Part shown: positions 1 to 64,000 of the stretch, piece after piece | Position numbering within the stretch: position 1 is the first letter of the stretch | Layout of the letters: each line of letters opens with the position of its first letter | Assembly (NCBI GenBank): GCA_040756055.1 | Contig: JBFLZR010000001.1 | Coordinates: 561,849 to 625,848 of the forward strand | Reading direction: 5' to 3' | Source of the DNA: Candidatus Zixiibacteriota bacterium | GTDB taxonomy: Bacteria > Zixibacteria > MSB-5A5 > GN15 > FEB-12 | Length of the DNA: 64,000 nt | Made by a program: the position numbers and the translations under genes | The notes under the pieces: model-generated | What the model was told of the DNA's origin: nothing | Database searches by the model: none | Seen by the model: only the letters and a program-made list of their open reading frames with translations

Positions 1-380
1 TCCGGCCGGTCGTGGCAGAGCCTGCTGAAACTATCCCGGCTCACTGTCACCAGCGTGGTTTTCAGAAGTGTTCGGGCCGAAGTTGAATGCGGATAGTCAT
101 CCATCAGCGCGCCTTCACCCAGGAAGTCATACTTCCCAAAAAAGGACAGCCGTTTCTCCTCTCCGAAGGCTGTCTTTTTGAACAGTTCAACCTCGCCGCT
201 ATAAATCATGTACAGTCTCTTACGTGGACTGTTTTCCTGGAAGAGAAACTGATTCGGCTCCAATTCCAGGACCTCGGCGTTTTGTGCGACAAGTTCTCGT
301 TGGTCCGGGCTGAGGTCCTTGAACAGTTCAATACCGCCGATAAACTCATTTATAACCGATGTCTTCATCGTGCTCTCCAT
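1..380 (-). CDS. Cyclic-nucleotide-binding-domain protein (partial)
   Basis: The reading frame starts at the ATG at 380 and runs off the left edge, giving about 126 residues. They form a cNMP-binding (Crp-type) jelly roll: an entry helix with ELFKDLSPDQRELVA, then LYMIYSGEVELFK, then the phosphate-binding-cassette region FLGEGALMDDYPHSTSAR. The family binds cAMP or cGMP, or is a degenerate regulatory fold. The C-terminal part (HTH, enzyme or kinase) is outside the window, so the output is unknown. A second in-frame ATG at 368 has GGAGAG four bases upstream and may be the true start. A separate cNMP-domain kinase and a nucleotide cyclase lie within 14 kb. Confidence 0.8.
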   Translation of the reverse strand, partial: MESTMKTSVINEFIGGIELFKDLSPDQRELVAQNAEVLELEPNQFLFQENSPRKRLYMIYSGEVELFKKTAFGEEKRLSFFGKYDFLGEGALMDDYPHSTSARTLLKTTLVTVSRDSFSRLCHDRP

Positions 381-441
381 TTCAATTTTGTGGTAGGCAT
401 ATTATAAGGTCAGGGCCGCGAAATAGACAAGCAACATTATT

Positions 442-482
442 TGCGTGATTACTTACCGTTTTAAATCGAATATAATCACGCA
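442..482. promoter_or_regulatory. Perfect 10-bp inverted repeat in divergent gap
   Basis: TGCGTGATTA (442-451) and TAATCACGCA (473-482) are exact reverse complements separated by 21 bases. They lie in the 368-bp space between the divergent cNMP-domain gene and the NfeD-like gene. There is no T-tract, so an operator or mRNA structure is more likely than a terminator. The rest of the gap (381-748) holds only a 67-codon frame with no family resemblance and no ribosome site, which I do not call. Confidence 0.4.
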
Positions 483-748
483 CCGCGGGTATATACGATG
501 GAGTGGCAAAAGCTCTTGGCAAAAAGAACTGAGCAAGCTATATTATCACATCAGTAGCGGGAGCATCAGGCAGGACATGAGGGCTGCCGGAACGAAAACA
601 CATTCAGCCTTTGCAGACTACAGAGATTTTGCACGCTTCCTGGCGTAACCGGCCGCAGGTTCGAAAACCGCTATAGAAACAGTCGGTGATTGCGCGAAGT
701 GCCATTTCAATTTTTGCGGGACAGATAAATGAACTGCGTTAGGAGGTG

Positions 749-1270
749 ATGCTTTTGGCTATCTTTGCCACTTTGTTCGGAGTGGGGTTTTTAATCCTGC
801 TTTTAAGCGTAATTTTCGGCCATGACGCCGAGGCCGATGGCGATACTGACACCGGTGGTGATAGTTCCGGTCCCAGCATCTTCAGCGTAAGGATGATATC
901 GTTGCTCATGGTCGGGTTCGGAGCCGCCAGCTTCGGCGTCAGAGCTTCGACTGATGCCACTATGTTTGTTTCATCCATGGCCGGGGTCGGCGGAGCTATT
1001 GTCGTCGGGGCATTCGGGTATCTTATTATAAGAATGTTCTACGCCAGTCAGGAAAGCTCGACGGTGGTGGACAATGATATAATAGGCTGCAGAGGCAATC
1101 TGATCGATGCTATTCCACCGGGAGGCAGCGGCCAGATTGCGTGCGTCATACGCGGTAGGGAGATGACATATCTCGCCCGCTCAAAAGATGGTAGCCCTAT
1201 CGGTCGGGGAGTTCCAGTGCGCGTAATCGGCAAGACCGGCAATACCGTTACCGTAGAACCGCTTGGGTAA
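749..1270 (+). CDS. NfeD-like membrane protein with C-terminal OB fold
   Basis: About 173 residues: an N-terminal hydrophobic helix (FATLFGVGFLILLLSVIF), an acidic loop rich in D and G, two further hydrophobic segments (about 50-100), then a soluble beta-rich tail (about 110-173) with NDIIGCRGNLIDAIPPGGSG and VPVRVIGKTGNTVTVEPL, typical of NfeD OB domains. NfeD-family proteins are genetically coupled to SPFH/flotillin proteins, and a flotillin-like gene follows 39 bases later, which supports the call. Start uncertain: AGGAGG at 741-746 is only two bases from the ATG at 749 but eight from an in-frame TTG at 755, so translation may begin at 755. The product probably acts with the flotillin at a membrane microdomain. 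Confidence 0.75.
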   Translation: MLLAIFATLFGVGFLILLLSVIFGHDAEADGDTDTGGDSSGPSIFSVRMISLLMVGFGAASFGVRASTDATMFVSSMAGVGGAIVVGAFGYLIIRMFYASQESSTVVDNDIIGCRGNLIDAIPPGGSGQIACVIRGREMTYLARSKDGSPIGRGVPVRVIGKTGNTVTVEPLG

Positions 1271-1309
1271 GTAAAATTCGTTTAGGTTTTTAATAGGGAG
1301 AAGTGTGAT

Positions 1310-2893
1310 ATGGATAGTTTTGTCCCGTATCTGACCTGGCCGGTGATCGGCCTGGCTGTTGTAATCGCCTTTTTTATTCTGGTCAAGGCCCTGTCGGCTT
1401 ACTATGTGAGGGTTCCCCCGAACCAGGCGGCCTTTTTCTACGGCGCCAGGAGCGGGAGGCGTGGTATGAAGCCGCTGGAAGTGTCCGCTCCAGGTGTGCC
1501 TACCGCCACCGTTCTGCCCCCGGGAACGGTGGTTGTGACTGGCGGCGGACGTATACGCAAACCGATTATCGAAGCGGTCGAATTCCTGGATCTTTCGGAA
1601 ATAACCCTTACCGACATCAGGGTGCAGAATATGCCCAACATCGATGGTGTTCTGGTAACGGTAGATGCGGTGGCCAATATTCGCTTCAGAGATGATGCGG
1701 AATCACTGCTCGCGGCAGGCTCAAGATTTCTCAAGATGGAGCGGACCCACATTATTATTACCGCTCGAGAGACCCTGGAAGCGAACCTTCGTGGTGTCGT
1801 GGGCACTCTTACGGTCGACGAATTGATTAAGGACCGCGACGCTTTCCGGCAGAAGGTTCTGGGTGAAGCCGGGGAAGACCTCGCGCGGCTGGGTATGCAG
1901 ATTGACGTATTCAACCCGCAGTCGATTACCGATGAGCAGGGATATATCGAGGCTCTGGGAAAGAAGCGTACCGCTGAGGTGAAGCGTGATGCCGCGATTG
2001 GTGAGGCGGAGGCGGTGGCCGAAGCCAAGAAAAAGGCTACAGATGCCGAGCGTGCCGCTGAAGTAGTCGCGCAAAACAACGAGAAGCTCAAAGCCGAGGC
2101 TGTCAAGAATGCTGAAGTGGCCAAGCAACAGTACGCCGCGGAAATCGCACGCGAAAAGGCCATCGCCGATCAGGCCGGCCCGCTCTCGACGGCTGAGCAG
2201 AGGCAGCGGGTTATAGTAGCTGAGGTTAAGATCGAAGAAGAAAGGTCGCGGGCTGAAATTCAGGTCGAGGCCCAAAATATCCTGCGCGAACAGAAAGCGC
2301 AGGAAGCCCAGATAGTTGTCCCCGCAAAGGCGCAGGCCGACGCTGTCGTAAGGGAGGCGGAAGGCTACAAAGTTGCGGAGACTTCCAAGGCCGACGGTGA
2401 TAAATACGCCATCAGCGCCCGGGCCGACGCGGAAAAACACAAGCGGCAGGCAGAAGGTACCGGTGAGGCTACCGCTATCGAAGCTACCGGCCTGGCCCAG
2501 GCAAGAGTGATAAGAGAACAGGGACTCGCCCGGGCTGCCGCTATTTCGGAGCTGGCTGATGCCTACGGTAAATTCAACCAGGCTGCACTCGTTCTGGAGG
2601 TTGTCAAGGCGCTTCCGCCGGCTATCGAATCTCTAGGAACCGTTTTCGGCGCTATCGCGGCCCCCATGGGTAACATTGACAAGCTCGTTATGGTAGACAG
2701 CGGCGGCGGAGGAAACGATAGCAATGCCGCCCTTAACCGTTTTGCCAAAACTGGTCCCCTACTTCTGTTCAGTCTTATTGAACAGGCCAAGGCTGCTGGC
2801 CTCGATCTATCAGAGCTTCTCAATAAAGTAGGTATCAAAACCGAACAGGCACCGGGTGAAATTGCTGCGGAGACGCCGCGCAAAAAACAGTAA
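1310..2893 (+). CDS. Flotillin-like SPFH-domain membrane scaffold protein
   Basis: 527 residues. A single N-terminal membrane anchor (WPVIGLAVVIAFFILVKAL, about 10-28) is followed by the SPFH/band-7 domain (about 30-210: YYVRVPPNQAAFFYGARSG, VDAVANIRFRD, LEANLRGVVGTLTVDEL) and a long Ala/Glu/Lys-rich coiled coil (about 220-420), then a Gly/Ala-rich tail. The order is that of YuaG/YqiK-type flotillins, which oligomerise and organise membrane microdomains. GGGAGA precedes the ATG. It sits between the NfeD-like gene and a carbonic-anhydrase-like gene 9 bases downstream, so the three are probably one operon. The specific cargo cannot be read from sequence. Confidence 0.88.
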   Translation: MDSFVPYLTWPVIGLAVVIAFFILVKALSAYYVRVPPNQAAFFYGARSGRRGMKPLEVSAPGVPTATVLPPGTVVVTGGGRIRKPIIEAVEFLDLSEITLTDIRVQNMPNIDGVLVTVDAVANIRFRDDAESLLAAGSRFLKMERTHIIITARETLEANLRGVVGTLTVDELIKDRDAFRQKVLGEAGEDLARLGMQIDVFNPQSITDEQGYIEALGKKRTAEVKRDAAIGEAEAVAEAKKKATDAERAAEVVAQNNEKLKAEAVKNAEVAKQQYAAEIAREKAIADQAGPLSTAEQRQRVIVAEVKIEEERSRAEIQVEAQNILREQKAQEAQIVVPAKAQADAVVREAEGYKVAETSKADGDKYAISARADAEKHKRQAEGTGEATAIEATGLAQARVIREQGLARAAAISELADAYGKFNQAALVLEVVKALPPAIESLGTVFGAIAAPMGNIDKLVMVDSGGGGNDSNAALNRFAKTGPLLLFSLIEQAKAAGLDLSELLNKVGIKTEQAPGEIAAETPRKKQ

Positions 2894-2902
2894 GAGCTTG
2901 TT

Positions 2903-3502
2903 ATGAGCGACGATTATTATAAGAAAGACAACGCGAATTCTCCACCAGGCAATGGCCCGGACGAGAATAATGGCGAGAATATGATGCAGCAACCAGAGGC
3001 ACCGGATCGAGGTAAGACACCCAGCGAAGCCGCTCCGGGAGGTGACGACCGAACATATTATGTCAACAGGACCCCTCCACAGGCCCTTGTCATCCACTGC
3101 AGCGACCCTCGTTTCCAACAGGCATTTCGGAGTTTCATAACCGAGGAACTCGGCATTCGCAACTATGCTCCGATTATTATAGGAGGAGGAGTACACGCCC
3201 TTGGCATGCGGGGTCTGCGCCCCAAGAATTTCAAGGTACTCTGGGAGCAGATAAGGTTCTTCATGAAGGTCTTCAGGCCCACTGAAATAGTAGTCATCAA
3301 TCACGAAGATTGTCTCTGGTATGAAAAGATGAAGGGTTATCACCCGACAATCGATCGCCTTCTGAAAGGCAAGCTGGACATGCTTACCGCGGAGAAGATC
3401 GTATTGGAGGAGTTTCCCCTGATCGAAGTGAGGGCTTTCTGGGCGGCTCTTGACAGTGACAGGATTACTTTCAAGGAATTGACAGACGATCGGTTGTCTT
3501 AG
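2903..3502 (+). CDS. Beta-carbonic-anhydrase-like protein
   Basis: 199 residues. The first 50 or so are low-complexity and hydrophilic (N, P, G, E rich), unusual for the family. The rest shows the zinc-site signature of beta-class carbonic anhydrases: HCSDPR (the C-x-D-x-R motif) near residue 67 and INHEDC (H-x-x-C) near 134, with a glycine-rich IIIGGGVHAL strand between. All three zinc ligands (Cys, His, Cys) and the Asp-Arg pair are present. The domain is short and the region after the HxxC motif is divergent, so catalysis of CO2 hydration is plausible but not assured. Nine bases separate it from the flotillin gene. Membrane-associated CO2/bicarbonate handling is an inference from context. 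Confidence 0.65.
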   Translation: MSDDYYKKDNANSPPGNGPDENNGENMMQQPEAPDRGKTPSEAAPGGDDRTYYVNRTPPQALVIHCSDPRFQQAFRSFITEELGIRNYAPIIIGGGVHALGMRGLRPKNFKVLWEQIRFFMKVFRPTEIVVINHEDCLWYEKMKGYHPTIDRLLKGKLDMLTAEKIVLEEFPLIEVRAFWAALDSDRITFKELTDDRLS

Positions 3503-3555
3503 TATGTCTGGCAACCGGGCGGATTTAACTCCCTTATGACGATTATAGGTAATAG

Positions 3556-3586
3556 AACGGGGCGGGACGAAATGTCCCGCCCCGTT
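3556..3586. terminator. Strong hairpin between convergent genes
   Basis: A perfect 13-bp stem (AACGGGGCGGGAC / GTCCCGCCCCGTT) with a GAAAT loop sits between the end of the carbonic-anhydrase-like gene and the end of the first lipoprotein gene on the other strand. It lacks a U-tract in either direction, so it may stop transcription imperfectly or mainly protect 3' ends. Confidence 0.55.
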
Positions 3587-3629
3587 CGGAGGTGGTTTCG
3601 AGATGGTCTATTTTATTTGGTTCACTTCT

Positions 3630-4244
3630 CTATTTGGCTGAATCAGCGCCGCCACCTGCATACGAGGAGAAGTGCGATATGTCCGCATAGACGTATCCCT
3701 GGGAGTCCGCTTTGTAAGTATCCTGCAGCTCCCAGTAACCGGTCCCGGGATTGAGCCAGTAGAAATTCATGGTCGTCACATTTTTGCCGAACAGGGCTGC
3801 CACATTTATTCTCACGATGGCGGCTCGGGAAAACTGAAGTCCATCGGGGCCGAAATCATACAGCACGATCGGTTCACCCGTGGATGTTACCAAGTGCGTT
3901 ATCTCGACTGTAAAAGTTGTATCCGCCAGAAAAGATCCAGGCAGGACCACAAAAGCTTCGCTCTCCGCGTCCTCCTGAAGCGGAATCATACCGCCCAGAG
4001 AGGCCTGAAGCCACTGCGACCGGAAGTCAATTTCCAGATCGGCAACGTCGGTGCGTTTCGAAAGTGCATTTTCATCGAAGGCCTGCTCAAAGAAATCGGC
4101 GTTAGAAATGTTTGCCGTTTCGTTCAACCTTCCGCTGTCACTGCAGCCCGATAGAAAAACGAAAAACCAACAAGCAACCAACACTCCCAGCCACGCGCCT
4201 ACGCGTCGGGAGCGGGCAACCGTCCTGCCTCGACTATTTGCCAT
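3630..4244 (-). CDS. Lipoprotein paralogue 1 of the tandem array
   Basis: Start chosen at 4244 because AGGAG lies five bases upstream; a longer frame to 4265 has no ribosome site. A signal peptide ends in the lipobox LSGC. The mature protein has the two blocks shared by all five paralogues: an N-terminal NADFFEQAFDENALSKRTD segment, and a C-terminal domain with IVLYDFGPDGLQFSRAAIV, a YWLN strand and an SHFSSYA ending. The C-terminal domain weakly recalls ZU5-like beta modules (inference). It has no GG-N10-GC promoter in the 82-bp gap to paralogue 2, so it is probably read through from that gene. No function is known to me. Confidence 0.8.
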   Translation of the reverse strand: MANSRGRTVARSRRVGAWLGVLVACWFFVFLSGCSDSGRLNETANISNADFFEQAFDENALSKRTDVADLEIDFRSQWLQASLGGMIPLQEDAESEAFVVLPGSFLADTTFTVEITHLVTSTGEPIVLYDFGPDGLQFSRAAIVRINVAALFGKNVTTMNFYWLNPGTGYWELQDTYKADSQGYVYADISHFSSYAGGGADSAK

Positions 4245-4326
4245 ATGTTCTCCTCTTTTCATCACCGATGTATCGTCAGAAAGCCACTTTTGACTGTGAC
4301 TATGATGTGTTCTGATCGTATCCCTT

Positions 4327-5016
4327 CTAGATGTCAGTGTTCTTCTTTGTTGGCGAGGAACCGGTACCGTATTTCGAAAAATGGTCGATTTCGAAATAAG
4401 CCAGACCCGTGTTGGGATCCACCGGGACCTCTTCTTCGAGCTCCCACGCGTTGCTGGCTTCGTTCAACCAGTAAAGGCATACCGACAAAGTGTTTTTGCC
4501 GAAGTTCTCGAAGGCGTTGATTCTCAGCACGGCCGGTCTTGAAAAGACCAACCCATCCGGTCCAAAGTCATATATGACGGGCGTCTCTTCGTCTGCAGTG
4601 ACTATCTTTGTGACTTGAATCTGAAAGACCGTATCATAAGCAAAGGAGAGAGGCATTATGATGAACGCCTCGGCCAGATCGGCGCTTACTCTTTCGGTAC
4701 TCTCCACGCCGTCGAACTCGAGCGACGAAACCGCATCGACAACGTCAAGCAACACAACCCCGCCATCGGCTGCGGAGATCAGGCTGGAAACCGTGAAGGT
4801 TTCGTCGATCACGATGTCAGTCCGCTTTGCCAGCGCGTCGTCATAGAAGGGCTGATCGAAAAAGCTCGTGGCGTCTTGTGATAAAGCCTCTTCACCATAG
4901 TCGAGCGAGTTGTCACAGCTCTGTAGAATCACCAAAGCAAAGAGTCCTGAAAGAGCCAGGGCTGTCACCAGCAGTACATGCCGTGATTTGCTGAGTTTGC
5001 TTTGCCGGGCTGTCAT
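4327..5016 (-). CDS. Lipoprotein paralogue 2 of the tandem array
   Basis: 229 residues with GGAGG close before the ATG. Lipobox LQSC; the residue after the lipid-bearing Cys is Asp, while the other four paralogues have Ser. In enterobacteria Asp at +2 retains lipoproteins in the inner membrane, so this copy may sit in a different membrane, if that rule holds here. Shared blocks are DATSFFDQPFYDDALAKRTD, VIYDFGPDGLVFSRPAVLRI, YWLNEASNAWELEE and DHFSKYG. It has a longer middle region than the others. A sigma-54-type promoter lies upstream (5079-5092). No intrinsic terminator follows, so paralogue 1 is probably co-transcribed. Confidence 0.82.
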   Translation of the reverse strand: MTARQSKLSKSRHVLLVTALALSGLFALVILQSCDNSLDYGEEALSQDATSFFDQPFYDDALAKRTDIVIDETFTVSSLISAADGGVVLLDVVDAVSSLEFDGVESTERVSADLAEAFIIMPLSFAYDTVFQIQVTKIVTADEETPVIYDFGPDGLVFSRPAVLRINAFENFGKNTLSVCLYWLNEASNAWELEEEVPVDPNTGLAYFEIDHFSKYGTGSSPTKKNTDI

Positions 5017-5065
5017 GGCCTCCTCCTTCTAAAACTAGGGTCTTTAGTCTTTGTCAGTTCTCTTC

Positions 5066-5093
5066 GTTCTGATATGAAGCAATGGACAAGCCT
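5066..5093 (-). promoter_or_regulatory. Sigma-54-type promoter of lipoprotein 2
   Basis: Read on the minus strand, GGCTTGTCCATTGC (5092 to 5079) fits GG-N10-GC with TTGC at -12. TTCATAT follows, a degenerate form of the palindrome GTTTCA-N3-TGAARC that overlaps the -12 end in the sister promoters. The expected transcript start is about 50 bases before the ATG at 5016. Confidence 0.6.
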
Positions 5094-5291
5094 GTGGATG
5101 AAAAACCTACACAGTCGGGGTTTGTACCTCTGCAACCTGTTTTTCATTGGCCGGTTACGGAGGTGTATAATTTCTGACTGCCGGCGTTTAAGAATGAAAC
5201 AGTCGAGATTTCTGTAGATTTTTATGGGAAGTCCCCAATATCCAATAGGGAGACTCCGGCAGTTGTAGTGTTGGTAATTCACGGCTGGGTT

Positions 5292-5328
5292 GAAAAAAAA
5301 GAACCCGGGGTCTCGCGACCCCGGGGTT
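5292..5328 (-). terminator. Intrinsic terminator of lipoprotein 3
   Basis: A GC-rich hairpin (AACCCGGGGTC with GACCCCGGGGTT, 5302-5328) is followed on the minus strand by a run of eight U (5293-5300). It is nearly the same sequence as the terminators at 6284 and 7276. Confidence 0.85.
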
Positions 5329-5362
5329 GTTGTTTTGTACGTTTGGCTCTCTGCTACCGCTA

Positions 5363-5962
5363 CTAACGACTCGCACCATATTTGGAGAAATGGTATACTG
5401 GCACATGGGCATAACCGTTGTCATCAACCGGGTACTGTCCCTGCAACTCCCAGAGATTCGTCTGTTCATTCAAGTAGTAGAAATTGATCGATTTTGTACC
5501 CTTGTCGAAGAGTGTCTTGGCGTCAATCTGAAGTACGGCCGGAAGTGAAAATACGGTACCGTGAGGGCCGAATTCGTAAATCGCAGTGACAATACCGTCT
5601 TCTTCGATTCTTGTAATCTCGGCCGAAATCAGGGTGTTGGTGTAAACCGACATTGGTGCCACGGTGAAGAGATGTTTGGTGCCGACTTCAATGACGCCAC
5701 CGCCATCGACTGTCACGAGCCCTTCACCCAAGGCGATCTCGACGTCAACAGTCGGATCAGTTACCTTCTTGGCTAAAGCACTCTCGTCAAAGGGAAGTTC
5801 AAAGAAGTTGGTCTCATCCTGAGAAAGGTTCAGATCTGATGATGTAGTCGGGTTCTGGCTGCATCCGGGAAGATACAAACCGGACATCAGCGCAAACACA
5901 GCTACGAATGAAACCAGCAGCCCCCATTTTGCTGCCCGTGATTCAATCAGCTTGCTACTCAT
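5363..5962 (-). CDS. Lipoprotein paralogue 3 of the tandem array
   Basis: 199 residues. Signal peptide with lipobox LPGC and Ser at +2. It is closest to paralogue 4: both begin with a basic segment and WGLLVSFVAVFAL and share the C-terminal YHFSKYGASR. Conserved blocks are SQDETNFFELPFDESALAK, a central beta-rich stretch with EGLVTVDGGGVIEV, YEFGPHGTVFSLPAVLQI (His replaces Asp of the usual GPDG), and FYYLNEQTNLWELQGQY. It is monocistronic: sigma-54-type promoter 95 bases upstream and a strong terminator 35 bases downstream. Exported and probably membrane-anchored; function unknown. Confidence 0.83.
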   Translation of the reverse strand: MSSKLIESRAAKWGLLVSFVAVFALMSGLYLPGCSQNPTTSSDLNLSQDETNFFELPFDESALAKKVTDPTVDVEIALGEGLVTVDGGGVIEVGTKHLFTVAPMSVYTNTLISAEITRIEEDGIVTAIYEFGPHGTVFSLPAVLQIDAKTLFDKGTKSINFYYLNEQTNLWELQGQYPVDDNGYAHVPVYHFSKYGASR

Positions 5963-6043
5963 AACGCCTGCCTCTCTCCGATGTTATTTGCTGTACTATC
6001 TCTTTCGTTAACTTATACCGACCTTCTCGTCGACAATTTCGCT

Positions 6044-6072
6044 GTTTCAGATTGAAGCAATACACACGCCAA
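6044..6072 (-). promoter_or_regulatory. Sigma-54-type promoter of lipoprotein 3
   Basis: Minus strand TGGCGTGTGTATTGC (6071 to 6057) matches the -24/-12 consensus TGGCACG-N4-TTGC in both key dinucleotides and most other positions. The palindrome GTTTCAGATTGAAGC (6044-6058) overlaps the -12 element and would cover the melting region. Confidence 0.72.
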
Positions 6073-6283
6073 TGCACCGAATATTCACAGATTTCGCTCA
6101 GTCGAATAGGAAAGTTATTAGCCCGCAACCCTTTCGCCGGCTGTGCAAAAAGTGACAGCGCCCGTCTCATACTTGAACCTTTGAGTTTTTCTGTGAAAAA
6201 AACGGGGGCAGATCCAATACTGTGTTGGAAAAACCCCGACCAGGTTGACTCGCATATCTTCACAGAAAACTAATGAAATGCAA

Positions 6284-6317
6284 TAAAAAAACCCGGGGCC
6301 GTCTTTGACCCCGGGGA
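6284..6317 (-). terminator. Intrinsic terminator of lipoprotein 4
   Basis: A CCCGGGG / CCCCGGGG hairpin is followed on the minus strand by a run of seven U. The sequence is almost that of the terminator at 5292 and begins 992 bases from it. Confidence 0.82.
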
Positions 6318-6352
6318 TGTTGTTTTATGAGTGTGACTCTCTGCTACCGTAA

Positions 6353-6961
6353 CTACCTGCTGGCACCGTATTTGGAGAAATGGTATACTGGTATTTCAAT
6401 CTCGCCAAGGGCGTCAACCTGATATGAACCCTGATACTGCCAGGTATTGGTACGCTCATCCAGATAGAACCAGTTGATCGCAGATACATTGGCTCCAAAT
6501 AATTTCTGCGCATTGACCTTAAGCACAGCCGGAATTGCGAACTGAAGGCCATCCGGGCCGAAGTCGTATAATACTACAATTTCATCATGCCATTCGACTT
6601 TAGTTACTCCAATCTGGATTATCGTATCTGACGGAATGGCCATTGGTGATACGAGAAATTCATGTATGTTTCCCGCAGTACCGACCCAAATATCACCGCC
6701 GTCCTCAGTTGTAACCAGACCTTCGCCATAGAGTACTTCCACCTCCATGTTGGGGTTGACAGCCTCTTTTTCCAGCGCGGTTTCATCGTAAGGAAGCTCA
6801 AAGAAACCTTCCTGATCTTGTGAGAGGGTAAGGTCTGTAGATGTGGTCGGGCTCTGGCTACAACCGGTCAGATACAGTCCGGATAGTAGCGCAAAGACGG
6901 CCACAAAAGAAACAAGCAGCCCCCACTGGGATGCCTTAGATTCAATAATCCTACTTGCCAT
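6353..6961 (-). CDS. Lipoprotein paralogue 4 of the tandem array
   Basis: 202 residues, AAGGA before the ATG. Lipobox LTGC with Ser at +2. Near twin of paralogue 3 in its signal peptide and C-terminus. Conserved blocks are SQDQEGFFELPYDETALEKE, a central EGLVTTEDGGDIWVG, LYDFGPDGLQFAIPAVLKV, WFYLDERTNTWQYQGSY and YHFSKYGASR. It has its own sigma-54-type promoter and terminator. The similarity to paralogue 3, extending into promoter and terminator, indicates a relatively recent duplication of the whole cassette. Confidence 0.83.
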   Translation of the reverse strand: MASRIIESKASQWGLLVSFVAVFALLSGLYLTGCSQSPTTSTDLTLSQDQEGFFELPYDETALEKEAVNPNMEVEVLYGEGLVTTEDGGDIWVGTAGNIHEFLVSPMAIPSDTIIQIGVTKVEWHDEIVVLYDFGPDGLQFAIPAVLKVNAQKLFGANVSAINWFYLDERTNTWQYQGSYQVDALGEIEIPVYHFSKYGASR

Positions 6962-7039
6962 TTAGTTGTCCTTTCGCTGATGCTATGAACATCACTTGTT
7001 GTCTCTGTCTGGGCCAGCCTTTCAGCCGGCTCTTCTATC

Positions 7040-7068
7040 GTTTCAAAGTGAAGCAACATAGGGACCGA
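7040..7068 (-). promoter_or_regulatory. Sigma-54-type promoter of lipoprotein 4
   Basis: Minus strand GGTCCCTATGTTGC (7066 to 7053) gives GG-N10-GC with TTGC at -12. GTTTCAAAGTGAAGC (7040-7054) is the overlapping palindrome. The start site would be about 80 bases before the ATG at 6961. Confidence 0.62.
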
Positions 7069-7275
7069 TGAACAATAAATCTACAGAGACCAACTGGTAT
7101 TACTCGAAAGCTTCAAGAATTCAATGGCTTAAACGAGTGTTCAATTTTTGACGGCGCAAATGAGAATTGTGAACTGTTTCACTTTTTCGAAAAAAGAGCG
7201 GGATGCATCCAATACTGTATTGGAGAAATTCTAAGCTGAATGATCCGAAGATAACCGCCGGACAACTAACGAAAT

Positions 7276-7310
7276 GAAAAAAACCCGGGGCCCTGCGTGA
7301 CCCCGGGGGT
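7276..7310 (-). terminator. Intrinsic terminator of lipoprotein 5
   Basis: A CCCGGGG / CCCCGGGGG hairpin is followed on the minus strand by a run of seven U. It is the third member of a near-identical terminator set spaced at 992-base intervals. Confidence 0.82.
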
Positions 7311-7336
7311 TCAGATTTATGGATTGGAGAGATTCG

Positions 7337-7936
7337 TTATCTGGTCGATGGTCCTCCCGTACCGTATTTGGAGAAGTGGTGAACGTCAATTGCGATCACA
7401 CCTTCCTCATCAGCGTAGTAGGTACCCTGGTAAACCCATTTATTGCCTAACAGGTAATAAAAGTCGACAAACTGCTGTCCGAAGGAGGCCACTACATCGG
7501 CATCAAGAACGAGCCTGGCAGGTTTGCTGAACACCAGACCGTCAGGACAGAACTCATAAAGAATCACGGGTGATGCCACGTCACTTTCTACCACGCAAAC
7601 TCTAATTTCGAAAACCGTATCCATGGGGAAAGAATTGGCTTCAATCTCGAACGAGAAGGCGCCTTGTCCCCCCGGTACATCGATGACGCCACCCTCATCG
7701 ACAAGGATTCTGTCCCAAGTCCAGTACACGGCTTCGTATAAGCTGCTGCGCTTGGCCAGCGCCTCTTCGTCAAAGGGTAGATCGAAAAAGTTGACCTGAT
7801 CCTCTGACGAGTTAACCTCCGCTACTTTGTCGCTGCATCCCGGCAGTGCCAGCACCAGCACCAGGACACAAATCGCGATTAGCGGTGCGAATAATCGCCA
7901 GCCCCCGATCCTGTTTGCACTCTGCTTGCCTCTCAT
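7337..7936 (-). CDS. Lipoprotein paralogue 5 of the tandem array
   Basis: 199 residues with AAGGAG before the ATG. Lipobox LPGC, Ser at +2. Conserved blocks are EDQVNFFDLPFDEEALAKRS, a central GGVIDVPGG, LYEFCPDGLVFSKPARLVL (Cys replaces Gly), YYLLGNKWVYQGTYYADEEG and HHFSKYG. Of the five it shows the clearest resemblance to the ZU5-type motif GP-x-GLVFSKPA, which hints at an extracytoplasmic beta-sandwich; this is inference. Own sigma-54-type promoter upstream and terminator downstream. The next gene upstream, the large cyclase gene, is on the same strand but is separated by 246 bases that include the promoter. Confidence 0.83.
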   Translation of the reverse strand: MRGKQSANRIGGWRLFAPLIAICVLVLVLALPGCSDKVAEVNSSEDQVNFFDLPFDEEALAKRSSLYEAVYWTWDRILVDEGGVIDVPGGQGAFSFEIEANSFPMDTVFEIRVCVVESDVASPVILYEFCPDGLVFSKPARLVLDADVVASFGQQFVDFYYLLGNKWVYQGTYYADEEGVIAIDVHHFSKYGTGGPSTR

Positions 7937-8011
7937 AGTATTCTCCTTTGACTTATCTCTGATCGTCTTACACTTCAGTTGCGTAGTCCCTCCAACAAAG
8001 GCTTCTTCGGC

Positions 8012-8040
8012 GTTTCAATCTGAAGCAATCATCAGGCCGT
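8012..8040 (-). promoter_or_regulatory. Sigma-54-type promoter of lipoprotein 5
   Basis: Minus strand GGCCTGATGATTGC (8038 to 8025) fits GG-N10-GC. GTTTCAATCTGAAGC (8012-8026) is the overlapping palindrome. About 26-28 bases upstream of the TTGCTTCA block, all four promoters carry a CTGT- or GTGT-initiated short motif, a possible activator or spacing element. Confidence 0.68.
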
Positions 8041-8182
8041 GTGACCGGAAAACCCACAGCGACACGGCAGGCTCTTCGTAAGACTCCTTGTCTGTTGGGA
8101 TTAGTGCCTGTGCAAAATGTGAGCGAAGAGATTTCAGATTTTGAACCTGGCGAACAAAATTTCCAAAAGTGTGGGACGAAAC

Positions 8183-11100
8183 CTACAACGTGGGGAGCGA
8201 CTCCGGCTGCTCTTGGCCCGCGACCCGGCGCAATGAACCGGAGAAAAATGAGAAATATGATGACTCCAGAAGCTGCGGCCAACTATCGCTTCCGTTATGT
8301 TCGGTGAAGTAATCTCGTAACTCAAGCAGAACGGATGCGGCGGATGCCTGCGACGGAGGGGATGTCTCCCACAGACGAATGGCTGATTTCAGGATGAGTT
8401 CAAAAATGTTTTGCTCTTTGGCAAAAGCGAGAGATTTATTATAACAACCGGCGGCCAACCCGAATTCGTTGCTTATCCTGTGGTGCTCGCCGGTGAGGAA
8501 GACGGCTTCGTTATCCGACAGCGGAGCGCTCGCGGTGCCGGCCAGCCTCTGAATATTGGTAATTACTTCGAGAGCCTCCCGGTGGTCGCGCTTGCCGATG
8601 AGCAACCTGGCCAATCCGATACACCCCCTCGTCTGATACTCGATTGAGCCAATCTCCTCGGCGGTCGCGATTGCCTGCCGGTATAGACTCTCGGCTTGGT
8701 CGCTGTCTCCACCGAAGAAAGCCAGTTCGCCGAATCGTACATCACACTCCGACATTAACTCCTTATCGTCCACCTCAGCGGCGAACCGTGCAACTTCTTC
8801 GAATTTCTCGCGTGCAGAGCTCAAGTCGCCGCGCATCATCTCGATATCGCCCAGATTCCCCACCGTGTAATAGTGAGCGTGTCTGTCATCCAGTCTCTGG
8901 AAAATAAGGTCGGCCTGAAGAAACAGGTTCTCCGCTCTGCTCAGCTTGCCGAAAATGCGCGAGAGATTAGCGAGGTTGCCGGATGCATAGGCTACATTGC
9001 GCCGATCACCCATCTTGTCAAAAGTATCCAGCGCTATTTTCGCAAGTTCCTCTGATTTGATAAAAAACCCTCGCTCCTGTTCGATAATGGCCAGGTTGTT
9101 CTGCGTCAGTGCCAGCCTTCGAAGATCGTTACTCTCGAGTTCGACACTTTGCCGGTATACTTCGGCGGCCTCGTCGAGATTACCGGTTCCCCAGTAAGCC
9201 AGCCCGAGCCGGTTATACGCTTCCGCCAGGGTATCCTTATCGCCGATTTCGGCAGCCAACTTAACGGCGTCTCGGCCGGCCTGCTGTGCAGCGGCGAAAT
9301 CTCCTGTACGTCGCTCCAATTGGCACCTGATAGCATGTACCATCGCCTCCGCCTTCTTATCGCCGGCTTTGACTGCGAGTGGAAGAATACTGTTGAGCAC
9401 GTTCCGACTACGATGGTAGCGTGACTGCGTCCAGAGTAACCCTCCGATCTCAATGCCGGCCATCAGATAATCGTGTACGCTTTTGTTGGCTTTCCCGAAC
9501 TTGCGCCATGACGAGAGCAGTTTATATGCATCGGAATAGTGACCTTCCAAAATGAGGAACCGCGAATAGTGTTCATAGAATTCAAAAACCTGATGTGTCT
9601 CCACCTCGGCGCCGTTGCCGCGACTGAGGATTGTGGAGCACTGATGGAAATATTCCGCGCTTTCGGTGAGGGCATAGTCCCGGAAAGCTTTAATGGCCGC
9701 TCTCAGTGAATAGTAGAAACCGTCCTTCCAAGCGCTGGCGCGATAGAAATGGTATGCCAGAAGGTTGAAATGACTGTTTTCCTTCGTTTGCTTGACGATC
9801 TCAGCGTACTTTTGGTGCAGTGCTCTCAACTGTGACTTTGGAATGCAATTGTATACCGCCTCGCGCATTGACGTGTGAACAAAATTGTATTTGCCCGGCC
9901 TGCTCCGGGCCGAAAGTATGCCTGTTGTTGCCAGGATATCAAGCCGAGCCTGAATACTGCCGGCGTCAAGCTCCACGAGCGCCTTGTTTATGAGGCCGGC
10001 AGTGAAATCTCCAACGATCACCGATGCTGCTTTCAGTATGGTCCGGTCGATTTCCGGCAATCCGTCAAACAACGACAGGTGTAAACCGGCCAGTCCATCC
10101 GGCACTGATATCTGTAGTCCGCTCTTGGCAAGCTCCCATTTGCCCGATACTTCGTTTTTGAACAGGTGACCCGAGGTATCGCATTGGGTGAGAAATTCCA
10201 TAATGAAATGCGGGTTGCCCTGCGATGCTCTCAGTACCCGTCCGAACAGCTCTCTTTCTCTACTACCGTTCTGGAAATGGTCCTCAAAGAATTGCCACCA
10301 CTGCGATTCGAGCGGGCAGGCAAGATTGAGCTGCTCAAAGGTGGCAAGGGCCGCCTCAGATAGCGAGCAAGTTTCAATCTCGCGTGATACCACCACAAGC
10401 ATCAAAGGGAGGTCTGTTTCCGGCTCCGCCAGCGACTCCACGAGCGATCTGAAGAACTCGTCGGCTTTGTCAAAATCGTCCACCATCACCAAAGCCGGGT
10501 TCTGGATGAGTTTCTTGACCAGCATAACGAGCAACTCTCTGATTTTCGCTGTCCGAAGCTCGGGTGTAAGGCCTTTTGTCCAATTATTCTCCACTGCGTC
10601 AGACTGCACTATGCCGGAGAGCAGGGGCAGCCATTTGTCGTCAACATTGCTTCTGATGAATTGATCAAGCGTGCTGTTTTTCTCCGCGACGTTTTTTTCC
10701 AGCAACCGCTGAAGGAGGCGTCGCGTCAGCCAGCCGCGCTCAAACAGAAGGGAGTTTTTGCAGGCCAGTGCCGCGTAGACAATCTCGGGACTGGTGTTTA
10801 CGAAATTGGTCAACAGGAAGGTCTTACCCACTCCTGTTTCTCCCGTGACGGCCATGAGATGTTTTTCACCGTGATTGACGCGGTCATAGGCGCTTCTGAG
10901 CCGCTCGAGTTCTTGGTGCTGTCCGACGATAACGGTTTTTTCCGTGCGCGATTCGCCCTTTTCGCTGACCCCGACGAAGCGGTGACAACTGACCTTATCG
11001 CCGAATCCCTTGAGTGCCAGTTGAACCGGTTCGGTAATTACCTCATCGGGCAGTCTGCTTCGCAGAGAAGGTCCCATAAGAATTTCGTTCCATGCAGCCT

Positions 11101-12265
11101 TAGCCATCAATCTGGCGGCCAGATTGATGCCGTCGCCCATCACGGTGTACTCGCGTCTTAATTCGGCTCCGACGTCGCCGCAGAAGAGGGGTCCGATAGC
11201 GAGGCCCACGCGAATCCGAAAAGAGGCGTCAGCCATCGCTACCAGTTCTCTGGCGCAGAGCAGCCCGTTTATCTCATCATTCTCGCGCTTGGTGGGCGCC
11301 CCGAATAGTACCAACAGTTTGTGGCCGCGCTTGAACGGATCAATGCGGGCAATGCTCCCGTGGAGTCGGCGGATGGTCTCGAAGCAGGCCGCGAGTTTCC
11401 GGTTCAACTCGACGACGGCCTGGTCCGGGTCATCGCTTCGTCGCCCGATGTTGTTTTCAAAGGCGGCGAAGAGGACTACTACCTGGCGATGCTCCCCCTG
11501 CACGGACATCGATGGCACCGATGTCTCGATTTTCGCCAACACGTCTCGCGCAACATAGGGCGTCAGCCGCTGACAGCCTTCAAGAGACAAATAATCGTTG
11601 GCGGCACCGGCGTCGTTCTCCGGAGGTCTCGATACATATCGAGCAGCCACGAGACTATAACCTTCACCGACGGGCGTGAGTTTTTCGCTCTCGCTACGCA
11701 GAGCGCCCAGCGCCGGGCCGATTACGAATTCGTTTTCACCGGCGATATCGCAGGCCTGATAGACCTTGCCGAGAATATTTCCGATTGGTTCGGCTTCAAG
11801 TCGGACACCGGGATCTCCCAACGAAGCGAGAAAAAAAGACCCGCTCTCGGCTCCAATGTGTATTTTCAACCGGGTTCTATCCTTCAGTTCAGGGGCCGAG
11901 TTCACTGACTCCAGAGCAGTGAGCGCACAGTGGAAGAATCCTCCGATGTCAAGATCATCGCGGAAGAACGCCCACAGAGCATCGCCCGCGAACTTCAGGA
12001 CATCGCCGCCAAACTTGAATACAACACCCGCAACGGCATCAAAAAAGAGGTTCAGCACTCTGGTGAGAATCTCGGGCCCTTCGTCGCCGGACCTTGAAAG
12101 CTGTCGGGTCAGGGCCGTAAAACCGGAGGCGTCTATGCAGACAATGATACCATGGTGTTCACTCAGTTTGTGAACCTCATCGGCAGTCGACCGGCTATAC
12201 CAATCGCAGATGGTCCGCGGTATATAGGGTAGCAGGTTCTTGTAGTGATTATCGAGCTCACCCAT
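8183..12265 (-). CDS. Soluble-adenylyl-cyclase-like protein: two class III cyclase domains, AAA-type ATPase, TPR
   Basis: 1360 residues; the start at 12265 overlaps the stop of the upstream gene. Cyclase domain 1 (about 38-210) has both metal Asp residues (D45 in CIDASGFT, D95 in KFAGDALW) and the adenine-type Lys K91. Domain 2 (about 255-430) lacks the metal residues (LFAAFEN) but keeps the transition-state Asn and Arg (N380, R384 in GDGINLAARL). This complementary split matches mammalian sAC, so one pseudo-heterodimeric site making cAMP is predicted. A Walker A motif GETGVGKT (474-481) opens an AAA/STAND-type ATPase, followed by about 600 residues of helical repeats with several TPR units. 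Cytosolic; the ligand sensed is unknown. Confidence 0.85.
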   Translation of the reverse strand: MGELDNHYKNLLPYIPRTICDWYSRSTADEVHKLSEHHGIIVCIDASGFTALTRQLSRSGDEGPEILTRVLNLFFDAVAGVVFKFGGDVLKFAGDALWAFFRDDLDIGGFFHCALTALESVNSAPELKDRTRLKIHIGAESGSFFLASLGDPGVRLEAEPIGNILGKVYQACDIAGENEFVIGPALGALRSESEKLTPVGEGYSLVAARYVSRPPENDAGAANDYLSLEGCQRLTPYVARDVLAKIETSVPSMSVQGEHRQVVVLFAAFENNIGRRSDDPDQAVVELNRKLAACFETIRRLHGSIARIDPFKRGHKLLVLFGAPTKRENDEINGLLCARELVAMADASFRIRVGLAIGPLFCGDVGAELRREYTVMGDGINLAARLMAKAAWNEILMGPSLRSRLPDEVITEPVQLALKGFGDKVSCHRFVGVSEKGESRTEKTVIVGQHQELERLRSAYDRVNHGEKHLMAVTGETGVGKTFLLTNFVNTSPEIVYAALACKNSLLFERGWLTRRLLQRLLEKNVAEKNSTLDQFIRSNVDDKWLPLLSGIVQSDAVENNWTKGLTPELRTAKIRELLVMLVKKLIQNPALVMVDDFDKADEFFRSLVESLAEPETDLPLMLVVVSREIETCSLSEAALATFEQLNLACPLESQWWQFFEDHFQNGSRERELFGRVLRASQGNPHFIMEFLTQCDTSGHLFKNEVSGKWELAKSGLQISVPDGLAGLHLSLFDGLPEIDRTILKAASVIVGDFTAGLINKALVELDAGSIQARLDILATTGILSARSRPGKYNFVHTSMREAVYNCIPKSQLRALHQKYAEIVKQTKENSHFNLLAYHFYRASAWKDGFYYSLRAAIKAFRDYALTESAEYFHQCSTILSRGNGAEVETHQVFEFYEHYSRFLILEGHYSDAYKLLSSWRKFGKANKSVHDYLMAGIEIGGLLWTQSRYHRSRNVLNSILPLAVKAGDKKAEAMVHAIRCQLERRTGDFAAAQQAGRDAVKLAAEIGDKDTLAEAYNRLGLAYWGTGNLDEAAEVYRQSVELESNDLRRLALTQNNLAIIEQERGFFIKSEELAKIALDTFDKMGDRRNVAYASGNLANLSRIFGKLSRAENLFLQADLIFQRLDDRHAHYYTVGNLGDIEMMRGDLSSAREKFEEVARFAAEVDDKELMSECDVRFGELAFFGGDSDQAESLYRQAIATAEEIGSIEYQTRGCIGLARLLIGKRDHREALEVITNIQRLAGTASAPLSDNEAVFLTGEHHRISNEFGLAAGCYNKSLAFAKEQNIFELILKSAIRLWETSPPSQASAASVLLELRDYFTEHNGSDSWPQLLESSYFSFFSGSLRRVAGQEQPESLPTL

Positions 12266-12611
12266 TGTAAACAAAGATCCTGATGGCAAACAGCACGAGA
12301 ATGTGCACGGCCTGGTCAAAGTAGAAGGCCTGTTTGGTACCGTTGAACTTGTATGCCTTCAAATAGTCCTGAAGCCAGTGTGCCACGAAAATGACGATCA
12401 GCGCTACGGCAGTACTCAAATGGAAAAAGGCGGTGCTGGCATTCATATACAGACCAAAAAAGAGAAAGACGGCCATTACCAGCGTATACATGGCGACATG
12501 ATAGGTCAGCACACCGATGGAACGTTTCTTTTCTTCTGCCACACGATCGCTCTGCAAAGCAAAGTCGCCGAAAAAATGTCCGAGCACCAGATAGAACAAC
12601 AGGTCAACCAT
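12258..12611 (-). CDS. DUF3307-like small membrane protein
   Basis: 117 residues, mostly hydrophobic, with about four membrane helices. The pattern GHFFGDFALQSD near the N-terminus, a conserved LTYHVAMY segment and AHWLQDYLKA in the third quarter is that of the DUF3307 family, whose biochemical role is not known. It overlaps the kinase gene before it and the cyclase gene after it by eight bases each, so translation is coupled. The position between a cNMP-binding kinase and a cyclase suggests a membrane partner in that signalling system. Confidence 0.7.
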   Translation of the reverse strand: MVDLLFYLVLGHFFGDFALQSDRVAEEKKRSIGVLTYHVAMYTLVMAVFLFFGLYMNASTAFFHLSTAVALIVIFVAHWLQDYLKAYKFNGTKQAFYFDQAVHILVLFAIRIFVYNG

Positions 12612-14133
12612 TGAAGCCCTCCCTGGTCAAGGGCAAGGTGATTTCAAAGGTCGTTCCGGCACCGACTTTCGAATCGATTTTCATCCGGCCGCTGTGCGCC
12701 TGAACGATCTTGAAGACCGACATCAGACCTATTCCATGTCCTCGTTCCTTGGTTGTAAATCGTTCTTTGAAAACCTTCGCTATAAGCCCTTCGGCCATAC
12801 CGGGACCGTTGTCGATGACCTTTATAACCGCCATGTGTTCTTCGGGAGCGATCGACATGTCAACCGTTATCTGCTTATGCTCTTTTTCCGTGCACTGAGA
12901 CAGAGCTTCGGCCGCGTTGACGAGAAGATTTATGATGACGCGACGAATCTGATCTTCCTTGACCGGAAGAGCCGAGGGGAAATCAGCGCTTACTTTACGG
13001 GCGAACTTGATAGTCTGGAAAGCCGCCTGCGACCGGCAGAATCTTATAAGAGCGCTTACGGCGGACGGCAGGTTAACGGCACGAAATTCGCTTTTATCGT
13101 CGCGATATATCATCATGTTCTCGACAAACTGCACAATCTCGTGTGAAGTATCGGAGATAGCCTGGAATGAACCCTTCATCTGGGCTTTCTGATCGGGTGA
13201 AAGCCGGGTCAGCGCCAGTTCGACATTGCCAATCAAAACGCCAAGATAATTCTTGAGGTCATGCGCCAGCTCGCTGGCGGTTTCCTGGGCGCTTTCGTAT
13301 TTCTCGATGTCCACTATGGTTTGGTTGAGAACCTTCAATTCCGAAATATCCTGACAGATTATCAGATGCAGGACAATATCGCCATGGCCGGACAGGGATG
13401 TAACCGAGAGATATACCGGAAACCGCTCGCTGTTTCTGAGCCCGGTGGCTTCGCCGTGCCAGTACTCTATGTCGCTGGCCAGAATATTTGCGATGTCGAA
13501 ATTTTCTATCAGCGAGCCTATCGCGATGTCCTCTTCCGGGTTGGCAATCTCGAACATCCGCAGGGTGGCTTTATTCATTCGGAAAATGTCGCCACGATTC
13601 GTCGTCAACAGGATCGGACTCGGGGATTGGTCTACGACACAATCCAGAAACGAGTTGAGATGAACAAGCTCTTCGTTGGTCTTTGTCAGAAGCCGATTAT
13701 TTTCTTCGAGCTCCTCCATACGCGAAGAATCTGACTCACGGAGCTTGCTGGAAAGACTCCGAAGCACCCGCGTTGCCAGCGCCGGTTGTTCGCGAATACA
13801 CTTTTCGAAATTGACTCTGGAAAATTCGAGCACCTGACAGTCGGATCCGGCGACAACGGTGGCAAACCGCGGCGATTCTTCCACCAGCGCCATTTCACCG
13901 ATGAAATCACCGGGTCCGCGCAATGCAATCAGGCGCGGAGCGACTTTGTCGCTGCCCTGTTTGAGAACGCGCACGGTACCACGTAAAACCAGAAGCATGG
14001 TGCTTCCGGGTTCACCCTCAGCGAATATGACCTCGCCCGGCTGATACTCTTTTGCCAATGAGTATTCTTCAGCAAGGCGGATGAGAACCAGGTCTAAAGC
14101 AGGGTTGGTCGAACTCAGGTTGTTTATCCGCAT
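12604..14133 (-). CDS. Sensor histidine kinase with cyclic-nucleotide-binding and PAS domains
   Basis: 509 residues, no membrane helix. Order: cNMP-binding domain (about 20-140; VIFAEGEPGSTMLLVLRGT, GDFIGEMALVEESPRFATV), a short coiled coil, a PAS domain (about 165-275), a histidine-containing helix ELAHDLKNYLGVLIGN with the presumed phosphorylated His, then an HATPase domain with NLLVNAAEAL (N box), DNGPGMAE (G1) and GHGIGLMSV (G2). No receiver or response regulator is encoded nearby. Since a cyclase gene lies in the same operon, cAMP is the likely ligand of the first domain (inference). A palindrome resembling those at the lipoprotein promoters lies about 115 bases upstream. Confidence 0.88.
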   Translation of the reverse strand: MRINNLSSTNPALDLVLIRLAEEYSLAKEYQPGEVIFAEGEPGSTMLLVLRGTVRVLKQGSDKVAPRLIALRGPGDFIGEMALVEESPRFATVVAGSDCQVLEFSRVNFEKCIREQPALATRVLRSLSSKLRESDSSRMEELEENNRLLTKTNEELVHLNSFLDCVVDQSPSPILLTTNRGDIFRMNKATLRMFEIANPEEDIAIGSLIENFDIANILASDIEYWHGEATGLRNSERFPVYLSVTSLSGHGDIVLHLIICQDISELKVLNQTIVDIEKYESAQETASELAHDLKNYLGVLIGNVELALTRLSPDQKAQMKGSFQAISDTSHEIVQFVENMMIYRDDKSEFRAVNLPSAVSALIRFCRSQAAFQTIKFARKVSADFPSALPVKEDQIRRVIINLLVNAAEALSQCTEKEHKQITVDMSIAPEEHMAVIKVIDNGPGMAEGLIAKVFKERFTTKERGHGIGLMSVFKIVQAHSGRMKIDSKVGAGTTFEITLPLTREGFNG

Positions 14134-14246
14134 AGTCTTAGGTATCGGTAAAACAACGAGAAATCTTTATGTGCTCGCCTGATTGCAGTCGATGAAAAAA
14201 GGTGTTTTACGAGGACTTAGCTTACAATAATGTCAGCGAATCCGCT

Positions 14247-14261
14247 GTTTCAAACTGAAAC
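14247..14261 (-). promoter_or_regulatory. Palindrome upstream of the kinase-cyclase operon
   Basis: GTTTCAAACTGAAAC is a perfect GTTTCA-N3-TGAAAC inverted repeat. The same motif, with GC in place of the last AC, overlaps the four sigma-54-type promoters of the lipoprotein array. There is no GG-N10-GC here, so it would be a repressor or activator site rather than a sigma-54 promoter. Confidence 0.4.
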
Positions 14262-14277
14262 GTTCATGAGACAAATT

Positions 14278-15021
14278 TTACGGTTTACGGCCGATTACCA
14301 TGATTTCGTACTCGTCAAGATCCAACGGGCGTCGCCCCCAGTTTCCGGCCGTGCCGCCGCCAATGTACTCTACCTCGAAGCCGGATATTCGCAGCATGAG
14401 CAGCAATTCGGCGGGAGCGAATCCGCGCTCGGAAACCCGCAACGATTTTTTTTGGCCCGATATTTCATATTCCATGTCGTAGTTCTCAATTACGTAGATT
14501 GGGTCCAGCTTGCCCGAAGCCACATCGTCATTGTTGTATAAGCGTATGAGACGAAACGCGTTGAGGGCCGTCAGTATAAACTTGCCCCCTGGTTTGAGGG
14601 CCTTGTGGATATTTCGAAGAGTGGCCAGATCGTGTTCAGCGGGATTGTCGTCCGCCCCAAGCAATCCAAAAGAGCCTTCGCACAGGCACATACAGACGTC
14701 AAACTGATGATCGATCTCAAAAGTGGTGGCATCCGCCTCCATCCATTTTACCTCAACTCCTGCCCTTTTTGCCGCCTGAGTCGCCTGCTTGAGCATCCCC
14801 GGCGAAAGGTCGATACCGGTGACATCATACCCCCGACGGGCCAATTCAACCGAATGTCGGCCCGTGCCACAACCAACATCCAAAACGGTACATCCGGCGT
14901 CAAGTTCGAGCTGCTTTATAATGAAGTCGACTTCCGCTAAGGTATTCTTGGTGAACACATTACCCATGTAATCAGGGGCGTGTTCGTCGAAAAAGGTCCG
15001 CCAGTTATTTTGCCCGCGCAT
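14278..15021 (-). CDS. Class I SAM-dependent methyltransferase
   Basis: About 247 residues. Start chosen at 15021 because GGGAGA lies nine bases upstream; an ATG at 15042 has no ribosome site. Motif I is LDVGCGTGRHSVELARRG, followed by VTGIDLS (acidic end of beta 2), an ADATTFE segment and a LKPGGKFILTA strand, the classical Rossmann order. The N-terminal WRTFFDEHAPDYMGNVF recalls small-molecule methyltransferases. Substrate not evident. It is separated from the kinase operon by 144 bases and is probably its own unit. Confidence 0.82.
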   Translation of the reverse strand: MRGQNNWRTFFDEHAPDYMGNVFTKNTLAEVDFIIKQLELDAGCTVLDVGCGTGRHSVELARRGYDVTGIDLSPGMLKQATQAAKRAGVEVKWMEADATTFEIDHQFDVCMCLCEGSFGLLGADDNPAEHDLATLRNIHKALKPGGKFILTALNAFRLIRLYNNDDVASGKLDPIYVIENYDMEYEISGQKKSLRVSERGFAPAELLLMLRISGFEVEYIGGGTAGNWGRRPLDLDEYEIMVIGRKP

Positions 15022-15306
15022 AATCTCAAATCTCCCATGCATTTTTCATTTTCTTACGTTTGGAGCAATTGGATATTTTTGATTATAATCGATCTTTACC
15101 GACGATTTCACCAAATTTCTGTAGAATTTCACCTGTGGGCCAGGCTATCACGGAGCCTGCCGAAACTCTTATCCCCGGCTTTTCGTATGGTAATTCAGAC
15201 CGGAGAGCTAAAACCGTACTTTGAACAGGAAGAACCCGAAAACAAGTGACTCCCGCGGTTTCATAAGTCGAGTCAGGTTCAATCAAGATAAATAAGGAGC
15301 TCTGAG
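15022..15306. other. Intergenic region, no gene seen
   Basis: 285 bases between the divergent methyltransferase and S41 peptidase genes. It holds short frames without ribosome sites or family resemblance. AAGGAG at 15294-15299 belongs to the peptidase gene. I see no clear -35/-10 pair. Confidence 0.5.
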
Positions 15307-16713
15307 ATGTTTGATGGTATGCATGCACGTTGGCGGTATGTGCTCAACTGTGCCGCAGTGCTTGGGACAGTCTTTGTAGTCGCGGTCGTGTTTGCGTTTG
15401 GCAGTGCCACGGCGCAACCAATGCCTGCGGGTGGTGATGATTCACCGAAAATCGACGCCAAAAAGCAGGCGGAGATTATCGACAGTGTGGTAGCAGCACT
15501 GAATGAAATCTACGTATTCCCCGAGACAGCCAAAAAGATGGAGCAGTATCTTCGCCAGCGCCACAAGGACAAAGCCTACAATGGTCTTGCTACTACTCGC
15601 GAGTTCACCGCGCAATTAACCGAAGATGTGCGTGAGATAAGTAAGGATCGGCACCTGGCAGTCATCTTCATGCCCCAGGATGATGTCGATTATTTTCTGA
15701 ACCGTGACTCCGTGTCGGAGCAGGAACAGCGGCGAATCCTGCAGGAGGAAATCCGGCGAGAGAGTTACAGTAATTTCGACTTTGAAAAGGTCGAGCGCAT
15801 GTCGGGTAACGTGGGTTATCTGAAGTTCAATAGCTTTGCGGAAGCCGAATATGCCGGAGCGACCGCAGTTGCGGCGCTCAATTTCCTTGCCCATTGCGAT
15901 GCTCTCATTATTGACCTGCGCGATAATGGCGGTGGAAACCCGTCAATGATTCAACTTATCACGAGCTATTTCTTCGAAGAGCCGGTTCATCTCAACAGCT
16001 TCTACGTTCGCGCGGAGGATAGCATCCATCAGTTCTGGACCCAGTCACATGTTCAGGGTCCTCGCATGACCGATGTTGATCTTTATGTCCTGACGAGCTC
16101 GCGCACTTTCTCCGGGGCCGAGGAATTCACCTATAACCTGAAAAATCTCAAGCGGGCCACCATCGTCGGTGAAACCACAGGTGGAGGGGCGCACCCGGTC
16201 GACCGTCGGCTATTCGCCAACCTGAATGTCGCTATGTCGCTGCCTTTTGGACGCGCTATCAATCCGATAACCGGTACCAACTGGGAAGGTGTTGGCGTCG
16301 AGCCGGATATAAAGGTGTCCCGTGAACAGGCGCTGGATGTCGCCTACACCGAAGCTCTCAAGTCCCTGTTGGAAAAAGCTACCGATGAAGAACGCAAGCA
16401 GAACCTTAGATTCATCATGGATATAAAACAGGCTCTCAGAAATCCGGCAGTGGTTGGTGAGGATATTCTGCGTAAGTATGTCGGTGTCTATGGGCCACGC
16501 GAGATTACTTACGAGGACGGTGCCCTTTATTACCAGCGTAAGCCCAACCCGAAGTTGAAAATGATCCCTCTCAGTGAAAACACTTTCTGCTTCGACCAAC
16601 TGGATTATTTCAAGCTGAAAGTCAATGTCGATGCTGACGGTAACCCTACGGAGTTGATGGGAATATATTCGGGAGGCAACGTGGATGTAACGCCTAAGGG
16701 AGAGGCCCAATAA
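15307..16713 (+). CDS. Secreted S41-family (IRBP/tail-specific type) peptidase
   Basis: 468 residues with AAGGAG seven bases before the ATG. Signal peptide about 1-37. An N-terminal helical domain (about 50-120: EIIDSVVAALNEIYVFPETA, ISKDRHLAVIF) is typical of the IRBP-like branch of S41, followed by the core with ALIIDLRDNGGGNPSM and the nucleophile region TFSGAEEFTYNL, where S269 is the likely catalytic Ser. No PDZ domain is evident. A C-terminal beta-rich domain (about 385-468) follows. It would act in the periplasm or outside the cell. It converges on the HtrA gene and shares a terminator with it. Confidence 0.85.
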   Translation: MFDGMHARWRYVLNCAAVLGTVFVVAVVFAFGSATAQPMPAGGDDSPKIDAKKQAEIIDSVVAALNEIYVFPETAKKMEQYLRQRHKDKAYNGLATTREFTAQLTEDVREISKDRHLAVIFMPQDDVDYFLNRDSVSEQEQRRILQEEIRRESYSNFDFEKVERMSGNVGYLKFNSFAEAEYAGATAVAALNFLAHCDALIIDLRDNGGGNPSMIQLITSYFFEEPVHLNSFYVRAEDSIHQFWTQSHVQGPRMTDVDLYVLTSSRTFSGAEEFTYNLKNLKRATIVGETTGGGAHPVDRRLFANLNVAMSLPFGRAINPITGTNWEGVGVEPDIKVSREQALDVAYTEALKSLLEKATDEERKQNLRFIMDIKQALRNPAVVGEDILRKYVGVYGPREITYEDGALYYQRKPNPKLKMIPLSENTFCFDQLDYFKLKVNVDADGNPTELMGIYSGGNVDVTPKGEAQ

Positions 16714-16733
16714 ATCTGTCAGGTGATTATGCG

Positions 16734-16766
16734 AAAACGGCGAATGCGTCTGGCATCCGCCGTTTT
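16734..16766. terminator. Bidirectional intrinsic terminator
   Basis: AAAACGGCG and CGCCGTTTT form the outer stem, with an inner ATGC/GCAT stem and a short loop. A run of T follows on both strands, so it can end both the S41 peptidase gene and the convergent HtrA gene. Confidence 0.8.
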
Positions 16767-16792
16767 CTTTTGGGGTCCGTTGCAGTGAATCT

Positions 16793-18277
16793 CTAAAGTG
16801 TGAAGGCGATAAAGAAGGCGCCATCGCCGCGGTAGACGCGAAGAAGCAGGGTATCACCCTTGTTTGCCCCGGAGACAATACTGTTAAACTCCTCGACACT
16901 TTCTACACGTCGCCTGTTGACGGAGCCGATAACATCCCCCTCTCTGAGACCCGCCCGAAAGGCCGGGCTGCCCTGGTCAACACCTGTCACCACCGGTCCC
17001 GTCATGTTGGGATTAAGGCCATACTTCCTCGCCAGATCCGGGGTGAGGGATCCCACCGTAAAGCCGAGGAGATCCGCCAGACCGCTGGTTGATCCAGCCG
17101 AGGCGATATCACCGGGCAACTCACCCAGCTTAACGCTGGTCGTGTGTGAATGGCCATCGCGAAGGTATTCGAACTCGACTGTGGTGCCGGGCGCCATCGC
17201 GGCGACACTGTTGCGCAGCTGGGTCGGTCCGTCAATCTTCTTTCCATCCATGCCCACGATAACATCGCCCGCCTCAAATCCTGCTTTATCCGCTGGACTG
17301 TCAGCGAGAACATCACCAACCAGCGCTCCCTGCTGGCCCTTGAGTCCCATGGCCTGGGAAATAGCCTCGTTGACCTCCTGGATCGACACCCCCAGCCAGC
17401 CGCGGACGACCTTGCCCGACATAACCAGCGAGTTCATAATGCCTACGGCCATGTTGGACGGTACGGCGAAACCTATTCCCTGGTAGCCCCCGGTTCTTGA
17501 AACAATGGCGCTATTGATGCCGACAAGTTCGCCGTTTAGATTTACCAGCGCGCCTCCCGAGTTTCCGGGATTTATCGCGGCATCGGTTTGAATGAAATCT
17601 TCATAGTCGGCCAGGCCGATATTCGACCTGCCTTTGGCGCTGACTATGCCCTGCGTGACGGTGTGAGCGAGATTCTGACTCATGGGACTGCCGACTGCAA
17701 GCACTAACTCGCCGACCTGGAGATCGTCACTGTTGCCAATCTTAATAGCAGGCAGATCTTTTGCATCGATATGAATGACTGCGATGTCAGTCTTCGAGTC
17801 CGTGCCTACCACCTTAGCGGGATACTGGTTGCCGTCGATGGTGCGAACATAGATACTGTCCGCTTCCGCTACGACATGGTGGTTGGTGAGGATATTGCCA
17901 TCGGAACTGACGATAACCCCCGAGCCGAGGCCCTGCTGGCGGAATTCCTGCTCGGGCATTTCCTGTTGTGGTCGGTTTGGGCCATAGAAGAAATCCAGAA
18001 ACGGGTTGCCCATGAAGGGGCTCTGCCTGTATCTCAAGGTTTTTTCGGTGAACACAGTCACCACAGTCGGTTTTACTTTCGCCGCAATATCGGTGAAAGC
18101 GCTGTTCAGGTCACGTAGCGATGTGATGGGGCGATCCTGAATATTACCGGTCTCGACAACAGCGGCTATGGCTTGCGCATCAGGATTATCGAACAGATGA
18201 ACGTGAGGCGACAGGACAACACTGACAGTAGCCAGGCCGAGTAGAACCAAAACGAGTTTAAGAGACAACCTATTCAT
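16793..18277 (-). CDS. HtrA/DegP-family periplasmic serine protease with two PDZ domains
   Basis: 494 residues. An N-terminal hydrophobic segment (about 6-24) is a signal peptide or anchor. The chymotrypsin-like domain has the triad H134 (TNHHVV), D164 (KTDIAV) and S240 (GNSGGAL), with a Q-rich LA-loop-like stretch at about 85-115. Two PDZ domains follow (about 290-385 with GWLGVSIQEV and AGFEAGDVIVGMDG; about 400-490 with AGLREGDVIGSVN). This is the usual DegP length and order. The role is envelope protein quality control. A GGAGG site precedes the ATG. Confidence 0.93.
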   Translation of the reverse strand: MNRLSLKLVLVLLGLATVSVVLSPHVHLFDNPDAQAIAAVVETGNIQDRPITSLRDLNSAFTDIAAKVKPTVVTVFTEKTLRYRQSPFMGNPFLDFFYGPNRPQQEMPEQEFRQQGLGSGVIVSSDGNILTNHHVVAEADSIYVRTIDGNQYPAKVVGTDSKTDIAVIHIDAKDLPAIKIGNSDDLQVGELVLAVGSPMSQNLAHTVTQGIVSAKGRSNIGLADYEDFIQTDAAINPGNSGGALVNLNGELVGINSAIVSRTGGYQGIGFAVPSNMAVGIMNSLVMSGKVVRGWLGVSIQEVNEAISQAMGLKGQQGALVGDVLADSPADKAGFEAGDVIVGMDGKKIDGPTQLRNSVAAMAPGTTVEFEYLRDGHSHTTSVKLGELPGDIASAGSTSGLADLLGFTVGSLTPDLARKYGLNPNMTGPVVTGVDQGSPAFRAGLREGDVIGSVNRRRVESVEEFNSIVSGANKGDTLLLRVYRGDGAFFIAFTL

Positions 18278-18488
18278 ATACTCTCTCCTCCATTTACCTA
18301 TATTAATGAAGCACTCACAGATTGAGTTTCCCCTTTTTTACAAGCGTCTTTCTTTTCAGTTCCATTGGGGAGCGGCAGAGCCCACTATTGAAAAAACTGC
18401 CACGCAAGTCGAACTTGTGCCGCAAAGATTGGTTGAGTATTTTAATGCTAAAGTCCTAAGTCCGCAAAGCCCATTAAGGAAACGACAG

Positions 18489-19268
18489 ATGAAGCCATAT
18501 AGTGAGAAGATAACTTTTGCATCGTCAGCCGGCGATTTGCTGGCCGCCAGCCTTGAACTTCCGGTCGCCCCGCCACGGGCGTATGCTATTTTCGCACATT
18601 GCTTTACGTGTTCCAAAGACTATGTGGCCGCGAGTTGGATCGCAAAGTCGTTAGCGGCCGAAGAGATTGCCGTGCTGCGTTTCGATTTTACCGGTCTGGG
18701 CAACAGCCAAGGCGATTTTGCCAACACCAATTTTTCATCAAATGTTGAGGATCTTCTGGCGGCGGCCACCTTTCTCAGGGAGAACTATTCGGCGCCTGAA
18801 ATTCTGGTCGGACATTCGCTCGGTGGTACCGCCTCAATAGTGGCGGCGTCAAAATTGCCCGATGTCAAGGCGGTTGCCACTATTAACGCCCCGCACAGCC
18901 CCGCCCACTTAAAGCGGCATCTGCAGGCAGCCGAGAGTGAAATTAACGCGAGGGGAGAGGCAATCGTAAATCTGGCCGGAAGACCGTTCAAAATCAAGAA
19001 GCAGTTTCTCGATGACATCAGTTCACACAATATGGATGAAATTCTGCGCAGTCTCAGCAAGCCGTTGATGATATTTCATTCACCCGTTGATAAGATTGTC
19101 GGAATCGATAGCGCCGCGAAACTCTTTACAACCGCGCGACACCCGAAGAGTTTCATATCGCTTGATTCGGCCGACCACCTGCTGACCAACAAGGCTGACG
19201 CCGATTTCGTGGGGCGAACTCTGGCGGCATGGGCCTTGAGATATGTTGGTGGGAAACGAAACTCCTAA
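18489..19268 (+). CDS. Alpha/beta hydrolase of the OsmC-associated type
   Basis: 259 residues from the ATG at 18489, which has AAGGA upstream; the frame is open back to 18306 but that part has no family resemblance. The catalytic triad is S110 (GHSLGG), D201 (SPVDKIV) and H230 (DSADHLL). HCFTCSKDY and RFDFTGLGNSQGDF are signatures of the hydrolase half of bifunctional alpha/beta hydrolase-OsmC proteins. The OsmC half, usually fused, is absent, as the protein ends after the hydrolase fold. Cytosolic esterase or peroxide-related role; substrate unknown. Confidence 0.82.
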   Translation: MKPYSEKITFASSAGDLLAASLELPVAPPRAYAIFAHCFTCSKDYVAASWIAKSLAAEEIAVLRFDFTGLGNSQGDFANTNFSSNVEDLLAAATFLRENYSAPEILVGHSLGGTASIVAASKLPDVKAVATINAPHSPAHLKRHLQAAESEINARGEAIVNLAGRPFKIKKQFLDDISSHNMDEILRSLSKPLMIFHSPVDKIVGIDSAAKLFTTARHPKSFISLDSADHLLTNKADADFVGRTLAAWALRYVGGKRNS

Positions 19269-19300
19269 CCGGGTTTCTCAACCGACACGACCGGGAGTGT

Positions 19301-20257
19301 TCAGGTTCTGAGTTTGATTCGCAGGGCTATGATGGCCGCGATAATCTCGCTGATCATATTCCACAGTCTTGAGGCCACGGCGAGGCCGGCAGCCACCGGC
19401 CCAAGGTAGGCTGTCATCACCGATGTCAGAACAAGTTCGCGTACCCCCAACCCGCCCGGCGAAAACACCGTTAGATAACCTATCTGATAAGAGACAACAA
19501 ACGCCCCGATACCGGCCACTACCGGAAATTCAATAACACCGGCGATCGATCTGGCAAAAAGCCAGAACGATAGGCCAAAGACCGCCCAGGCGATAAAATA
19601 ACCAACATATACCTTCAGGGCCGTGACTTTGCTTATTTGAAAGGTTACGGGAGGTCTCTTGAAGATCTTCAGAATTACGTTGAACAACAGCAAGGTCCTG
19701 TTTGGCGCGACAATCATCAGAAGGGAAACTACAAATACGATCAGGATAGCCACATACAGGCCGGTACCTACGAAGCGGCTTATTTCGGTGGCCAGAAGCT
19801 CCGGATGCCACACGATCGCGACAAGACCGACAAGAAACGCCGCCGGAATGGCGAACATCTGTGCCAGCCCCCACGAAGCTGCTGCCGCCTCCTCTTTGAT
19901 ATTGACCTTCTTTGCCAGATACACCATTCCGAACACCTGCCAGACCTTACCCGGTATGTATCTGCCAAGATTGGCTATGTAACTTATTTTGAAGGCTGTG
20001 CGGAGGTTAATCCGGTAGCCGAAACCGGATATCAAAAAGCACCATACTTGAGCCAGAAGTAAGAACGTGAGAAGATGTGTCAGTATCGCAAGTACCAGAA
20101 GATAGGGGTTTAATACCCAGTCGTAGGTGATCACCTCATTCCAGCTGGTTACCAGTTTTTTCCCGGCAAAATAGACAACGATTATTATCAGGATGTACTT
20201 CAGGACCTTTAAGAAGGCCCGGTAAGTTCCCCCGCCTGAGTTGGAACCGGATGTCAA
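19301..20257 (-). CDS. UPF0104 / lysylphosphatidylglycerol-synthase TM-region-like membrane protein
   Basis: 318 residues with about eight membrane helices. Family marks are LGRYIPGKVWQVFGM near residue 95-110, a central ISKVTALKVYVGY, and SPGGLGVRELVLT near the C-terminus. Members are flippase-like lipid-handling proteins (YbhN, AglD, MprF membrane part). The longest frame begins with TTG at 20257 (AGGA about 12 bases upstream); no downstream ATG would keep the first helix. It lies just before the polysaccharide locus but on the other strand. Confidence 0.82.
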   Translation of the reverse strand: MTSGSNSGGGTYRAFLKVLKYILIIIVVYFAGKKLVTSWNEVITYDWVLNPYLLVLAILTHLLTFLLLAQVWCFLISGFGYRINLRTAFKISYIANLGRYIPGKVWQVFGMVYLAKKVNIKEEAAAASWGLAQMFAIPAAFLVGLVAIVWHPELLATEISRFVGTGLYVAILIVFVVSLLMIVAPNRTLLLFNVILKIFKRPPVTFQISKVTALKVYVGYFIAWAVFGLSFWLFARSIAGVIEFPVVAGIGAFVVSYQIGYLTVFSPGGLGVRELVLTSVMTAYLGPVAAGLAVASRLWNMISEIIAAIIALRIKLRT

Positions 20258-20510
20258 ATTACGATTCTTTCCTGAATCCTGTTGTTAAAGATGCGGATGC
20301 GTTCTCTCGCTCATATTCTCTCGTTCAAATTAGGGTGTCCGGTCAAAAATTCAATTGTTTTTTTCAATGCGACTTTCTACTTTTCGATTAAGACGTCTGA
20401 TGATGCGTCGATAGTAGCTATTACAGGACGAGTTGCCATTCGGAACTTTGTTCACACGTAATTGACGATTCGCCCCCCACTTCAATGACTCAACAAAGGG
20501 AATTGTTGGT

Positions 20511-21614
20511 ATGTCTCGCAAGAAAATAGTTCTCGTGGTCGGAGCCCGACCGAACTTCATGAAATCCGCCCCGCTGATGAAAGAATTGGCAAAGCACACC
20601 GACCGCTTCGAAACCGTTCTGATTCACACCGGTCAGCATTACGATCACAAACTGTCGCAGTTGTTTTTCGATGAGCTCAAGATGCCCAAACCGGATATCT
20701 ATCTGGGAGTCGGGTCCGGAAGTCACGCCGAACAAACGGCCAGGATAATGACTGCGCTGGAAAGCGAGATGATGGCTTCCAGGCCGGATCTGGTGGTGGT
20801 GTTCGGCGATGTCAATTCTACTCTCGCGACTTCGGTGGTAACATCCAAACTGTGGATTAAACTTGCCCACGTAGAGGCCGGACTGCGAAGTTTCGATAAC
20901 ACCATGCCGGAAGAGATCAACCGCATTGTCACCGACCGTCTGTCGGATTATCTGTTTGTTTCCGAGAAATCGGGACTCGTTAATTTGAAAGCCGAGGGTG
21001 TCCCGGACGAGAAAGTCTTCTTCACCGGCAATATCATGATAGACTCTCTGGTAAGTAACCTGGAAGTCGCCCGCAAATCAAATATTCTTGATCGTCTGTC
21101 TCTGAAGCCGCGCGAATATATCGCTATGACAATGCACCGTCCTGCCAACGTTGATAATCGTGAGATTCTCGAAAACATTATCGGCGGGGTAATTGAAATC
21201 AGCAGACGAATGCCGATCGTGTTTCCGTGCCATCCGCGCACGCAAAAGCGAATCGAAGAATTCGGCATGACTTTAGAAAGCATGGGGGGGAACATAAAGA
21301 TCGTTGAGCCTCTGGGATATCTCGATTTTCTGAGACTGCAGGCCGAATCCAAGATGGTTTTGACCGATTCCGGCGGTATCCAGGAGGAAACAACCTACCT
21401 TCAAATACCATGCGTAACGATGCGGGAGAACACCGAACGTCCCGCCACCGTTGATATTGGCACCAACGTCATCACCGGCACGGATCCGAAGAAATTTACC
21501 GAGGCCGCTCTTGCGGCTATCGACGGCAATGGCAAGAAAGGCAGCATCCCCGATTTGTGGGACGGTAGGACAGCGGGCAGGATTGTTGATGTCTTACTGG
21601 AGAAAATAAACTAA
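20511..21614 (+). CDS. wecB: UDP-N-acetylglucosamine 2-epimerase (non-hydrolysing)
   Basis: 367 residues, the normal length. VVGARPNFMKSAPLMKEL, HTGQHYDHKLSQLFFDEL, VFGDVNSTLA, HVEAGLRSFD, MPEEINRIVTD and TDSGGIQEE are the signature blocks, including the catalytic acidic and His residues. It interconverts UDP-GlcNAc and UDP-ManNAc and so supplies ManNAc or ManNAcA precursors for surface polysaccharide. It is the first gene of the polysaccharide locus, with AAGGGA ten bases upstream of the ATG. Confidence 0.93.
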   Translation: MSRKKIVLVVGARPNFMKSAPLMKELAKHTDRFETVLIHTGQHYDHKLSQLFFDELKMPKPDIYLGVGSGSHAEQTARIMTALESEMMASRPDLVVVFGDVNSTLATSVVTSKLWIKLAHVEAGLRSFDNTMPEEINRIVTDRLSDYLFVSEKSGLVNLKAEGVPDEKVFFTGNIMIDSLVSNLEVARKSNILDRLSLKPREYIAMTMHRPANVDNREILENIIGGVIEISRRMPIVFPCHPRTQKRIEEFGMTLESMGGNIKIVEPLGYLDFLRLQAESKMVLTDSGGIQEETTYLQIPCVTMRENTERPATVDIGTNVITGTDPKKFTEAALAAIDGNGKKGSIPDLWDGRTAGRIVDVLLEKIN

Positions 21615-21650
21615 GCCGATCGCAATAAAAAATCGGTATCGAGATCACAA

Positions 21651-23060
21651 ATGTTCCGAGTGGCACTGGCCGACTGGCTGAAAAGACATCCTTCGATCAG
21701 AAAGACAGCGGGTCGCCTGATGGCGGCTTTGCCCCCATCCGTGAAAATGGGCAAGCAGTTCTGGTACTGGTACTCCTTTTACCGGCAATCAGAAAGCTGG
21801 TCGCCTCAGCGGATGCGGGAGCACCAACTGGAATCGCTCAGGAATCTGCTGAGGCGGCTTTCCGACCACAGTTTTTTTTACCGCGAGCGCCTCAGCTGCG
21901 TCGATATCGAACATCTGGATAATCTCGACGACTATGCCCACCTGGTGAGTACTACCAGCAGAAGTGAGTTTGCTGATAATTACGACAAAATCCTGTCGGA
22001 TGATTACAGGTCTCATAGTCTCTCGCGTTCGCAGACCTCCGGTACGACCGGCAAAGCGCTGCAGTTTTATCACACCACCGAGGATCAAGCGAGGGAATGG
22101 GCAGCCATTTGTCATCAGTGGAGCCGTGTCGGATACCAGCCGGGAAAATCCCGGCGGGTGGAGTTTCGCGGATTGACATCGCCGGGAAGCCTCGTCGACT
22201 ATTTCCCGGAACGAAACATGATCCGCTGTTCCATTCTCAACCTGAAACCGGATAATGTAAGACATTATGCCGGCGTCATCGGCAGGCACAAATCTCAATT
22301 CTACCATGGCTATCCTTCGGCTTTGCATCTTCTGGCTCAGACCATAGTCGCTGAAAATATCGCCTTCCCTCAACCCGAGGCGGTCCTGCTCGCGTCTGAA
22401 GAAATCTACCCGTGGCAGCTTCAATCTATCCAACAGGCGTTTCCGAAGGCAAAGCTGTTCGCGCACTACGGCTGCGCCGAGAGGACCGTCCTCGCCGGAT
22501 GGTGCGAACATCGCAGGGAATATCACGTCCTGCCGCAATACTCACTGGTAGAGATTGACCCGGAAAGTTCCGAGATAATCGGGACCAATCTCTACAACCA
22601 CATCAACGGTTTCGTGCGCTATCGCATGACCGACACCGTCATGAATTCCGACTTCGAACCGTGCCCTGATTGCGGCCGTCCTTATCTGCCCAGATTAATA
22701 GACCTGGGGGGAAGATCCGAAGACTACCTGTACAGTGTTGAAAAGGGATGGATCCCTCCCGCCATTGTCACCTACCCGTTGAAGAGTCTGAAGGCCATCA
22801 AGGAGGTTCAATTCGTTCAGGATCAGCGGGAGGCCGTGGTTATGAAGTACATTTGCCACCATCGTAAAGATGACGCCCGGTTGAAGACAGAGCTCGACAA
22901 AATCCGGGTCGGGTTGCATGGATTGTTCGGCAACAGCACCTCCTTCAAGTTTGAGCTTTCCGATGATTTCCCGCGAAGCAAGTCGGGCAAGTTCAAATGG
23001 ATCGTGTGTAAATTGGATGGTGGACCGTCGATACGCGATGGGAAAAAGGAGCATCCCTAG
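21651..23060 (+). CDS. PaaK/CapK-like adenylate-forming enzyme
   Basis: 469 residues. The ATP/AMP-binding motif SQTSGTTGKALQFYHT (about 125-140), YGCAERTVLAGWCEH (about 280) and GRSEDYL (about 360) place it with phenylacetate-CoA-ligase/CapK-like proteins of the ANL superfamily. Such genes recur in capsule and exopolysaccharide loci, but the substrate there is not established. A CPDCGRP motif may bind a metal. The position between wecB and a CapA-like gene suggests a role in activating a substituent of the polysaccharide (inference). Confidence 0.8.
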   Translation: MFRVALADWLKRHPSIRKTAGRLMAALPPSVKMGKQFWYWYSFYRQSESWSPQRMREHQLESLRNLLRRLSDHSFFYRERLSCVDIEHLDNLDDYAHLVSTTSRSEFADNYDKILSDDYRSHSLSRSQTSGTTGKALQFYHTTEDQAREWAAICHQWSRVGYQPGKSRRVEFRGLTSPGSLVDYFPERNMIRCSILNLKPDNVRHYAGVIGRHKSQFYHGYPSALHLLAQTIVAENIAFPQPEAVLLASEEIYPWQLQSIQQAFPKAKLFAHYGCAERTVLAGWCEHRREYHVLPQYSLVEIDPESSEIIGTNLYNHINGFVRYRMTDTVMNSDFEPCPDCGRPYLPRLIDLGGRSEDYLYSVEKGWIPPAIVTYPLKSLKAIKEVQFVQDQREAVVMKYICHHRKDDARLKTELDKIRVGLHGLFGNSTSFKFELSDDFPRSKSGKFKWIVCKLDGGPSIRDGKKEHP

Positions 23061-23075
23061 TATGAGTGCAGCAGT

Positions 23076-24182
23076 ATGAATAGTTTGAAGCTATTGTCCG
23101 TAGGGGACATTCTCCTGCAAACCAGAAATGACCGACATCCCTTTGAACGTGTGGCCCCACTCCTTGCGGACAAAGACGTTCTTCTCGGTAACCTCGAGGT
23201 CGCATTGACCGGCAGCGCACTTGCGGCGGAAAAATCGGTTCCGCTGGTCGGTCATCCTGAACATGTCAAGTATCTCAGAGAAGCCGGCTTTGACATCTTA
23301 AGTGTGGCCAACAATCACATTCTCGATGCTGGTGTGGAGGGATTTAACGATACACTGGCGACACTTGCCGACAACGGCATTCGCATCATAGGAGGCGCAA
23401 ACAGGAAGTTTCCGCAATCGGATTGCACATTAGACAGCAACGGCATCAGACTGGGATTTCTGGCATACTACATTCACGGGCGGACCGTTGAGAGCAGTGG
23501 CATAGTCATCAACCGGCTCGAAGAAAGAGCGGCGGTCGCGGATATCAGGCGACTGAAACAGCAATGCCATCACGTTGTACTATCCTTGCACTGGGGAACT
23601 GAGAAGTCATTTTATCCGTCACCATCCCAGATAGATCTGGCGCACCGATTAGTCGACAGCGGGGCCAGCATAATTCTCGGACATCATCCCCACGTAATAC
23701 AGGGAATCGAAGAGTACAAAGGAGCTTTGATCGCCTATTCATTGGGTAATTTTCAGTTTCTGCTGAACCCTGCCGATCTTCCTCCCCACAAAGACCGAAG
23801 GACAAATCGGTCGATCATTCTCCAAATATCTCTCTCCGAGAATACTGTCGACTCATACGAGACAATCCCGGTGATAATCGACGACGACTTTGTGCCGCGT
23901 GAGTGCAGTTCCGAGGAGGGGGAAGAAATGCTCTCATTCATTGCCGGCGTGTCGACACTTGTGGTGGATGGGCGCGTTAAGAGTCTGCCATGGTACGGGT
24001 ATATCGCGGAGATTTATCTGTCGGAGAATTGGCGCTCCTTTATGATTCGGATAAAAAGATACGGCGTATGGCACCTGTGTAAATTTATCGTATGGCTGAT
24101 AACGCCGTTCGTGCTGAAGTGTTATGCTGGATGGCTATGGCGAAAACTTTCGGGTCAACGATCCGCGCTGGAGCCATCATGA
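23076..24182 (+). CDS. CapA-family metallophosphatase-like protein
   Basis: 368 residues. The CapA/PGA_cap domain (about 5-265) shows SVGDILL, GNLEVALTG, VANNHILDAG, LHWGTE and GHHPHVIQG, the metal-ligand positions of this calcineurin-like branch. A C-terminal hydrophobic helix (KFIVWLITPFVLKCYAGWLW) may anchor it. CapA is best known from poly-gamma-glutamate capsule synthesis, yet homologues are common in polysaccharide loci with unknown chemistry. The stop overlaps the next gene by ATGA. Confidence 0.82.
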   Translation: MNSLKLLSVGDILLQTRNDRHPFERVAPLLADKDVLLGNLEVALTGSALAAEKSVPLVGHPEHVKYLREAGFDILSVANNHILDAGVEGFNDTLATLADNGIRIIGGANRKFPQSDCTLDSNGIRLGFLAYYIHGRTVESSGIVINRLEERAAVADIRRLKQQCHHVVLSLHWGTEKSFYPSPSQIDLAHRLVDSGASIILGHHPHVIQGIEEYKGALIAYSLGNFQFLLNPADLPPHKDRRTNRSIILQISLSENTVDSYETIPVIIDDDFVPRECSSEEGEEMLSFIAGVSTLVVDGRVKSLPWYGYIAEIYLSENWRSFMIRIKRYGVWHLCKFIVWLITPFVLKCYAGWLWRKLSGQRSALEPS

Positions 24183-25519
24183 GATTTATCAAGTCAGCCG
24201 GTACCACCTTGGCTTTTAAGATCATCGCGATGTCATTTGGCCTGGGCATCTCCGTTCTGATTGGGCGGGCGATGGGTCCCGAAGGCCGCGGTGTCTACGG
24301 ATTGGTAATGACCGTCATAATGATATCCTCGGTTTTCGGAGTTTTCGGCCTCGGCGCCGCGAACGCCTATTTTATTGCAAAAGACAGAAACCACGCGAGA
24401 GTTATTGGCTGGCAGTCACTGTTTGTTGGAATCGCCGGAGCCGCAGTTTCCACTGTTGCCGTGCTTTTTGTGCGCCATTTGGCCCCCGCAGTCCTTAAGG
24501 GACTCGAAGGACCGGTGCTTGTAATTACGCTTTTAATGGTCCCGCTTTTCTTGTGGGGAAATCTGTATGCGCGCGCATACCTCGGACTCGGCAGGGTCGT
24601 CGCCTTCAATACTTTCGAGACATTCGGCCGCGGCATATTCTTCGGAGCGGCCGCTGTCGTCATACTCTTTATGAACAGGGATATGACATTCTACCTGGCT
24701 TCCGTACTCGCCTGTCTGTCTCTTCTGACGCTGGGTTATATCATCAGGTATTTTCAAATTTCACCCTCCGGCAAAACGAAGGCGCGGGAATTCTTCACGC
24801 TCTCTATCTCCTACGGAGTGCGTCCGTGGATAGCTGCCGTTTTCACATGGATTACAATCCGCTCCGGAATTTTCTTCGTCAACTATTTCAAGGGGACCGC
24901 CGAGGCGGGTCTGTTCTCAGTCGCGCAGCAGATCTCGGAACTGCTGATAATAGTCCCGTCGGTCGTTGGCGCAATTCTCTTTCCGCGAGTAGCCTCGGGC
25001 GACAGCAAGGATCTCACGGCCAAAGTGCTTCGCACCATGAACGCCGTTTTCCTGCCGCTCTTTTTGCTGCTGGCTTTTCTGGCCGAACCTATTATCACGC
25101 TTTTGTTCGGGGCCGAATTTCTGCCGTCGGCCGTCGCGCTCAGGATAATCTTGCCGGGTGCGTACCTGCTCGGACTCGAAGTGATCATCGCCGGAGATAT
25201 CGCCGGACGCGGTTATCCGTGGCCGGTCGCTCTGATCTGGATACCGGTCTTCGCGATAAATGCCATCGGTTATATGATACTGGTACCGCGTTACGGTATC
25301 GATGGCGCCGCTCTGGCCACCAGCATTTCTTATGCTCTGATTTTTGTCTACATGACTTTTCAACTGCGTAAGATGACATCTTTTACATTATCGCAACTTT
25401 TCATCCCCAGACTTGCCGATTTAAGGGCGCTTCTGTCAAGTTCCAGATTCGGCTCTGGCGGTCAGGCCCAGTCGAATGCGGCCGCCGATGATACCGTCGA
25501 ACGTGGAGCCGGTCTCTGA
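24179..25519 (+). CDS. Wzx-like polysaccharide flippase (MOP superfamily)
   Basis: 446 residues from the ATG at 24179, which overlaps the previous stop as ATGA; the frame is open to 24092 but that part lies inside the CapA-like gene. About 12-14 membrane helices. LAFKIIAMSFGLGISVLIGR followed by GPEGRGVYGL is the usual first loop of these flippases. It would move lipid-linked repeat units across the inner membrane for a Wzy-dependent pathway, together with the Wzy- and Wzz-like genes downstream. It ends the first block of the locus. Confidence 0.88.
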   Translation: MRFIKSAGTTLAFKIIAMSFGLGISVLIGRAMGPEGRGVYGLVMTVIMISSVFGVFGLGAANAYFIAKDRNHARVIGWQSLFVGIAGAAVSTVAVLFVRHLAPAVLKGLEGPVLVITLLMVPLFLWGNLYARAYLGLGRVVAFNTFETFGRGIFFGAAAVVILFMNRDMTFYLASVLACLSLLTLGYIIRYFQISPSGKTKAREFFTLSISYGVRPWIAAVFTWITIRSGIFFVNYFKGTAEAGLFSVAQQISELLIIVPSVVGAILFPRVASGDSKDLTAKVLRTMNAVFLPLFLLLAFLAEPIITLLFGAEFLPSAVALRIILPGAYLLGLEVIIAGDIAGRGYPWPVALIWIPVFAINAIGYMILVPRYGIDGAALATSISYALIFVYMTFQLRKMTSFTLSQLFIPRLADLRALLSSSRFGSGGQAQSNAAADDTVERGAGL

Positions 25520-25727
25520 CCGCAAAAAACGTACAAAATCCGGTAACTAACCCTTATTAACCCTTTTTGGGATAATGTTTTGCCACGGTTCGTCAGCGGC
25601 CGGTAACGGCAATTTTTTCCGAAAATTCAGAAGATTTTTCCCCCTCCATTAATATAACCTCGCTTTCCGGGACAAAGTCACACTCTTATGTCGTTGACAG
25701 ACAGACACTTCCGGTCTGGGCGGGACT

Positions 25728-25745
25728 CCGGCACGGCTTTTGTAT
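25728..25745 (+). promoter_or_regulatory. Sigma-54-like promoter candidate for the second polysaccharide block
   Basis: CCGGCACGGCTTTTGTA fits the -24 element GGCACG well, and TTGT stands at the -12 place with GT in place of GC (GG 25730-25731, GT 25742-25743). The rest of the 293-bp gap 25520-25812 has no gene; a TTGACA at 25694 has no -10 partner at a suitable distance. Confidence 0.35.
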
Positions 25746-25766
25746 ATAGGCTCTGCGAAATGATGT

Positions 25767-25809
25767 AGCAAAGGATTGCTAAGGAAAACAAAAGCAGCAA
25801 AGGAGTGCT
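25767..25809 (+). repeat. Duplicated 14-mer containing the ribosome site
   Basis: AGCAAAGGATTGCT (25767-25780) and AGCAAAGGAGTGCT (25796-25809) differ at one base. In each, AGCA and TGCT can pair around AAGGA, and the second AAGGAG is the ribosome site of the small gene at 25813. Two nested hairpins that hide or expose the site are possible. Confidence 0.5.
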
Positions 25810-25812
25810 CAA

Positions 25813-25980
25813 ATGGCCAGAGTTAAAATCCCCAAAAGCAGCAAAAAATCGCGGTTTTTCTCTTTGTCGCGAAGTGGCGATGCTCTCGTAGCAACTCTCA
25901 CCAGCCCTCGCAAGGTGGTGGAGAGTCTCAAGAAAAACGCACGCAGCAGAGACAAGGTCTTCACAGTCAACAGCAATTGA
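25813..25980 (+). CDS. Small basic protein, 55 residues, leading the second polysaccharide block
   Basis: ATG at 25813 with AAGGAG at ideal spacing and a stop at 25980, only seven bases before the heparinase-like gene. The product starts MARVKIPKSSKKSRFF and ends KVFTVNSN; 14 Lys/Arg against 3 acidic residues, rich in Ser, no membrane helix and no Cys. I do not recognise a family. Good ribosome site, close coupling to the next gene and a structured upstream region argue that it is translated. It could be a nucleic-acid-binding or regulatory peptide, or a leader that couples translation to the biosynthetic genes. Confidence 0.6.
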   Translation: MARVKIPKSSKKSRFFSLSRSGDALVATLTSPRKVVESLKKNARSRDKVFTVNSN

Positions 25981-25987
25981 TCAGCCG

Positions 25988-28048
25988 ATGAAACCCTGGG
26001 TGTACACGATAAAGATCAGGCAGAAGCTGCGAGGTCTTGGTCGAAAGTACCGCCGCCCGGTTCGCGTGCTCTCGTTATCAGATTTCTTCAAGCAGTGTTG
26101 GGAGGGTGCTTTGCCGGACAGCCGGTATTTTTCCGCGCGAAGGCGACCATTTTTCTTTTTCGATCCTTCGCAAAGCGGCAGTTATATCAAGGCTATCGAA
26201 CGGTATTTCCCCGGTTCAATATCGACAACTCTCGAGCGTGCCGATAGAGCCGTGAGGCACCGTTTTGATCTGCTCGGTTCCGGTGAGACTTTCCTCGGCG
26301 ACGAAATCGACTGGCACGTCGACTTCAAATCGGCCAAACGGTGGCCGTGTGTTCCTCACACAAAAATACGAATCGTTAATCTCGATGATGACGCTGATGT
26401 GAAAGTTCCGTGGGAACTATCACGTCTTCAGCATTTCACCGATCTCGGCCGGGCCTACTGGATGACATCCGATCAGATTTATCGCGATGAATTTTTGGCG
26501 CAACTGATGAGCTGGGAGAAAAGCAATCCCGTCGATCACGGCGTCAATTGGACCTGCTCGATGGAAATCGCTATAAGAGCGATAAACATCCTCTGGGGAA
26601 TGTACTTCTTCTCGCGAGACGATGACCTGAACACCGATATGATCCGCCGGGTGATTCGTTTGCTCTACTACCACGGGCTGCACATCGAGAAAAATCTCGA
26701 AATTACCGGCCGCGGCTCCAACACCAACCACCTGGTCTCGAATTATCTGGGGTTGTTTTATCTGGGGCTGATGCTGCCGAGGTTGGATCGCGCTTCAGAC
26801 TGGCTCGATCTGGCGCGCAAGGGTTTGGAGGAAGAGATTCAACTGGAGGTTTTCGAGGATGGAGCTGATTACGAATGCTCTACTTCGTATCACCGTCTGG
26901 TTCTGGACATGTTTCTCTCGGCCTACGTGCTCGGCAACAAGAATGGTGTCACGTTCTCCGATACCTACCAAAGCCGGCTGAACAAGATGATAGACTTTTC
27001 GACTGCGATTACGGCGCCCTCGGGAAAAACGCCGCTGGTCGGCGATAACGATGACGGTTTCGTGGTAAAGCTGTCCAACGATGATCCATCGTGTCATCAC
27101 CATCTTATCGATGTCGGCTTGGCCACTTTTGAACGCAAGACTCCAGGGGACTTTCCGGTTACCGAAGAACGGCTGTGGTATCTCGGCCCGCAGTCGCTGG
27201 AACGAAAGACCACCGATATCGTGATGTCATCGAAATGCTTCAGCAAAAGCGGCTATGCGATTATTCGCAATGAGCATTTCCACCTGATGTTCAGTGCTGC
27301 CAAAGTTACCGATCGGTGTATCGCCGGTCACAAGCACAACGACAACCTGTCGTTTACTCTCGAGATAGACAACATTCCATATTTGATAGATCCCGGAACA
27401 AGTTGTTACACTTCCGACTTTGAGGCGCGCAATTCGTCTCGTTCAACTGGGGCGCACAATACCGTTGGGGTCGACGAGCAGGAGCAGAGCCGGTTTTACG
27501 AGCGACGGCTGTTCCACATGTTTAACGACGCTAAAGCGAAGGTCGATCTGTGGATAAACGGCAAAACGCTGGCTGTTGTCAGCGCCACTCACGAGGGTTA
27601 CACTCGTCTTGACAATCCGGTTACGCACCGCCGGACTATCTGGGCGTTTCTGGATATCCGCTCGGTATCCATACTCGATGAATTTTATGGCAAGGAAGGC
27701 TGCGAACACACCTTTAGCGCCAATTATCTCACTCCGATTACCGATATCCGCGTTCTCGATAATTCTATCACCCGGCTGAGCCGAGGCGACGACCGAATGC
27801 TTAATATCGGGTTCATGAGTGAGATCGATGGGGAGCTGTCGGTTGAGTCGGCGCACTACTATCCGCGCTATGGAGTCAAGGCTCCCGCGCGGCTGATACG
27901 CTCGCAGTACAAGGCCTGTCTGCCTTTCAGGATCCTGACTCTTATCTCGGATCAGGATACTCCTGTAGGTTGGTGGGACAAATTGTCCGACAGCGACAGA
28001 AGATTAAAAATGCAAATAGAAAATACTGAATTCGAAGTCAATAGATGA
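25988..28048 (+). CDS. Heparinase II/III-family protein
   Basis: 686 residues. An N-terminal alpha/alpha-toroid part (about 100-400; LSRLQHFTDLGRAYWMTSD, GVNWTCSMEIAIRAINILWG, GRGSNTNHLVSNYLGLFYLG) is followed by the heparinase II/III beta-sandwich part (about 420-650) with GHKHNDNLSFTLEIDNIPYL, DPGTSCYT and a GAHNTVGVDEQEQS block holding the conserved His and Asn. These proteins are polysaccharide lyases acting on acidic glycans and are frequent inside exopolysaccharide loci. No signal peptide is obvious, so cellular location is unclear. Stop overlaps the next start as ATGA. Confidence 0.87.
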   Translation: MKPWVYTIKIRQKLRGLGRKYRRPVRVLSLSDFFKQCWEGALPDSRYFSARRRPFFFFDPSQSGSYIKAIERYFPGSISTTLERADRAVRHRFDLLGSGETFLGDEIDWHVDFKSAKRWPCVPHTKIRIVNLDDDADVKVPWELSRLQHFTDLGRAYWMTSDQIYRDEFLAQLMSWEKSNPVDHGVNWTCSMEIAIRAINILWGMYFFSRDDDLNTDMIRRVIRLLYYHGLHIEKNLEITGRGSNTNHLVSNYLGLFYLGLMLPRLDRASDWLDLARKGLEEEIQLEVFEDGADYECSTSYHRLVLDMFLSAYVLGNKNGVTFSDTYQSRLNKMIDFSTAITAPSGKTPLVGDNDDGFVVKLSNDDPSCHHHLIDVGLATFERKTPGDFPVTEERLWYLGPQSLERKTTDIVMSSKCFSKSGYAIIRNEHFHLMFSAAKVTDRCIAGHKHNDNLSFTLEIDNIPYLIDPGTSCYTSDFEARNSSRSTGAHNTVGVDEQEQSRFYERRLFHMFNDAKAKVDLWINGKTLAVVSATHEGYTRLDNPVTHRRTIWAFLDIRSVSILDEFYGKEGCEHTFSANYLTPITDIRVLDNSITRLSRGDDRMLNIGFMSEIDGELSVESAHYYPRYGVKAPARLIRSQYKACLPFRILTLISDQDTPVGWWDKLSDSDRRLKMQIENTEFEVNR

Positions 28049-29169
28049 AGGAAATAGTTGATATGGATAGAATGACGCTTAAGAAAATATCCGGCGAGGC
28101 GCCGTCACCGTTCTGGGATTCGTTTGTCCTGCCGCTTTTGCGGTACCGGCAAATGACCTACACTGTTGTCGGAGTAACGGTCGCGGTGGCTCTCTTGTAT
28201 TGCCTGATTATTCCAAATCAATACACGTCAACGGCAACTATTCTTCCGACCTCCGCAAACGACCAGCTTTCCGAGCTCAAGGACCTTGCTGCCGGCTCAC
28301 TCGGTGAGCTGGGTTTGGGTTCGATGATGCAGGCTCAGGAGAACTCCTCGGCGCTTTACCCGAGAGTCCTGACAAGCCGCTTGATATCGGAAAACGTTCT
28401 GCGCCGCAGTTACGAATTCACCGATGGCGACGAAGAGATTTCGATGACGCTGGAGGATTATGTCGACGCCGGAAATATCGATCGCAACATAACCGCTCTC
28501 TCCGGTCTGGTTGGCATCGATGTCGACCGTCGCACCGGTGTGATATCGCTGTCCGTGACCACCGAATACCCAAAGTTGTCGGCCGCGGTCGTTCATGCTT
28601 ATCTCGATGAACTGGAAGACTACAACATAAATTACCGTCAGTCCAAAGCCCGTGACAACGAGCAGTTCGTGGCGACGCGTTTGGACGAGGTCAAAACTGA
28701 GCTTAAACAGGCCGAGGAAACGCTGAGCGCTTTCCAGTATAAGAATATGAATTATATGAATGCCTCTGATCCGCAGCTTCAGCAGGAATTGGCGCGTCTT
28801 CAGCGCGATGTTACTGTCAAGGAAGGTGTCTTTTTGGCGCTTACCAAGAAGCACGAACTGGCAAAAGTCGAGGCCGCTAAAGATGTACCTATTGTCCAGG
28901 TGCTCGATCGTGGCTCGGTACCGCTTGTAAAAAGCTCGCCGAGGCGGAGCCTGTATATGATGGGAGCGCTTTTCGGCTCGCTGTTCTTTTCGATTTTGCT
29001 GAGTTTGTGGCTGGATCTTTCCGCGAAACGACGCTTCCGCGCCAGCCTGGAACGCGTTATCACGGCGCCGGAACTCAAAATGAATCGACTCGAGTCAAAA
29101 CTCGTAAGCCGGGCATCGCGACTGGCCGATGTGCTTGATCGATCAGGGGAGACTCTAAACAAGAATTAG
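28045..29169 (+). CDS. Wzz/GNVR-type chain-length determinant
   Basis: 374 residues. The first membrane helix (about 35-58, TYTVVGVTVAVALLYCLII) is followed by NQYTSTATILPTS, a coiled periplasmic region (about 190-270, SKARDNEQFVATRLDEVKTE) and a second helix (about 310-330, LYMMGALFGSLFFSILLSLW). The Pro/Ser-rich SSPRRSLYM before the second helix fits the family. No cytoplasmic tyrosine-kinase domain is fused. It sets polymer length with the Wzy-like protein. The ATG at 28045 overlaps the previous stop; an ATG at 28063 with AAGGA upstream is the alternative. Confidence 0.87.
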   Translation: MKEIVDMDRMTLKKISGEAPSPFWDSFVLPLLRYRQMTYTVVGVTVAVALLYCLIIPNQYTSTATILPTSANDQLSELKDLAAGSLGELGLGSMMQAQENSSALYPRVLTSRLISENVLRRSYEFTDGDEEISMTLEDYVDAGNIDRNITALSGLVGIDVDRRTGVISLSVTTEYPKLSAAVVHAYLDELEDYNINYRQSKARDNEQFVATRLDEVKTELKQAEETLSAFQYKNMNYMNASDPQLQQELARLQRDVTVKEGVFLALTKKHELAKVEAAKDVPIVQVLDRGSVPLVKSSPRRSLYMMGALFGSLFFSILLSLWLDLSAKRRFRASLERVITAPELKMNRLESKLVSRASRLADVLDRSGETLNKN

Positions 29170-29171
29170 CT

Positions 29172-30725
29172 ATGAATGCTATTGCCTCCAGAACTTCGCC
29201 ACTCAGGATTGGCCCTTTCGCAGGGAGTATTGCCGTGGCTTTGATAGGACTGCGCGTGATGACTTACGGAATAACCGTAAACCAATCACTGGCGATGATT
29301 CTGGCTCTCACTGTTCTGGGAATCTGGTCATTCAACAAAGTGCACGGTCTGATAGCCGGGCTTATCTTTTTTGTGGTCAAGCCAGTCATCGTGCGCGCCG
29401 CCTTTGCCGTCGATCTCTCGCTAAACAGCAGCGGCGGTCTGGATCTGCTGGGGATGACTCCGGCAGTGCTCCTGGCGGTGCTGATTGTCTGGCAAATCTA
29501 TTCGGAAGCGTCATCCGGCAAGCGGCTCATGCAAGGTCGCACACGAACGCTGCTAACCGTACTTGTCGGATTGAGTCTTCTCTCTGTGTTGAATCCCGCC
29601 AGCTCAATAATGGTCGGGCTCGGTGGCTTCGAGCGCAATATCCTTCCAAACATGATGATTCTTTTCGCCGTGGCTTACTTGCTTGGTCGACTGGAAGACA
29701 CTGACAAATTCGTGAAGTCGCTCCTTCTGTTGGGAGTCGTATCGTGCATCTATGCCATAGGGCAATACTGGCTCGGACTGTATTCGTGGGAAAAGGACTG
29801 GATGAGACACGTGGCGTTCAAGGACTCTATGAACGGATGGCTGACGATTGGGCTGAGAGGCGTCGAGTTCAGGATATTCTCCGTTTTCTACAACTACATG
29901 GATTTCACCTTCAGCAACGTTTTGGTTTTCAGTTTGGTGCTGGCGTGGGGTCGTCAGTGGAAGGGAGGATGGAATGTTTTGCGCCGATGCTACTTTGCGT
30001 GCTGGGCGATTGTTTTGGTTCTGACTCTGGAACGAACACCGATGTTGATGACGGCAGTGGGCGCGTTCGCCATCTACTATCTGTCCGGCAGCCCCGTGCG
30101 TCGCAAGGTACTAATCTGGACAGCAGGTATTAGTACAGCCCTGGTAATTGGTGGGCTGAATATCGCGGCGCCGCATCTTAAGAATACCGGTGCTGACAAA
30201 TTTATCCGTCTGGCCGAACTGGCAAATCCATTCCAGGCCGGTTCGATTCAGGATCGTGTCGAGCGAAAGTGGGCGCCGACTCTGGAGATCATTGCGGCTA
30301 ATCCGCTCGGAGTGGGCATCGGATTCGGCAGTCAGACGAAAGTCAACGATGTTGCCCGGCAGTCCGATTATTGGGTCGAGCCACACAACGAGATACTGCA
30401 AAAGACGCTGGAGACCGGCATAGCCGGCGGTCTGGTGTATCTGCTGTTGTTAATCTCCGTGTTTCAGGATTCACGCCGACTTTTGCGGTGCTCCGGAAAT
30501 ATCGGGCGACTCGGTATGGGAATGATAGCAGCCACTCTCGGTTACTGGCTTTGCGGGATGGTTAACATCCCGTTCTCGGGAGCTTCGGGGATATTGTACT
30601 GGACAACGGCAGGTGTTGTAATAGCGGCCGTGGAGAATAACCACGCGGCCGCGGAACATCTGACCAACGACCGCACGCCCTCAACGGCAGTGATAAAACA
30701 GCCCACTAACGGGGTGACTGCATGA
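29172..30725 (+). CDS. O-antigen ligase / Wzy-like polymerase
   Basis: 517 residues with about 11-12 membrane helices and a large periplasmic loop holding VERKWAPTLEIIAANPLGVG and EPHNEILQKTLETGIAGGL; this P-L-G-x-G and HN-x-x-L pattern is the Wzy_C signature shared by O-antigen ligases and polymerases. With Wzx- and Wzz-like proteins nearby and no lipid A ligation context, polymerase is the likelier role. The final codons overlap the next start as ATGA. Confidence 0.85.
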   Translation: MNAIASRTSPLRIGPFAGSIAVALIGLRVMTYGITVNQSLAMILALTVLGIWSFNKVHGLIAGLIFFVVKPVIVRAAFAVDLSLNSSGGLDLLGMTPAVLLAVLIVWQIYSEASSGKRLMQGRTRTLLTVLVGLSLLSVLNPASSIMVGLGGFERNILPNMMILFAVAYLLGRLEDTDKFVKSLLLLGVVSCIYAIGQYWLGLYSWEKDWMRHVAFKDSMNGWLTIGLRGVEFRIFSVFYNYMDFTFSNVLVFSLVLAWGRQWKGGWNVLRRCYFACWAIVLVLTLERTPMLMTAVGAFAIYYLSGSPVRRKVLIWTAGISTALVIGGLNIAAPHLKNTGADKFIRLAELANPFQAGSIQDRVERKWAPTLEIIAANPLGVGIGFGSQTKVNDVARQSDYWVEPHNEILQKTLETGIAGGLVYLLLLISVFQDSRRLLRCSGNIGRLGMGMIAATLGYWLCGMVNIPFSGASGILYWTTAGVVIAAVENNHAAAEHLTNDRTPSTAVIKQPTNGVTA

Positions 30726-33292
30726 ACCGACTTGAGCCAATCACAGAAAAAGGCACCCGCCGGATTCTGATAGTTACACACTCGTATGCTCCAATATTAA
30801 ATCCCCGCGCCTTCCGCTGGGCGGCTGTTGCCGAGCACTGGGCGGGTCAGGGTTATTGTGTCGATGTTGTCAGTGCCTGGATGCCCGGCATGGCCCGCGA
30901 AGAGAAGCTGCGCCGAGTGCAGATTTACAGAGTGGGCGGTGGTGTGATGCAAAAGCTTCGTAGCGCTTTGCGCACATCCGGTAGAACCGTTGTGTCTGAA
31001 ATCTCCGGAAGCCCGACAATCGGCGTATCGCTGACTGGTCGCCTGAAAAAAGCAGCCAGAAAAGCAATTCGTCTGGTTCACGACCTTACCTGGAAAAAAT
31101 TCTATTGGCCCGATTATGCCTGTGGCTGGTATCTCTCCGCCGCGAAAATGGCGCGACATTTGATTACGGCAAAAGAATATGATACTCTCATAACGGTGTC
31201 GGATCCCTTTACATCACACCTTGTCGGTCTGAAACTGAAGTCAGAGTTTGGCGACACAAAATGGCTGGTTGATATTGGCGATCCCTTCTGTTTCCGTTAC
31301 GATACGCCGACCAACAACCATCACCTCTATCGAAGATTGAACTATTTTGCCGAAGGCAAGGTGTTCGACCGTGCTGATGCAGTGACCGTGACCACTGACT
31401 CGACCCGAGACAAGTATGCGGAGCTGTTTCCTTTTGCAGCTGACAAAATTGATGTGATCGGCCCGCTTATGGCGGAACCGGCCGAGGGTGCACTGCCTCA
31501 ATCGCCGCTGAACCCAAACGGACGCAAAAAGCTCGTTTTCGTCGGAACGCTCTATCGGGCAATTCGTAATCCGAAGTTTCTTCTTCGAGTATTTGAAGCA
31601 ATGATTATGAATACCGGCATGTCGAAGGTGGAACTCCACTTATTTGGAGGTTTGGGGGATTGCGAGGACATCCTGAAAGACTCGCGGAGCCGACTGGGTG
31701 ACAAACTTGTGGTACACGGATTGGTGCCACGCGAAGACGTGTTGGCAGCCATGAAAAATGCGGATGTCCTGATCAACATTGGTAATGACAACCCCTATCA
31801 GCTTCCGAGCAAGGTTGTCGAATACGCCTGGATGGGTAAGCCGGTGGTCAACCTTAGCCGGATTGCCGATGACAGTTCCCGGCAGTTCTTTGCGGACTAC
31901 CCGGCCTTTCTCAATATCCACGATGACAGTGTGACCGCAGCGGAATGCCACGCTGAGAGATTGGCCGAATTCATGGGCGACAACTCAAGGTATGTAAATG
32001 ACGAATATACAATGAGGCTAAAAAGGAAATGCAGTATAACTCAGATTGCCTGGGAATATTCCCGCCACCTGAGCGACCATACTTTCACCCCGCGGGCCGC
32101 GACAAAACCAGTTTGGCACATTTACTATGGCACGCGTGGTACGGCCGGGGCTTATATTGACGCGCTTCTCAAAGCTTCACATGCCGCAGGCTTATCGGCG
32201 CGCGCCTTTGTCAGCAGTCGGTATTTGTATTCGACCGGCGGCTGTGTCAGGTGTTTCTTCCCGGTAACCGACCGCACTGAGCATCGCGATCGGTTATTAA
32301 TAATCCTGAGGGCAATGGAACTTGTGGCTGGCTATTGGCTCACCGCTCTGGCCTGTCTTATATTCAGACCGATCGTAAACATTCATCTGATAGATGATCT
32401 CCGAGTCACGTACTATTTCGCACGACTTCTAAAGAAGGCTGGGCTGACTGTCTATGTTACCTGCCATGACGTTGTGCCTCAGTATCACGGTGTGACGAAC
32501 AACCGCAGACGTATTCTTGATTTGGCCGACAGATTAGTGGTCCATAGCCGCAACGCCAGAACAACGTTGATCAACCGCATCGGCGAGCAATCATCACAAC
32601 GAGTAGTCTCGCACCCGTTCCCGTCGTCCGGCTACGCCAGTATCATTGATCACAACAGGATGAAACATACACGGGCTGGATTGGAAAGAATTCTAAAGGA
32701 TAGACAGGACATCATCCTCTTTCTCGGCGTTGTGCGTAATTCAAAGGGCATCGCAACGCTGGTGGAGGCGTGGGCACAATCGAAAGCCCGAAATACATCA
32801 AGTCTGGTGGTTGCGGGCAAGTGGACGGATCCATCACCGCAGCTCAGGCGGGCACTTGTGAGTGACCCGACCTGTCTGGTCATCGATCGCTATATCTCGG
32901 ATGAGGAATTTGTCGTCCTTCTCGAGGCAGCCAGGTTTGCGGTGCTGCCCTATCTGGACTATTCGCACAGTGCAATCCTTATGTCGTGCGGTCACTGCGG
33001 TACTCCCGTGATTGTAAGTGACATCAATCTCTTTGCCGAAGTTCTTCCCAACTACGACCTCACCTTCGCGGCCGGTGACAGCAAGGATCTGACATCGGTA
33101 CTGGACAGGGCGGCAACGATGAAGCCGCATCAGGTGGATGTTTACCGCAAGGTCTTGACCGAGGCGGTGAAACAGGAAAATGAAGATCTTGTGGCTGGTG
33201 TCTGGGAAGTATATAGAAGTCGACATGAAAGTGAGAATAGAATTAAAGATAATGTCGTTGGACAACAAGGGGAAGCGGTACGACGGCCCTGA
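30722..33292 (+). CDS. Double glycosyltransferase (two GT4-like units fused)
   Basis: 856 residues, about twice the usual length. Unit 1 (about 10-450) starts RRILIVTHSYAPILNPRAFR and has the GT-B pattern KKLVFVGTLYRAIRNPKFLL, GLVPREDVLAAMKNADVLI and LPSKVVEYAWMGKPVVNL. Unit 2 (about 460-850) starts VWHIYYGTRGTAGAYIDALL and has VTCHDVVPQYHG, DIILFLGVVRNSKGIATLVE, YISDEEFVVLLEAARFAVLP and SCGHCGTPVIVSDI. Both are GT4-like retaining glycosyltransferases. No frame break separates them, so this is a true fusion that could add two sugars in turn to the lipid-linked repeat unit. Confidence 0.82.
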   Translation: MNRLEPITEKGTRRILIVTHSYAPILNPRAFRWAAVAEHWAGQGYCVDVVSAWMPGMAREEKLRRVQIYRVGGGVMQKLRSALRTSGRTVVSEISGSPTIGVSLTGRLKKAARKAIRLVHDLTWKKFYWPDYACGWYLSAAKMARHLITAKEYDTLITVSDPFTSHLVGLKLKSEFGDTKWLVDIGDPFCFRYDTPTNNHHLYRRLNYFAEGKVFDRADAVTVTTDSTRDKYAELFPFAADKIDVIGPLMAEPAEGALPQSPLNPNGRKKLVFVGTLYRAIRNPKFLLRVFEAMIMNTGMSKVELHLFGGLGDCEDILKDSRSRLGDKLVVHGLVPREDVLAAMKNADVLINIGNDNPYQLPSKVVEYAWMGKPVVNLSRIADDSSRQFFADYPAFLNIHDDSVTAAECHAERLAEFMGDNSRYVNDEYTMRLKRKCSITQIAWEYSRHLSDHTFTPRAATKPVWHIYYGTRGTAGAYIDALLKASHAAGLSARAFVSSRYLYSTGGCVRCFFPVTDRTEHRDRLLIILRAMELVAGYWLTALACLIFRPIVNIHLIDDLRVTYYFARLLKKAGLTVYVTCHDVVPQYHGVTNNRRRILDLADRLVVHSRNARTTLINRIGEQSSQRVVSHPFPSSGYASIIDHNRMKHTRAGLERILKDRQDIILFLGVVRNSKGIATLVEAWAQSKARNTSSLVVAGKWTDPSPQLRRALVSDPTCLVIDRYISDEEFVVLLEAARFAVLPYLDYSHSAILMSCGHCGTPVIVSDINLFAEVLPNYDLTFAAGDSKDLTSVLDRAATMKPHQVDVYRKVLTEAVKQENEDLVAGVWEVYRSRHESENRIKDNVVGQQGEAVRRP

Positions 33293-33309
33293 GTTATGCA
33301 GGAGGTTTC

Positions 33310-35478
33310 ATGAAGCAGTTACTACAATACAACAGGGAAAAAAGTCCACGGGTGGAAAATGTACCATCGCCGCAATTGAAGGGGCCCGGTATCATCGTCG
33401 ATAACCGGTGCTCGCTGATATCGGTGGGCACGGAACGGCAGATGATTGAACTGTCGCAAATGTCACTGGTGGGCAAAGCAAAACAAAGACCGGATCTGGT
33501 CAAACAGGTCCTTTCCAAAGTAAAGACGGAAGGGCTTTCGCAAACATACAACAAGGTTATGGGCCGCCTCAAAACGCCGACGCCGCTGGGGTACAGCACC
33601 GCCGGTGTGATCAAAAAGATTCACGACTCCCTGAGCCAGTGGACAGTGGGCGACCGGGTCGCATGCGCCGGATTCGGGTACGCCGCTCACGCCGAGACAG
33701 TCTATGTGCCTTCGAATCTCGCGGTGAAGATACCCGACGAAGTCTCTTTCGAGGAGGCCAGTTTCGTTACTCTTGGCGCAATCGCGTTGCAAGGGGTGCG
33801 AGTCGCCGACTTGAGACTGGGCGAGACCGTAGCCGTCATCGGGCTCGGCCTGCTGGGTCAACTGACATGCATGCTGCTTGAAGCTTCGGGATGCCGCGTT
33901 ATCGGCTTGGATATCGACAAATCCAAACTGGAGTCGGCGAAAGAGTGCGGGGCGGAATTTACATTCGCGGTAGATGGCAGTTCCGGCGCGAATGTTATCA
34001 GCGCCACGGCCGGCAAAGGTGTCGACGCGGTGATTATCACTGCCGCCACAAGCTCGGCCGGACCGGTTGCTCTGGCCGGTGATATATGTCGCGAAAAGGG
34101 AACCGTATCAGTTGTGGGTGCCGTCAAGATGGATATTCCGCGCAAAACTTATTACGACAAAGAGCTCTCGCTGAAACTTTCGCGCTCTTACGGTCCCGGA
34201 AGATATGACTATAACTACGAGGAAGCCGGCAACGATTATCCGTTCGGCTATGTGCGATGGACGGAAAACCGAAATATGCAGGCATTTCTCGAACTCATAG
34301 CGAAAAAGAAAATCGATGTTAAGCGACTGATATCGCACCGCTTCGATATCGATGAAGCCGAGAAAGGATACGAACTCATTTCCGGTAGCACCAACGAGGC
34401 GTTCATGGGCGTTGTCCTCAACTATCCGCGGAAGAGTGCGGAATCATCGCCCGCAAGAGCCACCGGCAGCCGGATAACGATGAAACCGTCGCGGGTCAAC
34501 CGCACCAATATTGGTTTCATCGGGGCGGGCGGTTTCGCATCGGGAGTACTCTTACCCAACATCGCCTCGATAAAGGCATACCATCCCAAAATGATAACGT
34601 CGGGAAGCGGTGTCTCGGCCGCGGGCGCCGTTGACCGCTTTGGCTTTGATGAGGCAGTTTCCACTACCGATGAGATTTTCGCCAGTGGTGAAATAGGCAC
34701 GGTTTTCATAGCCAATCGCCACAACCAGCACGCCGAACTCGTTATAGAGTCGCTCAACAGGGGAAAAGCTACTTTTGTGGAAAAGCCTCTCTGTTTGACC
34801 CGCGAGGAGCTTCAGAAGATACAAGAGGCTTACTTCACGGCTGATGTTCCCCTGATGGTGGGTTTCAACCGGCGTTTTTCACCGATAATCCGCAAAATCA
34901 AAGACAGACTGCGCGATGTGCGTCACCCGCTGTCAATGCACTATCGGATCAATGCCGGGTTCATTCCATCCAATACCTGGGTGCAGGATCCGCAAAGCGG
35001 CGGTGGAAGAATCGTTGGCGAAGTTTGTCATTTCGTTGATCTGCTGTCTTTCGTAGCGGATTCAAGGCCTGTCAAGGTGCACGCCGAGGCCCTGACAATG
35101 CCCGATGAGCGCTACCGCAGTGATGACAACCTGCAGATCACGTTGAGGTTTGAAAACGGTTCAGTAGGAACAATAAACTATGTGGCCTCGGGAAACACCC
35201 TGATGCCGAAGGAATACCTTGAAATTTTTGGAGGAGGGAAAGCAATCACCATGGATGACTTTAAAGTATTTTCCGTTGCGGACGATAACGGTATTACGAT
35301 GTCCAAAAGGCGGGCGCAGGACAAGGGTCACCGGACAATGCTCGAAAGCTGGGGTACAACACTGCGTGACGGTACACCTTCACCGATTCCGTTTGAACAG
35401 CTGGTTGACTCGACCAACGCGACTTTCGCCATCCTTGACAGCTTAGCAACAGGAGAACCGCAATGGATAACCGCCTGA
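33310..35478 (+). CDS. Two-domain oxidoreductase: zinc-type dehydrogenase plus Gfo/Idh/MocA
   Basis: 722 residues, AGGAGG five bases before the ATG. The N-terminal half (about 1-370) is a medium-chain alcohol dehydrogenase fold with Rossmann AVIGLGLLGQLTCMLL and the loop GRLKTPTPLGYSTAGV. The C-terminal half (about 395-715) is a Gfo/Idh/MocA dehydrogenase with NIGFIGAGGFASGVLLP, FVEKPLCLT and a GRIVGEVCHFVDLL block carrying the active-site His. This fusion is a recognised family in surface polysaccharide loci and probably makes a modified nucleotide sugar; its reaction is not established. Confidence 0.87.
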   Translation: MKQLLQYNREKSPRVENVPSPQLKGPGIIVDNRCSLISVGTERQMIELSQMSLVGKAKQRPDLVKQVLSKVKTEGLSQTYNKVMGRLKTPTPLGYSTAGVIKKIHDSLSQWTVGDRVACAGFGYAAHAETVYVPSNLAVKIPDEVSFEEASFVTLGAIALQGVRVADLRLGETVAVIGLGLLGQLTCMLLEASGCRVIGLDIDKSKLESAKECGAEFTFAVDGSSGANVISATAGKGVDAVIITAATSSAGPVALAGDICREKGTVSVVGAVKMDIPRKTYYDKELSLKLSRSYGPGRYDYNYEEAGNDYPFGYVRWTENRNMQAFLELIAKKKIDVKRLISHRFDIDEAEKGYELISGSTNEAFMGVVLNYPRKSAESSPARATGSRITMKPSRVNRTNIGFIGAGGFASGVLLPNIASIKAYHPKMITSGSGVSAAGAVDRFGFDEAVSTTDEIFASGEIGTVFIANRHNQHAELVIESLNRGKATFVEKPLCLTREELQKIQEAYFTADVPLMVGFNRRFSPIIRKIKDRLRDVRHPLSMHYRINAGFIPSNTWVQDPQSGGGRIVGEVCHFVDLLSFVADSRPVKVHAEALTMPDERYRSDDNLQITLRFENGSVGTINYVASGNTLMPKEYLEIFGGGKAITMDDFKVFSVADDNGITMSKRRAQDKGHRTMLESWGTTLRDGTPSPIPFEQLVDSTNATFAILDSLATGEPQWITA

Positions 35479-36782
35479 ACATCCTGTATATTTCGCATTA
35501 CTTTCCGCCCGAAGTAAACGCCCCGGCGCTTCGTGTGTCAGAAATGGCGGCCAGTTGGATCGATAGCGGCGCGGATGTGACCGTGTTGACGGGATTCCCG
35601 AATCACCCTAACGGTATAATTCCCGAGAGGTATAAAGGGCTCAAGAGCCTCTGCGAGAATTTCGGCAAGATCAAACTCGTGCGCACCTATCTTTATGCCG
35701 CTCCCAACAAGGGCTTTGCAAAGAGAATCCTGAATTATCTGTCGTTTATGTTTTCATCGGTAATCCTCGGGATCCGAAAGATCGGCAAACCCGATATCTT
35801 GATCGCAACATCGCCGCAATTCTTCGTGGCCGTCGCCGGATATGTCATCAGCCGTATCAAGCGATGCCGTTTCATTTTCGAAGTTCGCGATGTCTGGCCG
35901 GAGGAAATAGTCGCCGTCGGCGCTATAAAGAACCGACTCGTAATCAAAGCGCTTGAGGCTCTCGAGATGTCTCTATACCGCAAGGCCGACCTCGTCGTCG
36001 CGGTCGCACAGGGGACCATAGACATTCTGACCAAAAGAGGCATTCCGCGCTCCAAGCTGGCGCTTATCCCCAACGGTGTCAATATTGATCACTTTCAGGA
36101 CAGCTCCAGCGGCGCCATTGTGAGAAAAGAACTCGGACTCGAAAACGACTTCGTCGTAACATACCTTGGAACGCACGGCATGGCTCACAAACTCGAAACC
36201 ATTCTGGAATCCGCCGATAAGTTGAGACAACATAGGGACATCAAATTCCTTTTTGTGGGCGATGGAGCCGAGAAGAGCAAGCTCGTCAGCAGGGCAGCGC
36301 AAATGAATCTGTCCAACGTGATCTTCCACGATCAGGTTGATCGGGAAAGAATTCCCGGATTCTATCACGCCAGCGACCTGTTTCTGGTGCCTCTTCGAAA
36401 GGCCAAACTGTTCACCAAGAATGTCCCGAGCAAGGTCTATGAAATCATGGCGGCGCGAAAGCCGATCATAATCTCCACCGAGGGAGAATCGAGGCGACTG
36501 ATTGAGAGTGCCGGCGCCGGCATGGGAGCTGCACCGGAGGATGCCGCTGATATCGCCGACAAAATCCTGCGGCTCTACATGGATGAAGGATTGCGCCGGA
36601 AGATGGGACAGGATGGATACTCGTTCGTGTTGGCCAATGCATCGAGAAAGCGGCTGGCGGACGAATATCTGCAGATACTCGAAAGTGTCGTCTCGCCGGC
36701 GACAATCGACCAGGAGGCTGTTGTCGTGTCCGAAACCGAAGAGGATGTTGCCTACAAGACCGACATCGGAGTTCCGGCTTAA
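35463..36782 (+). CDS. Glycosyltransferase family 4 (WbuB-like)
   Basis: 439 residues, overlapping the preceding gene by 16 bases. PEVNAPALRVSEMAASW, VLTGFPNHPNG, FEVRDVWPEEIVAVGA and IPNGVNIDHF mark the donor and acceptor sides of a GT-B fold typical of WbuB-like L-fucosamine-type transferases. The C-terminal half has LFVGDGAEKSKLV and NVPSKVYEIMAARKPIIIS with the family's Glu. It transfers a sugar to the growing repeat unit and is the last gene of the block; a hairpin follows. Confidence 0.87.
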   Translation: MDNRLNILYISHYFPPEVNAPALRVSEMAASWIDSGADVTVLTGFPNHPNGIIPERYKGLKSLCENFGKIKLVRTYLYAAPNKGFAKRILNYLSFMFSSVILGIRKIGKPDILIATSPQFFVAVAGYVISRIKRCRFIFEVRDVWPEEIVAVGAIKNRLVIKALEALEMSLYRKADLVVAVAQGTIDILTKRGIPRSKLALIPNGVNIDHFQDSSSGAIVRKELGLENDFVVTYLGTHGMAHKLETILESADKLRQHRDIKFLFVGDGAEKSKLVSRAAQMNLSNVIFHDQVDRERIPGFYHASDLFLVPLRKAKLFTKNVPSKVYEIMAARKPIIISTEGESRRLIESAGAGMGAAPEDAADIADKILRLYMDEGLRRKMGQDGYSFVLANASRKRLADEYLQILESVVSPATIDQEAVVVSETEEDVAYKTDIGVPA

Positions 36783-36819
36783 GGACCTGAAAGGCAGTGA
36801 AATACAATACTTGCTGGCC

Positions 36820-36854
36820 GGGCCCGCATCGGACCGTTTCGGGCCCGAAATTTT
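36820..36854 (+). terminator. Hairpin after the polysaccharide block
   Basis: GGGCCCG (36820-36826) and CGGGCCC (36840-36846) form a 7-bp GC stem; GAAA and then TTTT follow. The U-tract is short and displaced, so efficiency may be modest. Confidence 0.5.
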
Positions 36855-36917
36855 AATTCAGTTGAAAGGTTGCGCCGACAACCACCAGTGCGTATAACTG
36901 CAGAGAGGCCACACGTT

Positions 36918-37430
36918 ATGGAAAAGAGCATGTCCTTCAGATTCGCCATATTTGCCATCGTCGCGGTCGCGCTAATCGGCACACACCTCTGCGGATGCGA
37001 CAGTGACAGTCCTCGCGCCGCAGTAAACTATAATGAGCTTGATCTACTGTTGTCGGCGCCGCTAAAGCTGCAGATAGACGAGTGTCGGCTCGGTATGGAC
37101 GCTTATTTGTGGCGTGACTTCATGCCTATCAGTCCTCCCGATGGTCAACCGTTGGCGGCATCGATCAACATTTCCACGCTCGACTCGGGTATTCTTGCGC
37201 CGAGCATTATCCCGCTAAGGTTGTGGGTTGTGAAGTCCGATTCTGAGGTCTGGCAAACAGATATCCCTACCGAACAAATCCGTCGCTACGAGACCTTTCT
37301 GGAGTTTCCCGCAACGGATGGACCGAAATGGGAACCGGGAATCTCAGTCGAGGTCATCGTCGAACTACGGAAAGACGACCAGTCGTACTACCTGCGCGCA
37401 TCTGATGTTCTGATTCACCGCACCGACTGA
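36918..37430 (+). CDS. Lipoprotein of unknown function
   Basis: About 170 residues from the ATG at 36918, where a signal peptide begins (MEKSMSFRFAIFAIVAVALI) and GAGAGG lies upstream. Lipobox-like LCGC; Asp at +2. The mature part is beta-rich, without repeats or recognisable motif (PLRLWVVKSDSEVWQTDIP; PGISVEVIVELRKDDQSYYL). The latter half resembles an immunoglobulin-like sandwich by pattern only. It stands alone between the polysaccharide locus and the convergent efflux operon. Function not recognised. Confidence 0.65.
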   Translation: MEKSMSFRFAIFAIVAVALIGTHLCGCDSDSPRAAVNYNELDLLLSAPLKLQIDECRLGMDAYLWRDFMPISPPDGQPLAASINISTLDSGILAPSIIPLRLWVVKSDSEVWQTDIPTEQIRRYETFLEFPATDGPKWEPGISVEVIVELRKDDQSYYLRASDVLIHRTD

Positions 37431-37447
37431 GGCCGGCAAATGCCCGT

Positions 37448-38551
37448 CTACTGAACCCTCTTCGAAAATCGAAGCATCGAGAAACCAAGGACAGCCACCC
37501 CGAATATCGTCATCGCGTATACTTGCGGAAGCAGTTCGAAAAATCCCGAACCCTTCATCATAATACTTCGCGTAATTTCCATGAAAAATCTCATGGGATT
37601 CAACCATGTGACATACTTCATCCAATCAGGCATATTTGATATCGGAGTGAAGAATCCCGATGTAAGGATGGCGAATACGGAAAAGAACCAGGCAAAGAAC
37701 ATGGCCTGCTGCTGAGTTGATGTTACTGTGGAGAAAAACAGCCCCATACCGAGCGTCGTGAGCAGGTACAGCGCCGAAAGAGCGAACAGCAGTACCGGTG
37801 AGCCGACAAAGGGAATATCGAACCAGACCACACCTACCGTCAGAGCGACAATCATCTCGAACAGACCGAGCACCGCAAAAGGGAAGAGCTTGCCGGCCAG
37901 AAGTGTCCCGCGTGAGATGGGCGTGACGAGAATCTGCTCCAGCGTACCGTTTTCACGCTCGCGTACTATGGCCATCGACGTAAGCATGACTGTCACCATG
38001 GTTAGCAGAGTCGCAACTATGCCCGGTACCATATAGTAGACTGATTCAGCTTCGGGATTATAAAGCACGGCCGGGCGTACATCGATCGGCGTCTCCACGC
38101 CGGTGACTCGCCGGGAATACTGCTGCACCACCTGCTGAAGGTAACCGGAACCGATCGATGTAGAGTTGGCATCGGAACCATCGGCGACAAGCGAGATTGT
38201 CGCTCTTTCGCCCCTTGAGAGTTTCTTTGAAAAATCTTCGGGGATTATAAGCGCCATATCGCGGCTGATATCCTCAAAACTTCTCTCCAGATCAAGCAGG
38301 GGAACATCCGCCGGTGAAGGATCAAAATATTCACTCGATCCGGTTGCGTCAATGAATTCGCGGGACATCTGGCTCTGATCAAAGTCGTATACACTTAACC
38401 GGATGTTCTTGACATCCAGGTTGACAACATAGCCGAACAGCAACAGTTGCACTATCGGCACAAGGAAAATTATGCGGAGCATGTTACGGTCGCGAAAGAC
38501 CTGGATAAACTCCTTGGTAACCAGTCCCAGGAACGCCTTGAGCATCTTCAA
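37448..38551 (-). CDS. ABC-2 type transporter permease (second of the pair)
   Basis: 367 residues. One N-terminal helix, a periplasmic domain of about 130 residues, then five helices: the YbhR/YbhS/YhhJ arrangement. KEFIQVFRDRNMLRIIFLVP near the start and VRERENGTLEQILVTPISRG are family marks. The start overlaps the stop of the other permease as ATGA. It ends the seven-gene efflux operon. Confidence 0.9.
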   Translation of the reverse strand: MKMLKAFLGLVTKEFIQVFRDRNMLRIIFLVPIVQLLLFGYVVNLDVKNIRLSVYDFDQSQMSREFIDATGSSEYFDPSPADVPLLDLERSFEDISRDMALIIPEDFSKKLSRGERATISLVADGSDANSTSIGSGYLQQVVQQYSRRVTGVETPIDVRPAVLYNPEAESVYYMVPGIVATLLTMVTVMLTSMAIVRERENGTLEQILVTPISRGTLLAGKLFPFAVLGLFEMIVALTVGVVWFDIPFVGSPVLLFALSALYLLTTLGMGLFFSTVTSTQQQAMFFAWFFSVFAILTSGFFTPISNMPDWMKYVTWLNPMRFFMEITRSIMMKGSGFFELLPQVYAMTIFGVAVLGFSMLRFSKRVQ

Positions 38552-39654
38552 CCAATCCTCGTATTGAATTTCTTTGCCGCGATCATCATGAAAATCACCA
38601 TCAGAGCGATCATGTAGGCGGCCTGCACCCCGAGCATCTGGAGCCCAGCTCCCTTGAGCATGATGCCGCGAATAATCACCAGGAAGTATCTAGCTGGCAC
38701 TATGTGAGACAGTGCCTGAAGCGCCACCGGCATGTTGCGAATGGCAAAAATGAATCCGGACAGCATGACCGAAGGCAGCAGGGTTGTTACCAGAGCCAGC
38801 ATCATGGCAACCTGCTGTGTCCTGACGAGCGACGAAATAAGGATACCGACCGCCAAAGCTGTCGATACATATATGATCCCAAACCAGAGAAGCAAGAGCA
38901 TCGAACCCTCAAAGGGTACAGCGAACAATATTTTAGCGAAAAACAGCACCAGCACACCATCGAGAAGGGCCAGCCCTATGTACGGTGCGATTTTACCGAG
39001 CAGTATCTGTGCCGCGGATACGGGAGCGGTCAGAAGCTGCTCCATGGTACCAGTCTCCTTTTCCCGGGCGATCGTAATCGAGGTGAGCAATGCCGAGATC
39101 ATCAGAAGAATGATAGCCACCAGTCCGGGGACAAAGAAATGCGATGACTTAAGGTCGGGGTTGTAGAGCACCCGGATCGAAACATCGATCCCCGGCAACT
39201 TCGTATCCGGCGGCAGTTGCCGCAGCACGAAAGCGTTCACTATCGCTTTCGTATAATACTGAACCGCCGCGGACAGATTGTTGTCGGAACCGTCAACGAG
39301 CAGTCCTATCGAATAGGCTCTACGTTCGCGAAGGGCATCGGCGAAGCCCGGGTCGATAATCAGCACGGCCGAGGCCTCTCCGGTACGAAGAATACTCTCA
39401 GGGTCGTGTTCATCCACAGCCTTATCACTCATGCTGAAATAGCTGGAGCGGAAAAAGTCCTCCATCAGTCGGCGGGACTGGGGAGTCTGGTCGTAATCTA
39501 TGGTCGCGATGACGATGTTTTCGATATCGAGATTTATGGCATAACCGTACAGAAAGGTCATCATGATCGGCATGGCGAACACAATCACCAGGGACCTGGG
39601 ATCACGCAGGATGTGGTAAAGTTCCTTGAGGGCAATAAACTTAATTTTCGACAT
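38548..39654 (-). CDS. ABC-2 type transporter permease (first of the pair)
   Basis: 368 residues with the same arrangement as its neighbour: KELYHILRDPRSLVIVFAMP at the N-terminus, a periplasmic domain, then IAREKETGTMEQLLTAPVSA and five helices. The two permeases should form a heterodimer with the two ATPases. Its start lies 14 bases inside the preceding ATPase gene. Confidence 0.9.
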   Translation of the reverse strand: MSKIKFIALKELYHILRDPRSLVIVFAMPIMMTFLYGYAINLDIENIVIATIDYDQTPQSRRLMEDFFRSSYFSMSDKAVDEHDPESILRTGEASAVLIIDPGFADALRERRAYSIGLLVDGSDNNLSAAVQYYTKAIVNAFVLRQLPPDTKLPGIDVSIRVLYNPDLKSSHFFVPGLVAIILLMISALLTSITIAREKETGTMEQLLTAPVSAAQILLGKIAPYIGLALLDGVLVLFFAKILFAVPFEGSMLLLLWFGIIYVSTALAVGILISSLVRTQQVAMMLALVTTLLPSVMLSGFIFAIRNMPVALQALSHIVPARYFLVIIRGIMLKGAGLQMLGVQAAYMIALMVIFMMIAAKKFNTRIG

Positions 39655-40387
39655 GACTCATCCTGCCGCTTATCAGATTAATGAACAACTCCTCGAGGTT
39701 GGCCGCTCCATAACGGTCAATCATATTCACCGGATTACCGACCTCGATTATGCGTCCCTGATGCATGATGGAAATTCGGCCGCAGTATTCAGCTTCATCC
39801 ATATAATGGGTGGTAACAAAAACTGTTACTCCCTCCTCGGCGAGTTCATAAAGTATCTGCCAGAATTTGCGCCGGAACACCGGATCGACGCCGCTCGTTG
39901 GCTCGTCCAGAAACAGAATCCTTGGTTCATGAAGCAGCGACACCCCGAGAGCGAGACGCTGGCGCCATCCAATCGGCAGCGAGCTGGCCTGGCGGTCGAT
40001 GAAATCGCCGAGATTCAGCCGCTCGGAGAGGTATGCCACCCGCTGCTTTATGCGCTTCTTATCAATACCGTAAGCCGCTCCGTAAAAATTCAGATTCTGG
40101 TTTCCCGTCAGGTCGGGATAGAGCGAAAATTTCTGAGACATGTAGCCAATGCTGCGCTTTATATCTTCCGACTGCCGGTAGATATCAAAGCCTGCCACCC
40201 GGCCGTTGCCTGATGTTGGCATCAGCAGGCCGCAGAGCATCCTTATGGTCGTGGTCTTGCCCGCCCCGTTGGCACCGAGAAATCCGAATATCTCACCGCT
40301 CTCAACAGCCAGAGAGATATCATCAACGGCCTTGAAGGCGCCGAAATGGCGCGAGAGATGCTCCAGGACTACAGCATGATCTTTCAT
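39641..40387 (-). CDS. ABC transporter ATPase (second)
   Basis: 248 residues. Walker A GANGAGKTT, an LPIGWRQRLALG segment at the signature place (the LSGGQ position is degenerate), Walker B RILFLDEPTSGVDP and switch His in VFVTTHYMDEAEYC. The weak signature suggests an asymmetric pair in which one composite ATP site is less active. Start overlaps the stop of the first ATPase as ATGA. Confidence 0.9.
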   Translation of the reverse strand: MKDHAVVLEHLSRHFGAFKAVDDISLAVESGEIFGFLGANGAGKTTTIRMLCGLLMPTSGNGRVAGFDIYRQSEDIKRSIGYMSQKFSLYPDLTGNQNLNFYGAAYGIDKKRIKQRVAYLSERLNLGDFIDRQASSLPIGWRQRLALGVSLLHEPRILFLDEPTSGVDPVFRRKFWQILYELAEEGVTVFVTTHYMDEAEYCGRISIMHQGRIIEVGNPVNMIDRYGAANLEELFINLISGRMSHVEN

Positions 40388-41298
40388 AACGACCTCTCCA
40401 TAAACTGTATGAAGCAGTCCTCGAGGTCCGCCCGGATCGGCTTAAGTTCGGACATTTCAATACCTGCCGCTGTCAAGGCTTCACGATGCCGCTCTACATC
40501 GTCGTCCGGTCCGACCGACAAATGGATTCCCGCTCCAAATCTGCGGGCATCCAGCCCATCAATCGACTCAAGCTTTTCAAGCAGCGCGGCGGCCGGTTCC
40601 CGGTCCAGCCAGTATAACTTTCCTTCAAAAAGGTCGGGCAGTGACTCGGGGGTACCCTCCACCAGCTTCTTACCGTTGAAAATAAAGCAGGCGCGGTCGG
40701 CCTTGGCCACCTCATCCATGTAGGGAGTCGAGACAATTATAGTCGCGCCCTTCTGTTTCAGCTCCAGCAATATTTCCCAGAACTGACGGCGCGAGAGCGG
40801 GTCCACGCCTGTGGTGGGTTCATCCAGAATCAGAAGTTCCGGCTCGTGAATCAACGAACATGACAAAGCCAGTTTCTGCTTCATGCCGCCGGACAGCGCT
40901 CCCGCACGACGATTCGCGAACGGCTTCAGGTTCGAAAACCCGTACAGGTATTCTGCCTTTTTGTCAAAGGCCTCCCTGACTATACCATATATGCCGCCAT
41001 AGAATTTCAGATTTTCCTTCACCGACAGGTCGGGATACAGCGAGAATATCTGGGGCATATATCCCAGGATCATCTTGATGTGTTCAAAATCTCTCGCCAC
41101 GTTCATACCCTTAATGATGATTTCTCCCGCATCTCTTGTTATCAGGTTACACAGGGATCTCATTATCGTTGTTTTACCGGCTCCATCGGGACCCACCAGG
41201 GCGAATATCTCCCCCTGATTGACCTCGAAAGAGAAATCCTCAACGGCTTTTATATCACCGTACGATTTCGAAAGACTTGTAACGCTTGCGAAGCTCAT
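40384..41298 (-). CDS. ABC transporter ATPase (first)
   Basis: 304 residues from the ATG at 41298, which overlaps the adaptor stop as TGATG; a GTG one codon earlier is possible. Walker A GPDGAGKTT, signature ALSGGMKQKLALS, Walker B LLILDEPTTGVDP. The switch-loop position reads IIVSTPYMDEV, with Pro in place of the usual His, as is seen in YbhF-type ATPases. A C-terminal extension of about 80 residues (DREPAAALLEKLESIDGLDA) is also typical. YbhF is a fusion of two such ATPases; here they are separate genes. Confidence 0.88.
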   Translation of the reverse strand: MSFASVTSLSKSYGDIKAVEDFSFEVNQGEIFALVGPDGAGKTTIMRSLCNLITRDAGEIIIKGMNVARDFEHIKMILGYMPQIFSLYPDLSVKENLKFYGGIYGIVREAFDKKAEYLYGFSNLKPFANRRAGALSGGMKQKLALSCSLIHEPELLILDEPTTGVDPLSRRQFWEILLELKQKGATIIVSTPYMDEVAKADRACFIFNGKKLVEGTPESLPDLFEGKLYWLDREPAAALLEKLESIDGLDARRFGAGIHLSVGPDDDVERHREALTAAGIEMSELKPIRADLEDCFIQFMERSL

Positions 41299-42182
41299 CA
41301 CTCACCAAGAGTTACATAAACCGGCATACCTATCTTGAGATTGCCGTCGGTGTTTTCCATCCGGACCTTTACCGCATAAACGAGATTCGCGCGCGACTGC
41401 TCGGTCTGAACGTTCTTGGGAGTAAATTCAGCCTCTTCGGATGTCCACACGACCTCGCCGCGGTATCGCTTACCGCCCGATTCCGTATCGACAGTCGCGC
41501 TGTCACCAATTTCAATTCGCGCGAAATTCCCGGCAGGAAGGTATACTTTCACCCAAAGGGAGCCAAGAAGTGACACTTTCGCTATCGCGCCACCGGGTTT
41601 GAGAAGCTCGCCCTGATCAACATATTTTTCCGTTACCACCCCGCCGATAGGCGATAGGGGATAGCAGTCGTGAAGCTCGCGGTTTATAGAGGCCATGTTG
41701 GCGTCGATTTGTGACAGCTGAGCCTCGAGAGTGGCCATCGCCGCCGCCGCGGTCTTTCTTGAGAGGATTGCCTGCGAGAGTTCAAATTCAAGCTGGTCCA
41801 GCTGCTTTCGCGTGGTTGTTCCGGACTGATAAAGTTTTGCGAACCGGTCCCGCTCACTCGATGCAAACGCCTCGGCCTCTTTTGCCTTGGCGAGCTGAAG
41901 ACGCGCCGATTCAAGCTGCGCCAGCGCCACTTTTCGGCCCGCCTCGGCGCTTTGAAGCTGAAGCTCCAGGCGGCTCGGATCTATGACCAGTAAGGTGTCA
42001 CCGGCATTGACAGTCGTGCCCTCGTCAAATGCCATCGAGAGCACGCGACCCGATGTTTCCGCCGAGACGATTGTCTCATCGGCTTCCAGAAGTCCGGAAC
42101 CGCCCGGCGCTCCCGTTTCCGAACTACAACCCCCGACGGAAATCGCGAGCAACGTTACCAGAAATACGGTCAATCGCTTCAT
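41298..42182 (-). CDS. HlyD/RND-type membrane fusion protein (periplasmic adaptor)
   Basis: 294 residues from the ATG at 42182, with GGAGGAAGGA upstream; the frame is open further back inside tolC. The signal peptide ends in the lipobox VGGC, so it is a lipidated adaptor. Lipoyl half-motifs (ETSGRVLSMAFDEGTTVNAG; PLSPIGGVVTEKYVDQGELL) flank an alpha-helical hairpin (about 75-150), and a beta-barrel domain follows. It links the ABC permeases to the TolC-like protein. Confidence 0.9.
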   Translation of the reverse strand: MKRLTVFLVTLLAISVGGCSSETGAPGGSGLLEADETIVSAETSGRVLSMAFDEGTTVNAGDTLLVIDPSRLELQLQSAEAGRKVALAQLESARLQLAKAKEAEAFASSERDRFAKLYQSGTTTRKQLDQLEFELSQAILSRKTAAAAMATLEAQLSQIDANMASINRELHDCYPLSPIGGVVTEKYVDQGELLKPGGAIAKVSLLGSLWVKVYLPAGNFARIEIGDSATVDTESGGKRYRGEVVWTSEEAEFTPKNVQTEQSRANLVYAVKVRMENTDGNLKIGMPVYVTLGE

Positions 42183-42183
42183 A

Positions 42184-43494
42184 TTATATTCCTTCCTCCA
42201 ATTTTTTCGACCCCGTAGCATAGTAATACTGACTCAGAACCATGTAGTAAGCGACCCTGGCCGAAGCCAGGGATGCTTCAGCCTCACTTAAAGATGTTTC
42301 GATTTCGATCAGCCGATTGGCTGCCAGCACACCTTGACGATGTTGATCCGTTACCAGACGGTAATTGTCCGACGCTATGCGGTGATTCTCTGCAGCGGTG
42401 CGGTACTCCTCCAGGGCCAGTTTCAGGTTTTCGAGTACGAGCCGCGCCTGCTGATCAAGCTGCTCGCGGGTCTGCTCGTACTGGTTGCGGGCGGCCTCAA
42501 GTTGATGTCTTGACATTGACACCTTCCGCTGTGACTTGCCACCTAGGTTAAACGACCAGTTCAGCCTTGCCCCAACGATGAAGTAATCGTTGAACTCATC
42601 ATGAAAGTAATCCAGATTCGGTTTGCCCCACGAGTACCCCGCAAACGCGGAGAGCGTGGGGAAGTAATCGGCCCTGTTTAACGAATAGAGAGAACTGCTC
42701 ATTTCGACCGATGATGACGCGGCCAACAACTCCGGTTTTTCTGTTGAGACGCCGGAAAAGCCCTGAGTGCTTTCGGGTGGGTCCGAGAGGACATCGATCA
42801 GATCGAGGTGCTCCGTCGGTTCCAGGCCCAGCAACACGAGAAGTCGAAGTTCGCTTTGCCGACGGTAGGTTTGAGCTTGCTTCAACTGAAGCCCGGCATT
42901 CGCCAGAGCAAGACTTGCATCAAGAATGTTCACCGAGTCCGCGGCGCCGGCGTCATAAAGCGACTGAGTATCATCGCGTATTACCTTCGCTCTCTTGAGA
43001 CGGGCTTCAGCGGCGTCCACAAGAAGATCCCCCCTGTAGAGGGTCAAATATTCAATCCGGGCCGCGAGAATGAGTTCATCCTCGCTGGCTCTACTGAGAG
43101 CTTCGTAATAATCGCGCGTTGCCTGCGCCAGGCCGATACCTCCCGATATTCTACCACCGGTAAACAGCGGCATGGTCAATCTCAGGTCAGTCAGGTAGGT
43201 CTCTTTGAACCCGAAATCTCTGGTCAAGGTATACACGCCGGGTATGGCGATCTCGAGTTGCGCCACTTCATTCTTGTACGATGCCAGCGCATCAAGCGAT
43301 AATGTCGGCATGCGCTCGGAGACCGCGGCTTTGAGATTCTGCTGATAAGCCTGCGCCTGCGCCCGCGATGCTTTCAATTTGTACGAGTGCGCCCGCGCCA
43401 GGCCCACGGCGTCATTAATAGTGATCTCTTTCGCCGAAGCCATTGATGCTATCACAGGTATCAACAGCAAAAGTAATGATATTTTGATTTTCAT
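42184..43494 (-). CDS. TolC-family outer membrane efflux protein
   Basis: 436 residues. Signal peptide 1-21 (ASA end). Two homologous halves of heptad-rich helices with strands (ARAHSYKLKASRAQAQAYQQ; EIETSLSEAEASLASARVAY), the normal outer-membrane-factor pattern and length. It forms the outer membrane exit duct of the tripartite pump. Its start overlaps the TetR stop. Confidence 0.9.
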   Translation of the reverse strand: MKIKISLLLLLIPVIASMASAKEITINDAVGLARAHSYKLKASRAQAQAYQQNLKAAVSERMPTLSLDALASYKNEVAQLEIAIPGVYTLTRDFGFKETYLTDLRLTMPLFTGGRISGGIGLAQATRDYYEALSRASEDELILAARIEYLTLYRGDLLVDAAEARLKRAKVIRDDTQSLYDAGAADSVNILDASLALANAGLQLKQAQTYRRQSELRLLVLLGLEPTEHLDLIDVLSDPPESTQGFSGVSTEKPELLAASSSVEMSSSLYSLNRADYFPTLSAFAGYSWGKPNLDYFHDEFNDYFIVGARLNWSFNLGGKSQRKVSMSRHQLEAARNQYEQTREQLDQQARLVLENLKLALEEYRTAAENHRIASDNYRLVTDQHRQGVLAANRLIEIETSLSEAEASLASARVAYYMVLSQYYYATGSKKLEEGI

Positions 43495-44132
43495 CGCGCC
43501 TTCACTCCATTCATAAATAGGTCGAGTATCGCCGCCTTTCTCTCTTCGATAAAAGTGGGCTCGTTGGTGAACTGCCAGACTTTGTCGAACAAGCTGGACA
43601 TGAGAAAGAAACCAATACTCATCGCTATAAAGGATATCATCGCCTGACGGCCATCGACAGCGCGAAGCGCGCCGCTTCTGGCACCTGCCGACAATGCTTT
43701 TACAAACTCGTTCGGTAGCCCGGAATCCTTCATCAACTTCGCGATGCTCTTGACTATTTCGCTGGAAGGATCCGCGAGTTCACGCAGAAAGAGCTGAATT
43801 GTGGACGGCTCCTTGAAAAAGATGCTGACGTGGAAATCCAACAGGTTTTTCAGTGTTGACTCGAGACCTGACTCGCCGGTCAACTCGCTACGGAGGGTTG
43901 GGAGCTGCTGGGCGAGACGATCGGTGATGACCTCGCGGTAAAGCTTCTCCTTGGATGAAAAGTGATAGTAAATCATGGCCTTGTTGACTTTGGCCGCCGC
44001 GGCAATTCTGTCCACACGCGCTCCGGCGAGGCCGTTTTTGGCGAATTCGACCGCCGCTGCTTTCAGAATCCGTTCTTTGGTGTCTGTCCTTTTTTGGCCG
44101 GGAGAAGCAATACCATTATTTATATTAGTCAT
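43491..44132 (-). CDS. TetR-family repressor of the efflux operon
   Basis: 213 residues. The N-terminal HTH (about 17-65) is RILKAAAVEFAKNGLAGARV, RIAAAAKVNKAMIYYHFSSK; the C-terminal ligand domain resembles the CecR/YbiH branch (IQLFLRELADPSSEIVKSIA). First gene of the operon, overlapping tolC by four bases. Its promoter has a palindrome over the transcription start, so autorepression relieved by a toxic ligand is the likely mode. Confidence 0.9.
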   Translation of the reverse strand: MTNINNGIASPGQKRTDTKERILKAAAVEFAKNGLAGARVDRIAAAAKVNKAMIYYHFSSKEKLYREVITDRLAQQLPTLRSELTGESGLESTLKNLLDFHVSIFFKEPSTIQLFLRELADPSSEIVKSIAKLMKDSGLPNEFVKALSAGARSGALRAVDGRQAMISFIAMSIGFFLMSSLFDKVWQFTNEPTFIEERKAAILDLFMNGVKAR

Positions 44133-44144
44133 CGCATTGACCTT

Positions 44145-44199
44145 TTAGTTGAAACTAACCATTTAGTTAATTATACGGCATATTTCAGATTTTGTCCAA
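44145..44199 (-). promoter_or_regulatory. Promoter and palindromic operator of the efflux operon
   Basis: Read on the minus strand: -35 TTGGAC (44199-44194), 18-base spacer, perfect -10 TATAAT (44175-44170), then AACTAA-ATGG-TTAGTT (44168-44153), a perfect 6-bp inverted repeat over the start site. A third half site TTAGTTG/CAACTAA lies at 44145-44152. The operator fits control by the TetR protein encoded next to it. Confidence 0.7.
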
Positions 44200-44275
44200 T
44201 ATTTTCTTTAAAATTCTCACAAAATTCTATAAGGAATTGTGTGACACCGTGTTGTGTGACTACTTCAATCGCTGC

Positions 44276-44650
44276 TCAGAAACGTCGGGATGATCTTATT
44301 GGCCCGGACCACCGTCTCGGGGGAGTTCTTAAGATGAGGACAAGGGCAGTAACAGCGAACAGCGCCATAGACCCGAATATCAATACCGACACAGTGCTTG
44401 TTTCTGGATGATCCGGGATGCCACCGAGCGCAGCGAGAAGGAATGCCCCCCCGACAACGATCAACCATCCGATAGCAACGCCTCGGGCAGATTGGATGTG
44501 CCGGCCTATCATCCATCCAATCCAAACTGTTACCGCCGCCACGCCGCCACTGATCATCAGTGGTGCCCATGAACCGGTCCGTGACATGCCCCAAATACCC
44601 ATGACAAAAATATATATACCGAAAAGTATGACGAGTTTGTCAATTTTCAT
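44276..44650 (-). CDS. Small four-helix membrane protein (TMEM14-like pattern)
   Basis: 124 residues, AAAGGGG before the ATG, four hydrophobic segments. KLVILFGIYIFVMGIWGM, TGSWAPLMISGGVAAVTVWI and a final helix with SVLIFGSMALFAVTALVLIL give the Gly/Ser-rich spacing of TMEM14/UPF0136 proteins, but the match is only by pattern. Function unknown. It follows the operator region of the efflux operon on the same strand. Confidence 0.6.
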   Translation of the reverse strand: MKIDKLVILFGIYIFVMGIWGMSRTGSWAPLMISGGVAAVTVWIGWMIGRHIQSARGVAIGWLIVVGGAFLLAALGGIPDHPETSTVSVLIFGSMALFAVTALVLILRTPPRRWSGPIRSSRRF

Positions 44651-44783
44651 GAGTGCCCCTTTTTTACCTGCATAGTAAAAGTATTACGTATGACAGGCGC
44701 GTCTGCGGAACAGTTCAGGACATTTTTTGAAAAAAAAGTGACGGCTGGTCTGCGGTAGGATAAAAGAGGTTTCGGCCGGACTG

Positions 44784-45512
44784 TCAGATTTTTCGGACCA
44801 AATCAGGAAGGTCAGTTATGATACCGTCAACCCCGCTGTTTATCAACCGCTTAGCCAGTTCAGTGTCATCAACTGTCCACACCCACACCGGGTAGCTGGC
44901 GCGTGTCATTCGCCGGACGAACCCGAATTTCAAAAGATGAAAGTTCACCGCCACAAGATCAGCCCGGCACTCCTTGAGCCGTTTCAATGGATACAATTCA
45001 CTGATTCTGACTCGAAATGATGCCGGCGAGTCAACGCCGAGGATCAAACCGGTTCGAACCTTCGGCCAATATGATTTTACTTCACTGATGGACCTGTCGT
45101 TGAATGAAGTGATAACGACGTCATCAGCGCTGACATGAGCCTGGATAAAGACGACGATCTGTTGTTCGTACCCTTCTTCCTTAAGCTCGATATCAAGTCC
45201 TATTCTGTTTTTATACAGATTCAAGGTCTGCTCGAGAGTGGGCAATTCGAATCCTGCTGAACGCGCAGCATCTCTGGCCTCGTCAAGCGTCTGTCTGCTC
45301 AGCGGGGCAGAGGATCCTTCGATGGACGGATCATGGTGCACCACGAACACGCCGTCCTTCGTGCGGCGAACGTCGAACTCGATCGCGTCGGCGCCCATCG
45401 AGATCGCTTTCTCGAACGCATCGAGAGTATTCTCCCGCGCCGCCTTCGATGCTCCTCGGTGAGCTATAACGAGCGGGCGGGAAGATTCCCCAATGTTCTT
45501 TTGCAATCTCAC
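44784..45512 (-). CDS. Glycerophosphodiester phosphodiesterase
   Basis: 242 residues, GTG start. IAHRGASKAARENTLDAF (catalytic His-Arg and Glu-Asn), GADAIEFDVRRTKDG (metal Glu-x-Asp) and VVHHDPS (second His) are the GDPD signature, and WTVDDTELAKRLINSGVDGI ends the TIM barrel. It splits glycerophosphodiesters into glycerol-3-phosphate and an alcohol. No signal peptide, so cytosolic, as for UgpQ. Confidence 0.92.
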   Translation of the reverse strand: MRLQKNIGESSRPLVIAHRGASKAARENTLDAFEKAISMGADAIEFDVRRTKDGVFVVHHDPSIEGSSAPLSRQTLDEARDAARSAGFELPTLEQTLNLYKNRIGLDIELKEEGYEQQIVVFIQAHVSADDVVITSFNDRSISEVKSYWPKVRTGLILGVDSPASFRVRISELYPLKRLKECRADLVAVNFHLLKFGFVRRMTRASYPVWVWTVDDTELAKRLINSGVDGIITDLPDLVRKI

Positions 45513-45540
45513 AACAAGATACAGACAGCAAGAACTTGTT

Positions 45541-46581
45541 TCAGTGATAAGTGTCCAGGTACTTGGCGAATGTCTTAAGAGTCTCAGGCGTTGATCGGTA
45601 CAACAAATCAGGGTTGTCGCGCGAGGTAATCTCGTAAATGATAAAATAGTCCAGCAGGTTGCTGTCGAGCAATTCCAGTGTATAGTCCTCGCCCTTTGTC
45701 GCGACCAACTGGCAGATAGTCGCCTCTCGCTCCTGAAGCATCAGTTCGTCATACGGCGACTCGATATTGGCAAGCATTGTCTCGGCGTAATTCGGTTCGT
45801 ATTTCCACAAGGCTTTCACGACAGCATAGAAGCACCAATCCCCGTTGCATCTCACCTCAATCCGATGCGCGTCACTCGTATCCTGATTTATCGCATAGAC
45901 CGGTTCAAAGGTCCAATCCTCCCATCCGGCGCCGGTCGCCTGCCGGTAGTGGACCAGGTTTTCCAGCAACTGCTCGTGATTTCGGTTGAGAAGATGCGCG
46001 ATCGTAATCTCCTCGACCGCTCGCGCGCTATCACCGCGGATCCAGGCTGCGTCTGCCAGAAACCAGTGGGCCCAGCAGTCATAGTAGTTGCTGTCAATGG
46101 ACATCTCAAAACAGGAAACAGCGCTTCTATAATCGCCGAGCATGAAATAGCAATTGCCGATAAGAGTGAGAATGTGGCTCACCGATGGATCAAGGTCGTA
46201 CACTTCTTTGTAGAGTTCCAGAGCCGCAGCGAAATCTCTCGCCTCAAAGGCTCCATCGGCTATGGTCAGAAGCTGGCTGCCCGAATCGCTCATGTTGTAG
46301 TTTCGCAGCTCCCACTCTCCGTGCGATGAGTCGATGTAATAGGGGGTTCGGAAGACTTCTCGCTCAGGATGCTGCATTGTCAACGTCGTGTCTTCGCCAA
46401 GCTCATAAACAAGATTGGATCTCTCTATCAGCCGCAAAAGTTCCGATGGGGAATGAATTCTACCATTTATTTCGATAGTCGTGGTATCCGGCTCCTGCTG
46501 AGCCATCACCGCCGTGGCAAACAGAAATGCGAAAATGACAGCCAGCGCGACAATCCTAAAGTCACATTTGGTACTATTCAT
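45541..46581 (-). CDS. Exported TPR-repeat protein
   Basis: 346 residues, GGGAGG before the ATG. Signal peptide to about residue 27 (AVMAQ). The middle (about 100-215) holds at least three TPR units: ADGAFEARDFAAALELYKEV, IGNCYFMLGDYRSAVSCFEM and LADAAWIRGDSARAVEEITI. The C-terminal 120 residues match no family I recognise. It probably acts in the periplasm as a protein-interaction platform. 88 bases separate it from the aconitase gene upstream. Confidence 0.72.
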   Translation of the reverse strand: MNSTKCDFRIVALAVIFAFLFATAVMAQQEPDTTTIEINGRIHSPSELLRLIERSNLVYELGEDTTLTMQHPEREVFRTPYYIDSSHGEWELRNYNMSDSGSQLLTIADGAFEARDFAAALELYKEVYDLDPSVSHILTLIGNCYFMLGDYRSAVSCFEMSIDSNYYDCWAHWFLADAAWIRGDSARAVEEITIAHLLNRNHEQLLENLVHYRQATGAGWEDWTFEPVYAINQDTSDAHRIEVRCNGDWCFYAVVKALWKYEPNYAETMLANIESPYDELMLQEREATICQLVATKGEDYTLELLDSNLLDYFIIYEITSRDNPDLLYRSTPETLKTFAKYLDTYH

Positions 46582-46669
46582 GTACCCTCCCTTTCAACAG
46601 GTTTTCTCAACATTCATACTGGCCAGACGAATTGTTCTTCCCGAAAAAAGTACTGTAACCGCTGTGTTT

Positions 46670-48652
46670 CTACAAATTCTTCTTCACCCAGTTCTCAAGG
46701 CCATCGGTCAAGATCAACTCCTGCGCAGCCGCGCCCACCGGACCGATAGAATACGCCTTACCATCGAACTCAAGCTTTGATTTGCCGAAATCAACCCTTG
46801 CCTTTGCTTTCGTGGCAATCGTCAGCTTCTGTGTGCCATATTTGGCCTTCAGGTCATTCACAAGATCAGGAGCCTCGATAGCCAAAAAACCGTTGTTAAG
46901 AGCGTTGCGTTTGTAAGTCTCACTGAACGAGCCGGCGATGACCAGGCGAATGCCCCTGTATTTGAGAGCCGTAGCGGCCTGTTCGCGCGATGAACCCGTT
47001 CCGAAATTAAACCCGCCGACAAGAATATCACCCTCTTTCGCCATCTTGCCGAACTCCGGATCATAATTCTCCATCACCACGCCGGCCTGTTGCTGGGGCG
47101 TGAAGTCGTCGATATAGGTATATTTGCCCGGATAGATACCGTCGGTGTTCAGATTGTCGAGATGGCAAAAAAGCACGTCCCCCTCGACAACCTCCGGGAA
47201 TCCATCTACGATAGTCACCTTGGCGGTTCCACTGGATGCTTTTTGGGATGTCTCAATCGACGCTCTAATTTCTGCTGTTTCCATTTCGAACGGCATAGCT
47301 ATGTGCCCGGCTATGGCCGATGCCGCTACCACCGCCGGAGAAGCGAGATAAGCCTGCGCCGTTTTCGAACCCATCCGTCCCTTGAAATTGCGATTGGTAG
47401 CCGATATGCCAACCTCTCCATCTTGCAATAGTCCTCTGCCCAGACCAATACAAGGTCCGCATCCGGGGGGGAGCTCAATCGCGCCGCTGTCGAGAAGGGC
47501 TTTCCAGTCGCCGCGACGTTCGCTCTCGGCCTGAACCTCGCTCGATGCCGCCGCTATATAAAACTCGACACCATCGGCAACTTTCTTGCCACGCACCACC
47601 TCGGCTGCTTCGGCCAGATCCTGAACACGGCTGTTCACACACGACACCAGGTACGCTTTGTGTATCTTGACACCCTTCATTTTTGGGACCGGGGTCATCA
47701 CCTTGACATGGTTCGGGCCCGATACATACGGCGTTACCGTACCTAAATCGAGTGAGAGATGCTTCGCATAAAAAGCGTCATTGTCGGCCCTAAGCCCCTC
47801 CTTCTTAAGAATGGACAGTCTCTCACGATTCATGCGCGGATGTTTCCCCTTGCCATCGGCATCCGATGGCACACCCGCCAGACCGCGCTCCTCGACAAAA
47901 GCGATCCGTTGTTCGAGCCAATTGAACGTAATTTCGTCGATGGGGAAGACTCCCGCGAGCGCACCCCACTCGGTGGTCATGTTGGCGATTGTCAGCCTTT
48001 CGTCGATTGAAAGGGCCGCGAGACCATCACCGACAAACTCCACCGCGTGATTGAGCACTTCGTCTTTATTGAAAAAGCCGCACAGTGCGATAATCACATC
48101 TTTGCCGGTCACGCCCGATTGAACTCTTCCTCTCAATTCTACCTTTGCCACCGGCGGAACCTGCCACCAGGTGCGACCGGTTGCCCAGATAGCAGCCGCG
48201 TCGGTTCTGACGATCGGGGTACCGAGACATCCGAGACCTCCGTACATGTTGGAGTGACTGTCCGATGCTACCACCATCGTGCCCGGCCAGGCATAACCCT
48301 CTTCACACATAATCTGGTGACCAATCCCGCGGCCCGCCGGGTAGAAATCGACACCCATCTGTTTGGCAAAAGCCTCAATCTTTTTGTACTTGGCCAGATT
48401 ATCTTCGCTGGTGTCCTGTACGTTGTGATCCAGAGTATAAACCACTTGACGGGGGCTGGCGATTTTCGAGGCGCCTATCGATTTGAATTTGGGGATTACA
48501 GCGCCGGTATTATCGTGCGTCATCACGTGAGCCGGGCGAATGGAAAGGTAGTCACCGGCTCTTACGATATGGTCCTTTTCGAGTCCGACAGCGAATCGCT
48601 GGGCTATTTTCTCAACCAGATTTTGACCGGTGGACTTTCGTGTGTCACTCAT
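46670..48652 (-). CDS. Aconitase superfamily, LYS4 (homoaconitase)-like
   Basis: 660 residues, domains 1-4 in one chain. The iron-sulfur ligands are the Cys of VSCVNSR and the two of [22 protein letters not shown] and [13 protein letters not shown] are the substrate loops. Compared with AcnA or AcnB the chain is short, and blocks such as [33 protein letters not shown] and [15 protein letters not shown] recall, from memory, fungal homoaconitase LYS4 and its bacterial relatives. The reaction is hydration/dehydration of citrate/isocitrate or homoaconitate. No other lysine or leucine pathway gene is nearby, so which one is open. Confidence 0.85.
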
Positions 48653-48911
48653 TATTGTCTTTCCCTTTTACTGTTGCGTGTCATGCGGCCCAGACAGTGC
48701 CTTAAAACACGGCCCGGTCCTTATCACCCGCGGACTGCCTAAATTGCAGAAATTTAGATTCTATCATAACGCATGGCCGAATGCGTGTCCAGCCTAATCG
48801 GACAGTACCCTGACCATCTCGATGCACATTCCAGGTCCTCGCACACAAAAAGATAGAGCCATATTTTTGTTTATCGGAATTTTTATTATGCCCCCCAATC
48901 ACTCTGGCGTG

Positions 48912-48935
48912 AATCAATTGCGCGCCCAATTGATT
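48912..48935. promoter_or_regulatory. 24-bp palindrome in the divergent gap
   Basis: AATCAATTG-CGCGCC-CAATTGATT, a perfect 9-bp inverted repeat. It lies in the 458-bp space (48653-49110) between the divergent aconitase and TetR genes. Apart from this and the TetR promoter I see no gene in that space. Confidence 0.45.
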
Positions 48936-49052
48936 ATCATACAAGTATATATGTGGCTCGAGGAAACGGCTAAAATGGAATTGAGTAACCACAATTATCA
49001 GTATTAAGTGAAAAGAATCACAACAAAATGGCTCTTTTGCCCTACAATTCCC

Positions 49053-49096
49053 TTGACATCGGCTCGGTATTTCAATATCTGTTAGTAAACGCTAAC
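49053..49096 (+). promoter_or_regulatory. Promoter and operator of the second TetR gene
   Basis: TTGACA (49053-49058), 17-base spacer, TATCTG (49076-49081), then GTTAG-TAAACG-CTAAC (49081-49096), a perfect inverted repeat over the start site. The half sites (GTTAG/CTAAC) match those of the efflux-operon operator. Confidence 0.6.
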
Positions 49097-49110
49097 TAAT
49101 AGGTGAGGCT

Positions 49111-49710
49111 ATGAAGGTCGTTGTTCCCGATAGAAAAGCACAGATTATACAGCAGGCGACCCGGCTGTTTGCCGACGATGGTTTCGACAAAGTCACAATC
49201 AAGGAGTTGGCTGATGCTTGCGGCATAACCGAGCCTGCCCTCTACAGGCATTTTTCATCGAAAGACGCCATCTACGACGCTGTTCTGGATTCAATCGAGA
49301 GGCGCCTCAGTTCTCAGCATTTGTTCGCTCAGTTAAGCAATGAGAATGATCTGTCAACGCTACTTGAAACAACAGCCCGGCACATTCTGGATTATTTTAC
49401 ACAGAACCAGGATGTTTATCGACTGATGCTCTTCTCCGCGCTCCGTGAGCATTCTAAGGCCAAGAGGGTCTTTCAACTGATTCGTGGATCTTATGTTCGT
49501 TTTCTGCTGGCACATCTGGATCGTCTGTACGAGCAGGGAAAAGTAGTAAAGAAAAACAATGAGATAACGGCTCGGTGTTTTATCGGGATGGTGTTCGACT
49601 GTGCCATGAATATCACTCTCTGGAAGGGGTTCCAGGGAAAGGACTTCAAACCGAATGAGGTGATTGCCAATAACATTCCCATATATGTACGAGGGCTGCA
49701 GAATCACTGA
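49111..49710 (+). CDS. TetR-family transcriptional regulator
   Basis: 199 residues. HTH at about 8-55: QIIQQATRLFADDGFDKVTI, ELADACGITEPALYRHFSSK. The ligand domain is generic. It has its own promoter with a palindrome suited to autorepression, and it stands directly before the multiheme cytochrome genes, which it may control. A hairpin follows its stop, and the cytochrome cluster has a separate promoter. Confidence 0.9.
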   Translation: MKVVVPDRKAQIIQQATRLFADDGFDKVTIKELADACGITEPALYRHFSSKDAIYDAVLDSIERRLSSQHLFAQLSNENDLSTLLETTARHILDYFTQNQDVYRLMLFSALREHSKAKRVFQLIRGSYVRFLLAHLDRLYEQGKVVKKNNEITARCFIGMVFDCAMNITLWKGFQGKDFKPNEVIANNIPIYVRGLQNH

Positions 49711-49732
49711 GAAAAATCGGCTTCCGAGCAAA

Positions 49733-49753
49733 GCCTGACAACTCAGGCGTTTT
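49733..49753 (+). terminator. Hairpin after the TetR gene
   Basis: GCCTGA-CAAC-TCAGGC followed by GTTTT. The 6-bp stem is short, so the terminator may be weak and allow read-through to the cytochrome genes. Confidence 0.45.
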
Positions 49754-49851
49754 CGATCCAATAAGATTGACTATCGGGACCTCACTTAATGCCGCTCCCG
49801 AGCGGTACTGCCATACCCTCTGAAACGCACCGCGGCAGACGCAAAAAACAA

Positions 49852-49881
49852 TTGTCAACGGGGAAGCAAAAGGCTTATAAT
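49852..49881 (+). promoter_or_regulatory. Promoter of the multiheme cytochrome cluster
   Basis: TTGTCA (49852-49857), 18-base spacer, perfect TATAAT (49876-49881), placing the transcript start about 40 bases before the ATG at 49930. It also shows that the open frame upstream of 49930 is not coding. Confidence 0.65.
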
Positions 49882-49929
49882 ACAATACTTCCAATTAGCG
49901 ACAACAATCAGAAAAGGCTTCAGGATATT

Positions 49930-51441
49930 ATGGCGGACAACAAAAAACGTACTCTTTACCGGCATCCCCTCGCCGCAGTTGGCGGCGCAATCTTTTCAGC
50001 GGGTGTCTTTCTCTTTCTGATTCTACTGGTTATCGACATCACCAGCCCGGTCGACAACCCTTATCGATCACTGGTGACGTTCGTTATAGCTCCGTTTATC
50101 ATTACTCTCGGATTTATCCTGTTTCTGCTGGCCATATGGCTGCAGGTCAGAACCGCGCGCAGACGGGGTGAATCGGTCCGGTTCAATCTCTCGGTTGATC
50201 CGACCGACCCCAATTACATGCGCAACCTGTGGCTTTTTCTCGGCTTATCCGCGGTCCTTATATTCCTGGTCGTATACAGCGGCAAGGAAGCCTATGACGC
50301 CACCGATTCGGTCGCCTTTTGCGGAGAAACCTGTCACACTGTCATGGAGCCTCAGAATGTAACCTATCATAACTCAGCCCACGCCCGGGTGCCATGCGTT
50401 GAGTGTCATATCGGCCCGGGGGCGTCGTTCTATGTTCGTTCCAAGATAGATGGTATCCGTCAGTTGTGGGCCACCGCGTTGAATACATATTCGCGACCGA
50501 TCGAAACACCGGTGGAGAATCTTCGACCGGCGCAGGAGACCTGCGAAGAATGCCACTGGCCGAGACAGTTCTACGGTGAAAAGCTGGTCACTCATACTTA
50601 TTATCGTACCGATGAGGCCAACAGTCCGTGGACAATCAAAATGCTGGTCAAAATCGGCGGTGGTAATCCCCGTACGGGCATCCTCGAAGGTATCCACTGG
50701 CACATGATCGGTTCCAACACCATCGAATATGCAGCTTCGGATCGCAAGCGTCAGGTTATCAACTGGCTGCGCCTGATTACGAATACCGGAGATACGGTCA
50801 TATATAGCCGCCCCGATGAAGACTTGCCGGACTTTAATGATCCCGAAACGGAAGTGCGCAGGTTTGACTGTATGGACTGTCACAACCGACCGAGCCACTC
50901 GTTTCTGGCGCCGGCAACGAGCCTGAATCTGGCTCTGTCAACCGGTCAAATATCGTCTGATCTGAAATATATCCGGCAGGTGGGCCTCGATCTTCTCAAT
51001 GCGGAATACGAAAATCGCGATCAGGCCAACGAAGCCATGTCGGTTGGCTTGATTGAATACTATCAGGAAAACTATCCCGACCTGGCGGAAAACAAGATCG
51101 ATGAAATAGATCAGGCAACCGACATACTCCTGCGTATTTACAACCAGAATTTCTTCCCGGAGATGAAGACCGATTACCGCGTGAGGGAGAATAACCTCAG
51201 CCATTTCGTGAATGACGGCTGCTTTCGGTGCCACGACGGCACAATGGTCAGCGAAGACGGCAAGCCCCTCTCCCACGATTGCGGTACGTGTCACCTGATA
51301 GTCTCACAGGGACCATCGAAAAACGTCAGCGAGCTCGAGGCGAATCTTGGCGGCCTTACTTTTCAGCATCCGGAAGATATTGACCAGGCCTGGAAAGAGT
51401 TTAAGTGCACCGAATGCCATACCCCGGAATCCGGTTATTAG
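49930..51441 (+). CDS. Membrane-anchored seven-heme NapC/NirT-type cytochrome c
   Basis: 503 residues from the ATG at 49930. Three membrane helices in the first 125 residues (GAIFSAGVFLFLILLVID; VIAPFIITLGFILFLLAIWL; WLFLGLSAVLIFLVVYS) and then seven CXXCH sites: CGETCH, CVECH, CEECH, CMDCH, CFRCH, CGTCH and CTECH, the last eight residues from the C-terminus. The first heme directly after a helix recalls NapC/NrfH quinol dehydrogenases, but these have one helix and 4-5 hemes, so this is an enlarged relative. Likely role: move electrons from the quinol pool into the following cytochromes. Confidence 0.88.
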   Translation: MADNKKRTLYRHPLAAVGGAIFSAGVFLFLILLVIDITSPVDNPYRSLVTFVIAPFIITLGFILFLLAIWLQVRTARRRGESVRFNLSVDPTDPNYMRNLWLFLGLSAVLIFLVVYSGKEAYDATDSVAFCGETCHTVMEPQNVTYHNSAHARVPCVECHIGPGASFYVRSKIDGIRQLWATALNTYSRPIETPVENLRPAQETCEECHWPRQFYGEKLVTHTYYRTDEANSPWTIKMLVKIGGGNPRTGILEGIHWHMIGSNTIEYAASDRKRQVINWLRLITNTGDTVIYSRPDEDLPDFNDPETEVRRFDCMDCHNRPSHSFLAPATSLNLALSTGQISSDLKYIRQVGLDLLNAEYENRDQANEAMSVGLIEYYQENYPDLAENKIDEIDQATDILLRIYNQNFFPEMKTDYRVRENNLSHFVNDGCFRCHDGTMVSEDGKPLSHDCGTCHLIVSQGPSKNVSELEANLGGLTFQHPEDIDQAWKEFKCTECHTPESGY

Positions 51442-51494
51442 AGCGCAACCTGCTGCCCGACAGTGGTGCAAGCCGTGCTTGTGAAAAATAGTGC

Positions 51495-51522
51495 TTGAAG
51501 TTAGTGAATATTTACTTATATT
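51495..51522 (+). promoter_or_regulatory. Possible internal promoter before the 11-heme cytochrome
   Basis: TTGAAG (51495-51500), 16-base spacer, TATATT (51517-51522) in the 198-bp gap between the first and second cytochrome genes. The gap otherwise holds nothing recognisable. Confidence 0.4.
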
Positions 51523-51639
51523 TTCGGGAAAACAGGATTATTTCGGTCGTATGGGTTCACGCCAACCAGAGATCTTGGCATAACCGCCACGGTTTGACCG
51601 AATCGTACCGACCGGGTAAACAAAGATGGTGTGGGGCTT

Positions 51640-52836
51640 ATGAAGGTTTTAAAATTTCTGCCGGTTCTGGCTCTCCTGGCCGTTACAGCGTTTGCGGCCG
51701 ACGATGAGTGCTTGAGATGTCATGGGCAAACGGCCGCTGCAAAAGAAAGCGGTGCGCCTACGGTGATGATCGAAGCTCTGGCCGGATCTATTCACTCCGG
51801 CTTGGGGTGCAACGACTGCCACAATGTGAACCCAAATATCAAACATGTCGGCACCGCCGATATTCTCTGCGGTAAATGTCACCTCGAGGCGGCCGAGGGG
51901 TATGCCAGGTCACCTCACGTCAAAGGAAGAGAAGTCAGCCTCGAAGATATTCCGACATGTATCACCTGTCACGGCGGGCACGAGATTCTCGCCACAGATA
52001 ACCCCGAATCGGTCACCAACCACCGCAACTCCGTAAAGATTTGCATCAAGTGTCACGAGGATGAATCTTTGCGTGCGAAATTCGATATCCTTCCGGAACC
52101 GCAGATGATCAAGGCTTATGAAAATTCCGTGCACGGCAGAGCTTTGATGGTTGAAGGCAACATGGATGCACCGGCCTGTGTGGACTGCCATGGCAGCCAC
52201 AGCTTTATGCCATCCGATGACCCGGAAAGCCCCGTTTTCAAGACGCATATATCGGGTACCTGCGGTGCGTGTCACGCCGAAATCGCCGGCGAGTATAACA
52301 GTTCGGTGCACGGCGCTGCCTTGGCCGAAGGTATCCTCGAATCCCCAACCTGCACCGATTGTCACGGTGAACATGATATCAAGGCGCATCTTGATCCCGA
52401 CTCCAGGGTCTATACGACTAACGTGCCCAAAACCTGTTCGGACTGCCACACCTCGGAGAAAGTCGTGGGGAAATTCGGTCTCAAACCGGATCGTATCGCC
52501 ACCTTCAACGAGTCCTATCACGGCGTGGCGATAGAACTTGGCGCGACAAATTTCGCCAATTGCGCTTCGTGCCACGGCGTGCACAACATATACCCGCAGT
52601 CCGACCCACGCTCGTTGATAAACGCCGCCAACATTGAACAAACCTGCGGCCGATGCCACGATGACCTGCCCGCCGATTTCGCCAAAGGGACGGTCCACAC
52701 CTCTGCGAGCGATAAATCATCGGGCGGCAAGTTTTATGTCCGAAAATTCTACATCTGGTTTATATCCATTCTTATCCTGGGATTTATAATATACCGCATA
52801 CTTGAGTACAAGCGCCGGGTGAAGAGAGTGCAGTAA
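51640..52836 (+). CDS. Periplasmic 11-heme cytochrome c with C-terminal anchor
   Basis: 398 residues from the ATG at 51640, where the signal peptide starts (MKVLKFLPVLALLAVTAFAA); a GTG at 51631 is the alternative. Eleven CXXCH sites, from CLRCH to CGRCH. They sit in repeats of the type SVHG-x-AL-x6-8-P-x-C-x-DCHG-x-H-x-I, so the chain arose by internal duplication. A helix near the end (FYIWFISILILGFIIYRILE) anchors it with the hemes outside the cytosol. It overlaps the next gene by one base (TAATG). Confidence 0.88.
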   Translation: MKVLKFLPVLALLAVTAFAADDECLRCHGQTAAAKESGAPTVMIEALAGSIHSGLGCNDCHNVNPNIKHVGTADILCGKCHLEAAEGYARSPHVKGREVSLEDIPTCITCHGGHEILATDNPESVTNHRNSVKICIKCHEDESLRAKFDILPEPQMIKAYENSVHGRALMVEGNMDAPACVDCHGSHSFMPSDDPESPVFKTHISGTCGACHAEIAGEYNSSVHGAALAEGILESPTCTDCHGEHDIKAHLDPDSRVYTTNVPKTCSDCHTSEKVVGKFGLKPDRIATFNESYHGVAIELGATNFANCASCHGVHNIYPQSDPRSLINAANIEQTCGRCHDDLPADFAKGTVHTSASDKSSGGKFYVRKFYIWFISILILGFIIYRILEYKRRVKRVQ

Positions 52837-53903
52837 TGTTGCGTATGAGGAGAATCAAAGTGAGACCGTGGTCGATGATTGTCGGCCTATTGGCGGCAGG
52901 ATTACTGACGGGCCAGGCTGTGGCGCTGGAAAATTGCATGATATGCCACGGCAAGAAAGATCATCACAAGATAGAAGCCTCCGGCAAGAGAGTATCTCTG
53001 TATGTTGATGAAACGACCATTGAAAAATCTGTCCATGCCTCGCGCAAGTGCACCGACTGCCATGTCGACATAACTGAGATTCCGCATCAACCGGCCCAGA
53101 AAGTGAATTGCCGGCGTTGTCACTATTCCGGAAACCCGGTAGGCGCCCCGCAGGGGGAACTGTATGATCAGTACGAACATTCGGTGCACGGACTGGAGGT
53201 TGCCAGGGGTAACCCGAAAGCTCCCGTATGTCAGGACTGCCACGGCGGACATGATGTTATCTCGCATTTGATTCCGGAGTCCGGATTCTATCGAGAGAAT
53301 ATACCCAGGACCTGCGGAACATGCCATATCGACACATACGCCACCTATCGCGAGTCCGTGCACGGTATGGCCCTTGACAGCGGCAATGTCGATGCTCCGG
53401 TGTGCACCTCCTGCCACGGCGAGCACAATATCGAGCGACCCGAACTGCCGGAATCGAAAGTGTCTCCGATACATGTGACCGAAACCTGTTCGGAGTGTCA
53501 TGGCCCCAAGGGAGTCGTGGCCAAATACGGAATCAAGACTGATCGTACCGCGACATTCGAGGAGTCGTTTCACGGCGTGGCTCAATTGATGGAGAATATG
53601 ATGGTTGCCAACTGTGCCTCGTGCCACGGCTATCACGATATTCGCGCGGAGGATGACCCCAAGTCCTCAATCTATCCGGCCAATATACCGAAAACATGCG
53701 GCAAGCCGGATTGTCATCCCGAAGCCAATGCCAATTTCGCGTCGGGTAAAATTCATGTCGACCCCACCAGTGAAGAGTCGGGCCTGTTGTATTACATATC
53801 AAGAGGATTTCTGGTTCTGACTGTCTCGGTTCTGGCCGGACTATTCATTTACATAATCATGGATCTGGTCCGACGTGCCAGGGCCGCGCGCGGAAAGAGA
53901 TAG
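52836..53903 (+). CDS. Nine-heme cytochrome c with C-terminal anchor
   Basis: 355 residues. Signal peptide about 1-31, cut before LENCMICHGK. Eight CXXCH sites plus one CX4CH (CGKPDCH) as the ninth. The N-terminal block (KRVSLYVDETTIEKSVHAS, CTDCHVDITEIPHQ) is shared with the fused cytochrome at 56476, and the repeats are those of the 11-heme protein. A C-terminal helix (GFLVLTVSVLAGLFIYIIMD) anchors it. With the b-type gene that follows it looks like the split form of the fused protein downstream. Confidence 0.88.
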   Translation: MLRMRRIKVRPWSMIVGLLAAGLLTGQAVALENCMICHGKKDHHKIEASGKRVSLYVDETTIEKSVHASRKCTDCHVDITEIPHQPAQKVNCRRCHYSGNPVGAPQGELYDQYEHSVHGLEVARGNPKAPVCQDCHGGHDVISHLIPESGFYRENIPRTCGTCHIDTYATYRESVHGMALDSGNVDAPVCTSCHGEHNIERPELPESKVSPIHVTETCSECHGPKGVVAKYGIKTDRTATFEESFHGVAQLMENMMVANCASCHGYHDIRAEDDPKSSIYPANIPKTCGKPDCHPEANANFASGKIHVDPTSEESGLLYYISRGFLVLTVSVLAGLFIYIIMDLVRRARAARGKR

Positions 53904-53910
53904 AGACGCG

Positions 53911-54864
53911 ATGGAAGACAACAAGAAGCTGGCACAACAGCAAAGAGATAATCTCATCTCAGAGCTTTCGGATAATATCCTCAAGACGGCAAAGACTATT
54001 GTCAGGCCGGAAGATGGTGACAGAAAAGTAGGCGAGATCGCCGCCGAAATTCGTCAGCGGCTCAGTTTTGAGGCCAACGTCCTTCTTAACGAGGCTGTCA
54101 CCCGTCTGAGCCCCGCCCGCCTGTACAAGGAGATAACCGATGCCCCGCAGCGCACTTTCCAGCGCTTCGGCAAAAATTTCCGCTTTCAGCACGCGCTGAT
54201 GTTTATCTCCGTGATAATCCTGATAATCACGGGCATGCCGCTCAAGTTCCCCACGCTGGGGATATCTAAGTTTATCGTCGTTGACGTATTCGGTGGATTG
54301 GAAAACTCCACCCTGATTCATCGTATCGGGGCCGTGGGGCTGATTTTCGTCGGTGTCTGGCACCTCGGCTATATAACAATTTCGAGATTTGGTCGACGTG
54401 ATTTCCTTTTGATGATCCCTCGCCCGGGAGACATCAAGGACTTTTTCCATACTCTGATGTTCTTCGTCGGTCGCCGCTCCAGTGGTCCGAAGTTCGGACG
54501 GTTCTCGTTCATTGAGAAATTCGACTACTGGGCTGTCTACTGGGGTATGGTTATCATGATCGGCTCCGGTATCATCATGTGGTTCAAGGAGTGGTTCCCC
54601 AAATACCTGTATGACATCGGTCGCGAGGCACACTCCGACGAGGGTTTGCTCGCCACTTTGGCCATCGTTATATGGCATTTTTACAACGTGCATTTCAATC
54701 CCGATGTATTTCCAATGAGCTGGGTCTGGTGGCACGGCAATCTGACCGAGGACGAGATGAAGCATCACCACCCGCTGGAGTACGCCGAGATTATCGAGGC
54801 CGAGTCGAAGCGGATAATCGAGCAGCAGGAAAAACTCGAACAGGCCGGGAGTGACGAAAAATGA
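53911..54864 (+). CDS. Cytochrome b (b561/formate-dehydrogenase-gamma-like) subunit
   Basis: 317 residues from the ATG at 53911, seven bases after the previous stop; a frame opening at 53875 lies inside the previous gene. A hydrophilic helical N-terminus of about 85 residues is followed by four or five membrane helices with candidate heme-b His in FRFQHALMF, STLIHRIGAVG, VWHLGYI and IVIWHFYNVHFNP. The chain continues into WWHGNLTEDEMKHHHPLEY, also found in the fused protein at 56476. It should pass electrons between the quinone pool and the nine-heme partner. Overlaps the next gene as ATGA. Confidence 0.87.
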   Translation: MEDNKKLAQQQRDNLISELSDNILKTAKTIVRPEDGDRKVGEIAAEIRQRLSFEANVLLNEAVTRLSPARLYKEITDAPQRTFQRFGKNFRFQHALMFISVIILIITGMPLKFPTLGISKFIVVDVFGGLENSTLIHRIGAVGLIFVGVWHLGYITISRFGRRDFLLMIPRPGDIKDFFHTLMFFVGRRSSGPKFGRFSFIEKFDYWAVYWGMVIMIGSGIIMWFKEWFPKYLYDIGREAHSDEGLLATLAIVIWHFYNVHFNPDVFPMSWVWWHGNLTEDEMKHHHPLEYAEIIEAESKRIIEQQEKLEQAGSDEK

Positions 54865-56429
54865 TAGGCTTTTTCAAGGAACTGTGGTCCATTCTGGTCA
54901 GGCACGGCAAGGGACTTACCATTTTCATAAGCGCCTGCGTGGTCGTTATCGTTGCCGCCCTCCTGTTCTTTTCATACGAAACTACACAGTCTTCATTCTG
55001 CGATTCCTGTCATTATATGGACCCCTACGTGAGACACTGGCAAGCTTCATCGCATGCCGGTGTGGACTGCGTGGCGTGCCACGACTATGGCGCTCTGGAT
55101 CTGGCGGTCTCAACCTTCAAATACTGGACCAACACCTATGACAGCCGACCGAAAGCCGTCGTTCCCGATGAGAACTGTCTTTCTTCGGATTGCCACGACC
55201 ACGAGACGCTCGATGTCGCTCAGCAATTCAGAAAAGGGATCACTTTTCAGCACAATGTTCACCTTGGCAAGGAACTTCGCGGTGGAAAACTCCGATGCAC
55301 CTCCTGCCACAACCAGATCGTTCAATACGATGACGAGGTTCAGGGGCACATGGCTGTCAACGATAAGAGTTGCTTTGTGTGCCATTTCAAAGATGCCGGT
55401 ATGGGGGAAGCGATAACGGGCTGTAATTCGTGCCATGGAATGCCGGAAAAACAGGTAGAACATGCCGGTTTTGTGTTCGACCACGAACCATATCTGAAGC
55501 TTGGCGTGGAATGCAAACAGTGTCACGTCCAGATTGTCAAGGGAGATGGTTCCGTGGCGGAGTCGAAGTGCTACTCATGTCATGTGGAAAGGTCGCCTCA
55601 ACAGATTTCACGAGCGCAGCTTCATGATATTCACGTCACCGAGCAGGGGATCGATTGTTATAAGTGTCATTCCGATATAGAGCACGGCAATTTCCGCATG
55701 GCTAGCGCCCTCGAGATTGAATGCGAAAGCTGTCATCTGAGACAGCACAATGCGCCCAAGCAGATGTACATGGGTATCGGCGGTAAAGACAGTGTCGATA
55801 TGCCCAGTGAGATGTTTACAGCGCAGGTGTCCTGTACCGGCTGTCACACTCACGTTACTCCGGAAGGCGAGATACTGGCCCACCAGGAGAAAAAAGAAGC
55901 CTCCCGCAAATCGTGTGTCACCTGTCATGGTGAGGGGTATGACCTGATGTTCGATAACTGGTTGGAAGGCAGCAAGAAAGTGCTGGCGGAATACGCTGAG
56001 TTCCTCTCCTCCGCCCGCTCGGACTACAATAACGCCGGTGGCGGCAAAAGTGCCAGACAAAAAGCGCGAGTTGCTCTGGACAAATCGCAGGAAAACTATA
56101 ACTTTGTACGTGAGGGGCACATACCGCATAATATCCGGTATGCCCTCTACCTGCTTAATAGCAGCACCGATGATTTTGAAACGGCGATGAAGCAGATAAA
56201 TAAAGGCTACTCGGCTCCCAGCCGTGGAGCAAGCCTGAGGGCCGAGAACACGTGCCTTACTTTCTGTCACGGGAAGTCACTAAATCCCGAGTGGGTCATG
56301 TACGACCAGCGCGAACTGCCGCACCGGATGCATGTGGCGGAGTTCGGACTCGGTTGTGAAAGCTGTCATTCCGTGACCGAACATGGCAAGACAAAAATCG
56401 AGCAATCGGTTTGCGCCGATTGCCATTAA
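54861..56429 (+). CDS. Fifteen-heme NapC/NirT-type cytochrome c
   Basis: 522 residues. One N-terminal helix (GLTIFISACVVVIVAALLFF) and then 13 CXXCH, one CX4CH (CLSSDCH) and one CX3CH (CLTFCH). The first, FCDSCHYMDPYVRHW, matches the NrfH/NapC entry heme. Between hemes 12 and 13 lies a helix-rich heme-free stretch (about 360-450; EGSKKVLAEYAEFLSSARSD, GHIPHNIRYALYLLNS) that recalls the helical bundle of NrfA-like enzymes. The protein ends exactly on its last heme site, CADCH. A reductase or large electron relay is possible; substrate unknown. Confidence 0.87.
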   Translation: MIGFFKELWSILVRHGKGLTIFISACVVVIVAALLFFSYETTQSSFCDSCHYMDPYVRHWQASSHAGVDCVACHDYGALDLAVSTFKYWTNTYDSRPKAVVPDENCLSSDCHDHETLDVAQQFRKGITFQHNVHLGKELRGGKLRCTSCHNQIVQYDDEVQGHMAVNDKSCFVCHFKDAGMGEAITGCNSCHGMPEKQVEHAGFVFDHEPYLKLGVECKQCHVQIVKGDGSVAESKCYSCHVERSPQQISRAQLHDIHVTEQGIDCYKCHSDIEHGNFRMASALEIECESCHLRQHNAPKQMYMGIGGKDSVDMPSEMFTAQVSCTGCHTHVTPEGEILAHQEKKEASRKSCVTCHGEGYDLMFDNWLEGSKKVLAEYAEFLSSARSDYNNAGGGKSARQKARVALDKSQENYNFVREGHIPHNIRYALYLLNSSTDDFETAMKQINKGYSAPSRGASLRAENTCLTFCHGKSLNPEWVMYDQRELPHRMHVAEFGLGCESCHSVTEHGKTKIEQSVCADCH

Positions 56430-56475
56430 TAAATAAATAGTGCCAGTATGGCACCGAAATAAGAGGAGTCAATAA

Positions 56476-58443
56476 ATGAAGGTGTTAAGACTGATTGTTG
56501 CGGGCGCGCTGATTTTGTGCTCGTTTGGCATCAGTGCCCACGCCCAAGACGACAACGAGACCTGCCTCTCGTGCCATGCTGACAACGAACTGACAGGACT
56601 TGATCATAAAGGCATAGAAATATCCATGTACGTGACCGAAGCATCCATCGATTCTTCGGTTCACGCCGGTATGGGATGTGTCGACTGCCACACCGACCTG
56701 ATAGACTTCGAAGACTATCCACACGCGGAAGAACTCCAGAAAGTGGACTGCTCTTCCAATTGTCACACCGAAGAGGGCGGCATCTACGCGGCCTCGGCTC
56801 ACGGTGAAGCACTCGACAACCCCAACGCTCCGACCTGCGCCTCCTGCCACGGTAACCACAACATCATGTCGCACTTGAGCCCGAACGCTCCGACCTCGGC
56901 CAAGAACCTGCCTTACACCTGTTCCAATTGCCATCGCAGACAGGTTCTTACCGATGATCCCGATGTTAAGATCGTGGATTCCTTCGATCGCTATATGCGC
57001 GGAATTCATGCCGAAGGCATCCAGAAGGGAATCGGCTCGGCGGCTTCTTGCGATGACTGCCACGGTATTCATAATCTAAAGAAGGCCTCGGATCAGACTT
57101 CCATGGTTAACAAGATGAACATTCCAAGAACCTGTTCCAAGTGCCACAACGACATCTACATTCAGTACAATCGGGGTATCCACGGTAAGGCTCTCGCGGC
57201 AGGTATCCTCGACAGCCCCAACTGCGCCGACTGCCACGGAGAGCACGAGATTCTGCAGATCAACGATCCGAAATCACCGGTCAACGCGGCCAACCTGTCT
57301 GACTATGTTTGCGGCAAGTGCCACAACGATCCGGTTATCGTTGAGAAGTTCGGTCTGGGCAATGACCGCTTTACATCATACCAGGATTCATATCACGGTC
57401 TGGCCATTCGGGGCGGCTCAATCAAAGTCGCCAATTGCGCCTCCTGCCACAAAGCGCATGACATATTGCCGTCCACCAATCCCGCTTCTTCGATTCATCC
57501 CAATAATCTTACGGAAACCTGTCAAAGATGTCACGTCGGCGCCACCTACGCTTTCGCCAGCAGTTACACGCATAGAACCGCCTACGCGCAGTTCAACGAG
57601 CTCGATTCGATCGTGAAATGGATTTATATTGTCGCCATCGTTTTTATTATTGGCGCCATGATGACCCATAACCTGATTATTCTGGCCCGCTTCCTGATTG
57701 AGAAAAGTCGCTACAACAAGCAACAACCGCAGGTGCAACGATTCACAGGAAGTATGGTGTACCAGCATATGGTTGTCACGGTCTCATTTATCGCGCTGGT
57801 CATCACCGGCTTTGCCCTAAGATATCCCGACGCCTGGTGGGTATCTATTCTCAACTTCTTTGGTATTTTCGAAAGTGCCCGCTCCGTAATCCATCGTGTA
57901 GCTGCCATATTGCTGCTTTACATCTCCTTGCACCATGCCCTCTTTTTGTTTTTGACAAAGCGCGGACGCTTCCAGTTCAAGGCCCTGCTGCCGGAGAAGA
58001 AAGACATCACCGATATCTTCTTGAACCTTAAGTACCACATGGGACTTGCCGAGCAGAAACCTAAATTCGGATTTTACGATTACACCATGAAAGCGGAGTA
58101 CTGGGCCCTCGTGTGGGGTACGTTCGTAATGGCCTTCACCGGTTTCGTGCTGTGGTTCCCGACTTTCTTCACATCCTTTTTGCCGCCATGGGTTGTAAAA
58201 ATATCCGAGACCATTCACTTCTATGAAGCCTGGCTGGCGACTCTGGCTATAGCTGTCTTCCACTTCTTCTTCGTGGTCTTCCACCCGGAACAATACCCGA
58301 TGTCGTTTACCTGGCTGACCGGAAAGATGACTGTCAGCGAAGTACAGCATCATCACCCGGCCTGGTACGAGCAGCTTAAGGCTGAGGAAAAGATCAGTGA
58401 AGGGACTGAGGCTGATACCAAAACCGAAAAGACCATCGGCTGA
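56476..58443 (+). CDS. Fused 11-heme cytochrome c / cytochrome b protein
   Basis: 655 residues. Signal peptide 1-23 (AHAQ). Periplasmic part (about 24-370) with ten CXXCH and one CX3CH (CSSNCH), in the same repeat style and with the same N-terminal block as the nine-heme protein. A helix (WIYIVAIVFIIGAMMTHNLI) leads to a b-type part (about 430-640) with His in VYQHMVV, SVIHRVAAI, ISLHHALF and AVFHFFFVVFHPEQ, homologous to the gene at 53911, ending in the same VQHHHPAWYEQLKAEE element. One chain thus spans quinone, heme b and heme c. GAGGAG precedes the ATG; a strong terminator follows. Confidence 0.9.
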   Translation: MKVLRLIVAGALILCSFGISAHAQDDNETCLSCHADNELTGLDHKGIEISMYVTEASIDSSVHAGMGCVDCHTDLIDFEDYPHAEELQKVDCSSNCHTEEGGIYAASAHGEALDNPNAPTCASCHGNHNIMSHLSPNAPTSAKNLPYTCSNCHRRQVLTDDPDVKIVDSFDRYMRGIHAEGIQKGIGSAASCDDCHGIHNLKKASDQTSMVNKMNIPRTCSKCHNDIYIQYNRGIHGKALAAGILDSPNCADCHGEHEILQINDPKSPVNAANLSDYVCGKCHNDPVIVEKFGLGNDRFTSYQDSYHGLAIRGGSIKVANCASCHKAHDILPSTNPASSIHPNNLTETCQRCHVGATYAFASSYTHRTAYAQFNELDSIVKWIYIVAIVFIIGAMMTHNLIILARFLIEKSRYNKQQPQVQRFTGSMVYQHMVVTVSFIALVITGFALRYPDAWWVSILNFFGIFESARSVIHRVAAILLLYISLHHALFLFLTKRGRFQFKALLPEKKDITDIFLNLKYHMGLAEQKPKFGFYDYTMKAEYWALVWGTFVMAFTGFVLWFPTFFTSFLPPWVVKISETIHFYEAWLATLAIAVFHFFFVVFHPEQYPMSFTWLTGKMTVSEVQHHHPAWYEQLKAEEKISEGTEADTKTEKTIG

Positions 58444-58463
58444 GAAACACTGACTTAAGAATC

Positions 58464-58500
58464 AAAAAGCGGCTCTCCCGGATTACCGGAAGAGCCGCTT
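58464..58500. terminator. Hairpin between the cytochrome cluster and the PDZ gene
   Basis: AAGCGGCTCT / AGAGCCGCTT outer stem with an inner CCGG/CCGG stem and ATTA loop. On the minus strand a U-tract follows (58464-58468 and beyond), on the plus strand only CTGTTATTT, so it ends both convergent units, more strongly on the minus side. Confidence 0.75.
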
Positions 58501-58522
58501 CTGTTATTTGCGGCTAAGCGAA

Positions 58523-59707
58523 TCAGTTATCACCAGGGCCCGGTATCAGCGAGTCCTCATACAACGTATCGGTCGTTTCGAAAGAGTCATCATCGTAAGT
58601 ACTGTCCTTCAAGAAATTAATCCGGATGGGCTGCATTACGATCTGCTCGGTGTAGCCGTCACGAACGATCTCGTACGTAGCACCTCCGCGCCTTTCCATA
58701 CCTTCGAGAGTATACTCGACCAGCGTCTTGAAATTTCGCACCATGCGACCATCAACCCGACGGATGACATCATCCGGCTTCAAACCACAGGCGTAACCCA
58801 GCCGGTAAACATCAACTTTCTCAACCACCAGGTTGCCGCTGCCGTTGTTTCTGGCCGTGAAGCCGAGCTGACCTTTCAGAGGGAGGTCCTCGATGTATGG
58901 CCTTGGCCCCTCATTGGCAACGGTTTTTACCGGTCGAGGGGGGCGAGTGGCCATCACCAGATCCGAGTTTTCCGGCTCACTCAAAACCCAGTCAGCCAGC
59001 GTCCGCTTGGGCGACAGCAGCCAGCTATCCAGGAAATATCGCTCAAAGACTTCTTTTCCGGGAAACCTCTCCCTCCAGAACGTTGATCGATAGGCGGCAT
59101 AGGTAGAGTCTATCCCGATTATGTTCTGGCAAGTGTTGACAGCCAGAAGCATCGCCAGGTTATCCCGGCGATATGGTCCCGGATTCATCAGGCGGTGAGA
59201 GACAATCGGGTGGTAGATGCCGTCTTCCGGCTGATATGCTTGTGCCAGCATGCGCTTCGCCAGTTGAAACACGAGATTGAGGATCTGACGGCTGCCCTCA
59301 GGGGCCGCTTCGATAAGCCCACCGCTTTGAAGGCCGCCGATCGGGATAATCAGCGGATCCGAAGAACCGATGGTGGGAAAGTAGCGGACCAGGTAGATGT
59401 CAAATTCGCTTTCATGCCACTGTATCCCCGAGAATTCCCTCAGGATGTGCAAAACAGTGTCTCCCTGCTGCTGCCAGAAGGCCATCAGCGAACTGTCATT
59501 TTGCGAGACCCAGCGCATATCACCTGTCACCGAGTGGGTTCGGTAGAACCTCGGGTAGAGATTCTCCTGAAGGGATACGGCATGATCGTTGACGCGTACC
59601 TTGGGGATGAAGTTACTGTAATTGAAAATTGAATAATACGTATCCTGTCCTGCCGAAGAACCGGTCAACAGCAGGAGAATAATAGAAACCAGCGACAAAT
59701 TTTTCAT
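58523..59707 (-). CDS. Exported protein with C-terminal PDZ domain
   Basis: 394 residues from the ATG at 59707, where a signal peptide begins (MKNLSLVSIILLLLTGSSAG); an ATG seven codons earlier is possible. The central part (about 60-260) has no motif I know; HILREFSGIQWHESEFDIYL and LAKRMLAQAYQPEDGIYHPI hint at a degenerate metallopeptidase-like fold, but no HExxH is present. A PDZ domain fills about 275-365 (YRLGYACGLKPDDVIRRVDG). No protease domain is attached. It faces the cytochrome cluster convergently. Confidence 0.65.
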   Translation of the reverse strand: MKNLSLVSIILLLLTGSSAGQDTYYSIFNYSNFIPKVRVNDHAVSLQENLYPRFYRTHSVTGDMRWVSQNDSSLMAFWQQQGDTVLHILREFSGIQWHESEFDIYLVRYFPTIGSSDPLIIPIGGLQSGGLIEAAPEGSRQILNLVFQLAKRMLAQAYQPEDGIYHPIVSHRLMNPGPYRRDNLAMLLAVNTCQNIIGIDSTYAAYRSTFWRERFPGKEVFERYFLDSWLLSPKRTLADWVLSEPENSDLVMATRPPRPVKTVANEGPRPYIEDLPLKGQLGFTARNNGSGNLVVEKVDVYRLGYACGLKPDDVIRRVDGRMVRNFKTLVEYTLEGMERRGGATYEIVRDGYTEQIVMQPIRINFLKDSTYDDDSFETTDTLYEDSLIPGPGDN

Positions 59708-59750
59708 GGGATTAAAAGTAACACCCAATTTGTCCCTGTGGCAAGTAAAA

Positions 59751-60653
59751 CTATGTTAGTGGTTGTGGCTGCGATGGCGCCACGGCCTCGGGAGCAACCG
59801 CCCCCGGCTCAACCAGCTCAAAGTAAAACAGTGTATAGAGATTCTCGTAGAAAACGCCGACCAGTCCACCGAGTACGATTGTAATCGGCAATCCCGCCAG
59901 AATTCCTATTAACAACGCCGCCAAAGGCGACATATCCGCCATCAGTCCAATCGCGGCGAACGGCATCCCGAATATCGCCCAGACCATCGCCAATCCGATC
60001 GCCAGAGCTATAGCGAATGCAATCGATATCAAGAACATAAGAGCCATTTTTCCAATGTGCCGCTTAAATAAAATGTATGCTTCCTCCAGAGCGCTGGTGA
60101 TAGACGTGTTTCTGACCACCACGACTCTTTCGGCAACATTGAATACCGAAGCGAAGAAAAAGACGCCGAAGAGAAAGGCCGGGATCAAGGCCAGCAACGA
60201 CAGGACTCCCAGCGCTACGTGAATGGCGAACGCCACGATACCGATGATAACCAGCACGAAAACCAGGGCCAGAAAGCTCAGCACCGCGATTATCAAAAGT
60301 ATGAAAAGGCGCAAGAAGTAATCCAGCCCGGTCGAAAAGGCGTCACTAAAACGATAGAGTCCCCCTCGCTGAATCTTGTTCGTTGAGTCAATGATTGCCC
60401 CGCGCGCCAGAATGTTCAGCACCATGAATATGACTGCCATACCAAGTATGGCCAGAACGAACATTCCCAGAAGTTCCGTCGGGAAGTGAAAATTCTGCAG
60501 ATCGCTCGGAAAATACGGATCCATATTCATCTTCTTGCCGGTATTAATATAGAAGTTGGAGTAGCCGCTGCCGGCGAAGACTCCGAAGATCCAAAGCGAT
60601 TTGTATTTCCAGGCAATCTCGAATGAGCGGTTGATTATCTTGCCGTAATCCAT
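59751..60653 (-). CDS. Multi-pass membrane protein of unknown function
   Basis: 300 residues. Two ATGs stand in tandem (60656 and 60653); GGGAGG four bases before the second favours 60653. The N-terminal DYGKIINRSFEIAWKYKSLW is followed by about six helices and a conserved-looking NTSITSALEEAYILFKRHIG segment, like the glycerophosphoryl-diester-phosphodiesterase membrane-domain and DUF7544-type families. The C-terminus is Pro/Ala-rich. No enzyme motif. Confidence 0.65.
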   Translation of the reverse strand: MDYGKIINRSFEIAWKYKSLWIFGVFAGSGYSNFYINTGKKMNMDPYFPSDLQNFHFPTELLGMFVLAILGMAVIFMVLNILARGAIIDSTNKIQRGGLYRFSDAFSTGLDYFLRLFILLIIAVLSFLALVFVLVIIGIVAFAIHVALGVLSLLALIPAFLFGVFFFASVFNVAERVVVVRNTSITSALEEAYILFKRHIGKMALMFLISIAFAIALAIGLAMVWAIFGMPFAAIGLMADMSPLAALLIGILAGLPITIVLGGLVGVFYENLYTLFYFELVEPGAVAPEAVAPSQPQPLT

Positions 60654-60815
60654 CATACCTCCCTGCGTTTGAAAATAGTACCTTCTCAATGGAAGGATAT
60701 TCGGTTTCAAACCACAAAAACAACCTCAATTTAGCACATTTTCCTTTTCCACAGAGGCTTGCCAGGATTATTTTGGCTTAGTGACACACACACAGGACCG
60801 ATTAAGGAAGGCCGA

Positions 60816-61196
60816 ATGACATTTTTGAGATACTACCTGATGCTTGTGCTCATCGCCGTTTCGATTATCATCGGCTGCGGCCAAGAAGATAAAGACGGCG
60901 CCAGGTCGGACACGCGGGATACCTTGGGCACAGCCGCCGCAACCGACAGTATCGTGTTCGAAATGCCGGGGGCCGATTCGGTTACCGTGTTCGAACTGCT
61001 GCGACAGTCACATGAAGTCCAGTTTGTTCAAACCGCAGCCGGCGTCTTCGTAAAGAGCATCGACTCAATTGAAAACAGTGCCACTCATTTCTGGATCTAC
61101 TCTGTCGATGACACGGTGGCTATGGTGGCGGCCGATGATTATATCACCTCCGACAGTGATATCGTCAGATGGCATTACCGCAAAATGAGCCCTTGA
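60816..61196 (+). CDS. Small lipoprotein with DUF4430-like domain
   Basis: 126 residues from the ATG at 60816 (AAGGAAGG upstream); the longer frame lacks a ribosome site. Lipobox IIGC. After a short linker, VTVFELLRQSHEVQFVQ, GVFVKSIDSIEN, FWIYSVDDTVAMVAADDYIT and DIVRWHY follow the order of the DUF4430 / transcobalamin C-terminal-like fold (beta-grasp). The partner is unknown. It lies 62 bases before kdsA but probably is a separate unit. Confidence 0.65.
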   Translation: MTFLRYYLMLVLIAVSIIIGCGQEDKDGARSDTRDTLGTAAATDSIVFEMPGADSVTVFELLRQSHEVQFVQTAAGVFVKSIDSIENSATHFWIYSVDDTVAMVAADDYITSDSDIVRWHYRKMSP

Positions 61197-61258
61197 GCCG
61201 GTGTTTTCAGCCCCAATTATAGCTGGATTTTTAACCGGCGCACCTTATATTTCCTGCT

Positions 61259-62053
61259 ATGTCCAACGGCACAATGCAAAAGATCGAACGGGGTGAGTTT
61301 TTCCTCCTCGCCGGACCCTGCGTAATAGAATCCCGGGAAATTTGTTTTGAAATCGCCGATAAGGTCAAGTCTCTCTGCGAGAAAGCGGGCCTGCCTTATG
61401 TTTTCAAGGCATCCTACCAAAAGGCTAATCGCCTTTCGGCGACCTCATTCACGGGTCCGGGCATGGAGACTGGTCTCGAAATTCTCGGCGAGTTGAAAAG
61501 CCGGTTTGATCTTCCGATACTCACCGACATCCATGAAACCGATCAAATCCCGGAAGCAGCCCGGGTTGCTGACATCCTCCAAATTCCAGCCTTCCTAAGC
61601 CGCCAGACCGACCTGGTGAGGCAAGCCGGGCAGACCGGCAAATGGGTCAACATCAAAAAAGGGCAGTTTCTGGCCCCCGAAGACATGGCCAAAATAGCTG
61701 AAAAGGCCGAGTCGAAAAAAGTAATGCTCACCGAGCGCGGCACTACCTTCGGATACCGCAACCTCGTTGTCGATTTCCGCTCTCTGATGATAATGAAAGA
61801 GACCGGCTATCCGGTCGTTTTCGACGCTACCCACTCGCTGCAGCTTCCGGGTGGAGGCGGCGGTGTTTCCACCGGCCAGCCGGAATATATCATCCCGATG
61901 GCCAAGGCCGCCGCCGCGATTGGTATCGATGGTCTCTTCGTTGAGACTCACCCGAAACCGGCCGAGGCCCTGTCCGATGCCAGCGCCATGTTGCCGCTGG
62001 ACAAAATGGAAGAGCTGCTGAATTCCGTCTTGAAAATCAGAAAGGCACGTTAA
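61259..62053 (+). CDS. kdsA: 3-deoxy-8-phosphooctulonate synthase (KDO-8-P synthase)
   Basis: 264 residues. It condenses PEP with arabinose-5-phosphate to KDO-8-phosphate. LLAGPCVIESREIC, FKASYQKANRLS, TERGTTFGYRNLVVDFR, FDATHSLQLPGG and FVETHPKPAEALSDASAML are the signature blocks. The Cys in GPC, the His in ATHS, the Glu in VETH and the Asp in SDAS form the metal site of the metal-dependent class (Aquifex type), in contrast to the Asn of the E. coli enzyme. First gene of the KDO operon. Confidence 0.95.
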   Translation: MSNGTMQKIERGEFFLLAGPCVIESREICFEIADKVKSLCEKAGLPYVFKASYQKANRLSATSFTGPGMETGLEILGELKSRFDLPILTDIHETDQIPEAARVADILQIPAFLSRQTDLVRQAGQTGKWVNIKKGQFLAPEDMAKIAEKAESKKVMLTERGTTFGYRNLVVDFRSLMIMKETGYPVVFDATHSLQLPGGGGGVSTGQPEYIIPMAKAAAAIGIDGLFVETHPKPAEALSDASAMLPLDKMEELLNSVLKIRKAR

Positions 62054-62059
62054 CAGACC

Positions 62060-62590
62060 ATGCCAAAACTCACCCTCGAGCAGCTCAAGGAAAAGCTGAG
62101 AAGGATAAAATTGCTGGCTCTTGATGTCGATGGTGTCCTGACCGACGACAGCCTGTTTTTCGGCCCCGATGGATTCGAGCTGAAGCGGTTTAATATATCC
62201 GATGGTCTCTATATAGTTCTGGCGATGCGCAGCGGACTCGAGATCGCTATCGTGTCAGGAAGATATTCACCGGCCACTGATACCCGCATGAAAGACCTCG
62301 GTGTGAAACACATTCTTCAGGGAATGAAGGATAAAGTCGAGATGATAACGCCGCTGGTTAAGGAGCTTGACCTTACGTTCGATGACATCGCTTTTGTCGG
62401 CAATGAGATCCTTGATATCAAACTGGCAAAGCTGGCTTCGGTCGGAATCGCCGTTGCCGACTCCAGTCCGGATATGCTTGATGCCGCCGATTTTGTCACC
62501 GAAAAAAATGGTGGCGAAGGAGCCGTGCGGGAGGTCATCGAATACTATTTTGAGGCGAATAATATCGATCCCAAGGAGTTTTTGATATGA
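62060..62590 (+). CDS. kdsC: KDO-8-phosphate phosphatase
   Basis: 176 residues, the short tetrameric HAD form. LLALDVDGVLTDDSLFF holds the nucleophile Asp and acid Asp; IAIVSGRYSPATDTRMKDLG has the second-motif Ser, and FVGNEILDIKLAK is the third and fourth motif region, where the usual GDD-type acid cluster reads GNEILD. It removes phosphate from KDO-8-P. Six bases after kdsA, overlapping the next gene as ATGA. Confidence 0.93.
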   Translation: MPKLTLEQLKEKLRRIKLLALDVDGVLTDDSLFFGPDGFELKRFNISDGLYIVLAMRSGLEIAIVSGRYSPATDTRMKDLGVKHILQGMKDKVEMITPLVKELDLTFDDIAFVGNEILDIKLAKLASVGIAVADSSPDMLDAADFVTEKNGGEGAVREVIEYYFEANNIDPKEFLI

Positions 62591-63552
62591 ACGAGTGGAG
62601 GGATGTCGCAAGGGAGGTCATTCGCACCGAAGCCGAAGCGGTAGCCTCGCTGGCCGAACGCCTCAACGGAAATTTCGACCGCGCTGTCGAGGCAATTCTC
62701 AAGTGCCAGGGGAGAGTCATTGTCGCCGGAATGGGTAAGTCCGGCCTTATCGGCAAGAAAATCGCCGCGACCTTTAACTCCACCGGTATCGCCTCTTTCT
62801 TTTTGCACCCGGCTGAAGCTATGCACGGCGACCTGGGTCTGATTCGCCAGGAAGACATCCTGATGCCTATATCCAAATCGGGTGTTCTCGAAGAAATGGA
62901 ATTGCTCATAGCCGCCGCCCGAAGACTCGATATTACTGTCATCGCCCTGTGCGGCACGGTGGACTCGGAACTCTACCGGCGAGCCGATATTCCGCTGGAT
63001 TGCTCGGTGGTTCGTGAGGCCTGCCCCAATAATCTCGTCCCTACCTCGTCATCGACGGCGGCAATGGTGATGGGCGACGCTCTCGCGGTCGCTCTGCTTC
63101 AAGCCCGAAACTTCGGAGCCTCCGACTTCGCCAGCCTGCATCCGGGCGGTTTTCTCGGTAAACGTCTTTTGAAAAAAGTCGGCGAGCTGCACCACACCGG
63201 TGAACAGTTGCCTCTGGTGCCATCCACCGCCTCGATGAAAGAGATGATTTTCGAAATGACCGGTAAACGCCTCGGTTGTGTCGTGATGCGCGATGACAAC
63301 GGCAAGGTTGGCGGGATTTTCACCGATGGCGACCTGAGAAGGTTGGCGGAAAAAACCGATGACTTCTTCCGGCTTAAAGCCGCTGATGTTATGATCAAAA
63401 ACCCGAAGTCGGTCTTTGTCGATGCCGTACTGGATACCGCCCTGGCTATCATGGAGAAACACTCGATAACACAGCTTCCGACTGTCAACCGCGATGGCAC
63501 CCTGGCGGGCATAATCCATCTCCACGATATCCTCAAGTCCAAACTGGTTTGA
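62587..63552 (+). CDS. kdsD: Arabinose-5-phosphate isomerase
   Basis: 321 residues. The SIS domain (about 35-175) has VIVAGMGKSGLIGKKIAATF, FFLHPAEAMHGDLGLI and PTSSSTAAMVMGDALAVALL; two CBS domains follow (about 205-315; MTGKRLGCVVMRDDNGKVGG, EKHSITQLPTVNRDGTLAGI). It makes arabinose-5-P from ribulose-5-P for KdsA. Normal length and order. Confidence 0.94.
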   Translation: MNEWRDVAREVIRTEAEAVASLAERLNGNFDRAVEAILKCQGRVIVAGMGKSGLIGKKIAATFNSTGIASFFLHPAEAMHGDLGLIRQEDILMPISKSGVLEEMELLIAAARRLDITVIALCGTVDSELYRRADIPLDCSVVREACPNNLVPTSSSTAAMVMGDALAVALLQARNFGASDFASLHPGGFLGKRLLKKVGELHHTGEQLPLVPSTASMKEMIFEMTGKRLGCVVMRDDNGKVGGIFTDGDLRRLAEKTDDFFRLKAADVMIKNPKSVFVDAVLDTALAIMEKHSITQLPTVNRDGTLAGIIHLHDILKSKLV

Positions 63553-63589
63553 ACGCGGCTTTTAAAAGCCGGGAAATCCGTCTACTGTT

Positions 63590-64000
63590 ATGAACTGGCG
63601 AAAGAAGTTAAAGCGCGATGCTGTCTATGCTCTTACGCTAACCCTGTTCTGGCTTTTCAATATCATCCCGCGTTCCACCGCCCTGTTTCTGGGAGCTATG
63701 ACAGGCCTGGCAGCCTGGGCTGTTCTTGCTAAAGAACGCCACAAAACCCTGCGTCACCTCGGGCTGGTCTTCAATTCTGAGTTGGCACCAACCCGGCGGT
63801 ATAACATCGGTCGTCAGTTCTTCATTAATAGCGGCAAGAATTTGGCCGATGTTATCCGGTTCAAAAAACACTATCACCGGCAGCTCAGACCGATTGTCGA
63901 AGTGGAGGGTCTTGAACATTTCGACAATGCCTATCGCCGCGGCAAAGGTTTGGTCGGTGTCACCGGGCATATTGGTAATTTTGAGCTTCTCGCTGTTCAC
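63590..64000 (+). CDS. LpxL/HtrB-type lipid A acyltransferase (partial)
   Basis: The frame opens at the ATG at 63590 and runs off the right edge (137 codons). An N-terminal hydrophobic segment (YALTLTLFWLFNIIPR) is followed by RRYNIGRQFFINSGKNLADV and GLVGVTGHIGNFELLAVH, where the H-x4-E motif of lysophospholipid/lauroyl acyltransferases is visible. It would add a secondary acyl chain to lipid A at the inner membrane. It lies 37 bases after kdsD, so it probably belongs to the same operon. Confidence 0.88.
   Translation, partial: MNWRKKLKRDAVYALTLTLFWLFNIIPRSTALFLGAMTGLAAWAVLAKERHKTLRHLGLVFNSELAPTRRYNIGRQFFINSGKNLADVIRFKKHYHRQLRPIVEVEGLEHFDNAYRRGKGLVGVTGHIGNFELLAVH

Follow-up and report, generated by a model that had tools for sequence, protein, structure and literature searches.

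Introduction

Sigma-54 regulons of the bacterial exterior have been described in which lipoproteins and surface components lie under -24/-12 promoters combined with upstream activator sites (Francke et al. 2011, PMC3162934). RpoN-dependent PEP-CTERM genes likewise have sigma-54 promoters and an upstream candidate enhancer, and the two-component pair PrsK-PrsR has been proposed to provide their activator (PMC9850573). A further group, the enhancer-binding proteins TyrR, HupR, VpsR and Caulobacter NtrC, is devoid of the GAFTGA motif and acts on sigma-70 promoters (PMC10274813, PMC3162934).

Here we analyzed an array of tandem lipoprotein genes in the 3.3-Mb genome of an uncultivated member of the Zixibacteria. 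The locus resembles the exterior sigma-54 regulons (PMC3162934) in placing lipoproteins behind -24/-12 promoters, but differs from them in that its four units, from an uncultivated phylum, form an apparently dedicated array and share a 200-bp control region confined to it. With a probability of roughly 0.55 we read it as a dedicated sigma-54 regulon in which a degenerate ("dead") activator, acting as a repressor, would counteract a live activator bound to a distal enhancer. Coordinates refer to the window, i.e. the whole analyzed stretch of 64,000 nucleotides.

Results

Five ORFs in a row on the minus strand encode paralogous lipoproteins of 199–229 aa: gene 1 (3630..4265, orthologous group D), gene 2 (4327..5016, group C), gene 3 (5363..5962, group B), gene 4 (6353..6961, group B) and gene 5 (7337..7936, group A). 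All five proteins share the lipobox cysteine, an FF..PFD..ALAK block and the motifs FGPDG.VF and HFSKYG. The cysteine at the signal peptide and lipobox is invariant in the array proteins (5/5) as well as throughout the family (62/62). The three strong individual terminators mentioned in a preliminary description of this DNA were located on the minus strand behind gene 5 (7284..7307), gene 4 (6292..6315) and gene 3 (5304..5325). Gene 1 has no sigma-54 site within the 420 bp upstream of it and starts 61 bp past gene 2, so both probably sit on one transcript. With genes 3, 4 and 5 each forming a unit of its own, the array comprises four transcription units. ORFs, motifs and promoter sites bear out the original description of five tandem paralogous lipoproteins, four of them with sigma-54-type promoters.

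The mature part of the gene 4 protein was modelled with a pLDDT of 91. The best Foldseek matches of this model were ankyrin ZU5 domains (3ud1, 3ud2, 3kbt, 4d8o) with a probability of 1.0 and a TM score of ~0.53, at E-values of only 0.006–0.02. With the Pfam ZU5 profile 10 of the 62 family members matched at E ≤ 0.1, the strongest match having an E-value of 4.7e-4; the modelled protein of the window is not among the matches listed. A ZU5-like beta-sandwich fold, initially a guess, is predicted for the lipoproteins and supported by the structure model and the Foldseek comparison.

Antigenic variation had been suggested as one role of the array. Tandem paralogues of 32–52% identity gathered in one place would fit an antigenically or phase-variable set of surface lipoproteins, as would the lineage-specific duplication which gave rise to genes 3 and 4 with their similar flanks. 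However, the genes fall into four ancient orthologous groups (A–D) kept in near-fixed order across the genus, which argues against such variation. These groups are stable in the genus and rapid turnover of copies was not seen; furthermore, neither phase-variation repeat tracts nor inverted repeats or invertible segments were found at the array, and a single control region is common to all units. A variable array is therefore highly improbable.

The -24/-12 elements are located on the minus strand 76 bp before the start of gene 2 (5079..5092), 108 bp before gene 3 (6057..6070), 105 bp before gene 4 (7053..7066) and 102 bp before gene 5 (8025..8038). All four promoters have the identical -12 region TTGCTTCA and a GG-N10-GC spacing. 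This spacing had been given correctly in the preliminary description, whereas its N9 spacer was wrong and has to be replaced by GGC/GGT-N7-TTGC. The pattern GG-N8-TTGCTTCA occurs four times in the window (0.17 expected), and scanning the 3.3-Mb genome for the same promoter returned seven matches, four of which are at the array. As a spacing control we used the motif with one extra spacer base: again seven matches were found in the genome, none of them at the array. The promoters are conserved across four related genomes, and phylum-wide the promoter is present in 39 of 68 distant homologues (1.6 expected) versus 7 of 149 neighboring genes taken as a control. Alternative-sigma control as originally proposed presupposes rpoN, of which the genome contains one copy together with 16 sigma-54 activators with intact motifs. 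These findings strongly support the proposal, and sigma-54 control of the array is, judging from the sequence, very likely.

By alignment and genome search we defined a 208-bp control region on the minus strand for gene 2 (5055..5262), gene 3 (6033..6240), gene 4 (7029..7236) and gene 5 (8001..8208), the last one overlapping the end of the cyclase gene described below. This region of ~200 bp is common, almost without gaps, to 15 promoters of the four related genomes. No further copy outside the arrays was detected in the genome search, while another family has an independent copy (E 6e-14). The restriction to arrays agrees with the earlier term "dedicated" and makes it highly probable that the array represents a dedicated shared regulon. 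One could also regard the resemblance of the promoters as copied DNA, genes and promoters having been duplicated together without any function, and the duplicates 3 and 4 with their similar flanks would be an example. Yet conserved positions have been kept across ancient orthologous groups while the bases in between have diverged, and exact spacing and consensus recur in the homologues across the phylum as given above. This explanation is refuted in practice.

Within the control region we found a distal dyad with the consensus CCnAYA-N3-TRTnGG, placed ~158 bp above the -24 element. It is imperfect at gene 2 (5235..5250, a candidate enhancer) and gene 5 (8182..8195) and reads, on the plus strand, CCAATACTGTGTTGG at gene 3 (6214..6228) and CCAATACTGTATTGG at gene 4 (7209..7223). 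The distal dyad was present in 13 of 47 versus 1.2 expected. Conserved dyads at -158 and -108 are candidate upstream activator sites.

Several other candidates were discarded. A 22-bp period of conserved positions reached a nominal p of 0.035 as one lag among many, with no spectral peak. For an RNA element there was neither a consensus structure nor an Rfam match. A possible IHF site at the -86 block (gTCAAAA.TTGCACA), compared by eye, differs by one base in its spacing from the consensus of E. coli. Finally, a perfect CC-dyad near activator L021 lies inside a reading frame and was taken as chance.

A second dyad, GTTTCA-N3-TGAAAC, covers the predicted start sites of gene 3 (6044..6058), gene 4 (7040..7054) and gene 5 (8012..8026) and occupies the -108 position of gene 2 (5186..5200), in each case with one mismatch. 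Start-site copies are a feature of groups A and B and are absent or barely kept in groups C and D. The preliminary description had called the units separately controllable: this holds in part, since every unit has a promoter and a terminator to itself and the operator at the start site varies between the orthologous groups, but all of them have the distal dyad in common.

The genes next to the array are conserved neighbors. Directly upstream, on the minus strand, lies a gene for a cyclase-AAA_16-TPR protein of 1378 aa (8183..12319), and beyond it one for a histidine kinase with a cyclic-nucleotide-binding domain (12604..14133, minus strand). The kinase gene has a sigma-28-type site, TAAA-N17-CCGATA (14143..14169, minus strand; start at -36, in 4/4 genus genomes). 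The only perfect GTTTCA-N3-TGAAAC copy in the genome (14247..14261) is situated ~80 bp above this site.

In four genomes the dyad links three units, namely the lipoprotein start sites, the adjacent kinase gene and a remote sensor-activator operon, in which it lies just downstream of the predicted start. A second copy in this operon falls within the opening codons of the sensor gene (MLTKEFHDEA), and coding constraint may explain its conservation. Other copies with one mismatch in the genome are mostly within genes. The lipoprotein promoters of genomes G003 and G004 do not have the full dyad; they contain a TGAAAC half site only, ~20 bp before the -24 element.

The activator of the remote operon (L024-type) lacks the receiver aspartate, the GAFTGA loop, the Walker-B glutamate and the arginine fingers in all four genomes of this genus. 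The loop is replaced in these genomes, while orthologues have GAFTSA or GSFTSA in its place. In the genus FDD stands for the Walker-B DE, and the arginine fingers have become FSKELFYQL-type; both are intact in G003–G005 and G023. The Fis-type helix-turn-helix is kept (Pfam HTH_8, E 6e-13), and its recognition segment is unchanged in the four genomes despite the loss of the motor motifs. Within the genus both members of the linked two-component pair are degenerate, the kinase partner apparently having lost its catalytic parts; in another family the two-component system is intact. Relatives appear to form a series from intact (G003–G005) via intermediate (G023) to dead in this genus. The activator apparently lost its motor, whereas the part that binds DNA and the operators were kept.

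Directly upstream of the lipoprotein gene, five genomes from four families have the gene of a live activator. We considered such adjoining activators of other families as the regulator here and rejected them: in a tree built from other-family and own-genome activators, with the dead activator left out, they formed a clade separate from the own-genome activators compared.

These live activators, as well as the 16 intact ones in the genome, would suit an ordinary sigma-54 regulon with one standard enhancer-binding protein. The GTTTCA operator would then be a site for this protein or for some unrelated regulator, and the lipoproteins would be controlled without the dead activator. This is rather unlikely, since four genomes have the operator in the promoter of the dead activator itself and four more have it, with 1–2 mismatches, at the counterpart operon, and the recognition segment has stayed unchanged while the motor motifs were lost. 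We infer from co-occurrence which protein binds which dyad, and on these grounds the GTTTCA operator probably belongs to the dead activator.

Discussion

In the regulon with two opposed activators that we propose, an intact activator, one of the 16 in the genome, would bind the distal dyad and drive all units. The dead activator is predicted to be unable to activate sigma-54 because in the genus it is missing the receiver aspartate along with the GAFTGA loop, the Walker-B glutamate and the arginine fingers. It may bind GTTTCA-N3-TGAAAC via its conserved helix-turn-helix and would thereby block the start sites of groups A and B and repress its own sigma-28-type promoter. The adjoining cyclase and the cyclic-nucleotide-binding kinase are the likely input. 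We put the chances that the dead activator acts as a repressor at about even. More tentatively, a two-component enhancer-binding protein that once regulated the lipoprotein promoters may have lost its phospho-acceptor, sigma-54 contact loop and ATPase residues, and its kinase partner the catalytic parts, while the operators stayed. It would now repress sigma-54 promoters by binding directly on them, control having passed to the cyclase and to the kinase next to the array, whose gene has this operator too.

GAFTGA-less proteins activate sigma-70 promoters elsewhere (PMC10274813), so the dead activator need not be a repressor. It could instead be a positive regulator which aids the live activator or acts on sigma-28-type promoters, and the operators in upstream positions, at -108 of lipoprotein promoters and above the sigma-28-type site of the kinase gene, are consistent with this. 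In contrast, operators placed on the predicted starts, as in groups A and B, or shortly past the start, as in the dead activator's own operon, are typical of repression, which renders a positive role improbable. Under the repressor reading, conversion of an activator is directly testable with few purified proteins and short pieces of DNA.

The analysis connects an unannotated, phylum-wide family of envelope lipoproteins with sigma-54 control, in a lineage represented here by metagenome-assembled genomes only. It offers a concrete candidate circuit consisting of promoters, two operators, a sensor, a kinase and a cyclase, and a series of relatives for comparison, along which an ATP-driven activator appears to become a DNA-bound non-activator with its operators kept.

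The predicted fold of the lipoproteins is like that of the ankyrin ZU5 domains (3ud1, 3ud2, 3kbt, 4d8o), but the array proteins are lipid-anchored bacterial envelope proteins with 10–16% identity to them. With the PEP-CTERM genes and PrsK-PrsR (PMC9850573) the array has in common envelope proteins, sigma-54 promoters, an upstream candidate enhancer and a proposed two-component activator. It differs in that its proteins are lipid-anchored and ZU5-like, with no PEP-CTERM motif noted, and in the degenerate state, within the genus, of the two-component pair linked to it. Like TyrR, HupR, VpsR and Caulobacter NtrC, the dead activator seems to have lost the sigma-54 contact loop and kept DNA binding. 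Unlike these proteins, it has candidate operators on sigma-54 promoters, and besides the loop it has also lost the receiver aspartate, the Walker-B glutamate and the arginine fingers.

Lipoprotein genes and their units

The five lipoprotein genes of the array are real and mutually paralogous, as the preliminary description had stated: each product carries a lipobox cysteine, a block of the FF..PFD..ALAK type and, at its C-terminus, a domain marked by FGPDG.VF and HFSKYG. The three terminators it had reported were also found, dividing the units of the array; gene 1 lies 61 bp after gene 2 and has no sigma-54 site of its own. Between gene 1 and a convergent carbonic-anhydrase-like gene we noticed a strong GC-rich hairpin (window 3557-3585), outside the terminator scoring, which may act as a two-way terminator. 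The carbonic-anhydrase-like gene, whose Pro_CA_2 match is below the cut-off, lies in a run with NfeD-like and flotillin genes (746-3502) directed towards the array. Judged from translations only, a run of genes at 49789-58443 encodes cytochrome-b-like membrane proteins and numerous CxxCH motifs and may serve electron transfer.

The lipoprotein tree comprises four orthologous groups in the near-fixed order A-B-C-D, with group B duplicated in this genome and group D expanded in the relative bin72. A search for repeat tracts or inverted repeats fit for phase variation found none. Antigenic variation, as suggested earlier, is therefore unlikely. The AlphaFold2 model of the mature lipoprotein is confident (pLDDT 91). 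The suggested kinship to ZU5 is supported by this model, whose best solved relatives are ankyrin ZU5 domains. With Pfam ZU5, 10 of the 62 members give weak matches, and searches against other families and solved sequences produced no convincing fit.

Predicted sigma-54 promoters of the array

On the minus strand, predicted sigma-54 sites precede genes 2 to 5 (GGCTTGTCCATTGC, GGCGTGTGTATTGC, GGTCCCTATGTTGC and GGCCTGATGATTGC), each followed by TTCA. The GG-N10-GC spacing described earlier holds; the inner N9 has to be corrected to N7. GG-N8-TTGCTTCA occurs four times in the window (0.17 expected), and the proposed scan of the whole 3.3-Mb genome returned seven copies, four of them at the array. 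With a spacer one base longer there are also seven genomic matches, roughly the chance level, and none at the array. The rpoN gene, without which the earlier promoter reading would fall, was looked for and is present in one copy. The genome also gives 17 strong matches to enhancer-binding proteins, and 16 of these keep recognisable motor motifs. Sigma-54 control of the array is well supported.

Promoter and gene context across the phylum

Lipoprotein homologues were found in 57 of 132 phylum genomes. Those named relatives that match best belong to Candidatus Zixiibacteriota. For 68 distant genes a start could be called; they are related and so do not represent independent trials. Of these, 39 carry GG-N8-TTGC at -120 to -30, compared with 1.6 in shuffled sequence, 0-8 for other spacers and 1 on the opposite strand. 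Although the search pattern did not require them, C and A of the GGCA sigma-54 consensus show up in these promoters as well. On the same contigs the pattern precedes 22 of 32 lipoprotein genes versus 7 of 149 neighbouring genes. Of 47 distant promoters, 13 contain a distal dyad that agrees with CCnAYA-N3-TRTnGG at 9 or all 10 positions (1.2 expected), mostly 120-157 bp upstream of the GG.

In five genomes from four families the lipoprotein gene is directly preceded by an enhancer-binding-protein gene of the same orientation. In other genomes, those of this genus among them, a cyclic-nucleotide-binding histidine kinase and a cyclase-AAA-TPR protein are encoded next to it. A DUF3307 membrane protein (window 12258-12611) is located between the kinase and cyclase genes, a position kept in the genus. 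Loci L165, L166, L168 and L173 of other families share a conserved run of activator, lipoprotein and then one or two TPR-like proteins. GAFTDA replaces GAFTGA in the lipoprotein-adjacent activators (L165-L168, L173) and in L010 of the own genome, where a further activator, L021, reads GAFTNA.

A control region shared among the arrays

Three further genus genomes carry arrays of 4, 4 and 6 genes, and G023, from another genus, has 2. Anchored on the -24 GG, 15 promoters align nearly gap-free over about 200 bp, with the blocks CCaatAc.gTatTGG (-158), CCC (-137), GTT.a...t.tgaa (-108), gTCAAAa.TTGCACA (-86), TAA (-65) and TGTgg.TTTTTC (-19), then GG, TTGC and CTTCA-N3-TGAAAC over the predicted start site. 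Upstream identity between window paralogues is 37-46% at the best register, which for pairs involving gene 5 is shifted by one base from zero; other registers mostly give 16-37%. In the own genome a sequence model of the region recovers array promoters only, at E 1e-27 to 1e-30, with the next match at 0.165; its strong matches in relatives are arrays only. A full 203-bp copy (E 6e-14), whose sequence is absent from the training set, directly precedes a homologue from a different family within the class. RNA structure was looked for in the control region and none was found, so the constraint acts on DNA.

A second operator and a degenerate activator

Groups A and B have GTTTCA-N3-TGAAAC at their predicted start sites. 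Its sole perfect genome copy lies upstream of the neighbouring kinase gene (14247-14261), where it is kept in all four genus genomes, once with one mismatch. Allowing one mismatch, the own genome holds 15 places versus 1 for the reversed pattern. Five are in this locus (for five of the 15 to fall in 1.5 kb of promoter sequence, a naive binomial estimate gives 6e-14) and two in a remote operon (promoter and first codons) encoding a sensor, an enhancer-binding protein and a GAF protein. The operator recurs at this operon in the same four genomes, and its counterparts in G023, G005, G004 and G003 have copies at 1-2 mismatches. bin72 contains two extra perfect copies (G027:C1:3467509 and 3470562; L262, L265), each intergenic and upstream of predicted exported proteins, which could be additional targets in that genome.

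The G003-G005 versions of the operon code for a two-component pair that looks intact, retaining receiver aspartate, GAFTSA loop, arginine fingers and kinase H-box and G-box. The G023 kinase seems to have lost its ATPase part. Within this genus the histidine is missing from the sensor. The activator has lost receiver aspartate, GAFTGA loop, Walker-B glutamate and both of its arginine fingers, while the recognition segment LGIGRTTLWRKVKKY has stayed unchanged. Its copies in the three remaining genus genomes are also open reading frames and share 56-61% identity with it, so a sequencing artefact or a decayed gene can be excluded.

Sigma-28-type sites and a proposed circuit

TAAA-N16/17-CCGATA, a sigma-28-type site, precedes both the remote operon and the kinase gene at constant start-codon distance within the genus. 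FliA is encoded in the genome, which has 26 such sites (11 in the reversed control), one of them before a cheW-like gene. Another of the 26 (G000:C1:737648-737673), 63 bases upstream of the rpoN start codon, would put rpoN under a flagellar-type sigma factor.

The second operator lies after the predicted start site in the remote operon and over it in groups A and B. In the simplest reading the degenerate activator would repress at these positions, a live activator would act at the distal dyad, and the input would be cyclic-nucleotide signalling via the neighbouring kinase. The assignment of operators and the direction of regulation are inferred from position.

Comparison with known systems

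In the literature searched there was no precedent for a motor-dead enhancer-binding protein with operators on sigma-54 promoters, which does not in itself prove novelty. Enhancer-binding proteins without GAFTGA are known, with sigma-70 promoters as targets (PMC10274813, PMC3162934). The array itself functions as other sigma-54 regulons of the cell exterior do (PMC3162934), and the RpoN-dependent PEP-CTERM genes with PrsK-PrsR are a similar case (PMC9850573).
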